A stretch of 64,000 nt of DNA from Salminus brasiliensis. Lineage: Eukaryota; Chordata; Actinopteri; Characiformes; Bryconidae. Positions 1 through 64,000 of this stretch are shown here, one piece after another. Within the stretch, counting starts at the first letter, position 1. Each line of letters starts with the position of its first letter. The notes below the pieces were generated by a model. It was given only the letters and a program-made list of their open reading frames with translations, was not told the origin of the DNA and did not search any database. The translations under genes and the position numbers were made by a program. The DNA is taken from NCBI RefSeq assembly GCF_030463535.1, contig NC_132892.1, positions 36,370,989 through 36,434,988 of the forward strand, written 5' to 3'.

Positions 1-21
1 ATTATGTTATGGGTTCTTCAG

Positions 22-1479
22 AGTGTACATTTGGCAACATCACATCCGTGACGATCGAGGATGAATCATTTCCTTATGACTACGACTCCACCCAGTTTGA
101 CTTGTGTCTGGACATCACAGTCCTGAGTGATAACCTGGCAGCTGTCACTGACAAAGTGGTGGACACCAGCATGCAGATGGTCATTCTGGACAAACTGAAC
201 CAGGTCAGTAAATATGTGTGTTACTGGAACATCTCCTGGTATTGTAGATGATGTCCACATTGTTTTATCAGGTGTTTGAACTGATTATATGTTTGTGTGT
301 TTTTAGCTGTACCCATCCGGCCTTCCAGAGAGAGTAGTACAGCTACTGGGCTCCACATCCCGTGTAGCCAATATTAGTGACATCAACAAGTGGAGCATCA
401 CCACAACTGACACACTGTCCTTTTTGATGGACGCATATAATGGAGAGTGGACTTCAGAGCAGGTAATGTGTCTAAGAATGTTTATGTGAAGTACTGCAAT
501 TTAAGTATTTTACTGTGGACTAAAATATAACCAATAATATCAGCTGACGATATTTGCTGACTGACTTCACAAAAAACACAAGGTGGTGCTAGTAGCATGG
601 AGGAAGTATCTGAAATGTGTGTTTCTCATACACTCTGTTTGCATCATCTGTGAATGTGTGTGTGTTGTAGAGTAAAGCAGTGATTATGAAGTATCTCAGT
701 GTGGAGGGAAACACTCTGGGAACCACTGAACTAAATGCAATTGGACCCAATGTCTGTTCTTTGGACGTCAGTGTCCTCGAGAACATCGCTGCTGCTAGTC
801 TGGAGTAAGTACACAAGCATGCACTCACTTAAAGATACCTGCAGATATACATACCAAAAGCACAGGATTTAGCTGGGTATGCCAGTACGCTGTATACGGA
901 GTGTGGTCTAGTCCATGTTGTTTAGGTGGAGAACTCATGCAGTGTTTGTTTGTCTTTGTGCAGAACCGCAGATCCTTTGAGTATATCCTCATGCTCTATT
1001 GCTCAGAAATCAGCTCTGTACAACGTCGCCAAATCCTCATACAGCAGCAAGCGCAGCAACCCCATAGCATTCTACCTACTCATGAGAACTTACCTGGGTA
1101 ACACACACATCTATAAACACACACACATAGTGATATACCTTTACTAGTGTTGTACTCTAGGCCATTAGAGGTGAGTTTGTGTCAAGACCAAGACTTTCAA
1201 TAGCTGAGCCAATACTGAGCCCAGATGTGGCTAAAACCCTTAATAACACTTAATGTATCTTAATTGCAACTGAACTCTAAGCTGAATGTAAATGATTGTC
1301 TGTTGAATGTAACCCTTCTCCTAACCCTAACCCTAACCCTACCTTTTAGGGTTAATCATGTTACTGGTTTGTGTGTGTGTATAGGTGGAGCTCCACTGGA
1401 AGATATAAGAGCTCTCTCTACTCAGAACATCAGCATGGACATCAGCACCTTTCTCAGTCTGAACACTGATGTTATCATG
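22..1479 (+). CDS. Exons 1-5: C-terminal part of mesothelin-like unit 1
   Basis: Exons are 22-203, 307-462, 671-804, 964-1097 and 1385-1479, with lengths 182, 156, 134, 134 and 95. The first exon begins in phase 2, so a preceding exon outside the window supplies one base. The peptide includes [13 protein letters not shown], a [15 protein letters not shown] stretch, [18 protein letters not shown], and [16 protein letters not shown]. Every exon has a paralogue of identical length at 34343-36340, about 34.5 kb downstream in the same gene, with the same phases. No catalytic motif is visible, as expected for this structural family. Intron 4 holds part of an interspersed repeat. Confidence 0.85.
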
Positions 1480-4400
1480 GTATGAAATTTTTTTTTTACT
1501 AAAATTGAATCGGAAATAAAATCTCCTGATATGGGAGTTTTGAGCCGAAAGTGTTTGTGTTCCAGAACCTGAGTGTGAGTGAAGTGCAGGATCTGATGGG
1601 GGTGAACATTGCAGATCTGAAGCTGTTTCAGGACTCTACAGTAGTTCAGGACTGGGAGTCTCAGCAGAAACAGTCTGAACTGAACACCCTGAATATCGGC
1701 CTGGTTCGGGGTATAAACGACATCACCAGCTCTACATCTGCTCCGATCACCAGCAGTTTCATTACCGACACTGACACCACCCTTACACCAAGTGACACCA
1801 CCACCACTCCTACTGACACCACCACCACTCCTACTGACTACACCACTCCTACTGAAAACACCACTCCTAGTGACACCACCACTCCTAATGACACCACCAC
1901 TGCAGTCGACACCACCACCACTGCTATTGAATCAGACACCACCACTATTGACACCACCACCACTGCTATTGAAACAGACACCACCACTATTGACACCACC
2001 ACCACTGCTATTGAAACAGACACCACCACTATTGACACCACCACCACTGCTACTGAAACAGACACCACCACTATTGACACCACCACCACTGCTATTGAAA
2101 CAGACACCACCACTATTGACACCACCACCACTGCTATTGAAACAGACACCACAACTATTGACACCACCACCACTGCTATTGAAACAGACACCACCACTAT
2201 TCACACCACCACCACCACCACTGCTATTGAAACAGACACCACCACTATTGAAACCACCACCACTGCTATTGAAACAGACACCACCACTACTGACACCACC
2301 ACTGCTATTGAAACAGACACCACCACAATTGACACCACCACCACCACTGCTATTGAAACAGACACCACCACTATTGACACCACCATCACTGCTATTGAAA
2401 CAGACACCACCACTATTGACACCACCACCACTGCTATTGAATCAGACACCACAACTATTGACACCACCACCACTGCAATTGAAACAGACACCACCACTAT
2501 TGACACCACCACCACTGCTATTGAAACAGACACCACCACTATTGACACCACCATCACTGATATTGAAACAGACACCACCACTATTGACACCACCACCACC
2601 ACTGCTATTGAATCAGACACCACCACTATTGACACCACCAGCACTGCTATTGAAACAGACACCACCACTATTGACACCACCACCACTGCTATTGAAACAG
2701 ACACCACCACTATTGACACCACCACTGCTATTGAAACAGACACCACCACTATTGACACCACCACCACCACTGCTATTGAAACAGACACCACCACTATTGA
2801 CACCACCACCACCACTGCTATTGAAACAGACACCACCACTGCTATTGAAACAGACACCACCACTATTGACACCACCACCACCACTGCTATGGAAACAGAC
2901 ACCACCACTATTGACACCACCACTGCTATTGAAACAGACACCACCACTATTGACACCATCACCACCACTGCTATTGAAACAGACACCACAACTATTGACA
3001 CCACCACCACTGCTATTGAAACAGACACCACCACTATTGAAACAGACACCACCACCACTGCTATTGAAACAGACACCACTACTATTGACACCACCACTGC
3101 TATTGAAACAGACACCACCACTATTGACACCATCACCACCACTGCTATTGAAACAGACACCACCACTATTGACACCACCACCACTGCTATTGAAACAGAC
3201 ACCACCACTATTGACACCACCACCACCACTGCTATTGAAACAGACACCACCACTATTGACACCACCACCACTGCTATTGAAACAGACACCACCACTATTG
3301 ACACCACCACCACTGCTATTGTAACAGACACCACAACTATTGACACCACCACCACTGCTATTGAAACAGACACCACCACTACTGACACCACCACCACTGC
3401 TATTGAAACAGACACCACCACTATTGACACCACCACCACTGCTATTGAAACAGACACCACCACTATTGACACCACCACCACCACTGCTATTGAATCAGAC
3501 ACCACCACTATTGACACCACCACCACTGCTATTGAAACAGACACCACCACTATTGACACCACCACCACTGCTGTTGAAACAGACACCACCACTATTGACA
3601 CCACCACCACCACTGCTATTGAAACAGACACCACAACTATTGACACCACCACCACCACTGCTATTGAAACAGACACCACCACTATTGACACCACCAGCAC
3701 TGCTATGGAAACAGACACCACCACTATTGACACCACCACTGCTATTGAAACAGACACCACCACTATTGACACCACCACCACTGCTATTGAAACAGACACC
3801 ACAACTATTGACACCGCCACCACTATTGAAACAGACACCACCACTACTGCTATTGAAACAGACACCACCACTATTGACACCACCACCACTGCTATTGAAA
3901 CAGACACCACTACTATTGACACCACCACTGCTATTGAAACAGACACCACCACTATTGACACCATCACCACCACAGCTATTGAAACAGACACCACCACTAT
4001 TGACACCACCACCACTGCTATTGAAACAGACACCACCACTATTGACACCATCACCACCACTGCTATTGAAACAGACACCACCACTATTGACACCACCACC
4101 ACTGCTATTGAAACAGACACCACCACTATTGACACCACCACCACTGCTATTGAAACAGACACCACCACTATTGACACCACCACCACCACTACTATTGAAA
4201 CAGACACCACCACTATTGACACCACCACCACTATTGAAACAGACACCACCACTATTGACACCACCACCACTATTGAAACAGACACCACCACTATTGACAC
4301 CACAACCACTGCTATTGAAACAGACACCACCACTATTGACACCACCACCACTGCTATTGAAACAGACACCACCACTATTGACACCACCACCACTGCTATT

Positions 4401-7400
4401 GAAACAGACACCACAACTATTGACACCACCACCACTGCTATTGAAACAGACACCACCACTATTGACACCACCACCACTGCTATTGAAACAGACACCACCA
4501 CTATTGACACCACCACCACTGCTATTGAAACAGACACCACCACTATTGACACCACAACCACTGCTATTGAAACAGACACCACCACTATTGACACCACCAC
4601 CACTGCTATTGAAACAGACACCACCACTATTGACACGACCACCACCACTGCTATTGAAACAGACACCACCACTATTGACACCACCACCACTGCTATTGAA
4701 ACAGACACCACCACTATTGACACCACCACCACTGCTATTGAAACAAACACCACCACTATTGACACCACCACCACTGCTATTGAAACAGACACCACCACTA
4801 TTGACACCACCACCACTGCTATTGAAACAGACACCACCACTATTGACACCACCACCACTGCTATTGAAACAGACACCACCACTATTGACACCACAACCAC
4901 TGCTATTGAAACAGACACCACCACTATTGACACCACCACCACTGCTATTAAAACAGACACCACCACTATTGACACCACCACCACCACTGCTATTGAAACA
5001 GACACCACCACTGCTATTAAAACAGACACCATCACTGTTGACACCACCACCATTGCTATTGAAACAGACACCACCACTGCTATTGAAACAGACACCACCA
5101 CTATTGACACCACCACCACTGCTATTGAAACAGACACCACCACTATTGACACCACCACTGCTATTGAAACAGACACCACCACTATTGACACCACCACCAC
5201 TTCTATTGAAACAGAAACCACCACTATTGACACCACCACCACTGCTATTGAAACAGACACCACCACTATTGACACCACCACCACCACTTCTATTGAAACA
5301 GACACCACCACTATTGACATGACCACCACCACTGCGATTGAAACAGACACCACCACTATTGACACGACCACCACCACTGCTATTGAAACAGACACCACAA
5401 CTATTCACACCACCACCACCACCACTGCTATTGAAACAGACACCACCACTATTGACACCACCACCACTGCTATTGAAACAGACACCACAACTATTCACAC
5501 CACCACCACCACCACTGCTATTGAAACAGACACCACCACTTTTGACACGACCACCACCACTGCTATTGAAACAGACACCACAACTATTCACACCACCACC
5601 ACTGCTATTGAAACAGACACCACCACTACTGACACCACCACTGCTATTGAAACAGACACCACCACTATTGACACCACCACCACTTCCATTGAAACAGAAA
5701 CCACCACTATTGACACCACCACCACTGCTATTGAAACAGACACCACCACTATTGACACCACCACCACCACCACTGCTACTGAAACAGACACCACCACTAT
5801 TGACACGACTACCACTGCTATTGAAACAGACACCACCACTATTGACACCACCACCACCACTGCTATTGAAACAGACACCACCACTATTGACACCACCACC
5901 ACCACTGCGATTGAAACAGACACCACCACTATTGACACCACCACCACCACTGCTATTGATACAGACACCACCACTATTGACACCACCACCACCACTGCTA
6001 TTGAAACAGACACCACCACTATTGACACCACCACCACCACTGCTATTGAAACAGACACCACAACTATTGACACCACCACCACCACTGCTATTGAAACAGA
6101 CACCACCACTATTGACACCACCACCACCACTGCTATTGAAACAGACACCACAACTATTGACACCACCACTACCACTGCTATTGAAACAGACACCACCACT
6201 ATTGACACCACCACCACCACTGCTATTGAAACAGACACCACCACTATTGACACCACCACCACCACTGCTATTGAAACAGACACCACCACTATTGACACCA
6301 CCACCACCACTGCTATTGAAACAGACACCACAACTATTGACACCACCACCACCACTGCTATTGAAACAGACACCACAACTATTGACACCACCACCACTGC
6401 TATTGAAACAGACACCACCACTATTGACACCACCACCACTGCTATTGAAACAGATACCACCACTATTGACACCACCACCACCACTGCTATTGAAACAGAC
6501 ACCACCACTATTGACACCACCACCACCACTGCTATTGAAACAGACACCACTACCATTTACACCACAACCACTGCTATTGAAACAGACACCACCACTACTG
6601 ACACCACCACTGCTATTGAAACAGACACCACCACTGCTATTGAAACAGACACCACCACTATTGACACCACCACCACCACTGCTATTGAAACAGACACCAC
6701 CACTATTGACACCACCACCACTTCTATTGAAACAGAAACCACCACTATTGACACCACCACAACTGCTATTGAAACAGACACCACCACTATTGACACCACC
6801 ACCACCACTTCTATTGAAACAGACACCACCACTATTGACACGACCACCACCACTGCTATTGAAACAGACACCACAACTATTGACACCACCACCACTGCTA
6901 TTGAAACAGACACCACAACTATTCACACCACCACCACCACCACTGCTATTGAAACAGACACCACCACTATTGACACGACCACCACCACTGCTATTGAAAA
7001 CGACACCACAACTATTCACACCACCACCACCACCACTGCTATTGAAACAGACACCACCACTATTGACACCACCACCACTGCTATTGAAACAGACACCACA
7101 ACTATTCACACCACCACCACCACCACTGCTATTGAAACAGACACCACCACTATTGAAACCACCACCACTGCTATTGAAACAGACACCACCACTACTGACA
7201 CCACCACTGCTATTGAAACAGACACCACCACTGCTATTGAAACAGACACCACCACTATTGACACCACCACCACTTCTATTGAAACAGAAACCACCACTAT
7301 TGACACCACCACCACTGCTATTGAAACAGACACCACCACTATTGACACCACCACCACCACTGCTACTGAAAAAGACACCACCACTATTGACACGACTACC

Positions 7401-10400
7401 ACTGCTATTGAAACAGACACCACCACTATTGACACCACCACCACCACTGCTATTGAAACAGACACCACCACTATTGACACGACTACCACTGCTATTGAAA
7501 CAGACACCACCACTATTGACACCACCACCACCACTGCTATTGAAACAGACACCACAACTATTGACACCACCACCACCACCACTGCTATTGAAACAGACAC
7601 CACCACTATTGACACCACCACCACCACTGCTATTGAAACAGACACCACCACTATTGACACGACCACCACTGCTATTGAAACAGACACCACCACTATTGAC
7701 ACCACCACCACTGCTATTGAAACAGACACCACCACTATTGACACCACAACCACTGCTATTGAAACAGACACCACCACTATTGACACCACCACCACTGCTA
7801 TTGAAACAGACACCACCACTATTGACACCACCACCACTGCTATTGAAACAGACACCACCACGATTGACACCACCACCACTGCTATTGAAACAGACACCAC
7901 CACGATTGACACCACCACCACTTCTATTGAAACAGAAACCACCACTATTGACACCACCACCACTGCTATTGAAACAGACACCACCACTATTGACACCACC
8001 ACCACCACTTCTATTGAAACAGACACCACCACTATTGACACGACCACCACCACTGCGATTGAAACAGACACCACAACTATTGACACCACCACCACTGCTA
8101 TTGAAACAGACACCACAACTATTCACACCACCACCACCACCACTGCTATTGAAACAGACACCACCACTATTGACACGACCACCACCACTGCTATTGAAAC
8201 AGACACCACAACTATTCACACCACCACCACCACCACTGCTATTGAAACAGACACCACCACTATTGACACCACCACCACTGCTATTGAAACAGACACCACA
8301 ACTTTTCACACCACCACCACCACCACTGCTATTGAAACAGACACCACCACTTTTGACACGACCACCACCACTGCTATTGAAACAGACACCACAACTATTC
8401 ACACCACCACCACTGCTATTGAAACAGACACCACCACTACTGACACCACCACTGCTATTGAAACAGACACCACCACTATTGACACCACCACCACTTCCAT
8501 TGAAACAGAAACCACCACTATTGACACCACCACCACTGCTATTGAAACAGACACCACCACTATTGACACCACCACCACCACTGCTATTGAAACAGACACC
8601 ACCACTATTGACACCACCACCACTGCTATTGAAACAGACACCACCACTATTGACACCACCACCACCACTGCTATTGTAACAGACACCACAACTATTGACA
8701 CCACCACCACCACTGCTATTGAAACAGACACCACCACTATTGACACGACCACCACCACTGCTATTGAAACAGACACCACAACTATTCACACCACCACCAC
8801 CACCACTGCTATTGAAACAGACACCACCACTACTGACACCACCACTGCTATTGAAACAGACACCACAACTATTGACACAACAACCACTGCTATTGAAACA
8901 GACACCACCACTATTGACACCACCACCACCACTGCTATTGAAAGAGACACCACCACTATTGACACGACCACCGCCACTGCTATTGAAACAGACACCACCA
9001 CTATTGACACGACCACCACCACTGCTATTGAAACAGACACCACAACTATTGACACAACAACCACTGCTATTGAAACAGACACCACCACTATTGACACCAC
9101 CACCACCACTGCTATTGAAAGAGACACCACCACTATTGACACGACCACCGCCACTGCTATTGAAACAGACACCACCACTATTGACACGACCACCACCACT
9201 GCTATTGAAACAGACACCACAACTATTCACACCACCACCACCACCACTGCTATTGAAACAGACACCACCACTTTTGACACGACCACCACCACTGCTATTG
9301 AAACAGACACCACCACTACTGACACCACCACTGCTATTGAAACAGACACCACCACTATTGACACCACCACCACTTCCATTGAAACAGAAACCACCACTAT
9401 TGACACCACCACCACTGCTATTGAAACAGACACCACCACTATTGACACCACCACCACCACTGCTATTGAAACAGACACCACCACTATTGACACCACCACC
9501 ACTGCTATTGAAACAGACACCACCACTATTGACACCACCACCACCACTGCTATTGTAACAGACACCACAACTATTGACACCACCACCACCACTGCTATTG
9601 AAACAGACACCACCACTATTGACACGACCACCACCACTGCTATTGAAACAGACACCACCACTACTGACACCACCACTGCTATTGAAACAGACACCACAAC
9701 TATTGACACAACAACCACTGCTATTGAAACAGACACCACCACTATTGACACCACCACCACCACTGCTATTGAAACAGACACCACCACTATTGACACGACC
9801 ACCACCACTGCTATTGAAACAGACACCACAACTATTGACACAACAACCACTGCTATTGAAACAGACACCACCACTATTGACACCACCACCACTGCTATTG
9901 AAACAGACACCACCACTATTGACACCACCACCACTGCTATTGAAACAGACACCACCACTATTGACACGACCACCACCACTGCTATTGAAACAGACACCAC
10001 CACTATTGACACCACCACCACTGCTATTGAAACAGACACCACCACTATTGACACCACCACCACTGCTATTGAAACAGACACCACCACTATTGACACCACC
10101 ACCACTGCTATTGAAACAGACACCACCACTATTGACACTACCACCACCACTGCTATTGAAACAGACACCACCACTATTGACACCACCACCACTTCTATTG
10201 AAACAGAAACCACCACTATTGACACCACCACCACTGCTATTGAAACAGACGCCACCACTATTGACACCACCACCACCACTTCTATTGAAACAGACACCAC
10301 CACTATTGACACGACCACCACCACTGCGATTGAAACAGACACCACAACTATTGACACCACCACCACTGCTATTGAAACAGACACCACAACTATTCACACC

Positions 10401-13400
10401 ACCACCACCACCACTGCTATTGAAACAGACACCACCACTATTGACACGACCACCACCACTGCTATTGAAACAGACACCACAACTATTCACACCACCACCA
10501 CCACCACTGCTATTGAAACAGACACCACCACTATTGACACCACCACCACTGCTATTGAAACAGACACCACAACTATTCACACCACCACCACCACCACTGC
10601 TATTGAAACAGACACCACCACTTTTGACACGACCACCACCACTGCTATTGAAACAGACACCACCACTATTGACACCACCACCACTGCTATTGAAACAGAC
10701 ACCACAACTATTCACACCACCACCACTGCTATTGAAACAGACACCACCACTATTGACACCACCAGCACTGCTATTGAAACAGACACCACCACTACTGACA
10801 ACACCACTGCTATTGAAACAGACACCACCACTATTGACACCACCACCACTTCCATTGAAACAGAAACCACCACTATTGACACCACCACCACCACCACTGC
10901 TACTGAAACAGACACCACCACTATTGACACGACTACCACTGCTATTGAAACAGACACCACCACTATTGACACCACCACCACCACTGCTATTGAAACAGAC
11001 ACCACCACTATTGACACCACCACCACCACTGCGATTGAAACAGACACCACCACTATTGACACCACCACCACCACTGCTATTGAAACAGACACCACAACTA
11101 TTGACACCACCACCACCACTGCTATTGAAACAGACACCACCACTATTGACACCACCACCACCACTGCTATTGAAACAGACACCACCACTATTGACACCAC
11201 CACTACCACTGCTATTGAAACAGACACCACCACTATTGACACCACCACCACCACTGCTATTGAAACGGACACCACCACTATTGACACCACCACCACCACT
11301 GCTATTGAAACAGACACCACCACTATTGACACCACCACCACCACTGCTATTGAAACAGACACCACAACTATTGACACCACCAACACCACTGCTATTGAAA
11401 CAGACACCACAACTATTCACACCACCACCACCACCACTGCTATTGAAACAGACACCACCACTATTGACACGACCACCACCATTGCTATTGAAACAGACAC
11501 CACAACTATTCACACCACCACCACCACCACTGCTATTGAAACAGACACCACCACTATTGACACCACCACCACTGCTATTGAAACAGACACCACAACTATT
11601 CACACCACCACCACCACCACTGCTATTGAAACAGACACCACCACTACTGACACCACCACTGCTATTGAAACAGACACCACCACTGCTATTGAAAGAGACA
11701 CCACCACTATTGACACCACCACCACTTCTATTGAAACAGAAACCACCACTATTGACACCACCACCACTGCTATTGAAACAGACACCACCACTATTGACAC
11801 CACCACCACTGCTATTGAAACAGACACCACCACTATTGACACCACCACCACTGCTATTGAAACAGACACCACCACTATTGACACCACAACCACTGCTATT
11901 GAAACAGACACCACCACTACTGACACCACCACTGCTATTGAATCAGACACCACCACTGCTATTGAAACAGACACCACCACTATTGACACCACCACCACCA
12001 CTGCTATTGAAACAGACACCACCACTTTTGACACCACCACCACTTCTATTGAAACAGAAACCACCACTATTGACACCACCACAACTGCTATTGAAACAGA
12101 CACCACCACTATTGACACCACCACCACCACTTCTATTGAAACAGACACCACCACTATTGACACGACCACCATCACTGCTATTGAAACAGACACCACAACT
12201 ATTGACACCACCACCACTGCTATTGAAACAGACACCACAACTATTCACACCACCACCACCACCACTGCTATTGAAACAGACACCACCACTATTGACACGA
12301 CCACCACCATTGCTATTGAAACAGACACCACAACTATTCACACCACCACCACCACCACTGCTATTGAAACAGACACCACCACTATTGACACCACCACCAC
12401 TGCTATTGAAACAGACACCACAACTATTCACACCACCACCACCACCACTGCTATTGAAACAGACACCACCACTACTGACACCACCACTGCTATTGAAACA
12501 GACACCACCACTGCTATTGAAAGAGACACCACCACTATTGACACCACCACCACTTCTATTGAAACAGAAACCACCACTATTGACACCACCACCACTGCTA
12601 TTGAAACAGACACCACCACTATTGACACCACCACCACCACTGCTACTGAAACAGACACCACCACTATTGACACGACTACCACTGCTATTGAAACAGACAC
12701 CACCACTATTGACACCACCACCACCACTGCTATTGAAACAGACACCACCACTATTGACACGACTACCACTGCTATTGAAACAGACACCACCACTATTGAC
12801 ACCACCACCACCACTGCTATTGAAACAGACACCACCACTATTGACACCACCACCACCACTGCTATTGAAACAGACACCACCACTATTGACACCACCACCA
12901 CCACTGCTATTGAAACAGACACCACAACTATTGACACCACCACCACCACTGCTATTGAAACAGACACCACAACTATTGACACCACCACCACCACCACTGC
13001 TATTGAAACAGACACCACCACTTTTGACACCACCACCACCACTGCTATTGAAACAGACACCACCACTATTGACACGACCACCACTGCTATTGAAACAGAC
13101 ACCACCACTATTGACACCACCACCACTGCTATTGAAACAGACACCACCACTATTGACACCACAACCACTGCTATTGAAACAGACACCACCACTATTGACA
13201 CCACCACCACTGCTATTGAAACAGACACCACCACTATTGACACCACCACCACCACTGCTATTGAAACAGACACCACCACTATTGACACCACCACCACCAC
13301 TGCTATTGAAACAGACACCACAACTATTGACACCACCAACACCACTGCTATTGAAACAGACACCACAACTATTCACACCACCACCACCACCACTGCTATT

Positions 13401-16400
13401 GAAACAGACACCACCACTATTGACACGACCACCACCATTGCTATTGAAACAGACACCACAACTATTCACACCACCACCACCACCACTGCTATTGAAACAG
13501 ACACCACCACTATTGACACCACCACCACTGCTATTGAAACAGACACCACAACTATTCACACCACCACCACCACCACTGCTATTGAAACAGACACCACCAC
13601 TACTGACACCACCACTGCTATTGAAACAGACACCACCACTGCTATTGAAAGAGACACCACCACTATTGACACCACCACCACTTCTATTGAAACAGAAACC
13701 ACCACTATTGACACCACCACCACTGCTATTGAAACAGACACCACCACTATTGACACCACCACCACTGCTATTGAAACAGACACCACCACTATTGACACCA
13801 CCACCACTGCTATTGAAACAGATACCACCACTATTGACACCACCACCACCACTGCTATTGAAACAGACACCACTACCATTGACACCACAACCACTGCTAT
13901 TGAAACAGACACCACCACTACTGACACCACCACTGCTATTGAATCAGACACCACCACTGCTATTGAAACAGACACCACCACTATTGACACCACCACCACC
14001 ACTGCTATTGAAACAGACACCACCACTTTTGACACCACCACCACTTCTATTGAAACAGAAACCACCACTATTGACACCACCACAACTGCTATTGAAACAG
14101 ACACCACCACTATTGACACCACCACCACCACTTCTATTGAAACAGACACCACCACTATTGACACGACCACCATCACTGCTATTGAAACAGACACCACAAC
14201 TATTGACACCACCACCACTGCTATTGAAACAGACACCACAACTATTCACACCACCACCACCACCACTGCTATTGAAACAGACACCACCACTATTGACACG
14301 ACCACCACCATTGCTATTGAAACAGACACCACAACTATTCACACCACCACCACCACCACTGCTATTGAAACAGACACCACCACTATTGACACCACCACCA
14401 CTGCTATTGAAACAGACACCACAACTATTCACACCACCACCACCACCACTGCTATTGAAACAGACACCACCACTACTGACACCACCACCGCTATTGAAAC
14501 AGACACCACCACTGCTATTGAAAGAGACACCACCACTATTGACACCACCACCACTTCTATTGAAACAGAAACCACCACTATTGACACCACCACCACTGCT
14601 ATTGAAACAGACACCACCACTATTGACACCACCACCACCACTGCTACTGAAACAGACACCACCACTATTGACACGACTACCACTGCTATTGAAACAGACA
14701 CCACCACTATTGACACCACCACCACCACTGCTATTGAAACAGACACCACCACTATTGACACGACTACCACTGCTATTGAAACAGACACCACCACTATTGA
14801 CACCACCACCACCACTGCTATTGAAACAGACACCACCACTATTGACACCACCACCACCACTGCTATTGAAACAGACACCACCACTATTGACACCACCACC
14901 ACCACTGCTATTGAAACAGACACCACAACTATTGACACCACCACCACCACTGCTATTGAAACAGACACCACAACTATTGACACCACCACCACCACCACTG
15001 CTATTGAAACAGACACCACCACTTTTGACACCACCACCACCACTGCTATTGAAACAGACACCACCACTATTGACACGACCACCACTGCTATTGAAACAGA
15101 CACCACCACTATTGACACCACCACCACTGCTATTGAAACAGACACCACCACTATTGACACCACAACCACTGCTATTGAAACAGACACCACCACTATTGAC
15201 ACCACCACCACTGCTATTGAAACAGACACCACCACTATTGACACCACCACCACTGCTATTGAAACAGACACCACCACTATTGACACCACAACCACTGCTA
15301 TTGAAACAGACACCACCACTATTGACACCACCACCACTGCTATTGAAACAGACACCACCACTATTGACACCACCACCACTTCTATTGAAACAGAAACCAC
15401 CACTATTGACACCACCACCACTGCTATTGAAACAGACACCACCACTATTGACACCACCACCACCACTTCTATTGAAACAGACACCACCACTATTGACACG
15501 ACCACCACCACTGCGATTGAAACAGACACCACAACTATTGACACCACCACCACTGCTATTGAAACAGACACCACAGCTATTCACACCACCACCACCACCA
15601 CTGCTATTGAAACAGACACCACCACTATTGACACCACCACCACTGCTATTGAAACAGACACCACAACTTTTCACACCACCACCACCACCACTGCTATTGA
15701 AACAGACACCACCACTATTGACACCACAACCACTGCTATTGAAACAGACACCACCACTATTGACACCACCACCACTGCTTTTGAAACAGACACCACCACT
15801 ATTGACACCACCACCACTTCTATTGAAACAGAAACCACCACTATTGACACCACCACCACTGCTATTGAAACAGACACCACCACTATTGACACCACCACCA
15901 CCACTTCTATTGAAACAGACACCACCACTATTGACACGACCACCACCACTGCGATTGAAACAGACACCACAACTATTGACACCACCACCACTGCTATTGA
16001 AACAGACACCACAACTATTCACACCACCACCACCACCACTGCTATTGAAACAGACACCACCACTATTGACACGACCACCACCACTGCTATTGAAACAGAC
16101 TCCACAACTTTTCACACCACCACCACTGCTATTGAAACAGACACCACCACTTTTGACACGACCACCACCACTGCTATTGAAACAGACACCACAACTATTC
16201 ACACCACCATCACCACCACTGCTATTGAAACAGACACCACCACTATTGACACCACCACCACTGCTATTGAAACAGACACCACCACTATTGACACCACCAC
16301 CACCACTGCTATTGAAACAGACACCACCACTACTGACACCACCACTGCTATTGAAACAGACACCACCACTGCTATTGAAACAGACATCACCACTATTGAC

Positions 16401-19400
16401 ACCACCACCACCACTGCTATTGAAACAGACACCACCACTATTGACACCACCACCACTTCTATTGAAACAGAAACCACCACTATTGACACCACCACAACTG
16501 CTATTGAAACAGACACCACCACTATTGACACCACCACCACCACTTCTATTGAAACAGACACCACCACTATTGAGACGACCACCACCACTGCTATTGAAAC
16601 AGACACCACAACTATTGACACCACCACCACTGCTATTGAAACAGACACCACAACTATTCACACCACCACCACCACCACTGCTATTGAAACAGACACCACC
16701 ACTATTGACACCACCACCACTGCTATTGAAACAGACACCACAACTATTCACACCACCACCACCACCACTGCTATTGAAACAGACACCACCACTACTGACA
16801 CCACCACTGCTATTGAAACAGACACCACCACTATTGACACCACCACCACTTCTATTGAAACAGAAACCACCACTATTGACACCACCACCACTGCTATTGA
16901 AACAGACACCACCACTATTGACACCACCACCAACACTGCTACTGAAACAGAAACCACCACTATTGACACCACTACCACTGCTATTGAAACAGACACCACC
17001 ACTATTGACACCACCACCACCACTGCTATTGAAACAGACACCACCACTATTGACACGACTACCACTGCTATTGAAACAGACACCACCACTATTGACACCA
17101 CCACCACCACTGCTATTGAAACAGACACCACCACTATTGACACCACCACCACCACTGCTATTGAAACAGACACCACCACTTTTGACACCACCACCACCAC
17201 TGCGATTGAAACAGACACCACAACTATTGACACCACCACCACCACTGCTATTGAAACAGACACCACAACTATTGACACCACCACCACCACCACTGCTATT
17301 GAAAAAGACACCACCACTATTGAAACCACCAGCACTGCTACTGAAACAGACACCACAACTATTGACACCACCACCACTGCTATTGAAACAGACACCACAA
17401 CTATTGACACCACCACCACTGCTATTGAAACACACACCACCACTATTGACACCACCACCACTGCTCTTGAAACAGACACCACCACTATTGAAACCACCAC
17501 CACTGCTATTGAAACAGACACCACCACTATTGACACCACCAGCACTGCTATTGAAACAGACACCACCACTATTGACACCACCACCACTGCTATTGAAACA
17601 GACACCACCACTATTGACACCACCACCACCACTTCTATTGAAACAGACACCACAACTATTCACACCACCACCACCACCACTGCTATTGAAACAGACACCA
17701 CCACTATTGACACCACCACCACTGCTATTGAAACAGACACCACAGCTATTGACACCACCACCACTGCTATTGAAACAGACACCACCACTATTGACACCAC
17801 CACCACCACTGCTATTGAAACAGACACCACAACTATTGACACCACCACCACTGCTATTGAAACAGACACCACCACTATTGACACCACCACCACCACTGCT
17901 ATTGAAACAGACACCACCACTATTGACACCACCACCACCACCACTGCTATTGAAACAGACACCACCAATATTGACACCACCACCACTGCTATTGAAACAG
18001 ACACCACCACTATTGACACCACCACCACCACTGCTATTGAAACAGACACCACAACTATTGACACCACCACCACTGCTATTGAAACAGACACCACCAATAT
18101 TGACACCACCACCACTGCTATTGAAACAGACACCACCACTATTGACACCACCACCACTGCTATTGAAACAGACACCACCACTATTGAAACCACCAGCACT
18201 GCTATTGAAACAGACACCACAACTATTGACACCACCACCACTGCTATTGAAACAGACACCACCACTATTGACACCACCACCACTGCTATTGAAACAGACA
18301 TCACCACTATTGACACCACCACCACTGCTATTGAAACAGACACCACCACTATTGAAACCACCACCACTGCTATTGAAACAGACACCACCACTATTGACAC
18401 CACCACCACTGCTATTGAAACAGACACCACCACTATTGACACCACCACCACCACTTCTATTGAAACAGACACCACAACTATTCACACCACCACCACCACC
18501 ACTGCTATTGAAACAGACACCACCACTATTGACACCACCACCACTGCTATTGAAACAGACACCACCACTATTGACACCACCACCACTGCTATTGAAACAG
18601 ACACCACCACTATTGAAACCACCACTACTGCTATTGAAACAGACACCACCACTATTGACCCCACCACCACTGCTATTGAAACAGACACCACCACTATTGA
18701 CACCACCACCACTGCTATTGAAACAGACACCACCACTATTGACACCACCACCACTGCTATTGAAACAGACACCACAACTATTGACACCACCACCACTGCT
18801 ATTGAAACAGACACCACCACTATTGACACCACCACCACCACTGCTATTGAAACAGACACCACAACTATTGACACCACCACTACTGCTATTGAAACAGACA
18901 CCACCACTATTGACACTACCACCACTGCTATTGAAACAGATACCACCACTATGGACACCACCATCACTGCTATTGAAACAGACAACACCACTATTGACAC
19001 GACCACCACCACTGCTATTGAAACAGACACCACCACTATTGACACCACCACCACTGCTATTGAAACAGACACCACCAATATTGACACCACCACCACCACT
19101 GCTACTGAAACAGACACCACCACTATTAAAACCACCAGCACTGCTATTGAAACAGACACCACAACTATTGACACCACCACCACTGCTATTGAAACAGACA
19201 CCACCACTATTGACACCACCACCACTGCTATTGAAACAGACACCACCACTATTGACACCACCACCACTGCTATTGAAACAGACACCACCACTATTGACAC
19301 TACCACCACTGCTATTGAAACAGACACCACCACTATTGACACCACCACCACTGCTATTGAAACAGACACCACCACAATTGACACCACCACCACTGCTATT

Positions 19401-22400
19401 GAAACAGACACCACCACTATTGACACTACCACCACTGCTATTGAAACAGACACCACCACTATTGACACCACCACCACTGCTATTGAAACAGACACCACCA
19501 CTATTGACACGGCCACCACCACTGCTATTGAAACAGACACCACCACTATTGACACGACCACCACCACTGCTATTGAAACAGACACCACCACTATTGACAC
19601 CACCACCACCACTGCTATTGAAACAGACACCACCACTATTAAAACCACCACCACTGCTATTGAAACAGACACCACCACTATTGACACCACCACCACTGCT
19701 ATTGAAACAGACACCACCACTATTGAAACCATCACCACTGCTATTGAAACAGACACCACCACTATTGACACCACCACCACTGCTATTGAAACAGACACCA
19801 CCACTATTGACACCACCACCACCACTGCTATTGAAACAGACACCACAACTATTCACACCACCACTGCTATTGAAACAGACACCACCACTATTGACACCAC
19901 CACCACTGCTATTGAAACAGACACCACCATTATTGACACCACCACCACTGCTATTGAAACAGACACCACAACTATTCACACCACCACCACCACCACTGCT
20001 ATTGAAACAGACACCACCATTATTGACACCACCACCACCACTGCTATTGAAACAGACACCACAACTATTCACACCACCACCACCACCACTGCTATTGAAA
20101 CAGACACCACCACTACTGACACCACCACTGCTATTGAAACAGACACCACCACTATTGAAACAGACACCACCACTGCTATTGAAACAGACACCACCACTAT
20201 TGACACCACAACCACTGCTATTGAAACAGACACCACCACTATTGACACCACCACCACCACTGCTATTGAAACAGACACCACCACTATTGACACCACAACC
20301 ACTGCTATTGAAACAGACACCACCACTATTGACACCACCACCACTGCTATTGAAACAGACACCACAACTATTGACACCACCACCACTGCTATTGAAACAG
20401 ACACCACGACTATTGACACCACCACCACTGCTATTGAAACAGACACCACCACTATTGACACCACCACCACCACTGCTATTGAAACAGACACCACGACTAT
20501 TGACACCACCACCACTGCTATTGAAACAGACACCACCACTATTGACACCACCACCACTGCTATTGAAACAGACACCACCACTATTGAAACGACCACCACT
20601 GCTATTGAAACAGACACCACGACTATTGACACCACCACCACTGCTATTGAAACAGACACCACCACTATTGACACCACAACCACTGCTATTGAAACAGACA
20701 CCACCACTATTGAAACGACCACCACTGCTATTAAAACAGACACCACCACTATTGACACCATCACCACCACTGCTATTGAAACAGACACCACCACTATTGA
20801 CACCACAACCACTGCTATTGAAACAGACACCACCACTATTGACACCACCACCACTGCTATTGAAACAGACACCACCACTGCTATTGAAACAGACACCACC
20901 ACTATTGACACCACCACCACCACTGCTATTGAAACAGACACCACCACTATTGACACCACAACCACTGCTATTGAAACAGACACCACCACTATTGACACCA
21001 TCACCACTGCTATTGAAACAGACACCACCACTATTGACACCATCACCACTGCTATTGAAACAGACACCACCACTATTGACACAACCACCACTGCTATTGA
21101 AACAGACACCACAACTATTGACACCACCACCACTGCTATTGAAACAGACACCACGACTATTGACACCTCAACCACTGCTATTGAAACAGACACCACCACT
21201 ATTGACACCACCACCACTGCTATTGAAACAGACACCACCACTATTGACACCACAACCACTGCTATTGAAACAGACACCACCACTATTGACACCACCACCA
21301 CTGCTATTGAAACTGACACCACCACCACTGCTATTGAAACAGACACCACAACTATTGACACAACAACCACTGCTATTGAAACAGACACCACCACTATTGA
21401 CACCACCACCACTGCTATTGAAACAGACACCACAACTATTGACACAACAACCACTGCTATTGAAACAGACACCACAACTATTGACACAACAACCACTGCT
21501 ATTGAAACAGACACCACTACTACTGAGACCACCACCACTGCTATTATATCCACTACCACTGCTTTTGAACCCACACCTTCTTCTACTGATGACACCACCA
21601 CCATTGACACAACCACCACTGCTGTTGTCACCACCTCTATATATTCCCCTACCACTGCTCCACATATTTCTTGTAAAGGTGTGGACAGGTGAGGTTTGTT
21701 TTTTTAAATTCAAATTAATATTTTATCAAAGACATTTGAGATGTTTAATGTTACATTTTTTCCCCAACAGTCATCCACTTGAGACTCAGCTCCTGTCTGG
21801 AGATACCTCAGCAGTGCTCTGTAACTTCCCTATCTCTGATTATGCCTGTTCATCAGTAAGTCTTTCATTAGCCAGATGTAAAATATCTCAAATGTAGGGA
21901 TTTTTCTACTTCATCAACTTTTTCTACTTGTTTTTCTTTCTTTCAAGGCTGCAGTCCTGTCTTCCAGAGATCTCACCACTCTTCTATCATGTAAATTATC
22001 AAGCAACATCAGTGAATCCAAAGCAACTTGGACCCTTTTCTTCCAAAGATTTTCAGCACCTCTGGAGGAAGCTCTGGATGCATACTTCAACATGGTAGAT
22101 AACTCTGAGTAACAGATTAATACCAGCTCAACATTTGATTGATACTGAACATTGAAACACCCACTTTCTCTCACAGACCCTCAACTTCAGTGTGCCTGAC
22201 CCTCATGTTCTTGATGCCATTGGTGAGGTGAAGGTCAACAACTTTAGCGCTGCTCAGCTTACAGATGTTGCATTCATCACCAAGTGGTTCCAGATCAGGC
22301 TCAGACCATTTTTGTCATCAGTGTCTTCAGACTTCCTCTCCAGTCTCAGTTCCAAGAGCTTCAGCTGCCAGTCCTACCAGGCTGTGTAAGTATGGAGACT

Positions 22401-25400
22401 GAAATGTATGAAATGATGCTTATGAGGAAAAGCAAAAAATAAATCACCACTTCTGATCTCGTCCCTTCAAAATTAGGGTGGAGGCTTTTAGTTCACAAGA
22501 CCCTCTTATGGAAGAGAAGAAACTGTCCATCGTCTCAGATTTCATCCTTCCTTTCCTCTCCAGAGCTGACCTGTCAGGTATGTAAAGCAGTGTTACTCTA
22601 ACTGAGCAGTCCTACCTTTAGAAGAATGTGTGTTAGCTTGTTAAATAAGTCACACTGACTTAATGCAGAGATTCGGTTCCTGGCTGTCCTGTTATTGTTT
22701 ATCCTGGGTGTGTTTTTGTTTGTGTGTATGAGTTAGTGGTCTGTGTAACACACCCTGTGGTTTTAGGTCAGTCCTGTGTGCAGTCAGTGAGCAATGACTC
22801 TGACTGGCTGGTGAAGAATTTTGGCCGATTCAGAAGTGTGGCCTCATTCTCTGATTTCATCAGGCTGAAGAGAGACTTCAATGGAGTGAGTTCCCCAACA
22901 CTTACCTCAGCACCTTCTGATGACTGTTCTGTTGAGACACAGTAGATTAGAAAAGCATGACTGTCTTGTGTTCAGGGGTTGGTTTAATAGTAACTCTCTC
23001 TCAGGTGAATGCAGCAGAAGTTCTAACTCCAGCCCAGTTGGCAGAACTGTGCTCCGAACCCTCTCGACTCCGAGGTCCTCAGGATGTTAACACTGTGATG
23101 GCAGCAATTAATCCAAACCAGTTTGCCTCCTTCTTCAACATCCTCACTCCCAACATCCTGGTACTTACCCCTTCTCTGCTTCATTGCTGTCATAGATTTT
23201 CTGATATAATGAACAGCAGATGCTCATTCAAAACTCATCCATTTCTTACAGTTAATGAATTCAGTCTGTCTTTTTCTGTTAAATGTAGATGTTTTATTAT
23301 TCTCTCTAATGAGTGGATGATTGGAGCACACTGGTGGGGTGTAAGGGCTCAGCTGGTGGGCCATGCAGGACTCTTCAAGACTGTGATATTAGTCAAAAGC
23401 CTGGGTGAAAATAGAGTCACATAGAAGCAAACATGAAGGTTCCCAGAGAAATCAATGCCCCTCCGCCCTACCATCAACAAACCTGAGTGAACAAGTTCAT
23501 AAGCAATCTGGGATTTGATAGAAACAAACAAACATGAATAAAAAACTGAAATGGAGAATAAAGTCTGTAAATCTGCCTTTAAACAGGAAACTGAGATCCT
23601 ATATATGCAGTGCATGTTATTTTAAACTCTTGTTACCTCTAAATCTCTCTGTGTTAAGAAAAACGAGTCCCTGTACTCCACTGAGGTGAAGGGAGCGTTC
23701 CTCCAGGCCGTTCTGCTGAGAGGGGGTCTGTCCTCTGCAGCAGTGTCTGATTCAGAGGTTCTACAGTGGGTGGATGTTCGGCTCGGACCCTTCCTCTCCA
23801 GCCTCTCCTCTGCAGATGTAACACCGTACTTCAACATTATCAGAAACCGGATCTGCAACACCAGCCAGACAGCGTAAGAGACACTTCTAGTGTTGCTGAG
23901 TGTTTAATGTAGGATCATATAAAGAGGGGAAGAGAGGGGGAGGTGTGGAGTCTTGTGTGTTGGGCTTTGTGTAGCACGGCTGTGATGAACTATTTCCTGT
24001 GCTGTAACAGGGTCAGCAAGTTGGACTCTCTGAGATCAGCTTTCAGCAACGACATACAGGTTCAGATCTACAGCAACATCCAGCAGCTCCTCACAGGTAT
24101 AACACACACTCCCTCATGCTCACTAATAAATAAATAAATAAATAAATAAAAAGAAACATTGTTTTGTTTGGTTGATTTGTTTATTTGCTGTTTTTGCTCT
24201 ACAGAACTGAATGGTCTGCGTTGCTACAGCGGCGGGAGCTTCTTTGTCTTCCTCAGGACCTCCTTCCTCAGTTTTGGATTTCCTGACCTGAGCGGCCTTC
24301 TGTCCATCATCCCAGCCAGCCGACAGCAAGAGGTACTGCTGCTTTAAACCTGAGAGGAAAAAGCAAGTTTCAGAGTCAGCCAGTCACACAGTCACTGAGC
24401 CAGTCATTAATCCAGCCTACAGTCCTTCAGTAGCACTGTTCCTAACCAGCCCATGAGTAAACCAGTCAGTCCAATAGTGAGCGTTTATCCACACACCCCT
24501 CTCTCTATAGTGAGTGTGTTGATCTCCTCTCTGTTCTGTAGCTGTTGGGCTCCATCTCTCCAGGAGAACTGAGGGAGTTTCTGAAAGGGTCCAACACAGT
24601 CAGGAACGGGTCAGATCTCTGCACGCTCCTCAACAACTACAACAGCACCAACCAGTATCTGCAGACGGTACACCTGTGCTCATCTCACCTTTCTCCCTCT
24701 ACCTTCACTCTCAGTCTTTTCTATCCATTCAGTCCTGCTGTTTCTCCCTCAGTTTGACCCTTTTAGATGGATTTAATGCAGTAATCCATGTTTAAAGCTC
24801 TCTTTTCTGTCTCTCTCCATTCCTCTCTGGACCTCTGCTTCCTCCCTCTGGATCTCTGTGCAGGAGCCGGTTGTGTCTGCAGCTGTGGGCAGGCAGACGT
24901 TGGGGTGTGTGTGGTCTGGTGCTCTCAGTGTGTCGTCTCAGGATGAGGTGGATCAGTGGTTTAATGTCAGACTGGTTCAGTACCTGCCCTTCCTCAGCTC
25001 TCAGCTCATCAGCTCCACTCAGCTCAGCGGCGCCTCCTGCCTGTCATTCAGGAAAATGTGAGTCTCTGTTTGGAGTAGTGATAAACTGTTGTATCATGGT
25101 TAATAATGATCTTTCTGTTGTAAAATAATGATTGTTATTATTTTTATGATCAGGGTTTCAGTCCTGGGGAAGAACTATAATTTCTCAGCCACTGATTTCA
25201 CCCCAGCTGATGTCTACAGCTCTATAAAGACATATCTGAACAGCAGTGGTAAGCACAGCTATGTTGATCTCGTTCTGTCTCTCCCTCTGTATGTTCATCT
25301 GTGCTCTGGAGACTCTACACATTTAGTAAGTGTATACATGTGTGTGTTTCTGTGGTTTATGTGTGTGTATGTGTGAACCTTGTAGATGGATCTCCTCGCT

Positions 25401-25567
25401 GCTATAACTCCTCCGATCCCCTTCTGAACTCCACTGCCTGGTTCGCCGACAACATTGGAGTCTTCATCACCTTCATCACCCTCACTGACCTCCAGTCCTT
25501 TGTATCAGAGAGCAAGGTAACACTCACCCAAACACACTTATACAAACACACACTTATACACACACAA

Positions 25568-25599
<32 letters not shown>

Positions 25600-28500
25600 C
25601 TGATCTCCCAGTTTACTGAGGTTTGATTGTGTTGTGTAGATCGGTGTGTTCCTGGAAAACTCTCAGAATATCCAGCTGTTTAACAACACAGGAATTCCAG
25701 CCAACGTCATCAAATACTACAGCTCACAGCTCTACATCCAGAAACCTGACTACAACCCCCTCAGGTAACACACTACACACTACACACTAAATACTACAGC
25801 TCACAGCTCTACATCCAGAAACCTGACTACAACCCTCTCAGGTAACACACTACACACTAAACACTAAATACTACAGCACACAGCTCTACATCCAGAATCC
25901 TGACTACAACCCCCTCAGGTAACACACTACACACTACACACTAAATACTACAGCTCACAGCTCTACATCCAGAATCCTGATTACAACCCCCTCAGGTAAC
26001 ACACTACACACTACACACTAAATACTACAGCTCACAGCTCTACATCCAGAATCCTGACTACAACCCCCTCAGGTAACACACTACACACTAAATACTACAG
26101 CTCACAGCTCTACATCCAGAATCCTGACTACAACCCCCTCAGGTAACACACTACACACTACACACTAAATACTACAGCTCACAGCTCTACATCCAGAATC
26201 CTGACTACAACCCCCTCAGATAACACACTACACACTAAATACTACAGCTCACAGTTATACATCCAGAATCCTGACTACAACCCCCTCAGGTAACACACTA
26301 CACACTACACACTAAATAATACAGCTCATAGCTCTACATCCAGAATCCTGACTACAACCCCCTCAGATAACACACTACACACTAAATACTACAGCTCACA
26401 GCTCTACATCCAGAATCCTGATTACAACCCCCTCAGGTAACACACTACACACTACACACTAAATACTACAGCTCTACATCCAGAATCCTGACTACAACCC
26501 CCTCAGGTAACACACTACACACTACACACTAAATACTACAGCTCACAGCTCTACATCCAGAATCCTGACTACAACCCCCTCAGGTAACACACTACACACT
26601 ACACACTAAATACTACAGAACTACATCCAGAATCCTGACTACAACCCCCTCAGATAACACACTAGATAAATGGTCTATTAGTATATATGTATATGTGTCT
26701 GTTTGTGTTTATATATTTATCCATTTAATTGCTTGTTTGTGTGTGTAGGTTGCCAGGTGTGCTCCTGTGTGGAGTTCCTGGATCTGTGTTTGTGTCTCTT
26801 GGAACTGCAGACATACACAACATTATAGCAAGCCTCAACAAATTCTGTCCACAAATTAATCCAGAGGTAATTAATAGCTTGGTCAGATCTTCTACCATTT
26901 CAGTGAGCTCTTCTCCAGTTACCTATAATCCTTCTCTTCTTTCAGGTCACAGCATCTCTGGTGGCAAGCTTTCCTACCTTATCCACAACCATCATCCAGA
27001 CACTTGGAAAACAGAGTATTGGACTGACTGAAGGTCAGATAACCACTGCTATCCCTACTGTTATCAACAGCACCCTGCCCACACTCAGCACCGTCACAGG
27101 CTGGAACCAGGGTCAGACCAATGCCCTCATCCAGAGCGTCACTAGTGCAGGCTTCAATGTGAGTGTACACAGCACACAAAACTGTAACAATTACTTTCAA
27201 GTTTTATCTGAGTGCATTGCTTCAGAGGACATTAATCTGAAATGATATACTTATTGACAGATCAACAGTGCCTCTTCTCTGGTGACTCTGGGCACACTCA
27301 TCGGAGGAGTTCCTTCAGCAACCATCAACAAGATCTCATCCTCTGAGCTTCTGACTGTATCCCAGAATCCAACATTCATCAACAACATTCTGACGGCACC
27401 AGTGATTGTACAAGAAACATTCGTCCAGCAGGTAATCACACACACACACACTCTGCAGAATTTCGTCCATTTAAAGTACTGAGAAATTCAGACACTCCAG
27501 TATAATGTAGACGTTTGCAAAACCTCAACTTAGTCAATCCTCTTCTCCTGTGTTCCAGATCATCTCTATAGATCAGGCCAAAGTGGTGGAGAATGTTCCA
27601 GATGCACTGGCAGCGTATATCCCACCTGTGCTCCTGTCATCTCTCACCTCCATCAATATTTCACTCATCAATGTGAAGATGTGGAAACAAGAACAGGTAA
27701 GAGAACACACACTCACACACAAAGTGCTTCTACAATCAATCAAGCACTCGGCATTGCGATCACTAAACCAACACTGGGTAGTGTTAACTCTCAAAACCAC
27801 CTCAACTCTTCATGACTTCTGCAGGATTCCAAGCAAACATTTCTCTGATGTTCTGGTCCATGCTGACATAACTACACAATTCCTGATTTTTCAGAAGTAC
27901 TTTCTATCTGCAAATCTTCTAGCAAATCCAAAAGGTTATTTGGCGAAGGCTTTGGCTTTGTGACATCATAGTGCTTAATCAGGCTGGATGGTAAATTGTG
28001 GCCTTGAAGGGATGCTCCTGGTCAGCAGCAATTCTCACATAGGCTGTGGAATTCAAGTGACGATTAGTTGCTATAAATGGTCCAGATGTGTTATGTTTTG
28101 CATCTCTGCAAAACTGCAAAGTTGTGCAGAGTGAGTATCTGAGTTACTGTAGCCTTTCTCTCAGCTCCAACTAGGCTGACCATTATATGTTGACCTCTGT
28201 CTTCAACAAGATGTTTCCATCTGCAGAAAAAACTGCTCACTGGATGCATTTACTTCATTACACCACTTTGAAGCACTGAGATCATATTTTACATGTATCT
28301 GATGGTTGATATGAACATTTCTTGAGGCTGCAGATCGATATCTGCATGGTTTTATACATTCCACTGCTGCCACACAATTAGAAGGTTCGAAAATTTGCAT
28401 GAAAATAGGGTTTCAATTCCTCCTAATAATGTGCTCAGTGAGTGTATAATAAAAATCCATGACATATTTTAATATTTTTTTTTAACTCCACTCCTAGGCT

Positions 28501-31500
28501 GTGGTGTTGTTTGGTCCAGTGGTTAGTGCCAGTAACAATATGGAAGAGTAAGTAAAAGACACACACTCTTACACAGCTTATGATAGCTTATAATAGAAGG
28601 GTAACACTTTACATGGATGGTCTATTGGATATGCTCACATTCAACAAACATTCAACTTGTTGTCTCTTAAATGCAACTGAACTCTAAGCTAAATGTAAAT
28701 GAACTTAATTTTAACTCTTAGGTGCCAGGCTACTTCAATCATAACCTTTTGATGGTGTGGTGAAAATATGCTTTTTTCATACATTACCCACTTAAGCCAG
28801 GGCAGGATGTCCAGCAAATGATCTGTCACATTACATCACATTATCCATATGTATGCCTAGGTCAATGGTGAAAACATTAAAGGTGCTTCGTCATTAAATT
28901 TGTGTTTGTCTCCCCCTGTAGGCTGTCAGAGTCAATACTGCAGGGATTTACCTGTACATCAGCTCGGTCTCTACCTCTGCAGAAAATTAAACAACTGGTA
29001 ACAGCCTGTAGACCACGTGCAGGCAGAAACAAGGTCACCCTGAAAGAGTCTCAGGTACACAGTGATCCTCAGTTACTCAGTGATCAATCAGTTTGGATGC
29101 TCCCAAAATAAATGGACCTATTTATATTTCTCTGGTACCAATTTTTATACGCTGGTCAAGATGGGCTCTATTCATGTACTGTCCTCTTCAGCTAGGGCAA
29201 AAAAGTAAGTTAGTCTGTCGATTAATCTACTGTCCTGTCATAGATGCAATGTGAGTGTCCACATGAAGGCATGGACTGTTGTGATTAAGCCCTGCTATAG
29301 TGCAGCAGCTTGTCTGCCATCTTATGTGGGCTCTGCTAACTGGATCAATGGACAAACCCACCACCATCTCACATTCCAGGGGCTATAATAGATGGCTCTG
29401 GAGGCAACATCTGACTCTAAAGTTGTTAAGTTGTTCGTGCTTTAGCATCAATTTAGCATCACTACTTTAGCAATAAAGTTGTCATGTCTTGACTCGACTT
29501 GTCTTGAAAAGTGATGTAATTCACACCATGTTTTCTGTTGTAGCTGATCTGCATGTACAACTTTGTGAAAGAGGACTTAACTCTGAGCTTCACTGATTTA
29601 CCTTCAGACATGCTGCTCTACTACAGGTGTGTATTAAGCATATTGGAACCACCCTCCACTGACCCAACCCTTGTAATCCTCCCTATCTAGTCACAAATAT
29701 AAGGGCATGAAGGACTATATCCAAGATGTATGTGCCTTTCCCTTCCCTGCAGATGCATAGTTATTTCTTGTAGAGAAGAATGATGTATGCCTCCACCCTT
29801 ATATTGGTTACTGGGGATTAAGTAAGATCACAGTCAAGAACCACTAGCCATCACTTGCCCCTCATGACTTCAGCTTTCAAGGCACTGCAGAAGGCATCCA
29901 TTTTTATCAAGCCGGAAATGTACAGTGATTACAACATTGTCAGGTTTAGGGAAGGTGGACAACATCTTCATCATCACTCAGCCAGGCAATTATGAGTACC
30001 TTGTAATGCTCTTTGGACTGATTAATGGTCCAGCTGCCTTCCAACAGTACCTCAGTAATGAAGTCATGAGGGAGGCCCTTGACTGCTGTGTGTTGACACA
30101 TTCAGTGAGTTCTCCGGTTGTGTCTGAAGAATACTTTATTCACAAAGCTTTAGACATGTCTGTTCTATGTTCTGTCATTCACCTTCCTGTATGGATCTGG
30201 CTAGGGTTAGGGTTAGATCCAGACCATAGTATAGCCCATGCTGTACGCTGCTCTGGACCACTACTATTGACCAAAAGCACATGACAGACTGCAGACATAG
30301 GCCAGCACATTCCCTGCTTATTCATGCATGTTTATGTGTGTTGTAGCTATAACAAGGTGCCACAGGAGAAGTGCAGGCAATATTTTAAGGCTCTGGGTGC
30401 AGCAGATTTCTCTATTCCTTCCAGCGTCCTCAACCGACAGGCCGTCTTGTTCAAGAGTGCAAAGGATTGTCTGGTAAAGCACACATCTACACACTCATAG
30501 GCACACACATGATGTGATTATCTTACATAATGTTTTGGAAAGACATGCTGTGTAACATTAATATTCAAAGTATCCTGTGTGTCACACCTCCAAAATGGCA
30601 ACTTTACAGGAAAAAAATGACAAAATGTAATAAACAACTGCCAGATGTACTGTAGTCAAAATGGGAAAAAGTCTTAAATGGAGATACACTGTTTTTTAAA
30701 GACAGGGATAAGAATAACATATGTTGCATTACAGCTACACTAACACAACTGTAGACATGCGAACACCAGCAAGTACCTGCTGGCAACACATAATAATCTT
30801 CTTTACAACAACATTTTTCCTGCTTCTAAACTCTATGTATCATGAATGATTCTGGAGCCCACTGCTTACATTAAGAAATTCATTACTTTCATATTTTCTT
30901 CTAAAAAAACATATGAAACAGGTGTCATATAAAAGCCCAAACTCTCTTCTTTTATTATCTACTTGCCTTATATATCTTATCTGACATTTGACAAAATGCC
31001 TCTTAAATGTAACTACACTATAAGTTGAATGTAAATGATTGTCCGTTGAATATAACCCTATACCAAACCTACCATATACCAATATATACCAAATTTCAGT
31101 TTTTAATTACATTACATTAGATTAGATTAGAGTTTGGGTTAAGGGTTAATTCTGTGGTAATTTTAGGGTTAGAGTTAGGCTTAGGGTGCAGGTTTAAATT
31201 CAATAGACCATCATTCACATTCAGCTTTGGGCTCAGTTCCATTTAACATATTCAGTTGAAGGTCAGACTAATGCCAGGTGAGCATCCACAAGGCATTTAT
31301 AATAGATAATTGCCTATTTTGAGCCAGCAACTATATCTTCTGTTCCATTAAAGCATTATGAATATTCATAATTTTACTAATACATGGTCTGTGTTTCTGT
31401 AGGGTATATCTGGTTGGAGTCTGACTAAGGATCAGGTGGAGGTTCTGGGTAATATGGTCTGCACACTGGACCCCCCCTACATCCAGAACTCTGACCCACT

Positions 31501-34500
31501 TGTCCTGGAGAAACTGAAGGACTGTGGAGACCTTTCTGACTCTCAGATCATGGCTGTACAGACACTGCTGTTCTCTGGCAAAACTCCTTATGGGTAAGAA
31601 AGAATTAAATTCTATGGATATTATATGGAATTGTTGGTACCCCTCGGTTAATGAAAGAAAAACCCACAATGGTCAAAAATAGTAATAATAAATAGAAATA
31701 CTATGAAAATTAACCAATGAAAGTCAGACATGGTTTTTCAATCATGCTTCAACAGAATTATTAAAAAAATAAACTCATGAAACAGGCCTGGACAGAAATG
31801 ATGGTACCCATAACTTAATATTTTGTTGCACAACATTTTAAGGCAATCACTGCAATCAAACGATTCCTGTAACTGTCAATGAGACTTCTGCACCTCTCAA
31901 TAGGTATTTTGGCCCACTCCTCATGAGCAAACTGCTCCATTTGTCCCAGGTTTGAAGGGAGCCTTTTCCAGATGGCATGTTTCAGCTCCTTCCAAAGATG
32001 CTCAATAGGATTTAGGTCAGGGCTCATAGAAGGCCACTTCAGAATAGTCCAATGTTTCCCTCTTAGCCATTCTTGGGTGTTTTAGCTGTGTTTTGGGTCA
32101 TTATCCTGTTGCAAGACCCATGACCTGCGACTAAGACCAAGCTTTCTGACACTGGGCAGCACATTTCTCTCTAGAATCCCTTGATAGTCTTGAGATTACA
32201 TTGTACCCTGCACTGATACACCCTGCGCCAGATGCAGCAAAGCAGCCCCAGAACATAACAGAGCCCCCTCCATGTTTCACAGCAGGGACAGTGTTCTTTT
32301 CTTAATATGCTTCATTTTTCCATCTGTGAACATAGAGCGGATGTGCCTTGGCAAAAAGTTTAATTTTTGTCTCATCTGTCCATAGGACATTCTCCCAGAA
32401 GCTTTGGGGCTTGTAGTTTGGCAAATTTCAGTCTGTTTTTTATGATTTGTTTTCAACAATGGTGTCCTCCTTGATCGTCTTCCATGAAGTCCACTTTGGC
32501 TCAAAGATGCTTGGAGATGGTCTTATAACCTTTACCTTTAACATGCTTGTCTATAATTTTCTTTCTAATTTCCTTTAACTCTTTCCTTCTCTTGCTCTGG
32601 TCCATGTTGAGTGTGGTACACACCATGTCACCAAACAGCACAGTGACTACCTGTAGCCCTATATATAGGCCCACTGACTGATTACAAGATTGTAGACACC
32701 TGTGATGCTAGTTAGTGGACATACCCTGATTTAACATGTCCATTTGGTCACATTATTTTCAGGGGTACCATCATTTTTGTCCAGTCCTGTTTAATAAGAT
32801 TACTTTTTAAAATAATTTTGTTGAAGCATGGTTCAAAATCAATGTTGGGTTTTCGTTTGTTTATTTTCATAGAATTTGTATTTATTATTACTTTTGTCAG
32901 ATTCAAGTTATTTCTGTGACCATTGTGGGTTCTTTTTTTATTTGCCGAGGGGTACCAACAATTTTGTCCACATGTGTTCAGTTGTCTTATTGAATTAAAA
33001 ATGCCATTATTATTTTTTTTAGTAATCGCTTAACTTGGAATCTAAACACTTTGAACCAGCTGGATATTCTTCCCCTTTACCTGAAACGAGACTTCTGGGC
33101 CACTTTTAGCTCTGTACGTAAATATGATTATTAAAAAAAAATGTGTACTTTTGTGTTTGTTTATTATTTTTAAATGTGTCCAGTCCTTCTCCTCTGATCA
33201 TATACTGTTTTCTGAAAGTTTATTCTTCAATGCTGGGGTGTGTGGTGTAATTTTGTTTATGTGTGTGTGTTGAAGAGTATGAAGACAACATTTTTGAAGT
33301 CCTTTATACCATTCTTGAGGAGTCAGAAGATTGACACATCAAAACTAAAGAAATTCACTACAGAAGTCAACTTTAATTTGAAAATTGGAATACGTGCAAG
33401 AACAGGTATCAGTGCACTACAGTACTAACACAAACACACTGACTCAGACACAGGGCTGTAGAGTTTAATAAAGTTTCACTGTGTTTAAGTATCTGTTATG
33501 AGGTTGCTTTTCCAAAATAGGAGAAAATACATCTCAGATCTTCCTGAACCACTAACCTGTGAAGACTGACTGAAACTTCTGGACAGCTTTATGTAGAAAA
33601 CAAACATAACATAGGGCATAGTCCAGGATAGTGCCAAAGGGCAGGACTGTGTATTTGTAATGACCAGTAGTGTGATGACGGAAATTGTTCTGTACACGTA
33701 CACTTTGATGAAGTTGCATCCATAGAAATCTAGCCATGGAAATCCACTAATAAGCTGTTATCTATGGGTGTAATTAAATTACCTCCTGGTGATGTCAATT
33801 GTGCAGACAGCAATGATTCATTTTTTATGAAATTGCCAGTGAACTTCAATCAGTGGCTGTTAAAGTCTCAGAGAGGTTGTTCCAATGGGTAGCGTCCAAT
33901 GGGACAACCAGCGTTTGAGTAGGAAGGAGTAGGTGGAGTAGGAAAATGACATTGGCACCCATATTTCATTACTTGATGGATTGTTGGTTGGTTTTGACTG
34001 TTGACAGTTTGGGCTATCTAGACTACAATGCTTATGATTCCTGTAAAACAGACTTGCTATGAGTCTGAAATTTGGCGATGATAAGGATCGGCTGGCCTGT
34101 CTCACAAGCTTAGAACATATTGTTACCTTAACTGGATCTACTGAGTTGTTTTGGCAAAGTCTTGTTTTTAGGTTGATATCCCAGAGTGGGCTCTTACCAT
34201 CTCTAACTAGTCACTTCTGCCAGCCACCTGGAGCATTTCACCTGACCTCCAGTGTCAGAACCAGTGTGTAGTACATCAGTGGAACTGTGTATGTTTTTTG
34301 TCACTTCTAAGTGAGTTCCTGTCCTGTTTCTGTGTCTGACAGCATGCACAATAGGCAACATCACTGAGGCTACAATTGCAGATCCCTCATTTCCCTTTGG
34401 CTATGACTCTTCTGAGTTTGATTCCTGTCTGGAGATCGCTGTTCTTAGGGACAATGTGGCAGCCATCAATGATAAGATGGTGGACACCAGCTTCCAGACC

Positions 34501-34681
34501 ATCATTCTGAACAAGTTAAACCAGGTCAGTGTTCCTGAGCATCGTCATTGTTAACAATATGGTGTGCGTGAGGTTGTTGAGTGTTGAGGCACTGCCTCAG
34601 TTCATGTATCATGTATTTGCATGATTTGCATGTTTGTGTTTCACATTACAGATTTCTTTGTTTGTTGATTTGAGATGTTGA

Positions 34682-34713
<32 letters not shown>

Positions 34714-37506
34714 TGTGTGTGTTACAGCTGTTCCCATCAGGCCTTCCAAACAGTGTGGTGCAACTACTGGGCTCCACATCTCTCATGGCCACTGTTAGTG
34801 ACATCAACAATTGGGCCATCACCAAAATTGACACACTGTCCTCTTTGATGGACCCAAATAAGGGAAACTGGACATCAGATCAGGTAATATGTCTGAGATG
34901 TGTAGTTTGCAGTGGATATAAGGTTTTTAACTGGTGTTAAAATAGTACTCCAGGTTTGAGCAAGCCCAAAAACTCCAGCCCGACCCTACCCGAGTCCATG
35001 CACATTCTGTCCGAGCCTGCCCCGCCCCATAAACTGTCATTATGAGCCCGAGCCTGATTTAAGTAGAGCAAACTGACCTTTTAACTACAATTCTGAGCTG
35101 TTTGAATGAGTGAAATCTGTTCAGAATGATGTGAATGAACAGTGCAACATGGAAGAAGCACAGACCTATTATTAAAAAAAACTGTTTATTAAGAATGGAA
35201 CTCAAATTATTAAAACACCAACAGTGCCAACAATGATCCACAGGCCTAAACATGGCCATAAACAAAATAGGCTACAAGAATGATGTCTGAATGACTTTCC
35301 TCTACTCCTCTATACAATTTATCAAGGTTTAAGAATATAAAATGCTTTCTGAACAAACTATTATTTTACAATAAGTGTATAAAATGCAAAAAAAAAACAG
35401 CAACAAGGCTCTGCAAATGCGCCGGTTGCTGCAGGCAAATAACACATTAAAATGTGTGTGTGTGTGTGTGTGTTGTAGAGTAAAGCAGTGATTATGAAGT
35501 ATCTCAGTGTGGAGGGGAATGCTCTGGGAACTGCTGAACTAAATGCAATTGGCTCCAACCTCTGTTCTTTGGACGTCAGTGTCCTCAAGACCATCACTCC
35601 TGATTGTCTGCAGTAAGTAAACAGATCCAAATAACACAATAACACAGTGGAAGATATCACTGCATATGTTCCTGATCATTAGTGAATGAATAATTATGTA
35701 ATCACTACTTGTGACACATGCTTAGCACCTAACGTTAGCTGCAACCACTGCCATGTGTTTACATATTTACAGTGCTCTGGCTGATTTACATATTTTGTCT
35801 AGAATGAGTTTGAGGCTTGTCTGATAAACACTCAGTCTGAGGTTTTCATTCTCTTTCCATTCTGCAGGAAAGCAAACCCTGTGAATACTTCCTCATGTTC
35901 CATTGATCAGAAATCAGCTCTGTACAGCACCGCCAAATCCTCATTCAGAAGCCAGCGAAGCAACCCTACAACATACTACCAACTCATTGGTTCTTACTTG
36001 GGTAAAATACACACATACACACTCATTGTGGAGATCTTATGATGCTTAATAAGGTGGAATTTTGTTGTTTGGGGGTTTTATTTTATTTTACAAATTAATA
36101 AACTATAATGAAGTAAAAAAGTTCCGGTATTGAACTAAACAGTCCCACGTGTATTTATAACAGACTGTTTAACACACAGTCCAGGTTGTCTTTCCTTGTA
36201 TTAATGACTTTATGGCTGTCTGTGTTCATTTGCTTCTGTGTTTAGGTGGAGCACCTGTGGAGGATATCCGAGATCTTGCTACTCAGAACATCAGCATGGA
36301 CATCACCACCTTTAGGAGTCTGAACCCTGATGTGCTCATGGTATGAAACAGTGATTCGGTGACTACAACTGAAGCAGAATATCAGTCCAGGATACCTGGC
36401 TTTTAAATGTTACTGTGGCATTTGAAACACAAACAGTCTTGACTGTAGGTTTAGCTGGGCCATTTCATTTGAATGTTTAATGAGAGATGTTTGTTATGGG
36501 AGAACTTGTTAAGAACTTGTTAAGAAGGTGTTGGCTTGCTAACTGTCTGCTTCAACTGTACAAAGTCAGGAATCCCATTCCCCTTTTTAATATTCCCCTG
36601 TTCAATATTGCACTTTATTTACATAATAAAAATAAAGTATGTTTTATTCTACACAACATCTATGTTTCAAGGGCCAATGTGGATAAAAATATTCAAACAA
36701 TTAACTTTCCTGTTTTATATTGGAGGGTTGGCATTGTCCCCCACTGTGTGGATGCTGTACTGTAGTCTTGATAGCTCTTGCTCTGAGTTGCTAATCTGCT
36801 TTAAAACAGAGAACAAAAGGGAAATTCAAATCATTCAAATCATTAAAAATAATCATGTGAATGATGTGACTTCTACACACATTCGCTAACTTTTACTAGT
36901 CTATTCACATAGTGATGAAAGAGATGATCTTCAGTCTATGTTTGAAGACAGCGAGCAAGTCGGCTGTTCAGACACCCCAAGAGAGAAACCCCCATAAACA
37001 CGTTTGTTGATGTTTGTTAGTTCAGTGAATTAATGCCTGTGTGTTCTCTGTGTGTTTCAGGCTCTGAATGTGAGCACAGTGCGTGATCTACTGGGGGTGA
37101 ATCTGCCTGATCTGAAGCTGTTTGAGAACTCCACAGAGGTTAGGTCCTGGGTGGATCAGCAGTACAAGTCTGAATTGGCGACCCTGAACCTCGGACTGAT
37201 CTGGGGCAAAGACGACCCCACCACCTCTGCAGCCGTCACTGGCATCACATCCACACAGACCAGCCAAACAGTCGCCACCACATCAAAGGGTAAGACACTG
37301 TCCATCTAAAGAGTCCGTCTGAGAAGCTGATGACTAAGATTACTGGATCCACACTGTTCTCTCTGCTCATCATTATTACTGGAACAGTTATTATATTCCT
37401 CCTATCAGAACCGTAACACTGCTTAACTTCAGCACTTTACTACAACACACACCATCTCTGTATCACTACTGTAATGACTGCAGTCCATTCAACTGACATG
37501 ATGCAA

Positions 37507-37552
<46 letters not shown>

Positions 37553-37641
37553 CAGGATCAGGTGTTCATCGTGGTTCAGGACTGTGGTTCATCTCTGTGT
37601 GTGTAGGACTGCTGACCATCACACTGCACTTGCAACGATAA
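22..37641 (+). CDS. Giant mesothelin-like mucin gene (MSLN/STRC/OTOA superfamily), 38 exons, 5' partial
   Basis: I joined 38 exons, each bounded by AG and GT, with consistent phase across every junction. The sum is 25,202 coding bases: 2 bases finish a codon begun upstream and 8,400 codons follow, including the stop. The start, signal peptide and first exons lie left of the window. Layout: end of unit 1 (exons 1-5 and the head of exon 6), Thr-rich repeat stalk (exon 6), complete unit 2 (exons 7-37), GPI-like tail (exon 38). Family marks are [10 protein letters not shown] followed by QSELNTL (exon 6), the paralogous [10 protein letters not shown] (exon 37), and [13 protein letters not shown] (exon 7). 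Known for the family: mesothelin is a GPI-anchored adhesion glycoprotein, stereocilin and otoancorin act at inner-ear extracellular attachments, and the fold is predicted to be helical-repeat. An epithelial or mucus-surface role is inference. The gene converges on lypd1. A transcript could still skip some exons. Confidence 0.85.
1150..1350. repeat. Interspersed repeat copy (MITE-like) with telomere-like CCCTAA units
   Basis: The stretch around 1262-1320 (gaactctaagctgaatgtaa and following) reappears near 28668-28705 and 31005-31060 in other introns of the same gene. It is followed by three ccctaa units at about 1321-1342. It lies in intron 4 and has no coding content. Confidence 0.6.
1566..21688 (+). 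CDS. Exon 6: 20.1-kb exon with mesothelin-like head and giant Thr-rich mucin-like domain
   Basis: The exon opens after ...tgttccag at 1565 and closes at GACAG before gtgagg at 21689. Its 20,123 bases leave 2 bases that pair with the first base of exon 7 to give Ser, so both ends are in phase with neighbours. Residues 1-55 or so are mesothelin-like ([20 protein letters not shown], then [17 protein letters not shown]). A transition with Ser, Pro and Thr follows (1726-1915, [10 protein letters not shown] units). Then comes the repeat array to about 21540, and a short non-repeat exit containing PSSTDD and ISCKGVD. There is no stop or frameshift in over 6,700 codons, which argues for coding selection. 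Dense O-glycosylation of Thr is expected by analogy with mucins. This is large even among vertebrate coding exons. I recognise no SEA, VWD or cysteine-knot domain in it. Confidence 0.9.
8874..9227 (+). repeat. 177-bp tandem duplication inside the mucin exon
   Basis: A block containing the unusual gacacaacaacc spelling, an AIERD unit and an ATAIE unit occurs twice in a row. The gacacaa marker sits at 8874 and 9051, and the aaagagac marker at 8941 and 9118. Both offsets are 177 bases, or 59 codons, so the frame is kept. Confidence 0.85.
11381..15250 (+). repeat. Higher-order tandem duplication of about 2.0 kb inside the mucin exon
   Basis: Rare variants recur in the same order at a constant offset. 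The TTNTT variant is at 11381 and 13337 (offset 1956). The AIESD variant is at 11940 and 13941, and the TTITA variant at 12171 and 14172 (both offset 2001). The 45-base change in offset is one extra 15-codon unit in the second copy. Paired markers TTTIA (about 11480 and 13430) and AIERD also repeat in order. The copies diverge after roughly 15250, where the first copy has TTTTT units and the second has TTTT units. Confidence 0.85.
21771..25764 (+). CDS. Exons 7-20: first part of mesothelin-like unit 2
   Basis: Exons are 21771-21855, 21948-22094, 22177-22385, 22477-22577, 22767-22885, 23005-23160, 23659-23873, 24011-24096, 24205-24332, 24542-24667, 24864-25057, 25154-25248, 25386-25516 and 25640-25764. 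All phases join. The unit opens with a Cys-containing segment spanning the exon 6/7 junction (CKGVDS, then [13 protein letters not shown] and YACSS). A recurring pattern follows, FN(V/I)RLxxFLPFLSS-like: [53 protein letters not shown]. This fits an internal helical repeat of this superfamily. Introns are short (about 80-500 bases) and carry no clear elements except (CA)n near 25570. Confidence 0.85.
25712..26664 (+). repeat. Minisatellite made of an exon 3' end plus its splice donor
   Basis: The last ~53 bases of exon 20 ([16 protein letters not shown]) plus the donor and some 20 intron bases are repeated about 12 more times, with a period near 70-77 bases, filling most of intron 20. The genuine junction is ctcag/gtaaca at 25764/25765. 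Nine repeats keep a gtaac donor. Three (near 26217, 26364 and 26650) read gataac and have lost it. Copies differ from the exon by AAA to AAT (Lys to Asn) and small indels. The true exon is chosen as the first copy because only it continues upstream in frame. Confidence 0.9.
26749..31593 (+). CDS. Exons 21-29: middle of mesothelin-like unit 2
   Basis: Exons are 26749-26866, 26946-27158, 27261-27431, 27559-27696, 28498-28547 (only 50 bases), 28922-29054, 29544-29626, 30347-30473 and 31403-31593, all phase-consistent. Recognisable stretches are [34 protein letters not shown], a [20 protein letters not shown] block, and [18 protein letters not shown]. The last is typical of the C-terminal half of mesothelin-superfamily proteins. 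Introns are longer here and have received transposon debris: MITE-like pieces near 28600 and 31000-31250, and a Ty3-type relic near 29700-30100. Confidence 0.85.
28590..28710. repeat. Interspersed repeat copy (MITE-like), fragment
   Basis: Contains gtaacactttacatggatgg and the gaactctaagctaaatgtaa segment shared with the copies at 1262 and 31005. It is in intron 25 and no boundaries can be fixed. Confidence 0.55.
29690..30105 (+). pseudogene. Ty3/gypsy-type reverse transcriptase relic (LTR retrotransposon) in intron 27
   Basis: A decayed reading on the + strand resembles the Ty3-type RT core: an ITVKN-like segment near 29830, then [11 protein letters not shown] and PAAFQQYL around 29987-30055, where families have a YEYLVMPFGL-type motif. 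Frame changes and stops interrupt it, and the YLDD active-site segment that should follow is not recognisable. No LTRs were seen. It is a fossil and not part of the host exon set. Confidence 0.65.
30975..31265. repeat. MITE-like foldback element with inverted ends
   Basis: The left part (taagttgaatgtaaatgatt near 31021) is the approximate reverse complement of the right part (catcattcacattcagcttt near 31209). The ends therefore form an inverted repeat around an AT- and TTAGGG-rich core. The left arm matches the repeat family seen at 1262 and 28668. It lies in intron 28. Confidence 0.6.
31625..32975 (-). mobile_element. Tc1/mariner-like element with long inverted repeats (copy 1), in intron 29
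   Basis: The left end (ttgttggtacccctcggtta at 31631) is matched in reverse complement by the right end (ggggtaccaacaattttgtc near 32949). The inverted arms run about 170-200 bases, each carrying gcttcaacagaattatt-like and ggcctggacagaaatgatgg-like internal segments. The gene inside reads on the minus strand, opposite to the host gene. Length is near the 1.3-1.6 kb usual for Tc1 elements. A same-family copy lies at 42005-43165 in the opposite orientation. Confidence 0.85.
31815..32605 (-). pseudogene. Broken Tc1-like transposase (copy 1)
   Basis: The minus strand begins [13 protein letters not shown] at 32605 (helix-turn-helix end). It continues with KTISKHL, an SGLHGR-type segment, and finally [18 protein letters not shown] and the family-typical C-terminus ending KCCATKY before the stop at 31815. 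It is split by frameshifts and stops into pieces of 75 residues or fewer, so it cannot be active. The DNPKH-type segment upstream of PDLNP is present in damaged form. Confidence 0.8.
33023..33405 (+). CDS. Exons 30-31 of the mesothelin-like gene
   Basis: Exons are 33023-33113 and 33276-33405. The first completes a Gly codon split from exon 29 across an intron that contains a whole Tc1-like element. The joined peptide reads [20 protein letters not shown], then PLYLKRDFW. Exon 31 ([20 protein letters not shown]) ends one base into the codon finished by exon 32, giving an Ala before CTIGN. Confidence 0.82.
33480..34300. other. Intron 31: no gene; possible retroelement scrap
   Basis: On the minus strand near 33640-33690 a short stretch reads [11 protein letters not shown], which resembles the reverse transcriptase motif of LTR retroelements, but no neighbouring motif supports it. 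The rest shows no recognisable feature. The next exon starts at 34343. Confidence 0.25.
34343..37289 (+). CDS. Exons 32-37: C-terminal part of mesothelin-like unit 2, paralogous to exons 1-6
   Basis: Exons are 34343-34524, 34728-34883, 35479-35612, 35868-36001, 36246-36340 and 37061-37289. The first five have lengths 182, 156, 134, 134 and 95, identical to exons 1-5, and similar peptides ([51 protein letters not shown]). Exon 37 matches the head of exon 6 ([19 protein letters not shown], then [14 protein letters not shown]). It then has only a short Ser/Thr linker ([19 protein letters not shown]) where exon 6 carries the giant repeat. NST and NVS are candidate N-glycosylation sites. Confidence 0.87.
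34945..35440. repeat. Intron 33: probable transposon-derived repeat
   Basis: A segment of cccgagcc-like spelling (34975-35060) looks like the ends of a fish DNA-transposon family, but I cannot name it. The rest is AT-rich with no coding sign. A (GT)n lies just before the exon 34 acceptor. Confidence 0.25.
36925..36998 (-). repeat. Diverged LINE fragment in intron 36
   Basis: The stretch gatcttcagtctatgtttga with ttcagacaccccaagagaga is a diverged copy of 61138-61200 in the LINE fragment at the right of the window. It is short and non-coding. Confidence 0.5.
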
Positions 37642-37649
37642 CCATCACA

Positions 37650-37682
<33 letters not shown>
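37508..37682. repeat. (GT)n and (CA)n tracts flanking the last coding exon
   Basis: An uninterrupted (GT)n at 37508-37551 reaches to within 4 bases of the terminal-exon acceptor, and a (CA)n at 37649-37682 starts 8 bases after the stop. In the pre-mRNA the two tracts are complementary and could pair around the 86-base exon. Confidence 0.9.
37556..37641 (+). CDS. Terminal exon 38: GPI-like hydrophobic tail and stop
   Basis: The exon starts after ttcag at 37555, completes a Gly codon, and ends with TAA at 37639-37641. It encodes [12 protein letters not shown] followed by a hydrophobic [12 protein letters not shown] stretch and a two-or-three-residue polar end (LQR). A small-residue region followed by a C-terminal hydrophobic segment is the usual form of a GPI-attachment signal, as in mesothelin. 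A short transmembrane anchor is less likely because almost nothing follows it. The exon sits between a (GT)n and a (CA)n tract. Confidence 0.8.
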
Positions 37683-37688
<6 letters not shown>

Positions 37689-37905
37689 TCACACGTGATT
37701 ACTCATACTGGATGAACTTTAATTACCTTTTATTTTCCACACTCATTTTAGGGCTGTTGTTCTGTACTGATTATGATTTTTGGGGCGGGACTATCTTAAG
37801 ACCAATATTTACATTTTCTAATTAATCTGATTATTTTCTTGCCAATAATGAAATGATTTCATCCTGATTAATCTAAACTTAATTATAAACCTTACGTTGA
37901 ATTTC

Positions 37906-37911
37906 AATAAA
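37906..37911 (+). promoter_or_regulatory. Candidate polyadenylation signal AATAAA of the mesothelin-like gene
   Basis: A canonical AATAAA lies 265 bases after the stop codon. It is the first good candidate in the 3' region. No cleavage site can be proven from sequence alone. Confidence 0.5.
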
Positions 37912-38283
37912 GTCATCATCCAACTGTTGTCTGAAGTATTTTCATAAACAGCACTTTCTTCTGTATTAAAAAATCTAAATCTACTAATGAAATTAGGGAA
38001 CAGTGGGAACTGCACTACACTGTGTATAATATTCAGCACAGTAAATAAACTGTATCCTTGATCAAAGCTTACTGATATTAGATTTGTTGAAGGTGTCTTA
38101 TCTATTCTGTTCTGTTCTCTTACCTTGGTAAGGAGGAGACATACAAGGCATATGAGCCTGTTGCTAATGCATGTGCAAAGGGACAGAGACAATGGCCTAG
38201 TGATCCAGACTTGGAAAAATGACTAAAATGAGACACTTTTTGGTTTAAACAATGGTAGCCCATCCTACTTTCTAGCATATTCA

Positions 38284-38520
38284 ATTCAAGTCAAGTCAAG
38301 TGGGTTTTATTGTCATTTCACGTATTTGCACGTATTTGTCACTGTACAGTGTACAGCGAAATGTGTCCTCCGCATTTAACCCATCTGGTAGTGAACACAC
38401 ACTGACACACACACATGTGTTAGGGGCAGTGAGTACACACACACCCAGAACGGTGGGCAGCATCACAAAACCCATAATTTCATCCCTTAACTTACAATTC
38501 ACACCAAGGACAACTCACTG
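38284..38520. repeat. Interspersed repeat of a type common in fish genomes
   Basis: The run from attcaagtcaagtgggtttt through gcgaaatgtgtcctccgcat and catttaacccatct is a spelling I recognise as a widespread teleost interspersed repeat. Its class is uncertain. A weakly similar segment (caaatttatttgtcacatac, then tgcagtgaaatgc) lies at 62755-62810. Confidence 0.5.
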
Positions 38521-38939
38521 AATAATGTTGTATGAAAGTGATCAGAGAGTATCCACCATTTACAAACCAGAATGATGTATTTTTAAAAATCATTAATAAA
38601 CTGCACATGCATTATCAACATGTCATCCAGGCCCTGTATGCCTCCTCATAGTCATACACCAGGTGGTTCCTTTCACAAACAGAGGGAGAGAGTCTAATGT
38701 CTAAAACACTATAGATTAAACATATTTAATTCCAGATACCATAAAACATAATCAATAAATGATTTAGAGGCATAGTTAAATGGAGTGATTTGATTCTTTT
38801 GTCAATAGAGGGCAGCACAGCACAGTTCAGCTACTTTGAGGTGTCTGGCACAGGTGTATACTCACAGCTGTACAATCTCAATAGAAGTGCACTGACCAAT
38901 AGAATGGGACACTTACCATGCCTAATGCCAGGTGTGGTC

Positions 38940-39190
38940 TAGAGGGGAGGGTAGCTGAGGAGTAGTGGAACTGTGGGGGCACCATCCAATACTTTGAGAA
39001 TGAGTTGAGAAAGGGTGTAGACTACTGCATGTACCTTCTGGTTGGTCTTCTGGCTGTTAGGATCTTCAGCTGATTCAGAATGCAGTGGCACAGCTAAAGT
39101 CTTCGAAGTCGTGTCCCTCCTCTGCTGCGTTCTCTTCACTGGCTTCCTGTAGCTGAACATCAGATTTAAAACAAATAACATATAATACAT
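38940..39190 (+). repeat. Degraded LINE reverse transcriptase end
   Basis: From 39063 the + strand reads LQLIQNAVAQL, then a damaged SPSS/LASCS stretch. This corresponds to the LQLIQNAAAR...LHWLPVA motif at the end of L2/Rex-type reverse transcriptases, which appears again on the minus strand at 61390-61602. Stops and frame changes show it is dead. Confidence 0.55.
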
Positions 39191-39199
39191 GACTGATGG

Positions 39200-40880
39200 C
39201 AGTCAGTCTGGTGAGTGGGTAGCTGGTCTAATGCGAGTAACAGGGGAGCCTAGTGGTCAGTCTTCCATCCAAGTGGACGGTCATTTACTGGGAGAAGGTA
39301 GAGAGACAGAGTTAGTTCTGAGAGGATTTTATAGAGATCAGAGAATGTTGATCAGTATCAGAGTGTGTCTGACGACTCCGGCAGGTCTGACTATAACAGC
39401 CTAATTAAAAGGAGAGGGCCAGAAGGTAACACAGACACGGGAGCTCCCTGAAACACTAGCGTCCATCTGCTCCACCGTCCACAAACCTGAGTGATCGCGT
39501 GTAAGCAGCGAGACGACAGCTCCAGCATCTCAGTGTACTACAATTCCCTGTGTCCTCGAACCCCTGGACCTGCAGCCTTTATCTAAGAAACATTAATTAC
39601 CAAAAGCTAAACTAAACAGATGAGTCCCCAACATTATCTGGAAGATTATTCCAGTGTTCGGGGGCTTTATAAGACAAGGCTCCTCCCCCTGATGAGGGTT
39701 TCAGAATTCTGGGAACAAATGAGAAACGATAAGGATAAGGAATTTCCTAGCTTGCCTAAGATGCCTTCCTAAGATGTAGAAAAGCCATTCTAGTAATATT
39801 AGCTATGTTGCTAAAACTAAGATAAATTATGACACCAAGATTCTTAGCTGCTGAACCAGGAATAACAGAAAAATCTGCCAAATTGAACATTAAGTATGAT
39901 GTTTGATGTTAAATCTGACTTGTTTCTCAGCTAACCCAACTAAATGACCCAACATGTTCAATAGTGTTGGAGTACAAGAACACCAATTTCAGAGTGTTGT
40001 GCAACACAGTATTAGTTAATTTTAACATTAGGCACTGCTGAAATGCTGGGTGGGTGGAATAAACAGAAAGAACACAGAGAACTGGGTCTTTATTGGAACA
40101 GTATTTGAAAGGCAGTCAGTGCTGGAAAACAAAACTCTGGGTTGTTATTTTCATGTAGAATCTTTAGTAAGCGTAATTGCCTTCCCCTCCACACTGTCTT
40201 CAGTGTTTTCAGACATCCTTTGTGGACTATTAATTTTGTTTTCCTCCTCACTCTTTTTACTGTGCACCACTGTGCTTTCAGTTGGTCTGCAGCACTTTTG
40301 TAGGCAGAGAAACCTTTTGTATTTTTTCTTGCGTGACTATATCTAAAATTGATCTTAACCTTGAGTTAAAATATAAGCGTTATGGTGCACTCCTGTGGTT
40401 TATTGAAGGTATTCAGAAAATCAGTAGCTGTTTCTGTCTCTGAGTTCCTTATCGTTCCTGTTTGTACACATAGATGGTATTAAAAAGAGGAAATAACTAC
40501 ACCTTCAGCAAAACAGCCCCAAATAACACTGAAAACGCTGCTACGTAAAACAATACTTCAGAAAAGGTTCTGCATCATAATGAAGCAAAGAACCAAAAGG
40601 AGGTGTAAATAGCTCTTTGCCTGGGGTACAGGTTCTGTGTTTGGGGAAAACCTCTTGAGGATGGTTTTATATTTAATATAGAAACATAGTTCCACTATTG
40701 TTATAAATCACACTGAAGATATTGCTGTAATGAGGACAGAGCTGTCTTACAGTCAGCCCCCCCGAGTTCAAGCATCGTTGGTTACTCAGTAAACCAAATT
40801 TAGAAATAGTAATAGTAAAGAAATGACCAAAAGAGCATCTAAAAATGAATATAACTGTTGCCCACAAAGCAGGAGAAGAT
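39200..40880. other. Intergenic: repeat-like sequence, no gene seen
   Basis: 39200-39960 has the feel of an old dispersed fish repeat (segments such as ttataagacaaggctcctcc and gataaattatgacaccaaga), but I cannot assign a family. 39960-40880 is AT-rich unique-looking DNA. Open stretches reach only about 98 codons and have no recognisable motif. Confidence 0.35.
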
Positions 40881-41645
40881 CAGAGCATTTCAGGAGCCGT
40901 TTCTTAAATTCAAAATGTAATGAGTAAAGGGCAGTTAACAGGAACGGTGGGGGTCAGACTGACGTCTGGAACAGTGGAAGACCAAGACAACTTTCAGAGA
41001 GAACTGCTCGTAGGATTGACAGAAAGATGAATCAGAACCTCTGTTCTAAAAACTCCAGGAAGATTGATCTGGGTGTGGTAGATCACTGTTCTGCACTAAA
41101 ATGACTAAGGCTAAATGACTAAATGACTTAATTAAAAGGACACTTCTCCGAGTGTTCAACATGGGGGTGAGGGGGGGTGGATCATGCTTTGGGCTTGTAT
41201 TGCAGATTGTGACACAGAGAAAAAATCTGTGGTGGTGAGAAGACTGGATTTATTTAAATACCTGCAAATCAGGTAAAACCTCAAACATCTCACCAACTGT
41301 AAAAAAAAAAGATCAAGATAAAGAGGAGGAGCTTCTACAGCAGGATAATGATCCTAAACACACCTCAACATCTACAATAGACTACCTTAAGAAGGTTCTG
41401 CCATGGCTTTCACAGCCGTAATATCATCAAGCATCTGTGGATAGACCTCAAGAAAAGAGCAGAGCAGCAATGCAACCCAAGAACCTAAGAAAGCTAGAAC
41501 CTTCTGTGGGAAGAATGGGTGAAAACAAGAACTGAAATATCATATTGATATTTGAAGTTATACTCGTCAACAGAGGGGTGTTACTAAGTGCTGACCATGC
41601 AGAGTGTCCAGATTTTTGCTGTTTATTTAAATAGCACTCCTAATG
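40880..41645 (+). mobile_element. Decayed Tc1/mariner-like element (different family)
   Basis: The order of transposase landmarks is visible through many lesions: a ggatcatgctttgggcttgt segment (GSCFGL-type, 41179), cagcaggataatgatcctaa (QQDNDPK, 41340), then atcaagcatctgtggataga (a HLW-type segment, 41427). It ends near ctgaccatgcagagtgtcca (41593), similar to the 53531 relic. No intact frame remains. Confidence 0.65.
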
Positions 41646-42004
41646 GAATGACTCAAGTACAGAAAGACAGCAGTTCAGGTAGGAAGGAGGGTGGGTGTGC
41701 TTTGGTGAATGGCACACAGCCAGCAACAGGACTCGCTCTGGACATGTCGGCAGGGTCTTGAAGGCGCGTTGATGAGAGACTTCCTTTAGCAACAGCTAGT
41801 CAGAGACATGAGGCTCCAACACACACTTAAATAATATATTTAGCAGCACAGAAACTTTGTTTCAGCTCCCAGGATCAGACAGACGTGTGAGAAGAGGCAG
41901 TGCAGAATGAGGCTCGCTGTGGCTGCAGTAACCAATTGCTTAAAACCCAGAAGGTGGAATAAGCCTAAAGTTTAACCCTTTAAAGTAAAGTTAAACTTTA
42001 TATA

Positions 42005-43165
<1,161 letters not shown>

Positions 43166-43169
43166 TGTG

Positions 43170-43570
43170 AGTAAAAGTGAAAAACCTTTAAAAACACTGT
43201 AGCAGCTGTTAAGCATGGTGGTGATTGCATCATGCTCTAGGGCTGTTCTACACTCCACAAAAATAAAGAAGAACTAATTTAGATATCTTCACCAGAACCT
43301 CAGATCATCTGCTACTTGGTTGAAACTTGGACACAGTGGTGGTGTGGAATGGGCTTCCAAGTCCTGACCTGAACCCTACTGAAAATAATTGGACTGTGCT
43401 TAAGGTTGGATCAGTGCCAATACACCAACGGATTTGATTTGAGCTCAACTAATTCTGCCAACAGGAGTCAAATATCCAACCAAAAGCGTGCTGAAGGATA
43501 CAAAACCCATCTGGTCGAGGTTTTTTATTCAGTACCTGAGTATTTCATGATGCAGATCTTGTATAAGTGT
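43170..43570 (+). mobile_element. Third Tc1-like relic, truncated
   Basis: A segment like KHGGDCIML (43210-43240) and then PDLNPTENNWTVLK (43364-43405) with a NSANRSQISNQK stretch match the C-terminal third of another Tc1 transposase family. The rest is gone. It directly abuts copy 2, so the two may be nested. Confidence 0.65.
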
Positions 43571-43654
43571 GACCGGGCTGTAAAAGAGATAGCAGCTATT
43601 GATTGTGGGCAGGGCAGGGGGTGGAGCCCATGCATTGATCGACACTCAGACTGA

Positions 43655-43765
43655 TGAAGTTTGCTTTGTGTGTTGTGAATCACAGCGGCCTCAGATTAGC
43701 ATTGATCTGCCCAATTACGGCCAATTAAAGCGGCCGGAGCTGCTGTATCGATTTCAGACGCAGAG
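43655..43765. promoter_or_regulatory. Candidate conserved non-coding block
   Basis: This is a low-repeat, balanced-composition stretch with several homeodomain-core spellings (gattagcattgatct, ccaattacggccaattaaag) in otherwise repeat-rich DNA. It is weak evidence from appearance only; a multi-species alignment would decide. Confidence 0.25.
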
Positions 43766-44119
43766 TGTATCTTCTTCTGCTGGAACACACACACACACAC
43801 TCAGACACACATACTCACACACACTCTCAGAAATTTACACCAGCAATCAGACATGGGTCTTCAGGTCAATAAGTGTGTTTACGAGCCACTCCTGTGGTGG
43901 GCAGTGCCGTTAGACTGGTGATGACACCGAGCCATTTCTCTCCACACTGCAAAACAATTACACACCTGTCATCATTAAAGAGCTGACATCAAAGAGAAAG
44001 AGCCTACAGCAGTTCAGCTCCACCCACTCAGCCTACAGCAGTGTAGCTCTGGAGGTGCGTTCATTGTTATTTTAATAACAGTATAGTTTAATAAATGTTA
44101 ATGAACATCATTTTTGTAC

Positions 44120-44375
44120 AGATACCACACACACACACACACACATACACACACACACAAACAAACACATAAACACACACACACACACAAACACACACAC
44201 ACCCACATACAAACACACAGAGCAATTTTCTCTCACCATAACTTTCTTCTATAAGCCCACCCTCATACAACACACACACACACAGTCCACAGCCAGTCCT
44301 AATGAAACCCTCAGGGCCCCCAGTAGAGCTTCTGTCTGAGAGATACACGCCTCAGCACACACACACACACACACA
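44120..44375. repeat. (CA)n-rich microsatellite cluster
   Basis: Interrupted CA runs at 44128-44210, 44270-44284 and 44356-44379 are separated by unique sequence. No gene is present. Confidence 0.9.
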
Positions 44376-44736
44376 CACTTATCTATATCCTCCACATCTC
44401 AGCAGTAAATCTGAGATGTGGATGATGAACAAAAACACTGTTTCTGTTAATGTGACCGTTTACACACAGCTAACAGATTTATAAAAAGGTCAGGCTTCAC
44501 TTTATTTATTAATGGATTTAATTGTTTATTTATTTCAAATAAACAAAAAGTAATCAAATACATGTACACGTCGAAAGGGATAGGAAAAACAAAACAACCA
44601 ACAAACCATAAGCAGTCGAAACACAACCTGTTCTGAACATTAAAGTATAAACCTGAAAATACAGAGATCATCAGATCATCATCAGATCATCATTAATACA
44701 GTTCATTAATAAAATCCCTTTATTTACAATTAATAC

Positions 44737-44737
<1 letters not shown>

Positions 44738-44790
<53 letters not shown>
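44738..44790. repeat. (GA)n microsatellite
   Basis: A perfect gagaga run of about 50 bases. Flanking DNA (44380-45170) has no recognisable gene. Confidence 0.9.
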
Positions 44791-44794
<4 letters not shown>

Positions 44795-45169
44795 CTAGAT
44801 GTTCTCATACTACTGTATACTGATGGTCTGTAGTCATGAGTAAAGTACAGCCTGTGTAGTAGTAATGTACAGTGTGAGGCTTCTGAACAGTGTAATGGTA
44901 ACATACAGTGTGTCTAATAGTAATGAATATAATGTGAGTTATAAAGGTAATGTACAGTTTGTATAATGGTTATGTACAGTGTGAGTGTGTGTGTTTGTGT
45001 AATGGTAATGTATAGTGTGTGTTCAGTGGTAATCTACAGTATGTATAACAGTAATGTATGGTGTGTGTGTGTGTGTGTGTGTGAATAATGGTATTGCATA
45101 ATGTATAATGTAAAGTATAATGGTATTGTATGGTGTGTGTATAACGCAAATGTGGAGAGTGTGATAATA

Positions 45170-45560
45170 TTGTAGTAATCTACATGTGTGTATATAATGG
45201 TAATGTTCAGTGTGTGTATAATAGTAATCTACATATGTGTATATAATGGTAATGTACAGTGTGTGTGTATAATAGTAATCTACATATGTGTATATAATGG
45301 TAATGTACAGAGTGTGTGTATAATAGTAATCTGCATGTGTGTATATAATGGTAATGTTCAGTGTGTGTATAATAGTAATCTACATATGTGTATATAATGG
45401 TAATGTACAGAGTGTGTGTATAATAGTAATCTGCATGTGTGTATATAATGGTAATGTACAGAGTGTGTGTATAATAGTAATCTGCATGTGTGTATATAAT
45501 GGTAATGTACAGTGTGTGTATAATAGTAATGTATGGTTTGTGTTTTTGTATAATGGTAAT
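45170..45560. repeat. Minisatellite, unit about 45-60 bp
   Basis: Repeats of gtgtatataatggtaatgta followed by a cagtgtgtgtataatagtaa-type half occur about seven times. Related looser copies extend left to about 44830. Apparent open frames through it are artefacts of the repeat. Confidence 0.85.
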
Positions 45561-46224
45561 GTACGGTGTGTGTGTGTGTGTGTGTATATATAACAGTAGT
45601 GTATGGAGATACAGTGTGATGTATGTAAGCTAATGAAGCTCTGGCTTTCTTCTGATCTCCAGCAGAACTGTGGATTCTTACTGGAAGGATATTTTTAGTA
45701 GGATGAACTGATTGATTTTTTCAGAAGTAAATAAAGAGCTAAAGCAGAGAGCTAGAACCAGAACAGAACCACACAGAATCACACAAAACAGCTGATGTTC
45801 AAGGTTTTCCTCCTCTACCGCCCTTAGTACTGGTGAACCTGTGATATGAAACCTGCTGCTACCCAGAATTCTACACGGCTAGATAAAGGAAGATAGAGAG
45901 AGAGCGGGACACTCACTCATAGAGAGAGAGAGAAGGGGGGTGATAACTGTTCTTCTGTTAGTGATTAGCATCAGTCAGAGAGAGAAAATCAGCAGAACAG
46001 AGGAAGGGAGGGGATGGTGTAATGCAGGGCTGAGAGACCCGCTGTGGAGCGTAGGAAGCTTTGTGAAGCAGAGTGCAGAGTTATGAAGCCTGCAGATGAT
46101 AATGAAGCTGAACTGAGTATAAACAGACGCGTCACTAAAGCTAACAAACCCAGAGTATCACACAGCAAATCACAACAGTAAAGGTTACTGCAGTGTAGAG
46201 TGTAACGTCACACATTGCAACATA

Positions 46225-46803
46225 CACTATAGGGACAAAAGTATTGGGACACCTGCTCATTCATTACTTCTTCTGAAATCAAGGGTATTAAAGAGCTTCT
46301 GCTTTTGTTGGAGTAACTGTCTCTACTGCCCAGAGAAGAAGACTAGATTTACTAGATTTTGGTGGATCCTTGCTGTAAGGGGTTTGATTGCATTCAGCAA
46401 CAAGCTCTTTAGTAAGGTCATTAAGTTGTTAGAATGTTGGATGATGATCATTACCCCACCTCATCATCCTCAACTCCCCAATTCATCCCATCCAAAAGTA
46501 CTGGATGGAGCTCCTCCTCCATTCCAGAGAACACAGTTCCTCCACTGCTCCACAGCTCCTCAATGCTGGGGGTCTTTATACCCCTCTAGCCCACGCCTGG
46601 CATTATTAGGCAGCATGGAGCCAATAGGATCATGATGTTGATCTGCTCCAGAGAGTCCTATTCTATTGGCAGTGCTTCTTCTCTACAGGGACTAGACAAG
46701 CTGTGTGTGTGCATTTGCACACCTGTGTCAGCAATGGGTGCAGCTTAAAGTAGCTGAATGCATTTGTTAAAAGGGGTGTCCACAGACATTTGGACAGACA
46801 GTG
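46225..46803. mobile_element. MITE-like DNA transposon with terminal inverted repeats
   Basis: The left end cactatagggacaaaagtat and the right end, reading inward cactgtctgtccaaatgtct, are imperfect inverted repeats of about 29 bases, both leading into ggacacc. The 579-base interior has no transposase. The sequence is of a family I recognise as abundant in fish, but its superfamily is not certain. Confidence 0.7.
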
Positions 46804-46890
46804 AAGGTGTAAAGTGGGGTAATACAGTGTAACAGAGCTGTTGATTTATGGTTGTGAGTAGAGATTCAGAGGGAGGCGGGACCAGAGGGC

Positions 46891-47141
46891 TCAGAGCGAG
46901 GGAGAGTGGTGTAGACAGACAGAGAGAGAGAGCAGTAAGGAGGAGAGGAGGATGGAGGGGTGATGGAGGAGTGCAGAGCTGGACCCCGCTGGCCGGCGTT
47001 TGGTCCGTGGGCCGTTACACAGCGGAGTGTTACAGCAGGTGATACACACAGAGTTCAGCTTCCCTGTGCAGAACTGCTGATACCCCGAAGATGCTATAAG
47101 ACACGCCCCCGATGATGCACATGACTTTCTGTAGTGGATCC
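46891..47141 (-). CDS. lypd1: lypd1 exon 3 (second half of the Ly6 domain, GPI tail, stop)
   Basis: The acceptor gcag at 47142-47145 follows a long (TG)n on the coding strand. It encodes GIHYRKSCASSGACLIASSG, then FCTGKLNSVCITCCNTPLCN, a basic RTKRR step and the hydrophobic GPI-type tail, with stop at 46893-46891. Confidence 0.93.
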
Positions 47142-47189
<48 letters not shown>

Positions 47190-47840
47190 AGAGAAAGAAA
47201 ACATTTACTGTATAAAGGCTGTGAGAACTAAACAGTCCATAGTTTATTTATTGATTGATTACTTTATTGATTGATTGATTGATTGGGTTGTTTGTATGTT
47301 GTCATCTCCAGCTGGTTCTGCACTTGTGCTCTGATTTAAAGAGTTACAATCACCTTTATCCTGTACAGCTCCCCCTACAGGCTATAGCCTGCTCATAACA
47401 AGCAATAAAGAACAAACAGAAAAAAAAAACTATTAAAAACAGACCAAAATAAATAAAATAAGACAAACAACAATGAGTACAATGATTCCTAATCAAATTA
47501 ATTAAAATAACAAATAAAAACTATAACATACATACAGTAAATAATACAACAATTGGGGAAATATTAATATAATGAAATGAAACACAACAAAACAGTATTA
47601 ACAGATAGTAAACAAATGAAAAATTAAATAAATCTGAGAAAAAGAGAACTAAAATAAAGCACACAAATCAATCAAAAAACAACCCACATTAAAACACAAG
47701 AAATTAAATATTCAGCACAGACTCACTTCCACATTTCATTTAAATTCCACATTTATTGATCACACACACACACACACACACAGAACAACACACTGATCTG
47801 CATAATAATCACTGTGTGTAAATCTGATCTGCAGATGATG

Positions 47841-47900
<60 letters not shown>

Positions 47901-47960
47901 GGGGTAAATGGCCTTTCAGGCTGAGCTCCAGTATTCGGTCACCTGTAGCCCGAGGCATAA

Positions 47961-47999
<39 letters not shown>

Positions 48000-48219
48000 C
48001 ACACACACACACACTCCACTCAAACAGGGCAAGAGATGACCATATCAGGGAATGACAGGATGAACGGATCGACAGAACGGAAAAAGAAGAAGTTCTGGAC
48101 TATGACTCAGCTAAAGGTCAGTACACTGAGGAACTGAGTAATTTCACTCACACACAAACACACACACACACACACACACACACTAACACCACTATTCACT
48201 ATTGGAAACTGCAGTAAAA

Positions 48220-48252
<33 letters not shown>

Positions 48253-48480
48253 GTTTTTGTAACATTAAAAAATAACTTTGGGAAAAATCCTAAATGAAAT
48301 CATTCATCATAATCATAAATCATTTTCACAATTTGTAAATTCACCACAGATTCACTACAGACAGTAAATTCACCACTGATTCACTACAGACAGTAAATTC
48401 ACCACTGTTTAAACACAAGAAATCAAATATTTAGCACAGACTCACTTCCACAGAGTTCATTTAAATTCCACATTTATTGA

Positions 48481-48516
<36 letters not shown>

Positions 48517-48578
48517 CAACACACTGATCTACATAATAATCACTGACTCTAGTGTGTAAATCTGATCTGCAGATGATG

Positions 48579-48668
<90 letters not shown>

Positions 48669-51161
48669 GGGGTAAATGGCCTTTCAGGCTGAGCTCCATT
48701 CAGACAGTAAATTCACCACTGTTTCACTACAGACAGTAATTTCACCACTGATTCACTACAGACAGTAATTTCACCACTGATTCACTACAGACAGTAATTT
48801 CACCACTGATTCACTACAGACAGTAATTTCACCACTGATTCACTACAGACAGTAAATTTACCACTGTTTCACTACAGACAGTAAATTCACCACTGATTCA
48901 CTACAGACAGTAAATTTACCACTGTTTCACTACAGACAGTAAATTCACTGATTCACTACAGAAAGTAAATTCAATGATTCACTACAGAAAGTAAATTCAC
49001 TGATTCACTACAGAAAGTAAATTCAATGATTCACTACAGATAGTAAATTCAATGATTCACTACAGATAGTAAATTCAATGATTCACTACAGAAAGTAAAT
49101 TCACCACTGATTCACTACAGACAGTAAATTTACCACTGATTCACTACAGACAGTAAATTCACCACTGATTCACTACAGACAGTAAATTTACCACTGTTTC
49201 ACTACAGACAGTAAATTCACTGATTCACTACAGACAGTAAATTTACCACTGTTTCACTACAGACAGTAAATTCACCACTGATTCACTACAGACAGTAAAT
49301 TTACCACTGTTTCACTACAGACAGTAAATTCACTGATTCACTACAGACAGTAAATTTACCACTGTTTCACTACAGACAGTAAATTCACCACTGATTCACT
49401 ACAGACAGTAAATTTACCACTGTTTCACTACAGACAGTAAATTCACTGATTCACTACAGAAAGTAAATTCAATAATTCACTACAGAAAGTAAATTCACTG
49501 ATTCACTACAGAAAGTAAATTCAATGATTCACTACAGATAGTAAATTCAATGATTCACTACAGAAAGTAAATTCACTGATTCACTACAGAAAGCAAATTC
49601 AATGATTCACTACAGATAGTAAATTCAATGATTCACTACAGATAGTAAATTCAATGATTCACTACAGACAGTAATTTCACCACTGATTCACTATAGACAG
49701 TAAATTTACCACTGTTTCACTACAGACAGTAAATTCACCACTGATTCACTACAGACAGTAAATTTACCACTGTTTCACTACAGACAGTAAATTCACTGAT
49801 TCACTACAGAAAGTAAATTCAATGATTCACTACAGAAAGTAAATTCACTGATTCACTACAGAAAGTAAATTCAATGATTCACTACAGATAGTAAATTCAC
49901 TGATTCACTACAGAAAGTAAATTCAATGATTCACTACAGAAAGTAAATTCACCACTGATTCACTACAGACTGTAAATTCACTGATTCACTACAGAAAGTA
50001 AATTCACCACTGATTCACTACAGACAGTAGATTCATGGATTCACTGTATAACCCATGACTAAGAACCTTTCTGTTTCTGTTATTTTATTATTCTGACAGT
50101 ATTTTTACACCACACACAGATTATTATATCATACAGACCTTTCAAGGGGGAGTGTAATCATGCCCTTCAGATCACTGGAAGCAGACTTGTACTAATGTAA
50201 CACACTGTTACACTGTAAAGTGTAAAGTTGTGTAGAATAGCTGTGTAAAGTGCAAAGCTGTGTAGAATAGCTGTGTAAAGCGTAAAGTTGTGTAGAATAG
50301 CTGTGTAAAGTGTAAAGCTGTGTAGAATAGCAGTGTAAAATGTAATGTTGTGTAGAATAGCTGTGTAAAGCTGTGTAGAATAGCTGTGTAAAGCATAAAG
50401 TTGTGTAGAATAGCTGTGTAAAGTGTAAAGCTGTGTAGAATAGCAGTGTAAAGCGTAAAGTTGTGTAGAATAGCTGTGTAAAGCTGTGTAGAATAGCAGT
50501 GTAAAGTGTAATGTTGTGTAGAATAGCTGTGTAAAGCTGTGTAGAATAGCTGTGTAAAGTGTAATATTGTGTAGAATAGCTGTGTAAAGCTGTGTAGAAT
50601 AGCTGTGTAAAGTGTAATATTGTGTAGAATAGCTGTGTAAAGCTGTGTAGAATAGCAGTGTAAAGCGTAAAGTTGGGTAGAATAGCAGTGTAAAGTGTAA
50701 AGTTGGGTAGAATAGCTGTGTAAAGTGTAAAGCTGTGTAGAGTATCTGTGTAAAGTTGGTAGTATATATATAGTGTAATTTACAGTGCAGTGCAGAGTGT
50801 TAAATTATGTATGATGTAAGATTGTAAAGTACAGTGATGTAATGCAATTACCCAGCATCCTCCTGGTGGTGCAGTAATTGATCTTACCGTCCTCCATGAC
50901 GAGAACTTCTTTCTGGCACATGTCCTGAACGTTCACGGTGCAGTTAACGATAAACTCAGGAGAAGAGCAGTCATCCTGCTGGACCTCCTCACACTGATAA
51001 CACTGAATCTGCAGAGCAGCACCTACAAACACACACACACACACACACACACACAAAGATATAGTTATAATTTTTCTAGAAAAACAATCACGTTATTAAT
51101 TATTGTAATAGTATACATATATACATACATAGTATATATACATTTATACATTTATATACAT

Positions 51162-51241
<80 letters not shown>

Positions 51242-51290
51242 TAAATGCAAGGTTTATATTATGAACTATAAATGTATTATAGTTTAATTA

Positions 51291-51335
<45 letters not shown>

Positions 51336-51832
51336 ATTTCTCACAAATGATCAGAGTATGTTACACTGAAAAAATCACAGTCTAAAACAGTACTAATAGA
51401 ATATACAATAAAACTAAAGCTGAAAACTGATTCAGTGAAGGTACTGTACTCGGCTAATGATCGGTTCTGATCTGTGCGTACACATTTAACACTGGTTTTA
51501 TATAATGGTAATTCTGGTGCTGCTGCAAATGTGCAATACAGAGTAAGAGTACGATAAACACGAGGAACAGCTAAAGTCTTCATCCTGAAAAACAAACATA
51601 CATTTTACTATAAATGAAAGATTCAGCTCCAGAAAGGAAAAAATCACCCAGGAATTTGTTTAAAAAAAGTTACTTTCTGGACCTGATTTAATAATAAGTA
51701 TAATTTGATAATAATATTATGTATATATATATATATATATATTAAATCATCAACAGAAATCTGTCCTGATTATATCTTCTAAACGATTTCTCCATTCTAA
51801 CATTCTCCCTCTGTATACACTCATATACCACA

Positions 51833-51881
<49 letters not shown>

Positions 51882-54800
51882 AGTGTGTGAGTGTGACCTT
51901 TTCAAGCCCTAATGCTGGTTAATTAGGTGAGAAATTACAAAAGTTGCAACTGAATCAAACATTAATAAGAGCACTGGGGTGTTATTTATCACAACAGGGA
52001 GACTGCACGCAAAAGTGTATGAGTGTGTGTGTGTGTGTGTGTGTGTGTTTTTGGGAGACTAACAGGAAATGAAGTGCAGGCTGGGGAATTTCAGTGAGCT
52101 GACCACAGTGGAGGTCACTCTGAGCTGGTGTTTATTAACCCCCTCTTTCTCGGTTGCCGTCGGCGATAATAAAATCCTGCTGTCGTTTTTATCTGAATTA
52201 TTTCTGAAACAGGAGAAGGAACTGCGTGGGTTTTCACCAGGAAGAAAAAAACTTGATTTATCAGCTTTGAGGGTTTTTTTTTATCAGAATCAGAATAATT
52301 TTTTATACTTTCTACTGGATGCAGGGTGCAGTCATGTGCCTAAACCTTTTTCTTAAACACTGTAGTCACTTATTTTATTATTAAATGAACTTATTATTTT
52401 GAAGACATTTACATTTACACTGAAGACATTTAGCAGAAGTTCTTCTCCAGAGCCACAGAAATGCTTCACTGGAAAATAGCCTTTGCTAGTTTGTACAGAG
52501 AGCCCAACAGATCCCTCCAAACATAGATACTACTAAACACAGAAGTCAGTATGGAATATTAAATGTGAAATATTATCTTTATTATTATTATTATTAGTAG
52601 TAGTAGTAGTAGTAGTATATTTTTTATTTTTTTTATTATTATTTTTAAAACAATAAAAAAGAACTACATTATTGTTTTATAATAACAAGCCAAATTAACC
52701 ACTCAATTACTTAAAACTAGAAAATGCATTACTGCATTATTACTTATAAAAGCAAAGCTGAAACATTCTTTGTAAAATTTATCAATTATAATTAATGAAA
52801 AACAAAAAAGTAAACAATTATTGCATTATTTTTATGAGGTATTTTAGTGTGTTGATAAATATATAGTTAAGAATTGAAATGAACGTTTTTAATAATGCAC
52901 ATCATCTACGGGATGAAGAGAGGCTGGTAAAGAAAGGAATTGTGGGTGTTTTTGGTTTATAAACTCAGACGCTAGAAGAGGAGCTCAGGGGAAGAACTGG
53001 ACTGCAGGATAAGACATGGATTCTAATGCAGCCTAGCACACCATGCTAAGAGCAGTTATAATGTATAATGCAGGAAGAAAGACGGTAGTAAATCCTGCTT
53101 CATCACATCTCTGTGGTCATTCGATCTGCTGGACAGAAACGCTCGGCCTGGGCAGGAAAAGCCTTCCCCAGTGGAACTGCCTCAAGTCTAGAGGAGCTTT
53201 AAACCGACGGTATCCACAGTATTCCTGGAAACAAGCACAACGATCAGATTTATAAACCTGAACGGTGGAAGAGCAAGGACCGTCAGAGGGACCGGTAAAA
53301 CAGACCCTCAGGAGGACTGCTCTAATATGACCTTCATGGAAGAGTCCTCACCATTCAACTCAGCACTGGAAGCTCCAGAAGAACATCTAAGCAAGTCTGA
53401 TGTGTTTAGTAAACAGTCCTGTGAACTGATGAAGATAAAACAGGGTGTTTCTGAAGCACTGAACGATAAGCTGAAACAAACAAGAGCTAAACGTTTACAA
53501 GCGATTATACTTGTCCAGGGGGCGCCACTGAGTACTGACCATGCAGGGTGCCCAACCGTGCTTCAGGTCCTTTTATTTAATTTATTTATTTTTTAACTGT
53601 AACAGATGATAAAAAGGTTACTATTGAATATAATTTACAGAAATGTTTCCTATTTAACTTCATAATGTTTAGAGTTCAGGTGATCTGCAACTCTCTTAAC
53701 TATTCACGCTAACAGACATTTAGATCAGGGGTGCCCAAACTTTTGCATGCCACTGTGTAAAGACAAATTTTGAATTTTATGAAGGTAAATTACTAATTAC
53801 TCAACTTCATAGTTCTTGAAGGCTAATTGGCTAGGCTAGGCCAGGCTACGCAACTACTGTGACCCGTCTAGGTTCTGTAAACCAGCCAATCAGAGCAGAG
53901 CTTATCTCAGTAAAAGGACAATCAGAGTGTTTCATTCTGAGATAAAATAACAGGGTGGTAAATAGGCTTGTTAAACCACATATGAGAATTTTTCACCACA
54001 TCTGAGAACTCACACACTTACTGTTGATTCTACTGGTTTATTTCATTCGTGTTAAGATTTTTTATTATTCTGCCAGTGGAATAAAAACAAGCATTTTGTT
54101 TTAAATTAAAAATGTAAAAAAGGTTCAAGAAATAATTTTATAATATTCATAAAACAATTTCAAAATTAGAAGCAGCAGATATTTCTATTTTTATTATTAT
54201 CTTTTATTCTTTTTATTTAAAATTTAATTTGCTGAAATATTATACTGGATCATTTTAACAACGACATTTTTGTCCATATCGGCCAGCACGGGCCAAAGCA
54301 GCAACTTCACGACCTAAACACTCTTACAGACGTACACTATTCTTTCAACAACCCCGTAACGATACACAATGTTATTACTGCAGTTAAATGTGTTTGACTT
54401 GCAAAGAAACTAGTTTTTGCACATAGAAAAAATACGTCCACCCGAACACACACACACACACACACACACACTCGTATTCAGAACATCAGTATGACAATCA
54501 TCTGAAGTGTTCATCAGCGGCCGTGCACTAAAGAACCACTCTAAAAGGCCACGACAACGAGATATCATCACCAACACCATCATCACCATCATCATCATCA
54601 TCGTAATGGGCCCATTTCATGTGGCACCGATGCGACCCTCGTGATGACACACACACACACTCGCAGCGGGATCCTCAGTGTGTAATGGAGCTGCTAGCGC
54701 AAAGCATGGATGAGGGTGATTTACTAACCTATATTAATAAACATAACCCAGTCATAAAGCATCAGAGCGGGATATTAATGTGTAAACGGCTGCTGATCAG

Positions 54801-54951
54801 CCGCGGGTCGGCCTGAGTAATGTGTAATAAACACAGGCTGCTTAATGAATAATGAGGCTTTATAATGGAGAGCGAGGCCAGCTGAAGGATTTAACACTGT
54901 TATAAAGCTTCTCATGGTGAACGCTACAGAAGCACTGACCTTTCTCTTCAG

Positions 54952-54995
<44 letters not shown>

Positions 54996-57429
54996 AAGTA
55001 TTACAGCCGAGACACTGGGCCGTTCTGAAGTACATATATATGGAGCTGGATATAGAGCTCAGAAAAGCATGCAGCATACGCTCCCTGACACCGAGTCCGA
55101 CAGCCATAACCTACTGTGCTCCCACCACCACTTCCGTAGCTGTCAGTGGAGACTTCTCATTCAGATGTGTGCCCCCATCCTCCACCAGTCCTCCACCAGT
55201 CCTCCACCAGTCCTCCAGCAAGTCTTGTTTTCGCTCTAAATGTGGATAATTAAACTGCGCTTGGCGTCTCTGGGCACGTCCTGCAGGAGTGATTACTGCT
55301 CAGCTGGGCATCGCTTTTGCTTTCATAATTAAACTCAAGGATTCATTAGTGAGGGTCCACTAACAGTACACGCACTGTAGGACTGGGTTTAGAGTTTAGG
55401 ATTAAGATTAGGGTTAGGGTTTAGGGTTTTTTTTTTTGAGAGAGAGAGAGAGAGAAAGCTCTAGTCTTGGTTAAGGTTGAGGGGTGGGTACAATATCTCA
55501 TAAAGAACATTCCATTAAGGGGTTCTTTAAAGACCCAAACTTGGTTCTTGGTTCTGTAATGGCACAACTACAAAGAAACACCCTTATTTAGGAGCATTGG
55601 ATTGGGTTTGAGGGTTTGGGGGGTTCGTTTTGAGGTTAGGGACACAGCAGATGGATGGTTGGAGTCTTGGGGTTACAGAGTTCAGGATGGAGTTTGAGGA
55701 CTGAGATGGGGGGGTTGTGTTAAAAAGTCGTGGCTGGAGTTTGGGTTAGAGGTTCTGACTGGGGTTAGAAGGTTGGGGTTAGAGGTTCAGGATGGGGTTA
55801 GAAGGTTGGGGTTAGAGGTTCAGGATGGTGTTAGAAGGTTGGGGTTAGAGGTTCAGGCTGGGGTTAGAAGGTTGGGGTTAGAGGCTCAGGCTGGGGTTAG
55901 AAGGTTGGGGTTAGAGGCTCAGGCTGGGGTTAGAAGGTTGGGGTTAGAGGTTCAGGCTGGGGTTAGAAGGTTGGGGTTAGAGGCTCAGGCTGGGGTTAGA
56001 AGGTTGGGGTTAGAAGGTTGGGGTTAGAGGTTCAGGCTGGGGTTAGAAGGTTGGGGTTAGAGGGTTCAGGCTGGGGTTAGAAGGTTGGGGTTAGAGGTTC
56101 AGGCTGGGGTTAGAAGGTTGGGGTTAGAGGGTTTAGCATAGAGGACTCAGGTTGGGGTTGAAAGGTTAGGATTAGAGGGATCTGAGTGGTGTTAGAGTGG
56201 TTGGGATTAAAGAGTTTAGGGTGTGGCCCGAGAGTTGTCGTTAATAATACAGGGCTCAGGGTACGGTTAGAGGGCTGCAGATGGGGTGAGCTTGGTATTA
56301 AAGAGCTGGGATTAAGGGCTGAGACTAGAGGTTTGGGTTTCTGATGGGCAAAGGGCCTTCATTATTAATATCTTCCTTCATTCAATATCGTCATCATTAA
56401 TAGAATCACTCATCTGTTCAGTTTGTGGTACATTTTGGATTTCAGACAACCATTGCACATAGCGTTCAGTAGCCGATACTGCTAATGCTGATACACCTAC
56501 TGATTTTTTATTGGACACCAAGAAAGAAAAAAGTTCCCGTGTAAAATAAACTCCTGTGCTTCCGGCCGAACGGCATCTGTTATAGCTGCTATATATAACC
56601 AGGGTAACGTAGGGACTGTTCTAGCTACTGCTAAAGATTCGGCCTTGGGGCTCTCAAGGACACCATAGAAAAAGGGCCGTGCTACCTTTTTTACGGCAAA
56701 GTTGTAGGTTTCATTATCAGCTTTTTAAAAAATATTAACCGACTTGGTTATAAACTGACTATCCACTAAATGCCTCCTTTACTAATGTTAATACACGAAC
56801 CTCTGCTCACATCTCGAGCAGACGTATGGTCAGAAGGAACAGATCAAAGTGCACAAACTTGCAGACGGGGGAGATCAGGAGATTCCTCCCAGGCTGGGAC
56901 TGAACCCCTAAGCGCACTCGGGAGATGAAGCTGCTGTACCTCACTAATGAAGTGATTTTAGTTTAGAGGAGCCGGGAGCGAAGCCCTGAGAGAGGAGCTG
57001 AACACGCTACAGCATTGACCTGCAGACTCAACACTGCAGAGACCGCTGGGGGGCTAACGTCAATACTGAAGCCTCTAACAGTCAACGAGCGGCAGCAACG
57101 ACATGCGCCGGGTGACCAAGACACACAGAAGAGCAAGCAATTAATCTACCAGGATCAAAGAAACACCAGCCAGTGCATCACTCACTCCTCACACTCGTCA
57201 GCCTCCCTGTCTTCTTTTATCTTCTGCACATGGACAGCAACACCACACCGACACTTTTCATCTGTTCATCTACAGTTCCTCTCAGGCGTAACAGGTTCCC
57301 CATCATCAGAACCACGGCCACTTTACTGATCAACTTAAACACTGAGGAATCAGTCACCATCATCACCACCATCATCATCATCACCATCATTATCAGCATC
57401 ATTACCACCACCGCCGCCTCTATCATCAA

Positions 57430-57460
<31 letters not shown>

Positions 57461-57548
57461 TCCACTCACCTGCTCCCAGAAACAGCACCAGTAGGCTCAC
57501 ACACACCAGCATCCTCCAGAATGGCAGCAGCGCCGGCGTGCCGCTCAT
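46891..57548 (-). CDS. lypd1: LY6/PLAUR domain-containing protein 1 (Lynx2), 3 exons, complete
   Basis: Exons join as 57548-57470, 51022-50888 and 47141-46891 (79, 135 and 251 bases; 154 residues). All junctions are GT-AG and phase-consistent. Residues 1-26 form a signal peptide (VCVSLLVLFLGAG region). The mature chain begins ALQIQCYQCEE and is a single three-finger Ly6/uPAR domain, with SSPEFIVNCTVNVQDMCQKE and the CCNTPLCN ending. The tail (AGSSSA, then a hydrophobic ILLSSLLLSLSVCL) fits a GPI signal. Nearly all mature landmarks match vertebrate LYPD1 as I know it; human is 141 residues. LYPD1/Lynx2 is a neuronal prototoxin-like protein that binds and dampens nicotinic acetylcholine receptors. 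The gene converges on the mesothelin-like gene, leaving 9.2 kb between stops. Confidence 0.95.
47690..48705. repeat. Direct duplication of about 250 bp in lypd1 intron 2
   Basis: 47690-47930 and 48413-48703 share the same order: acacaagaaat, ttcagcacagactcacttcc, catttattgatcacacac, a (CA)n, gaacaacacactgatct, tgcagatgatgtgtgcagtg, a (GT)n, then taggggtaaatggcctttca. The offset is about 720-770 bases and the main differences are microsatellite length. Each copy pairs a (CA)n with a (GT)n. Confidence 0.85.
48349..50045. repeat. Minisatellite, 26-29 bp unit, about 1.7 kb, in lypd1 intron 2
   Basis: Two related units alternate in blocks: a 29-base form (attcactacagacagtaaat plus tcaccactg) and a 26-base form (attcactacagaaagtaaat plus tcaatg). 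The array is interrupted at about 48405-48695 by the duplicated segment described separately. Blocks such as four 26-base units in a row recur, showing higher-order copying. Confidence 0.9.
50210..50762. repeat. Minisatellite, about 20-30 bp unit, in lypd1 intron 2
   Basis: Repeats of gctgtgtagaatagctgtgt with variable aaagtgtaaa spacers run to within about 130 bases of exon 2. Confidence 0.9.
50888..51022 (-). CDS. lypd1: lypd1 exon 2 (first half of the Ly6 domain)
   Basis: The acceptor ttgtag sits at 51023-51028 just after a (CA)n tract (read as TG on the coding strand), and the donor gtaaga at 50887. It encodes GAALQIQCYQCEEV, then five cysteines in total and VQDMCQKEVLVMED. Confidence 0.93.
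51163..51334. repeat. (TA)n and (ATT)n microsatellites in lypd1 intron 1
   Basis: A (TA)n of about 75 bases ends at 51239, and an (ATT)n runs 51291-51333. 51335-51835 between these and the (GT)n at 51838-51880 shows no recognisable feature. Confidence 0.95.
51890..52290. promoter_or_regulatory. Candidate conserved non-coding block in lypd1 intron 1
   Basis: Low-repeat, mixed-composition sequence with homeodomain-like cores (gctggttaattaggtgag, catcattaataag-like) and gaccacagtggaggtcactc stands out from the repeats around it. No coding frame in it is convincing. This is an appearance-based call only. Confidence 0.25.
52408..52565 (-). repeat. LINE 3'-tail fragment
   Basis: The spelling acatttacactgaagacattt, agcagaagttcttctccaga, then cagatccctccaaacataga and tactaaacacagaag parallels 60948-61085 in the longer LINE copy. 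Same orientation, 5'-truncated. Confidence 0.6.
52960..53765 (+). mobile_element. Decayed Tc1/mariner-like element in lypd1 intron 1
   Basis: Landmarks of a Tc1 transposase coding strand remain in order: gaccttcatggaagagtcct (53330), catctaagcaagtctgatgt (53384), acagtcctgtgaactgatga (53412). The end has caggggtgcccaaacttttg catgccactg (53727-53756), a typical element terminus. No usable frame survives. Confidence 0.65.
54645..55345. promoter_or_regulatory. Candidate conserved non-coding region in lypd1 intron 1
   Basis: About 650 bases of low-repeat sequence hold many TAAT cores (gataattaaactgcgc near 55244, tttcataattaaactcaa near 55322, cttaatgaataatgaggctt near 54841). One (CA)n near 54957-54991 interrupts. 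The first intron of a neuronal gene is a plausible enhancer site, but only alignment can show conservation. Confidence 0.3.
55735..56130. repeat. Minisatellite, 33-bp unit, G-rich
   Basis: About eleven units of gaggttcaggctggggttag plus aaggttggggtta. 33 bases is 11 codons, so an 84-codon open frame runs through it by chance. Less regular ggttag-type copies extend from about 55390 to 56340. Confidence 0.9.
57355..57464. repeat. (ATC)n-rich microsatellite next to the lypd1 exon 1 donor
   Basis: Interrupted cat/atc repeats end a few bases from the exon 1 splice donor (57469). 56345-57350 to its left holds no recognisable gene or repeat. Confidence 0.9.
57470..57548 (-). CDS. lypd1: lypd1 exon 1 (signal peptide)
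   Basis: ATG at 57548-57546 opens MSGTPALLPFWRMLVCVSLL and leads into LVLFLGA. The donor gtgagt follows at 57469. A second Met (codon 13) could also start a signal peptide. The upstream Met is preferred because the frame is open and gives a longer n-region, but the choice is not certain. An (ATC)n repeat begins right after the donor. Confidence 0.88.
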
Positions 57549-57655
57549 CGTCTCTCCCCCCTATACACACACTCTCTCACACACACACATACACTCACTC
57601 CGCCGTGACCACAGCGCCGGACTGTCAGCACGCTATCATTCCACACAGAGAACAT

Positions 57656-57747
<92 letters not shown>

Positions 57748-57840
57748 CAGAGAGAGAGAGAGAGAGACAGAGAGAGAGAGAGACAGAGAGACAGAGAGAC
57801 AGAGAGAGAGAGAGAGAGAGACACGTGATGTGTGTGGACA
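57549..57840 (-). promoter_or_regulatory. lypd1: Putative lypd1 5' UTR/promoter with (GA)n tract
   Basis: The 110 bases directly upstream of the ATG include CpG-containing sequence (gccgtgaccacagcgccgga, written on +). A (GA)n of about 165 bases with CA interruptions follows at 57655-57820. (GA)n and GAGA sites are known in many promoters. No TATA box was identified and the transcription start is unknown. Confidence 0.35.
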
Positions 57841-60252
57841 ATGATGAGGGCGCAGAGGGGAGGAGAAGAGGAAAGAAAAGAGAAGAGATCAGAGGAGAAA
57901 GAGGAGAGGATGGAATAGAGGAGAAGGGAGAAGAGTGGAAAATGAGGGAAGGCTGAGAGTGGAGCAGAGCGAAAACTGAAGAGCTGAGAGATGGCGAGGA
58001 AGAAAATAAGAGATGTGAAAACATGAGAAAGAGGAGGAGATGAGGAAGAAAGAGGAGATGAGGAAAGATAGAGAAGGAGATATGGAGGAAAAGAGGAAGA
58101 TATGGGAAAGAAAAGAAGCAGGAAAAGAGTAGAAGGAGATGAGGAGGAGAAGAAGAAGAGGAGGAGAGGAGGAGGAGGAGAAGAAGAAGAGGAGGAGAGG
58201 AGGATATGAGTGGAGCAGAGCAAAAACTGAAGAGCTGAGAAACAGCGAGGAAGAAAATAAGAGATGTGAAAACATGAGAAAGAAGAGGAGATTAAGAGCA
58301 AAAGAGGAGGAGATGAAAAAGAAAAAAAGAGGAGGAGAGGTGGAAGAAAAGAGGAGGAGAAGATGAAGAAGAAATGAGGAGGAGGAGATGAAAAAGAAAA
58401 GAGGACGGGGGGATGAGGAAGAAAGAGGAGGAGGAGATGAGGAAGAAAAGAGGAGATGATGAAAGATGGAGAAGGAGATATGGAGGAAAAAAGGAGGATG
58501 AAATATGAAGGAAAAGAAGAAGATATGGGGAAGAAAAGAAGAGGAGATGAGCAGGAAAAGAGTAGAAGAAGATGAGGTGGAGGAGAGGAGGAGGAGGAGA
58601 AGAGGAAATGAGGAGGAGGAGAAGAGGAAAAGGAGAAGAGGAGAAGAGGAGGACGGGAGGGGGAGAAGACAGAGAGGAGATAAGGAGGAGAGGAGGAAAA
58701 AATGAGGAGAAGGAGATGAGGAGGAAGAGATGAGGAGGAGAGGAAGAGATGAGGGGGAGGAGATAAGGAAGAGAGAAGAAGAAGATGAGGAGAGAAGAAG
58801 AAGATGAGGAGGAGATGAGGAGGAGAAGATGAGCAGAAGGAGATGAGGAGGAGGAGAGGAGGTGAGGAGGAGAAGATGAAGAGGAGGAGAGGAGGAGAGG
58901 AGGGGAGGGAGAGGGGGAGGAGATGAGGAGGAGATGAGGAGATGAGAATATGAGGAGGAAAGGGAAGTGATCAGAGAAGAAAGAGGAGAGGATGGAATAG
59001 AGGAGGAGGAGGAGATGAGGAGGAGGAGAGGAGGATATGAGTGGAGCAGAGCGAAAATTGAAAAGCTGAGAAACGGCAAGGAAGAAAATAAGAGAAGTGA
59101 AAACAGGAGAAAGAGGAGGAGATTAAGAGCAAAAGAGGAGGAGATGAAAAAGAAAAGAAGAGGAGGAGAGGAGGAAGAAAAGAGGAGGAGGAGATGAAAA
59201 AGAAATGAGGAGGAGGAGAGGAGGAAAAAAAGAGGAGGAGGAGGAGAGGAGGAAGAAAGGAGGAGGAGATGAAAAAGAAAAGAGAAGGAGGAGAGGAGGA
59301 AGAAAAGAGGAGGAGGAGATAAGGAGAAAAAGAGGAGGAGGAGATAAGTAGAAAAAGAGGAGGAGGAGATGAAAAAGAAAAGAGGAGGAGGAGAGGAGGA
59401 AGAAAAGAGGAGGAGGAGATAAGGAGGAAAAGAGCAGATGAGGAAAGATGGAGAAGGAGATATGGAGGGAAAAAGGAGGATGAGATATGGGGAAGAAAAA
59501 AAGAGGAGATGAGCAGGAAAAGAGTAAAAGGAGATTAGGAGAAGGAAATGAGGTGGAGGAGAGGAGGAGGAGATGAGAAGGAGGAGAGGAGGAGAAGAGG
59601 AAGAGGAGAATAGGAGGAGGGGAGGGGGAGAGGAGGAGAAGAAGAGAAGAGGAGGAGAAGAGGAAGAGGAGAATAGGAGGAGGGGAGGGGGAGAGGAGGA
59701 GAAGAAGAGAAGAGGAGGAGATGAGGAGGAGGAAAGAAGGAGATGAGGAGGAGAGGAGGAAAAGATGAGGAGAAGGAGATGAGGAGGAGAGGAGGAGGAG
59801 ATGAGAGGAGGAGAAGGGGAGGAGATGAGGAGGAGAGAGGAGAGGAAATGAGGAGGAGAGGAGAAGGAGATGAGAGGAGGAGAAGGGGAGGAGGAGGGGA
59901 GGAGATGAGGAGGAGAGAGGAGAGGAAATGAGGAGGAGAGGAGAAGGAGATGTGGAGGAGGAGATGAGGAGGAGAGGAGGAGATGAGAGGAGGAGAAGGG
60001 GAGGAGATGAGGAGGAGAGAGAAGAGGAAATGAGGAGGAGAGGAGAAGGAGATGTGGAGGAGGAGATGAGGAGGAGAGGAGGAGGAGATGAGAGGAGGAG
60101 AAGGGGAGGAGGAGATGAGGAGGAGAGGAGGAGATGTGGAGGAGGAGATGAGGAGTAGAGGAGGAGATGAGGAGGAGGAGAGGAGGAGATGTGGAGGAGG
60201 AGATGAGGAGAAGGAGATGAGGAGGAGGAGGAGAGGAGGAGAGGAGGAGGAG
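57841..60252. repeat. Purine-rich tract (GAGGA/GAAGA)n, about 2.4 kb
   Basis: The + strand is almost pure A and G (gaggaggag, gaagaagag, gaggaaaag), with isolated T in gatgag units and rare C. Longer copies recur: the segment with ggagcagagc, aaaaactgaagagctgaga and gaagaaaataagagatgtga is at about 57951, 58210 and 59042. The Ser/Leu/Pro-rich and Glu/Arg-rich open frames across it are repeat artefacts. Confidence 0.9.
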
Positions 60253-60944
60253 GGCACCTCAGAGATCTGGACTGGAACCTGGAGGCCAGCTCTACAGAGC
60301 AAAAACAATAAGCAGTAATTACCCAGCTGTCATTTTCCCACTGGGAGCCAGCGGAGCAGGACCAGCACTGATAACACTCCCAGCGTCCCCCTCCATTAAC
60401 CACCGCTGACCATCATTTATTACTCAACTCTGACTGCTTGTCCCCCTCGCCTCCTGTCCTCACTGGTCGGATGTTCCCTGTCCCTTTGTCTTGTCCTTAT
60501 TGACTGAATATGTAGTCTCATCTTCTTCTCCTCATTTCCTCGGTAGAGTTCTGTCTCCATGACCTGTTTTTTACTTTTGAATTTGTATCTTTTTTGTCCT
60601 CTTTGTCCCGATCGGTTGGACATTAATGGCCTGTCTTTTTTGTCAATCTCTGATTGATCTGAATTGTTGTCCTGCTCTCTTGTCTTGTTGCTTTTCCCTC
60701 CTTGTTCTGATTGGTTAGATATTTGCAGCCCCGCCTTGTTGTACTGATTGGTCTGAAATTCTTAGTTCCAACTTCTAGTCCTGCTGGAATGGATCTGCTT
60801 AGTCCCCTTGTCCTCCCATGCCCCGACTGTCCAGTCTTCTGGTCCCCTTGTCCTTGTTGATTTCATAGCACCAATTACATCAAATATTACAAAACTGTAA
60901 TACGTTTTAAGCTCTGTCTTTCAGGTAGGACACACACACACACA
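60253..60944. other. No gene seen
   Basis: Non-repetitive at first (60253-60420), then loosely repeated ctgattggt/ttgtcctt-type spellings. I find no coding, RNA or transposon signature. Confidence 0.5.
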
Positions 60945-61830
60945 CTTACATTTACGGCATTTAGCAGACGCGCTTCTCCAGAGCGACTTACAAAGTGCTT
61001 TGCTATTTACTCAAGAAAAGCCTCAGCTAGTTAGAATAGACTAATAGTTCAAAGATACCTCTAATCTTAGACATTACTAAACACAATACAATACGGTGAC
61101 CATAGAACTATTCGTCCAAGTACTCTCAGAAGAGGAGGGTCTTCAGTCTGGGTTTGAGGACAGTGAGCGTTGGACTCTGCCGTTCAGACACCCAGGGGAA
61201 GCTCGTTCCACCACTTCGGGGCAGGACAGTAAAAAGTCTGGACGCTCGTCTTCCGTGGATCTTAAAGGATGGCGGGTCGAGCCGAGCCGTACTTGAAGCT
61301 CGAAGGGCTCTTGGTGCAGACCGGCTTTTGACCATCACCATCAAGTGCGGAGGGGCTGGCTGGTCCAGTCTTGGCTTTGTAGACCAGAGTCAGGGTCTGA
61401 ATCTGATGAGGGCAGCAGCTACTGGAAGCCAGTGGAGAGAACGCAGCAGTGGAGTGACATGGCTGAATTTTGGAACATTGAAGACGACCCGTGCCGCTGC
61501 ATTCTGGATGAGTTGCAGGGGTCTGATGGTGCGCAGAGGGAGACTAGTCAGAAGAGAGCTGCAGTGGTCAAGTCTTGAAGTGACGAGAGACTGAACAAGC
61601 ACCTGGGCGACTCTCTAGAGAGGAAGGGTGGATTTCTCCGGATGTTATACAGGAGAAATCTGCAGGACCAAGTCAGAACTGCAACATGGCCTGAGAACCA
61701 TAACTGATCACCCATGACGACACCAAGGCTTCCAGCTTCTGTAGAAGGAGTGACCAGTCAGTTATCAAAGGAGATGGCAAGATCGTTTTTTGGTCCAGCA
61801 GTTCCCGGGATGTACAGCAGCTCTGTCTTG
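60945..61830 (-). mobile_element. L2/Rex-like LINE 3' fragment with reverse transcriptase end
   Basis: On the minus strand 61602-61390 reads LVQSLVTSRLDHCSSLL, then RPLQLIQNAAARVVF and SHVTPLLRSLHWLPVAA, the hallmark end of the reverse transcriptase of L2/Rex-type non-LTR elements. The 3' end near 60948 has the common fish tail (tgctaaatgccgtaaatg on the minus strand). A frame break after the VAA segment shows decay, and the 5' part is missing. Truncated copies of the same family are at 52408 and 36925. Confidence 0.75.
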
Positions 61831-61837
61831 CTGTGTG

Positions 61838-62725
61838 TGTGTGTGCACACATACACACACACAGACACGCACACACACACACAGACATACACACACATAC
61901 ACACACACACACAGACACGCACACACACACACAGACATACACACACATACACACACACACACATACACACACATACACACACACACACACACAAACAGAA
62001 ATACACACACATACACACATACACAGACACGCACACACACACACACAGACATACACACAGATACACACACACACACACACACAGACAGACATACACACAG
62101 ATACACACACACACACATATACACACACAGACATACACACACATATACACATACACACACACATACACACACACATACACACACACAGACACGCACACAC
62201 ACACACACAGACATACACACACATACACACACACACACATACACACACACACAGACACGCACACACACACACACACAGACATACACACACATACACACAC
62301 ACACACAAACAGAAATACACACACATACACACACACACACAGACATGCACACACACACACACAGACATACACACAGATACACACACACACACACACACAC
62401 AGACATACACACAGATACACACACACACATATACGCACACACATACGCACACACATATACACACACAGACATACACACACATATACACACACACACACAC
62501 ATACACACACACACATACACACACACAGACACGCACACACACACACACAGACACGCACACACATACACACACACACATACGCACACACACAGACACGCAC
62601 ACATACACACACACAAACACAGACATAAACACAGATACACACACACACATACGCACACACATACACACACACACAGACATACACACACATACACTCACAC
62701 ACACACACACATACACAGACACAAA
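61838..62725. repeat. CA-rich satellite-like array with acacagacac/acatac units
   Basis: About 890 bases of (CA)n broken by regular aga, ata and acg variants that form longer repeated blocks (for example cagacacgcacacacacaca and cagacatacacacacataca). All open frames over 300 codons here are low-complexity artefacts. Confidence 0.95.
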
Positions 62726-62734
62726 ATTCTAATT

Positions 62735-63030
62735 CTTTTGTTTTTTATCAAATTCAAATTTATTTGTCACATACATAGTAATACACAGTATAACTTGCAG
62801 TGAAATGCTTTTTAGACAGTCTGCCCACATCAAAGCTATACAATAAAGATCTAAATTTAAACTTAAACTAAACCTTAACTTAATGAAATAAAGTGCAAAA
62901 GTGCAAAAATAATAATAATAAAAAAAAAATTTAAAAAGTTACATTTAAGTTAAATTTAAATTAAAAATAAAATATATAGATATATTTATAAATATAGAAA
63001 TATAGAAATAAAAGAAGTAAGAAAATTAAG
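62735..63030. repeat. AT-rich tail with fish interspersed repeat fragment
   Basis: 62745-62830 (caaatttatttgtcacatac, tgcagtgaaatgctttttag) is a recognisable dispersed fish repeat, followed by A-rich sequence to 63030. Confidence 0.5.
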
Positions 63031-63033
63031 TAA

Positions 63034-63136
63034 GAAAACGCACACACATACACACACACACATACGCACACACATACACACACACACACATACGCACACA
63101 CACACAGACATACACACACACACACACACACACAGT
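63034..63136. repeat. (CA)n-rich block
   Basis: Same variant spelling as the 61838-62725 array (cacacatacacacacacaca, acgcacac). Separated from it by the fragment at 62735-63030. Confidence 0.9.
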
Positions 63137-63194
63137 ACAGCTGCAACTCCTCACATCTTCCTTATCTCCCAAAGGTTTGATTAAAGAAAACTTC

Positions 63195-63726
63195 ATTACA
63201 ACTGTGTGTGAGGACGGTGTGTGTGTGAGGACGGGTGTGTGTGTGAGGACGGTGTGTGTGTGTGTGAGGACAGCTGTGTGTGTGAGGACAGCTGTGTGTG
63301 TGAGGACAGTGTGTGTGTGTGAGGACGGGTGTGTGTGTGAGGACGGTGTGTGTGTGTGTGAGGACAGCTGTGTGTGTGAGGACAGTGTGTGTGTGTGAGG
63401 ACAGTGTGTGTGTGTGAGGACAGGTGTGTGTGTGTGAGGACAGTGTGTGTGTGTGAGGACAGGTGTGTGTGTGTGAGGACGGGTGTGTGTGTGAGGACGG
63501 GTGTGTGTGAGGATGGTGTGTGTGTGAGAATGGTGTGTGTGTGTGAGGACAGGTGTGTGAGAACAGGTGTGTGTGTGTGTGAGGATGGTGTGTGTGTGAG
63601 GACAGGTGTGTGTGTGTGAGGACAGGTGTGTGTGTGAGGACAGGTGTGTGTGTGTGAGGACAGGTGTGTGTGTGTGTGTGTGTGTGAGGATGGTGTGTGT
63701 GTGAGGACAGGTGTGTGTGTGGGGAC

Positions 63727-63778
<52 letters not shown>

Positions 63779-63905
63779 ATGGTGTGTGTGTGTGAGGACA
63801 GGTGTGTGTGTGGGGACAGGTGTGTGTGTGTGTGTGCGTGTGTGTGTGTGTGTGTGTGTGAGGATGGTGTGTGTGTGTGAGGACAGGTGTGTGTGTGAGG
63901 ATGGT
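63195..63905. repeat. TG-rich minisatellite, unit gtgtgtgtgaggacag
   Basis: About 40 units of 14-20 bases (tgtgtgtgtgaggacaggtg, with aggacggtg, aggacagctg and aggatggtg variants), some expanded into pure (GT)n near 63735-63775. It has the opposite strand bias to the CA arrays just to its left. Confidence 0.95.
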
Positions 63906-64000
63906 GATAGAGAACTGACAGAGTGAGAGACCTGGAGATAGAGCGAAGAATCAAAGAGAACTGAGGAACAGCACCTCCACACCACGATGCTCCACCACCA

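Follow-up and report, generated by a model that had tools for sequence, protein, structure and literature searches.

Human mesothelin (MSLN), a tumour antigen, consists of one module and is not known to carry a mucin stalk, and in this it differs from the protein considered here. It has been described as GPI-anchored, as cleaved by furin before its domain and as binding a separate mucin, MUC16 (PMC2628672). For the membrane mucins, a preprint gives a MUC4 allele of 27,843 bp and MUC12 proteins of up to 23,080 aa (PMC13345508). Here we analyse a window of 64,000 nucleotides (the whole stretch of DNA studied) from the characiform fish Salminus brasiliensis (NC_132892.1, 36,370,989 to 36,434,988). 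On balance, we think it probable that this locus encodes a member of the giant fish mesothelin (mesothelin a) family in which a linker has grown into a mucin-like stalk, ~6,500 residues long, with a complete second mesothelin module after it, the protein being predicted to be GPI-anchored and O-glycosylated.

The gene model on the forward strand (22-37641) comprises 38 exons and 8,399 codons with no internal stop. Exons 1-5 (22-203, 307-462, 671-804, 964-1097 and 1385-1479) are open, in phase and encode the upstream mesothelin domain A. The gene starts to the left of the window, which includes neither the upstream exons nor the signal peptide nor the position preceding domain A. Downstream of the giant exon 6, exons 7-31 (21771..33405, +), open, in phase and aligned to the giant relatives, encode the N-terminal part of module B (~residues 1-1121 of 1,458). 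Exons 32-37 (34343..37289, +), a paralogue of exons 1-6, encode mesothelin domain B and a short Thr/Ser linker, and the last exon, 38 (37556..37641, +), provides a putative GPI-type C-terminal signal and the stop. The C-terminal tail is hydrophobic (11-residue hydropathy to 2.58), and similar tails are present in 9 of 10 giant relatives. Module B matches PF06060 at E 1.8e-77 and, by sequence, the solved mesothelin structure PDB 7ued at E 2.9e-42, while domain A, formed by exons 1-5 and the head of exon 6, matches PF06060 at E 1.1e-48; the two window domains score 261.5 and 166.4 bits, with a cut-off of 25.8. A fold comparison, made for the relative P0046 only, retrieved mesothelin chains at probability 1.00 (E 1.4e-3, ~160 columns), ranked below three unrelated helical chains. 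Domains A and B are 64.4% identical over 298 codons, and their dN of 0.22 and dS of 0.47 (NG86) are consistent with constraint on both.

Exon 6 (1566-21688, +) spans 20,123 bp and 6,707 whole codons with 0 stops, inside an open frame of 6,720 codons (1530-21689). It is bordered by an acceptor ending in tccag and a donor beginning with gtgaggtt, and its phases, 0 and 2, agree with those of exons 5 and 7; the single giant coding exon and the correct splice phases reported by the first-pass annotation are both borne out, within the 38-exon open model. The exon head (1566..1760, +; 65 codons) holds the last part of domain A and the start of the linker, and is homologous to the head of exon 37. It is followed by a degenerate 5′ edge (1761..1910, +) of Pro-containing DTTTTPT-like copies, with Pro at exon residues 75, 82, 89, 95, 101 and 107, by the core array (1911..21509, +; 6,533 aa), which holds ~459 units of 14 residues (42 bp) with Thr runs mostly of 3-6, and by a degenerate 3′ edge with the SCKGVD junction (21510..21688, +), matched in the predicted Astyanax protein P0087. 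All 410 of the 410 GAAACAGAC spacings in the array are multiples of 3. In five further arrays from the window the same holds for 24 of 74 unit spacings, and two of these arrays, with periods of 30 and 33, likewise keep mostly to multiples of 3. The 410 spacings do not amount to as many independent tests, since ACC slippage, too, tends towards multiples of 3 and many units arose by copying. Likewise, the open frame of exon 6 alone is weaker evidence than it looks, because two of the other five core frames contain only 4 and 7 stops (the remaining three 42, 856 and 908); 514 of the 58,797 possible single changes in the core would create a stop. The core array contains only 5 GT dinucleotides in 19,599 bases, with 0 GTAAG and 0 GTGAG.

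The composition of exon 6 is as extreme as initially noted, with 3,832 Thr residues (57.1%), 13.3% Ile, 6.5% Ala, 19.9% acidic residues (Asp 12.6%, Glu 7.3%) and almost no Ser (0.94%), Pro (12 residues, 0.18%), Lys (10) or Cys (1), and the net charge of the stalk is -1,318 (D/E vs K/R). A single Pro lies within the core array, the other 11 in its edges. The mucin PTS rule has been formulated as at least 5% Pro per 100-residue window alongside more than 40% Ser/Thr (PMC5728529). In exon 6, 6,596 of 6,608 such windows exceed 40% Ser/Thr and 70 of 6,608 reach the Pro level, and for this reason we term the stalk mucin-like rather than a PTS mucin by that rule. The usual Pro-based rule would overlook domains of this type.

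Relatives were sought among predicted fish proteins, some perhaps chimeric, in searches where scoring was confined to the candidates with the most words in common (7,993 in one search; 1,142 in the search for giant proteins). The latter gave 59 giant proteins, of which 34 were examined and 25 isoforms left out (22 Dicentrarchus, 3 Epinephelus). At least two separate mesothelin domain matches are present in 13 of the 34; a fourteenth protein, P0144, has one split domain match, and the remaining giants show one domain match, followed in some of them by a Ser/Thr stretch, which in Gouania P0112 is 614 aa long. A Ser/Thr-rich linker lies between the domains in 9 of the 13 multi-domain proteins and was absent from the other four (P0089, P0090, P0094 and P0096). 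In ten picked giants such a linker follows a mesothelin domain at the matching place, with limits set by hand and lengths of 129 to 1,604 residues: Astyanax P0086 and P0087, Pygocentrus P0088, Hoplias P0093, Prochilodus P0099, the catfish proteins P0091, P0092, P0095 and P0097, and the killifish P0098. A second domain and a hydrophobic C-terminal tail follow in 9 of the ten, P0099 being cut short. Some linkers are weakly enriched, with windows above 40% Ser/Thr numbering 90 of 420 in Hoplias, 61 of 709 in Silurus and 177 of 1,241 in Nothobranchius.

The motifs of these linkers follow lineages. An Asn-rich motif is common to Pygocentrus, Prochilodus and Hoplias (Pygocentrus-Prochilodus E 8e-37; Pygocentrus-Hoplias E 4e-22), and motifs are also kept among the four catfish proteins, matches that rule out a different motif in each genus. 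The window and Astyanax linkers have other motifs, Thr-dominated and Pro-poor. A common descent of the window unit with that of P0087 (10 of 14 cyclic matches) gave p 0.0014 in full shuffles and 0.039 with Thr positions held, and is not claimed; P0087 bears the name 'serine-rich adhesin for platelets' in its source. As to the check for orthologues carrying the repeat, proposed earlier, Ser/Thr-rich linkers occur at the matching place in relatives; the window's own 11-residue motif string and TTTIDT were found in 0 of the 144 proteins compared. The claim that no described protein has this layout needs qualifying, as relatives exist as predicted giant mesothelin-like proteins; the matches listed from the open literature on mesothelin-type proteins, fish and mucins contain no description of a mesothelin-Thr stalk architecture, a mesothelin-like protein being merely named in a table on shark semen (PMC11083954). 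As for a different kind of stalk, the nearly Pro-free acidic array fails the PTS rule, its motif is largely a product of copying, and the strong acidity of the window stalk is not common to the relatives' linkers (Asp+Glu 10.7% and 4.6% in the two Astyanax proteins, 0.7% in Pygocentrus). The observation of the exon 6 array is confirmed and its earlier interpretation partly supported.

A tree was built from both window domains and 45 domain rows drawn from 32 selected proteins. In it, window domain A joins the characiform domains that are array-proximal, alongside 8 rows (99/97), and window domain B joins those on the GPI side, again alongside 8 rows (97/90). In catfishes, as in a killifish, the two domains group with each other. 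Immediately before the array-proximal domain, 4 of the 5 giant characiform proteins have RX[KR]R or RXXR (RFRR, RFTR, RYRR and RSKR; P0086 has only KR), whereas RX[KR]R precedes 0 of 5 GPI-side domains (P0086, P0087, P0088, P0093 and the window), P0086 having KRRR and window domain B GIRAR; the equivalent position of domain A lies off-window. This contrast in putative furin sites is not general, as over the whole set the distinct domains preceded by RX[KR]R number 6 of 21 at internal and 23 of 98 at terminal positions. Among characiforms, in Salminus P0060, RNKR stands before a domain near the end of the record.

Regarding the origin of the array, 75.6% of it lies inside exact repeats of at least 120 bp, the longest exact match being 764 bp, and near-identical long blocks recur at a 2,001-bp offset. 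Blocks of this kind are prone to mis-assembly, and the array could be much shorter in the real genome; we find this improbable in view of the 121 distinct unit types among the 459 units, the unbroken frame and the relatives' predicted linkers, the longest of 1,604 aa, and such an artefact would affect only the length of the array, not its nature. On a spanning tree of 90 of 96 unit types, from which units with more than one gap were dropped, 21 synonymous and 55 non-synonymous steps give a between-unit omega of ~1 (0.98-1.14), so that the composition of the stalk is mostly the outcome of one 42-bp unit being copied. The raw deviations, 183 of them synonymous and 212 non-synonymous, yield 0.43-0.50, which is not taken as purifying selection inside the array because copied changes are counted many times. 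At equal mutation rates, ~29 Pro would be expected from the 395 raw deviations and 5.5 from the 76 tree steps, with 1 and 0 observed; exclusion of Pro is only suggestive, since the array shows few A>C changes overall. The 3.5 and 0.7 stops expected, respectively, against 0 observed are uninformative.

An omega near 1, the extent of exact repetition, the restriction of the unit motif to the window among the proteins compared and the multi-domain relatives without a linker would all suit a neutral minisatellite inflation, in which a short linker in a coding exon became a repeat tract that was tolerated as it stayed in frame and has no function beyond spacing. We judge this unlikely, given that ten giant relatives have a Ser/Thr-rich linker in the equivalent position, and given the motifs kept among three characiform genera and among the catfishes, and the strictly in-frame spacings without a stop. 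It might also be argued that two adjacent genes are present, the upstream one ending in or after the array with exon 6 as its terminal exon, given that each module resembles a complete mesothelin unit and that many relatives are annotated with a single domain. Exon 6, however, has a normal donor and an in-phase intron of 82 bases to exon 7, P0087 has matching residues where exon 6 joins exons 5 and 7, and no stop occurs before 37641, which together make two genes very improbable.

The reading of a giant mucin-like stalk on a known protein type is favoured by the several other fishes with a different Thr- or Ser-rich stretch at the matching place; the between-unit omega near 1 and the four multi-domain giants that lack such a linker weigh against it. 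For the predicted protein, the sequence shows the homology of both modules, the open 38-exon model, the keeping of frame, a domain order common to other characiforms, whose linker motifs differ, and a hydrophobic tail of GPI type, and a mucin-like stalk appears to be the likeliest role of the Thr array. The linker after one mesothelin domain would have expanded by tandem duplication of the 42-bp unit. The protein would be secreted and GPI-anchored via module B, and its Thr runs densely O-glycosylated, giving an extended, negatively charged and hydrated chain; at 0.2-0.25 nm per residue, the stalk would measure roughly 1.3-1.7 micrometres. Acidic neighbours and a lack of Pro generally make poor sites for initiating GalNAc-transferases, which counts against dense O-glycosylation of the array. 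Cleavage at a furin-like site ahead of domain A, of the kind present in relatives, might free the upstream part, leaving domain A at the free tip of the stalk and module B holding it to the membrane. Domain A would then bind partners (glycans, mucins or matrix) away from the epithelium, and the stalk would serve as spacer and barrier. Lineages have kept, we infer, a non-folding linker that is long and rich in Thr or Ser, in which motif, Pro and charge are replaceable. A bolder proposal, which we regard as doubtful, is that the Pro-free polyanionic Thr stalk is a separate mucin domain type, missed by PTS screens, that replaced an older Asn-rich linker in a mesothelin protein; with a mesothelin domain of its own at the tip, a single chain would unite receptor and mucin ligand, allowing a homotypic glycan-mesothelin mesh over an epithelium.

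Among known systems, the closest are the predicted Astyanax mexicanus P0086 (5,460 aa) and P0087 (5,251 aa) and Pygocentrus nattereri P0088 (4,105 aa), which share with the window protein the order of mesothelin domain, Ser/Thr-rich linker, mesothelin domain and putative GPI-type tail, a linker that begins at the domain end and a low Pro content (0.9-2.3%); their linkers differ in being 576-1,604 aa long, less acidic and built of other motifs (ETTTTAA; TTTTASHTATTGID; Asn-rich with sequons). Giant relatives retain the place of the linker, while its motif persists in some lineages and has been exchanged in others, and the domain pairs of catfishes and of a killifish are grouped; the giant proteins thus offer a natural series on which features of a stalk are indispensable and which (Pro, Asn, charge) are free to vary. 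Unlike the window protein, MUC16, MUC4 and MUC12 have Ser and Pro in their repeats, other anchoring and no known mesothelin domain; frog integumentary mucin FIM-C.1 resembles the window stalk in its Thr-rich mucin-type stretches, and we know of no giant Thr array in stereocilin or otoancorin. Like the window, membrane mucins with VNTR exons have a large repeat exon, described for several mucins with a homogenised core and degenerate edges, and by the MUC4 and MUC12 figures given there the 20-kb exon is within the mucin size range (PMC13345508). FIM-C.1, unlike the window protein, is described as a skin mucin with trefoil domains (PMC7177656). Stereocilin and otoancorin are, as the window protein is, mesothelin homologues, reported to be GPI-anchored and with a suggested contact with acellular gels, and MSLN shares the mesothelin domain, its GPI anchor and pre-domain furin cleavage being features predicted at most in the window protein and its relatives (PMC2628672). 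Whereas MUC16 is a separate giant mucin partner of human mesothelin, the window gene appears to combine a mesothelin with a mucin-like stalk in a single protein.

Joining exons by splice site and frame over 22-37641 yields a gene model of 38 exons and 8,400 codons in which the single stop is the last codon; the gene starts to the left of the window, which opens within it. Two copies of a mesothelin domain are encoded, one in exons 1-5 and the head of exon 6 (domain A) and the other in exons 32-36 and the head of exon 37 (domain B). Both match Pfam Mesothelin and they share 64.4% identity over 298 codons (dN 0.22, dS 0.47), while a comparison with solved structures, which covered the downstream copy, matched human mesothelin. 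Judged from sequence, the encoded protein belongs to the mesothelin family. Copy B has a short Thr/Ser stretch at the end of its exon, and the next exon is of GPI type. Where copy B has this stretch, copy A has the giant array of exon 6 (1566-21688), which for that reason looks like an expanded form of the Ser/Thr linker trailing a mesothelin domain.

The window has several other features. At 25712-26664, the end of exon 20 and intron 20 repeat the final portion of that exon together with its donor: 12 copies are listed, counting the genuine one, in units of 77/70 bp. The donor GT is changed to AT in three copies, and a later donor, if used, would by our reading of the frame run into a stop at once. 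Intron 27 contains a short fragment (29850-30160), presumably reverse-transcriptase-like, encoding [21 protein letters not shown]. Two mutually inverted transposon remnants with broken transposase pieces (31678-32924 and 42058-43137; 92% identity over 845 columns) are of Tc1 type. The stretch 44100-64000 is crowded with simple repeats and minisatellites, among them CA, GAG-rich, 29-bp and 33-bp arrays. Rfam gives no hit reaching gathering score anywhere in the window, which also lacks tRNAs.

The first-pass annotation had described exon 6 as an open, acidic, Thr-rich and nearly Pro-free repeat exon with correct splice phases, and this description holds: no stop interrupts its 6,707 codons, both neighbouring exons keep phase with it, the motif is as originally written, and residue counts give Thr 57.1%, Asp+Glu 19.9%, Ser 0.94% and Pro 0.18%. 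Tandem Repeats Finder reports a single array (42-bp unit, 452 copies, 85% matches), and codon-level alignment to a cyclic 14-codon unit resolves the core (1911-21509) into 459 units of 121 types. By itself, the open frame is weaker evidence of coding than it looks, because few unit codons lie one step from a stop and another forward frame of the core is nearly open, with only 4 stops. Better evidence comes from the in-phase flanking exons, the homology on both sides and the in-frame unit spacings, which are divisible by three in 410/410 cases versus 24/74 in five other window arrays, two of which are also mostly multiples of three. The core contains only 5 GT dinucleotides and neither GTAAG nor GTGAG, so it offers almost no internal splice donor of the usual type. 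Raw counts within the array show an excess of synonymous changes, which is not taken as selection since one change is counted again in every copy that carries it. When distinct units are joined in a spanning tree, 21 of the steps are synonymous and 55 non-synonymous, for an omega of about 1, and the exact motif, acidity and Pro scarcity included, is thus read as mainly the product of recent amplification; exact repeats of at least 120 bp cover 75.6% of the array.

The C-terminal part of module B (the downstream mesothelin module, exons 7-38) retrieved 85 proteins, the named ones all from fishes; the orthologue search with the exon 6 head, as the first-pass annotation had proposed, found three giant proteins, and 59 relatives, isoforms counted, came from a screen of giant proteins. 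The closest of three giant relatives compared is Astyanax P0087 (module B, 76.7% identity over 1,461 columns), which makes a characiform source for the window most likely. P0087 and the killifish protein P0098 are giant mesothelin-like proteins with misleading source names ('serine-rich adhesin for platelets', 'mucin-3A-like'). Two or more mesothelin domains are present in 13 of the 34 giant relatives examined, with a Ser/Thr-rich linker between domains in nine and none in four. The layout had been thought to occur in no described protein; the literature searched yielded no description of this architecture, but some giant fish relatives carry inter-domain Ser/Thr-rich linkers.

Ten linkers were measured, from the nine multi-domain relatives and the incomplete Prochilodus protein P0099. 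They span 965 and 1,604 aa in Astyanax (Thr 42-45%, Pro 0.9-1.6%), 576 aa in Pygocentrus (Thr 29%, Asn 16%), 593 aa in Prochilodus, 519 aa in Hoplias, 129-899 aa in catfishes (Pro 3.6-8.1%) and 1,340 aa in Nothobranchius. Pygocentrus, Prochilodus and Hoplias have similar Asn-rich linkers (the latter two at E 8e-37 and 4e-22 against Pygocentrus), and the linkers of the four catfish proteins likewise resemble one another; in this comparison, which covered linkers of relatives, the Astyanax and Nothobranchius linkers match no other linker at E 1e-3. The array's own motif strings occur in none of 144 proteins, except TTTTAI in one. The older characiform linker may have been Asn-rich, with Thr-dominated repeats replacing it in Astyanax and the window lineage. 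The Asn-rich linkers, alike across three genera, bear 58 (P0088, Pygocentrus), 35 (P0093, Hoplias) and 65 (P0099) N-glycosylation sequons, and the 6,707-residue exon 9; a switch from N- to O-linked decoration is possible.

In a 47-row tree of mesothelin domains, domain A groups with the characiform domains preceding the linker (8 rows, 99/97) and domain B with those nearer the C-terminal tail (8 rows, 97/90), so the two-domain layout predates the divergence of these characiforms. In catfishes, by contrast, the two kinds of domain cluster together (100/99), as do both Nothobranchius domains (97/96); in these fishes the layout either arose separately or was homogenised.

We consider it most likely, with moderate confidence, that the gene yields a multi-module mesothelin held by a GPI anchor, with a linker that would form an extended, O-glycosylated, negatively charged stalk. 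Homology, domain order and frame are established, and secretion, cleavage, glycosylation, anchoring and binding are predicted. Confidence is slightly reduced because the linker is missing from some multi-domain relatives and the furin contrast described next is not general. A furin-like site directly precedes the array-proximal domain in 4/5 giant characiform relatives, whereas RX[KR]R precedes the GPI-side domain in 0/5 giant characiform proteins, the window's included; among characiforms Salminus P0060 is an exception to this contrast, which the whole set does not uphold (6/21 internal versus 23/98 terminal domains preceded by RX[KR]R). A cut before domain A would leave the stalk membrane-tied via module B, with domain A borne at its free end.

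A structural model of the relative P0046 (1,016 aa; alignment of 29 rows) consists almost entirely of helices, with a mean pLDDT of 73 and a poorly modelled stretch over the first 300 residues. Mesothelin crystal structures match it with probability 1.00 over ~160 columns (E 1.4e-3), below three unrelated helical chains whose TM-scores near 0.1 mean little. The model is in line with the superhelix that PMC2628672 predicts for this family.

The exon 6 stretch is mucin-like, but lies outside the PTS rule, as quoted in PMC5728529, by its Pro part, which 70 of 6,608 windows pass. The rule is also failed by the Astyanax (0/866 and 21/1,505 windows passing), Pygocentrus (1/477) and Hoplias (0/420) linkers. 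Of the four catfish linkers, three have a majority of passing windows (403/433, 23/30 and 800/800) and the fourth has 1/709. Pro-containing copies are kept at the array edges (exon residues 75-107 and 6669-6699), the core holding a single Pro. In this, the array resembles about half of human mucin arrays, for which PMC13345508 reports a homogenised core flanked by edges that are more degenerate.
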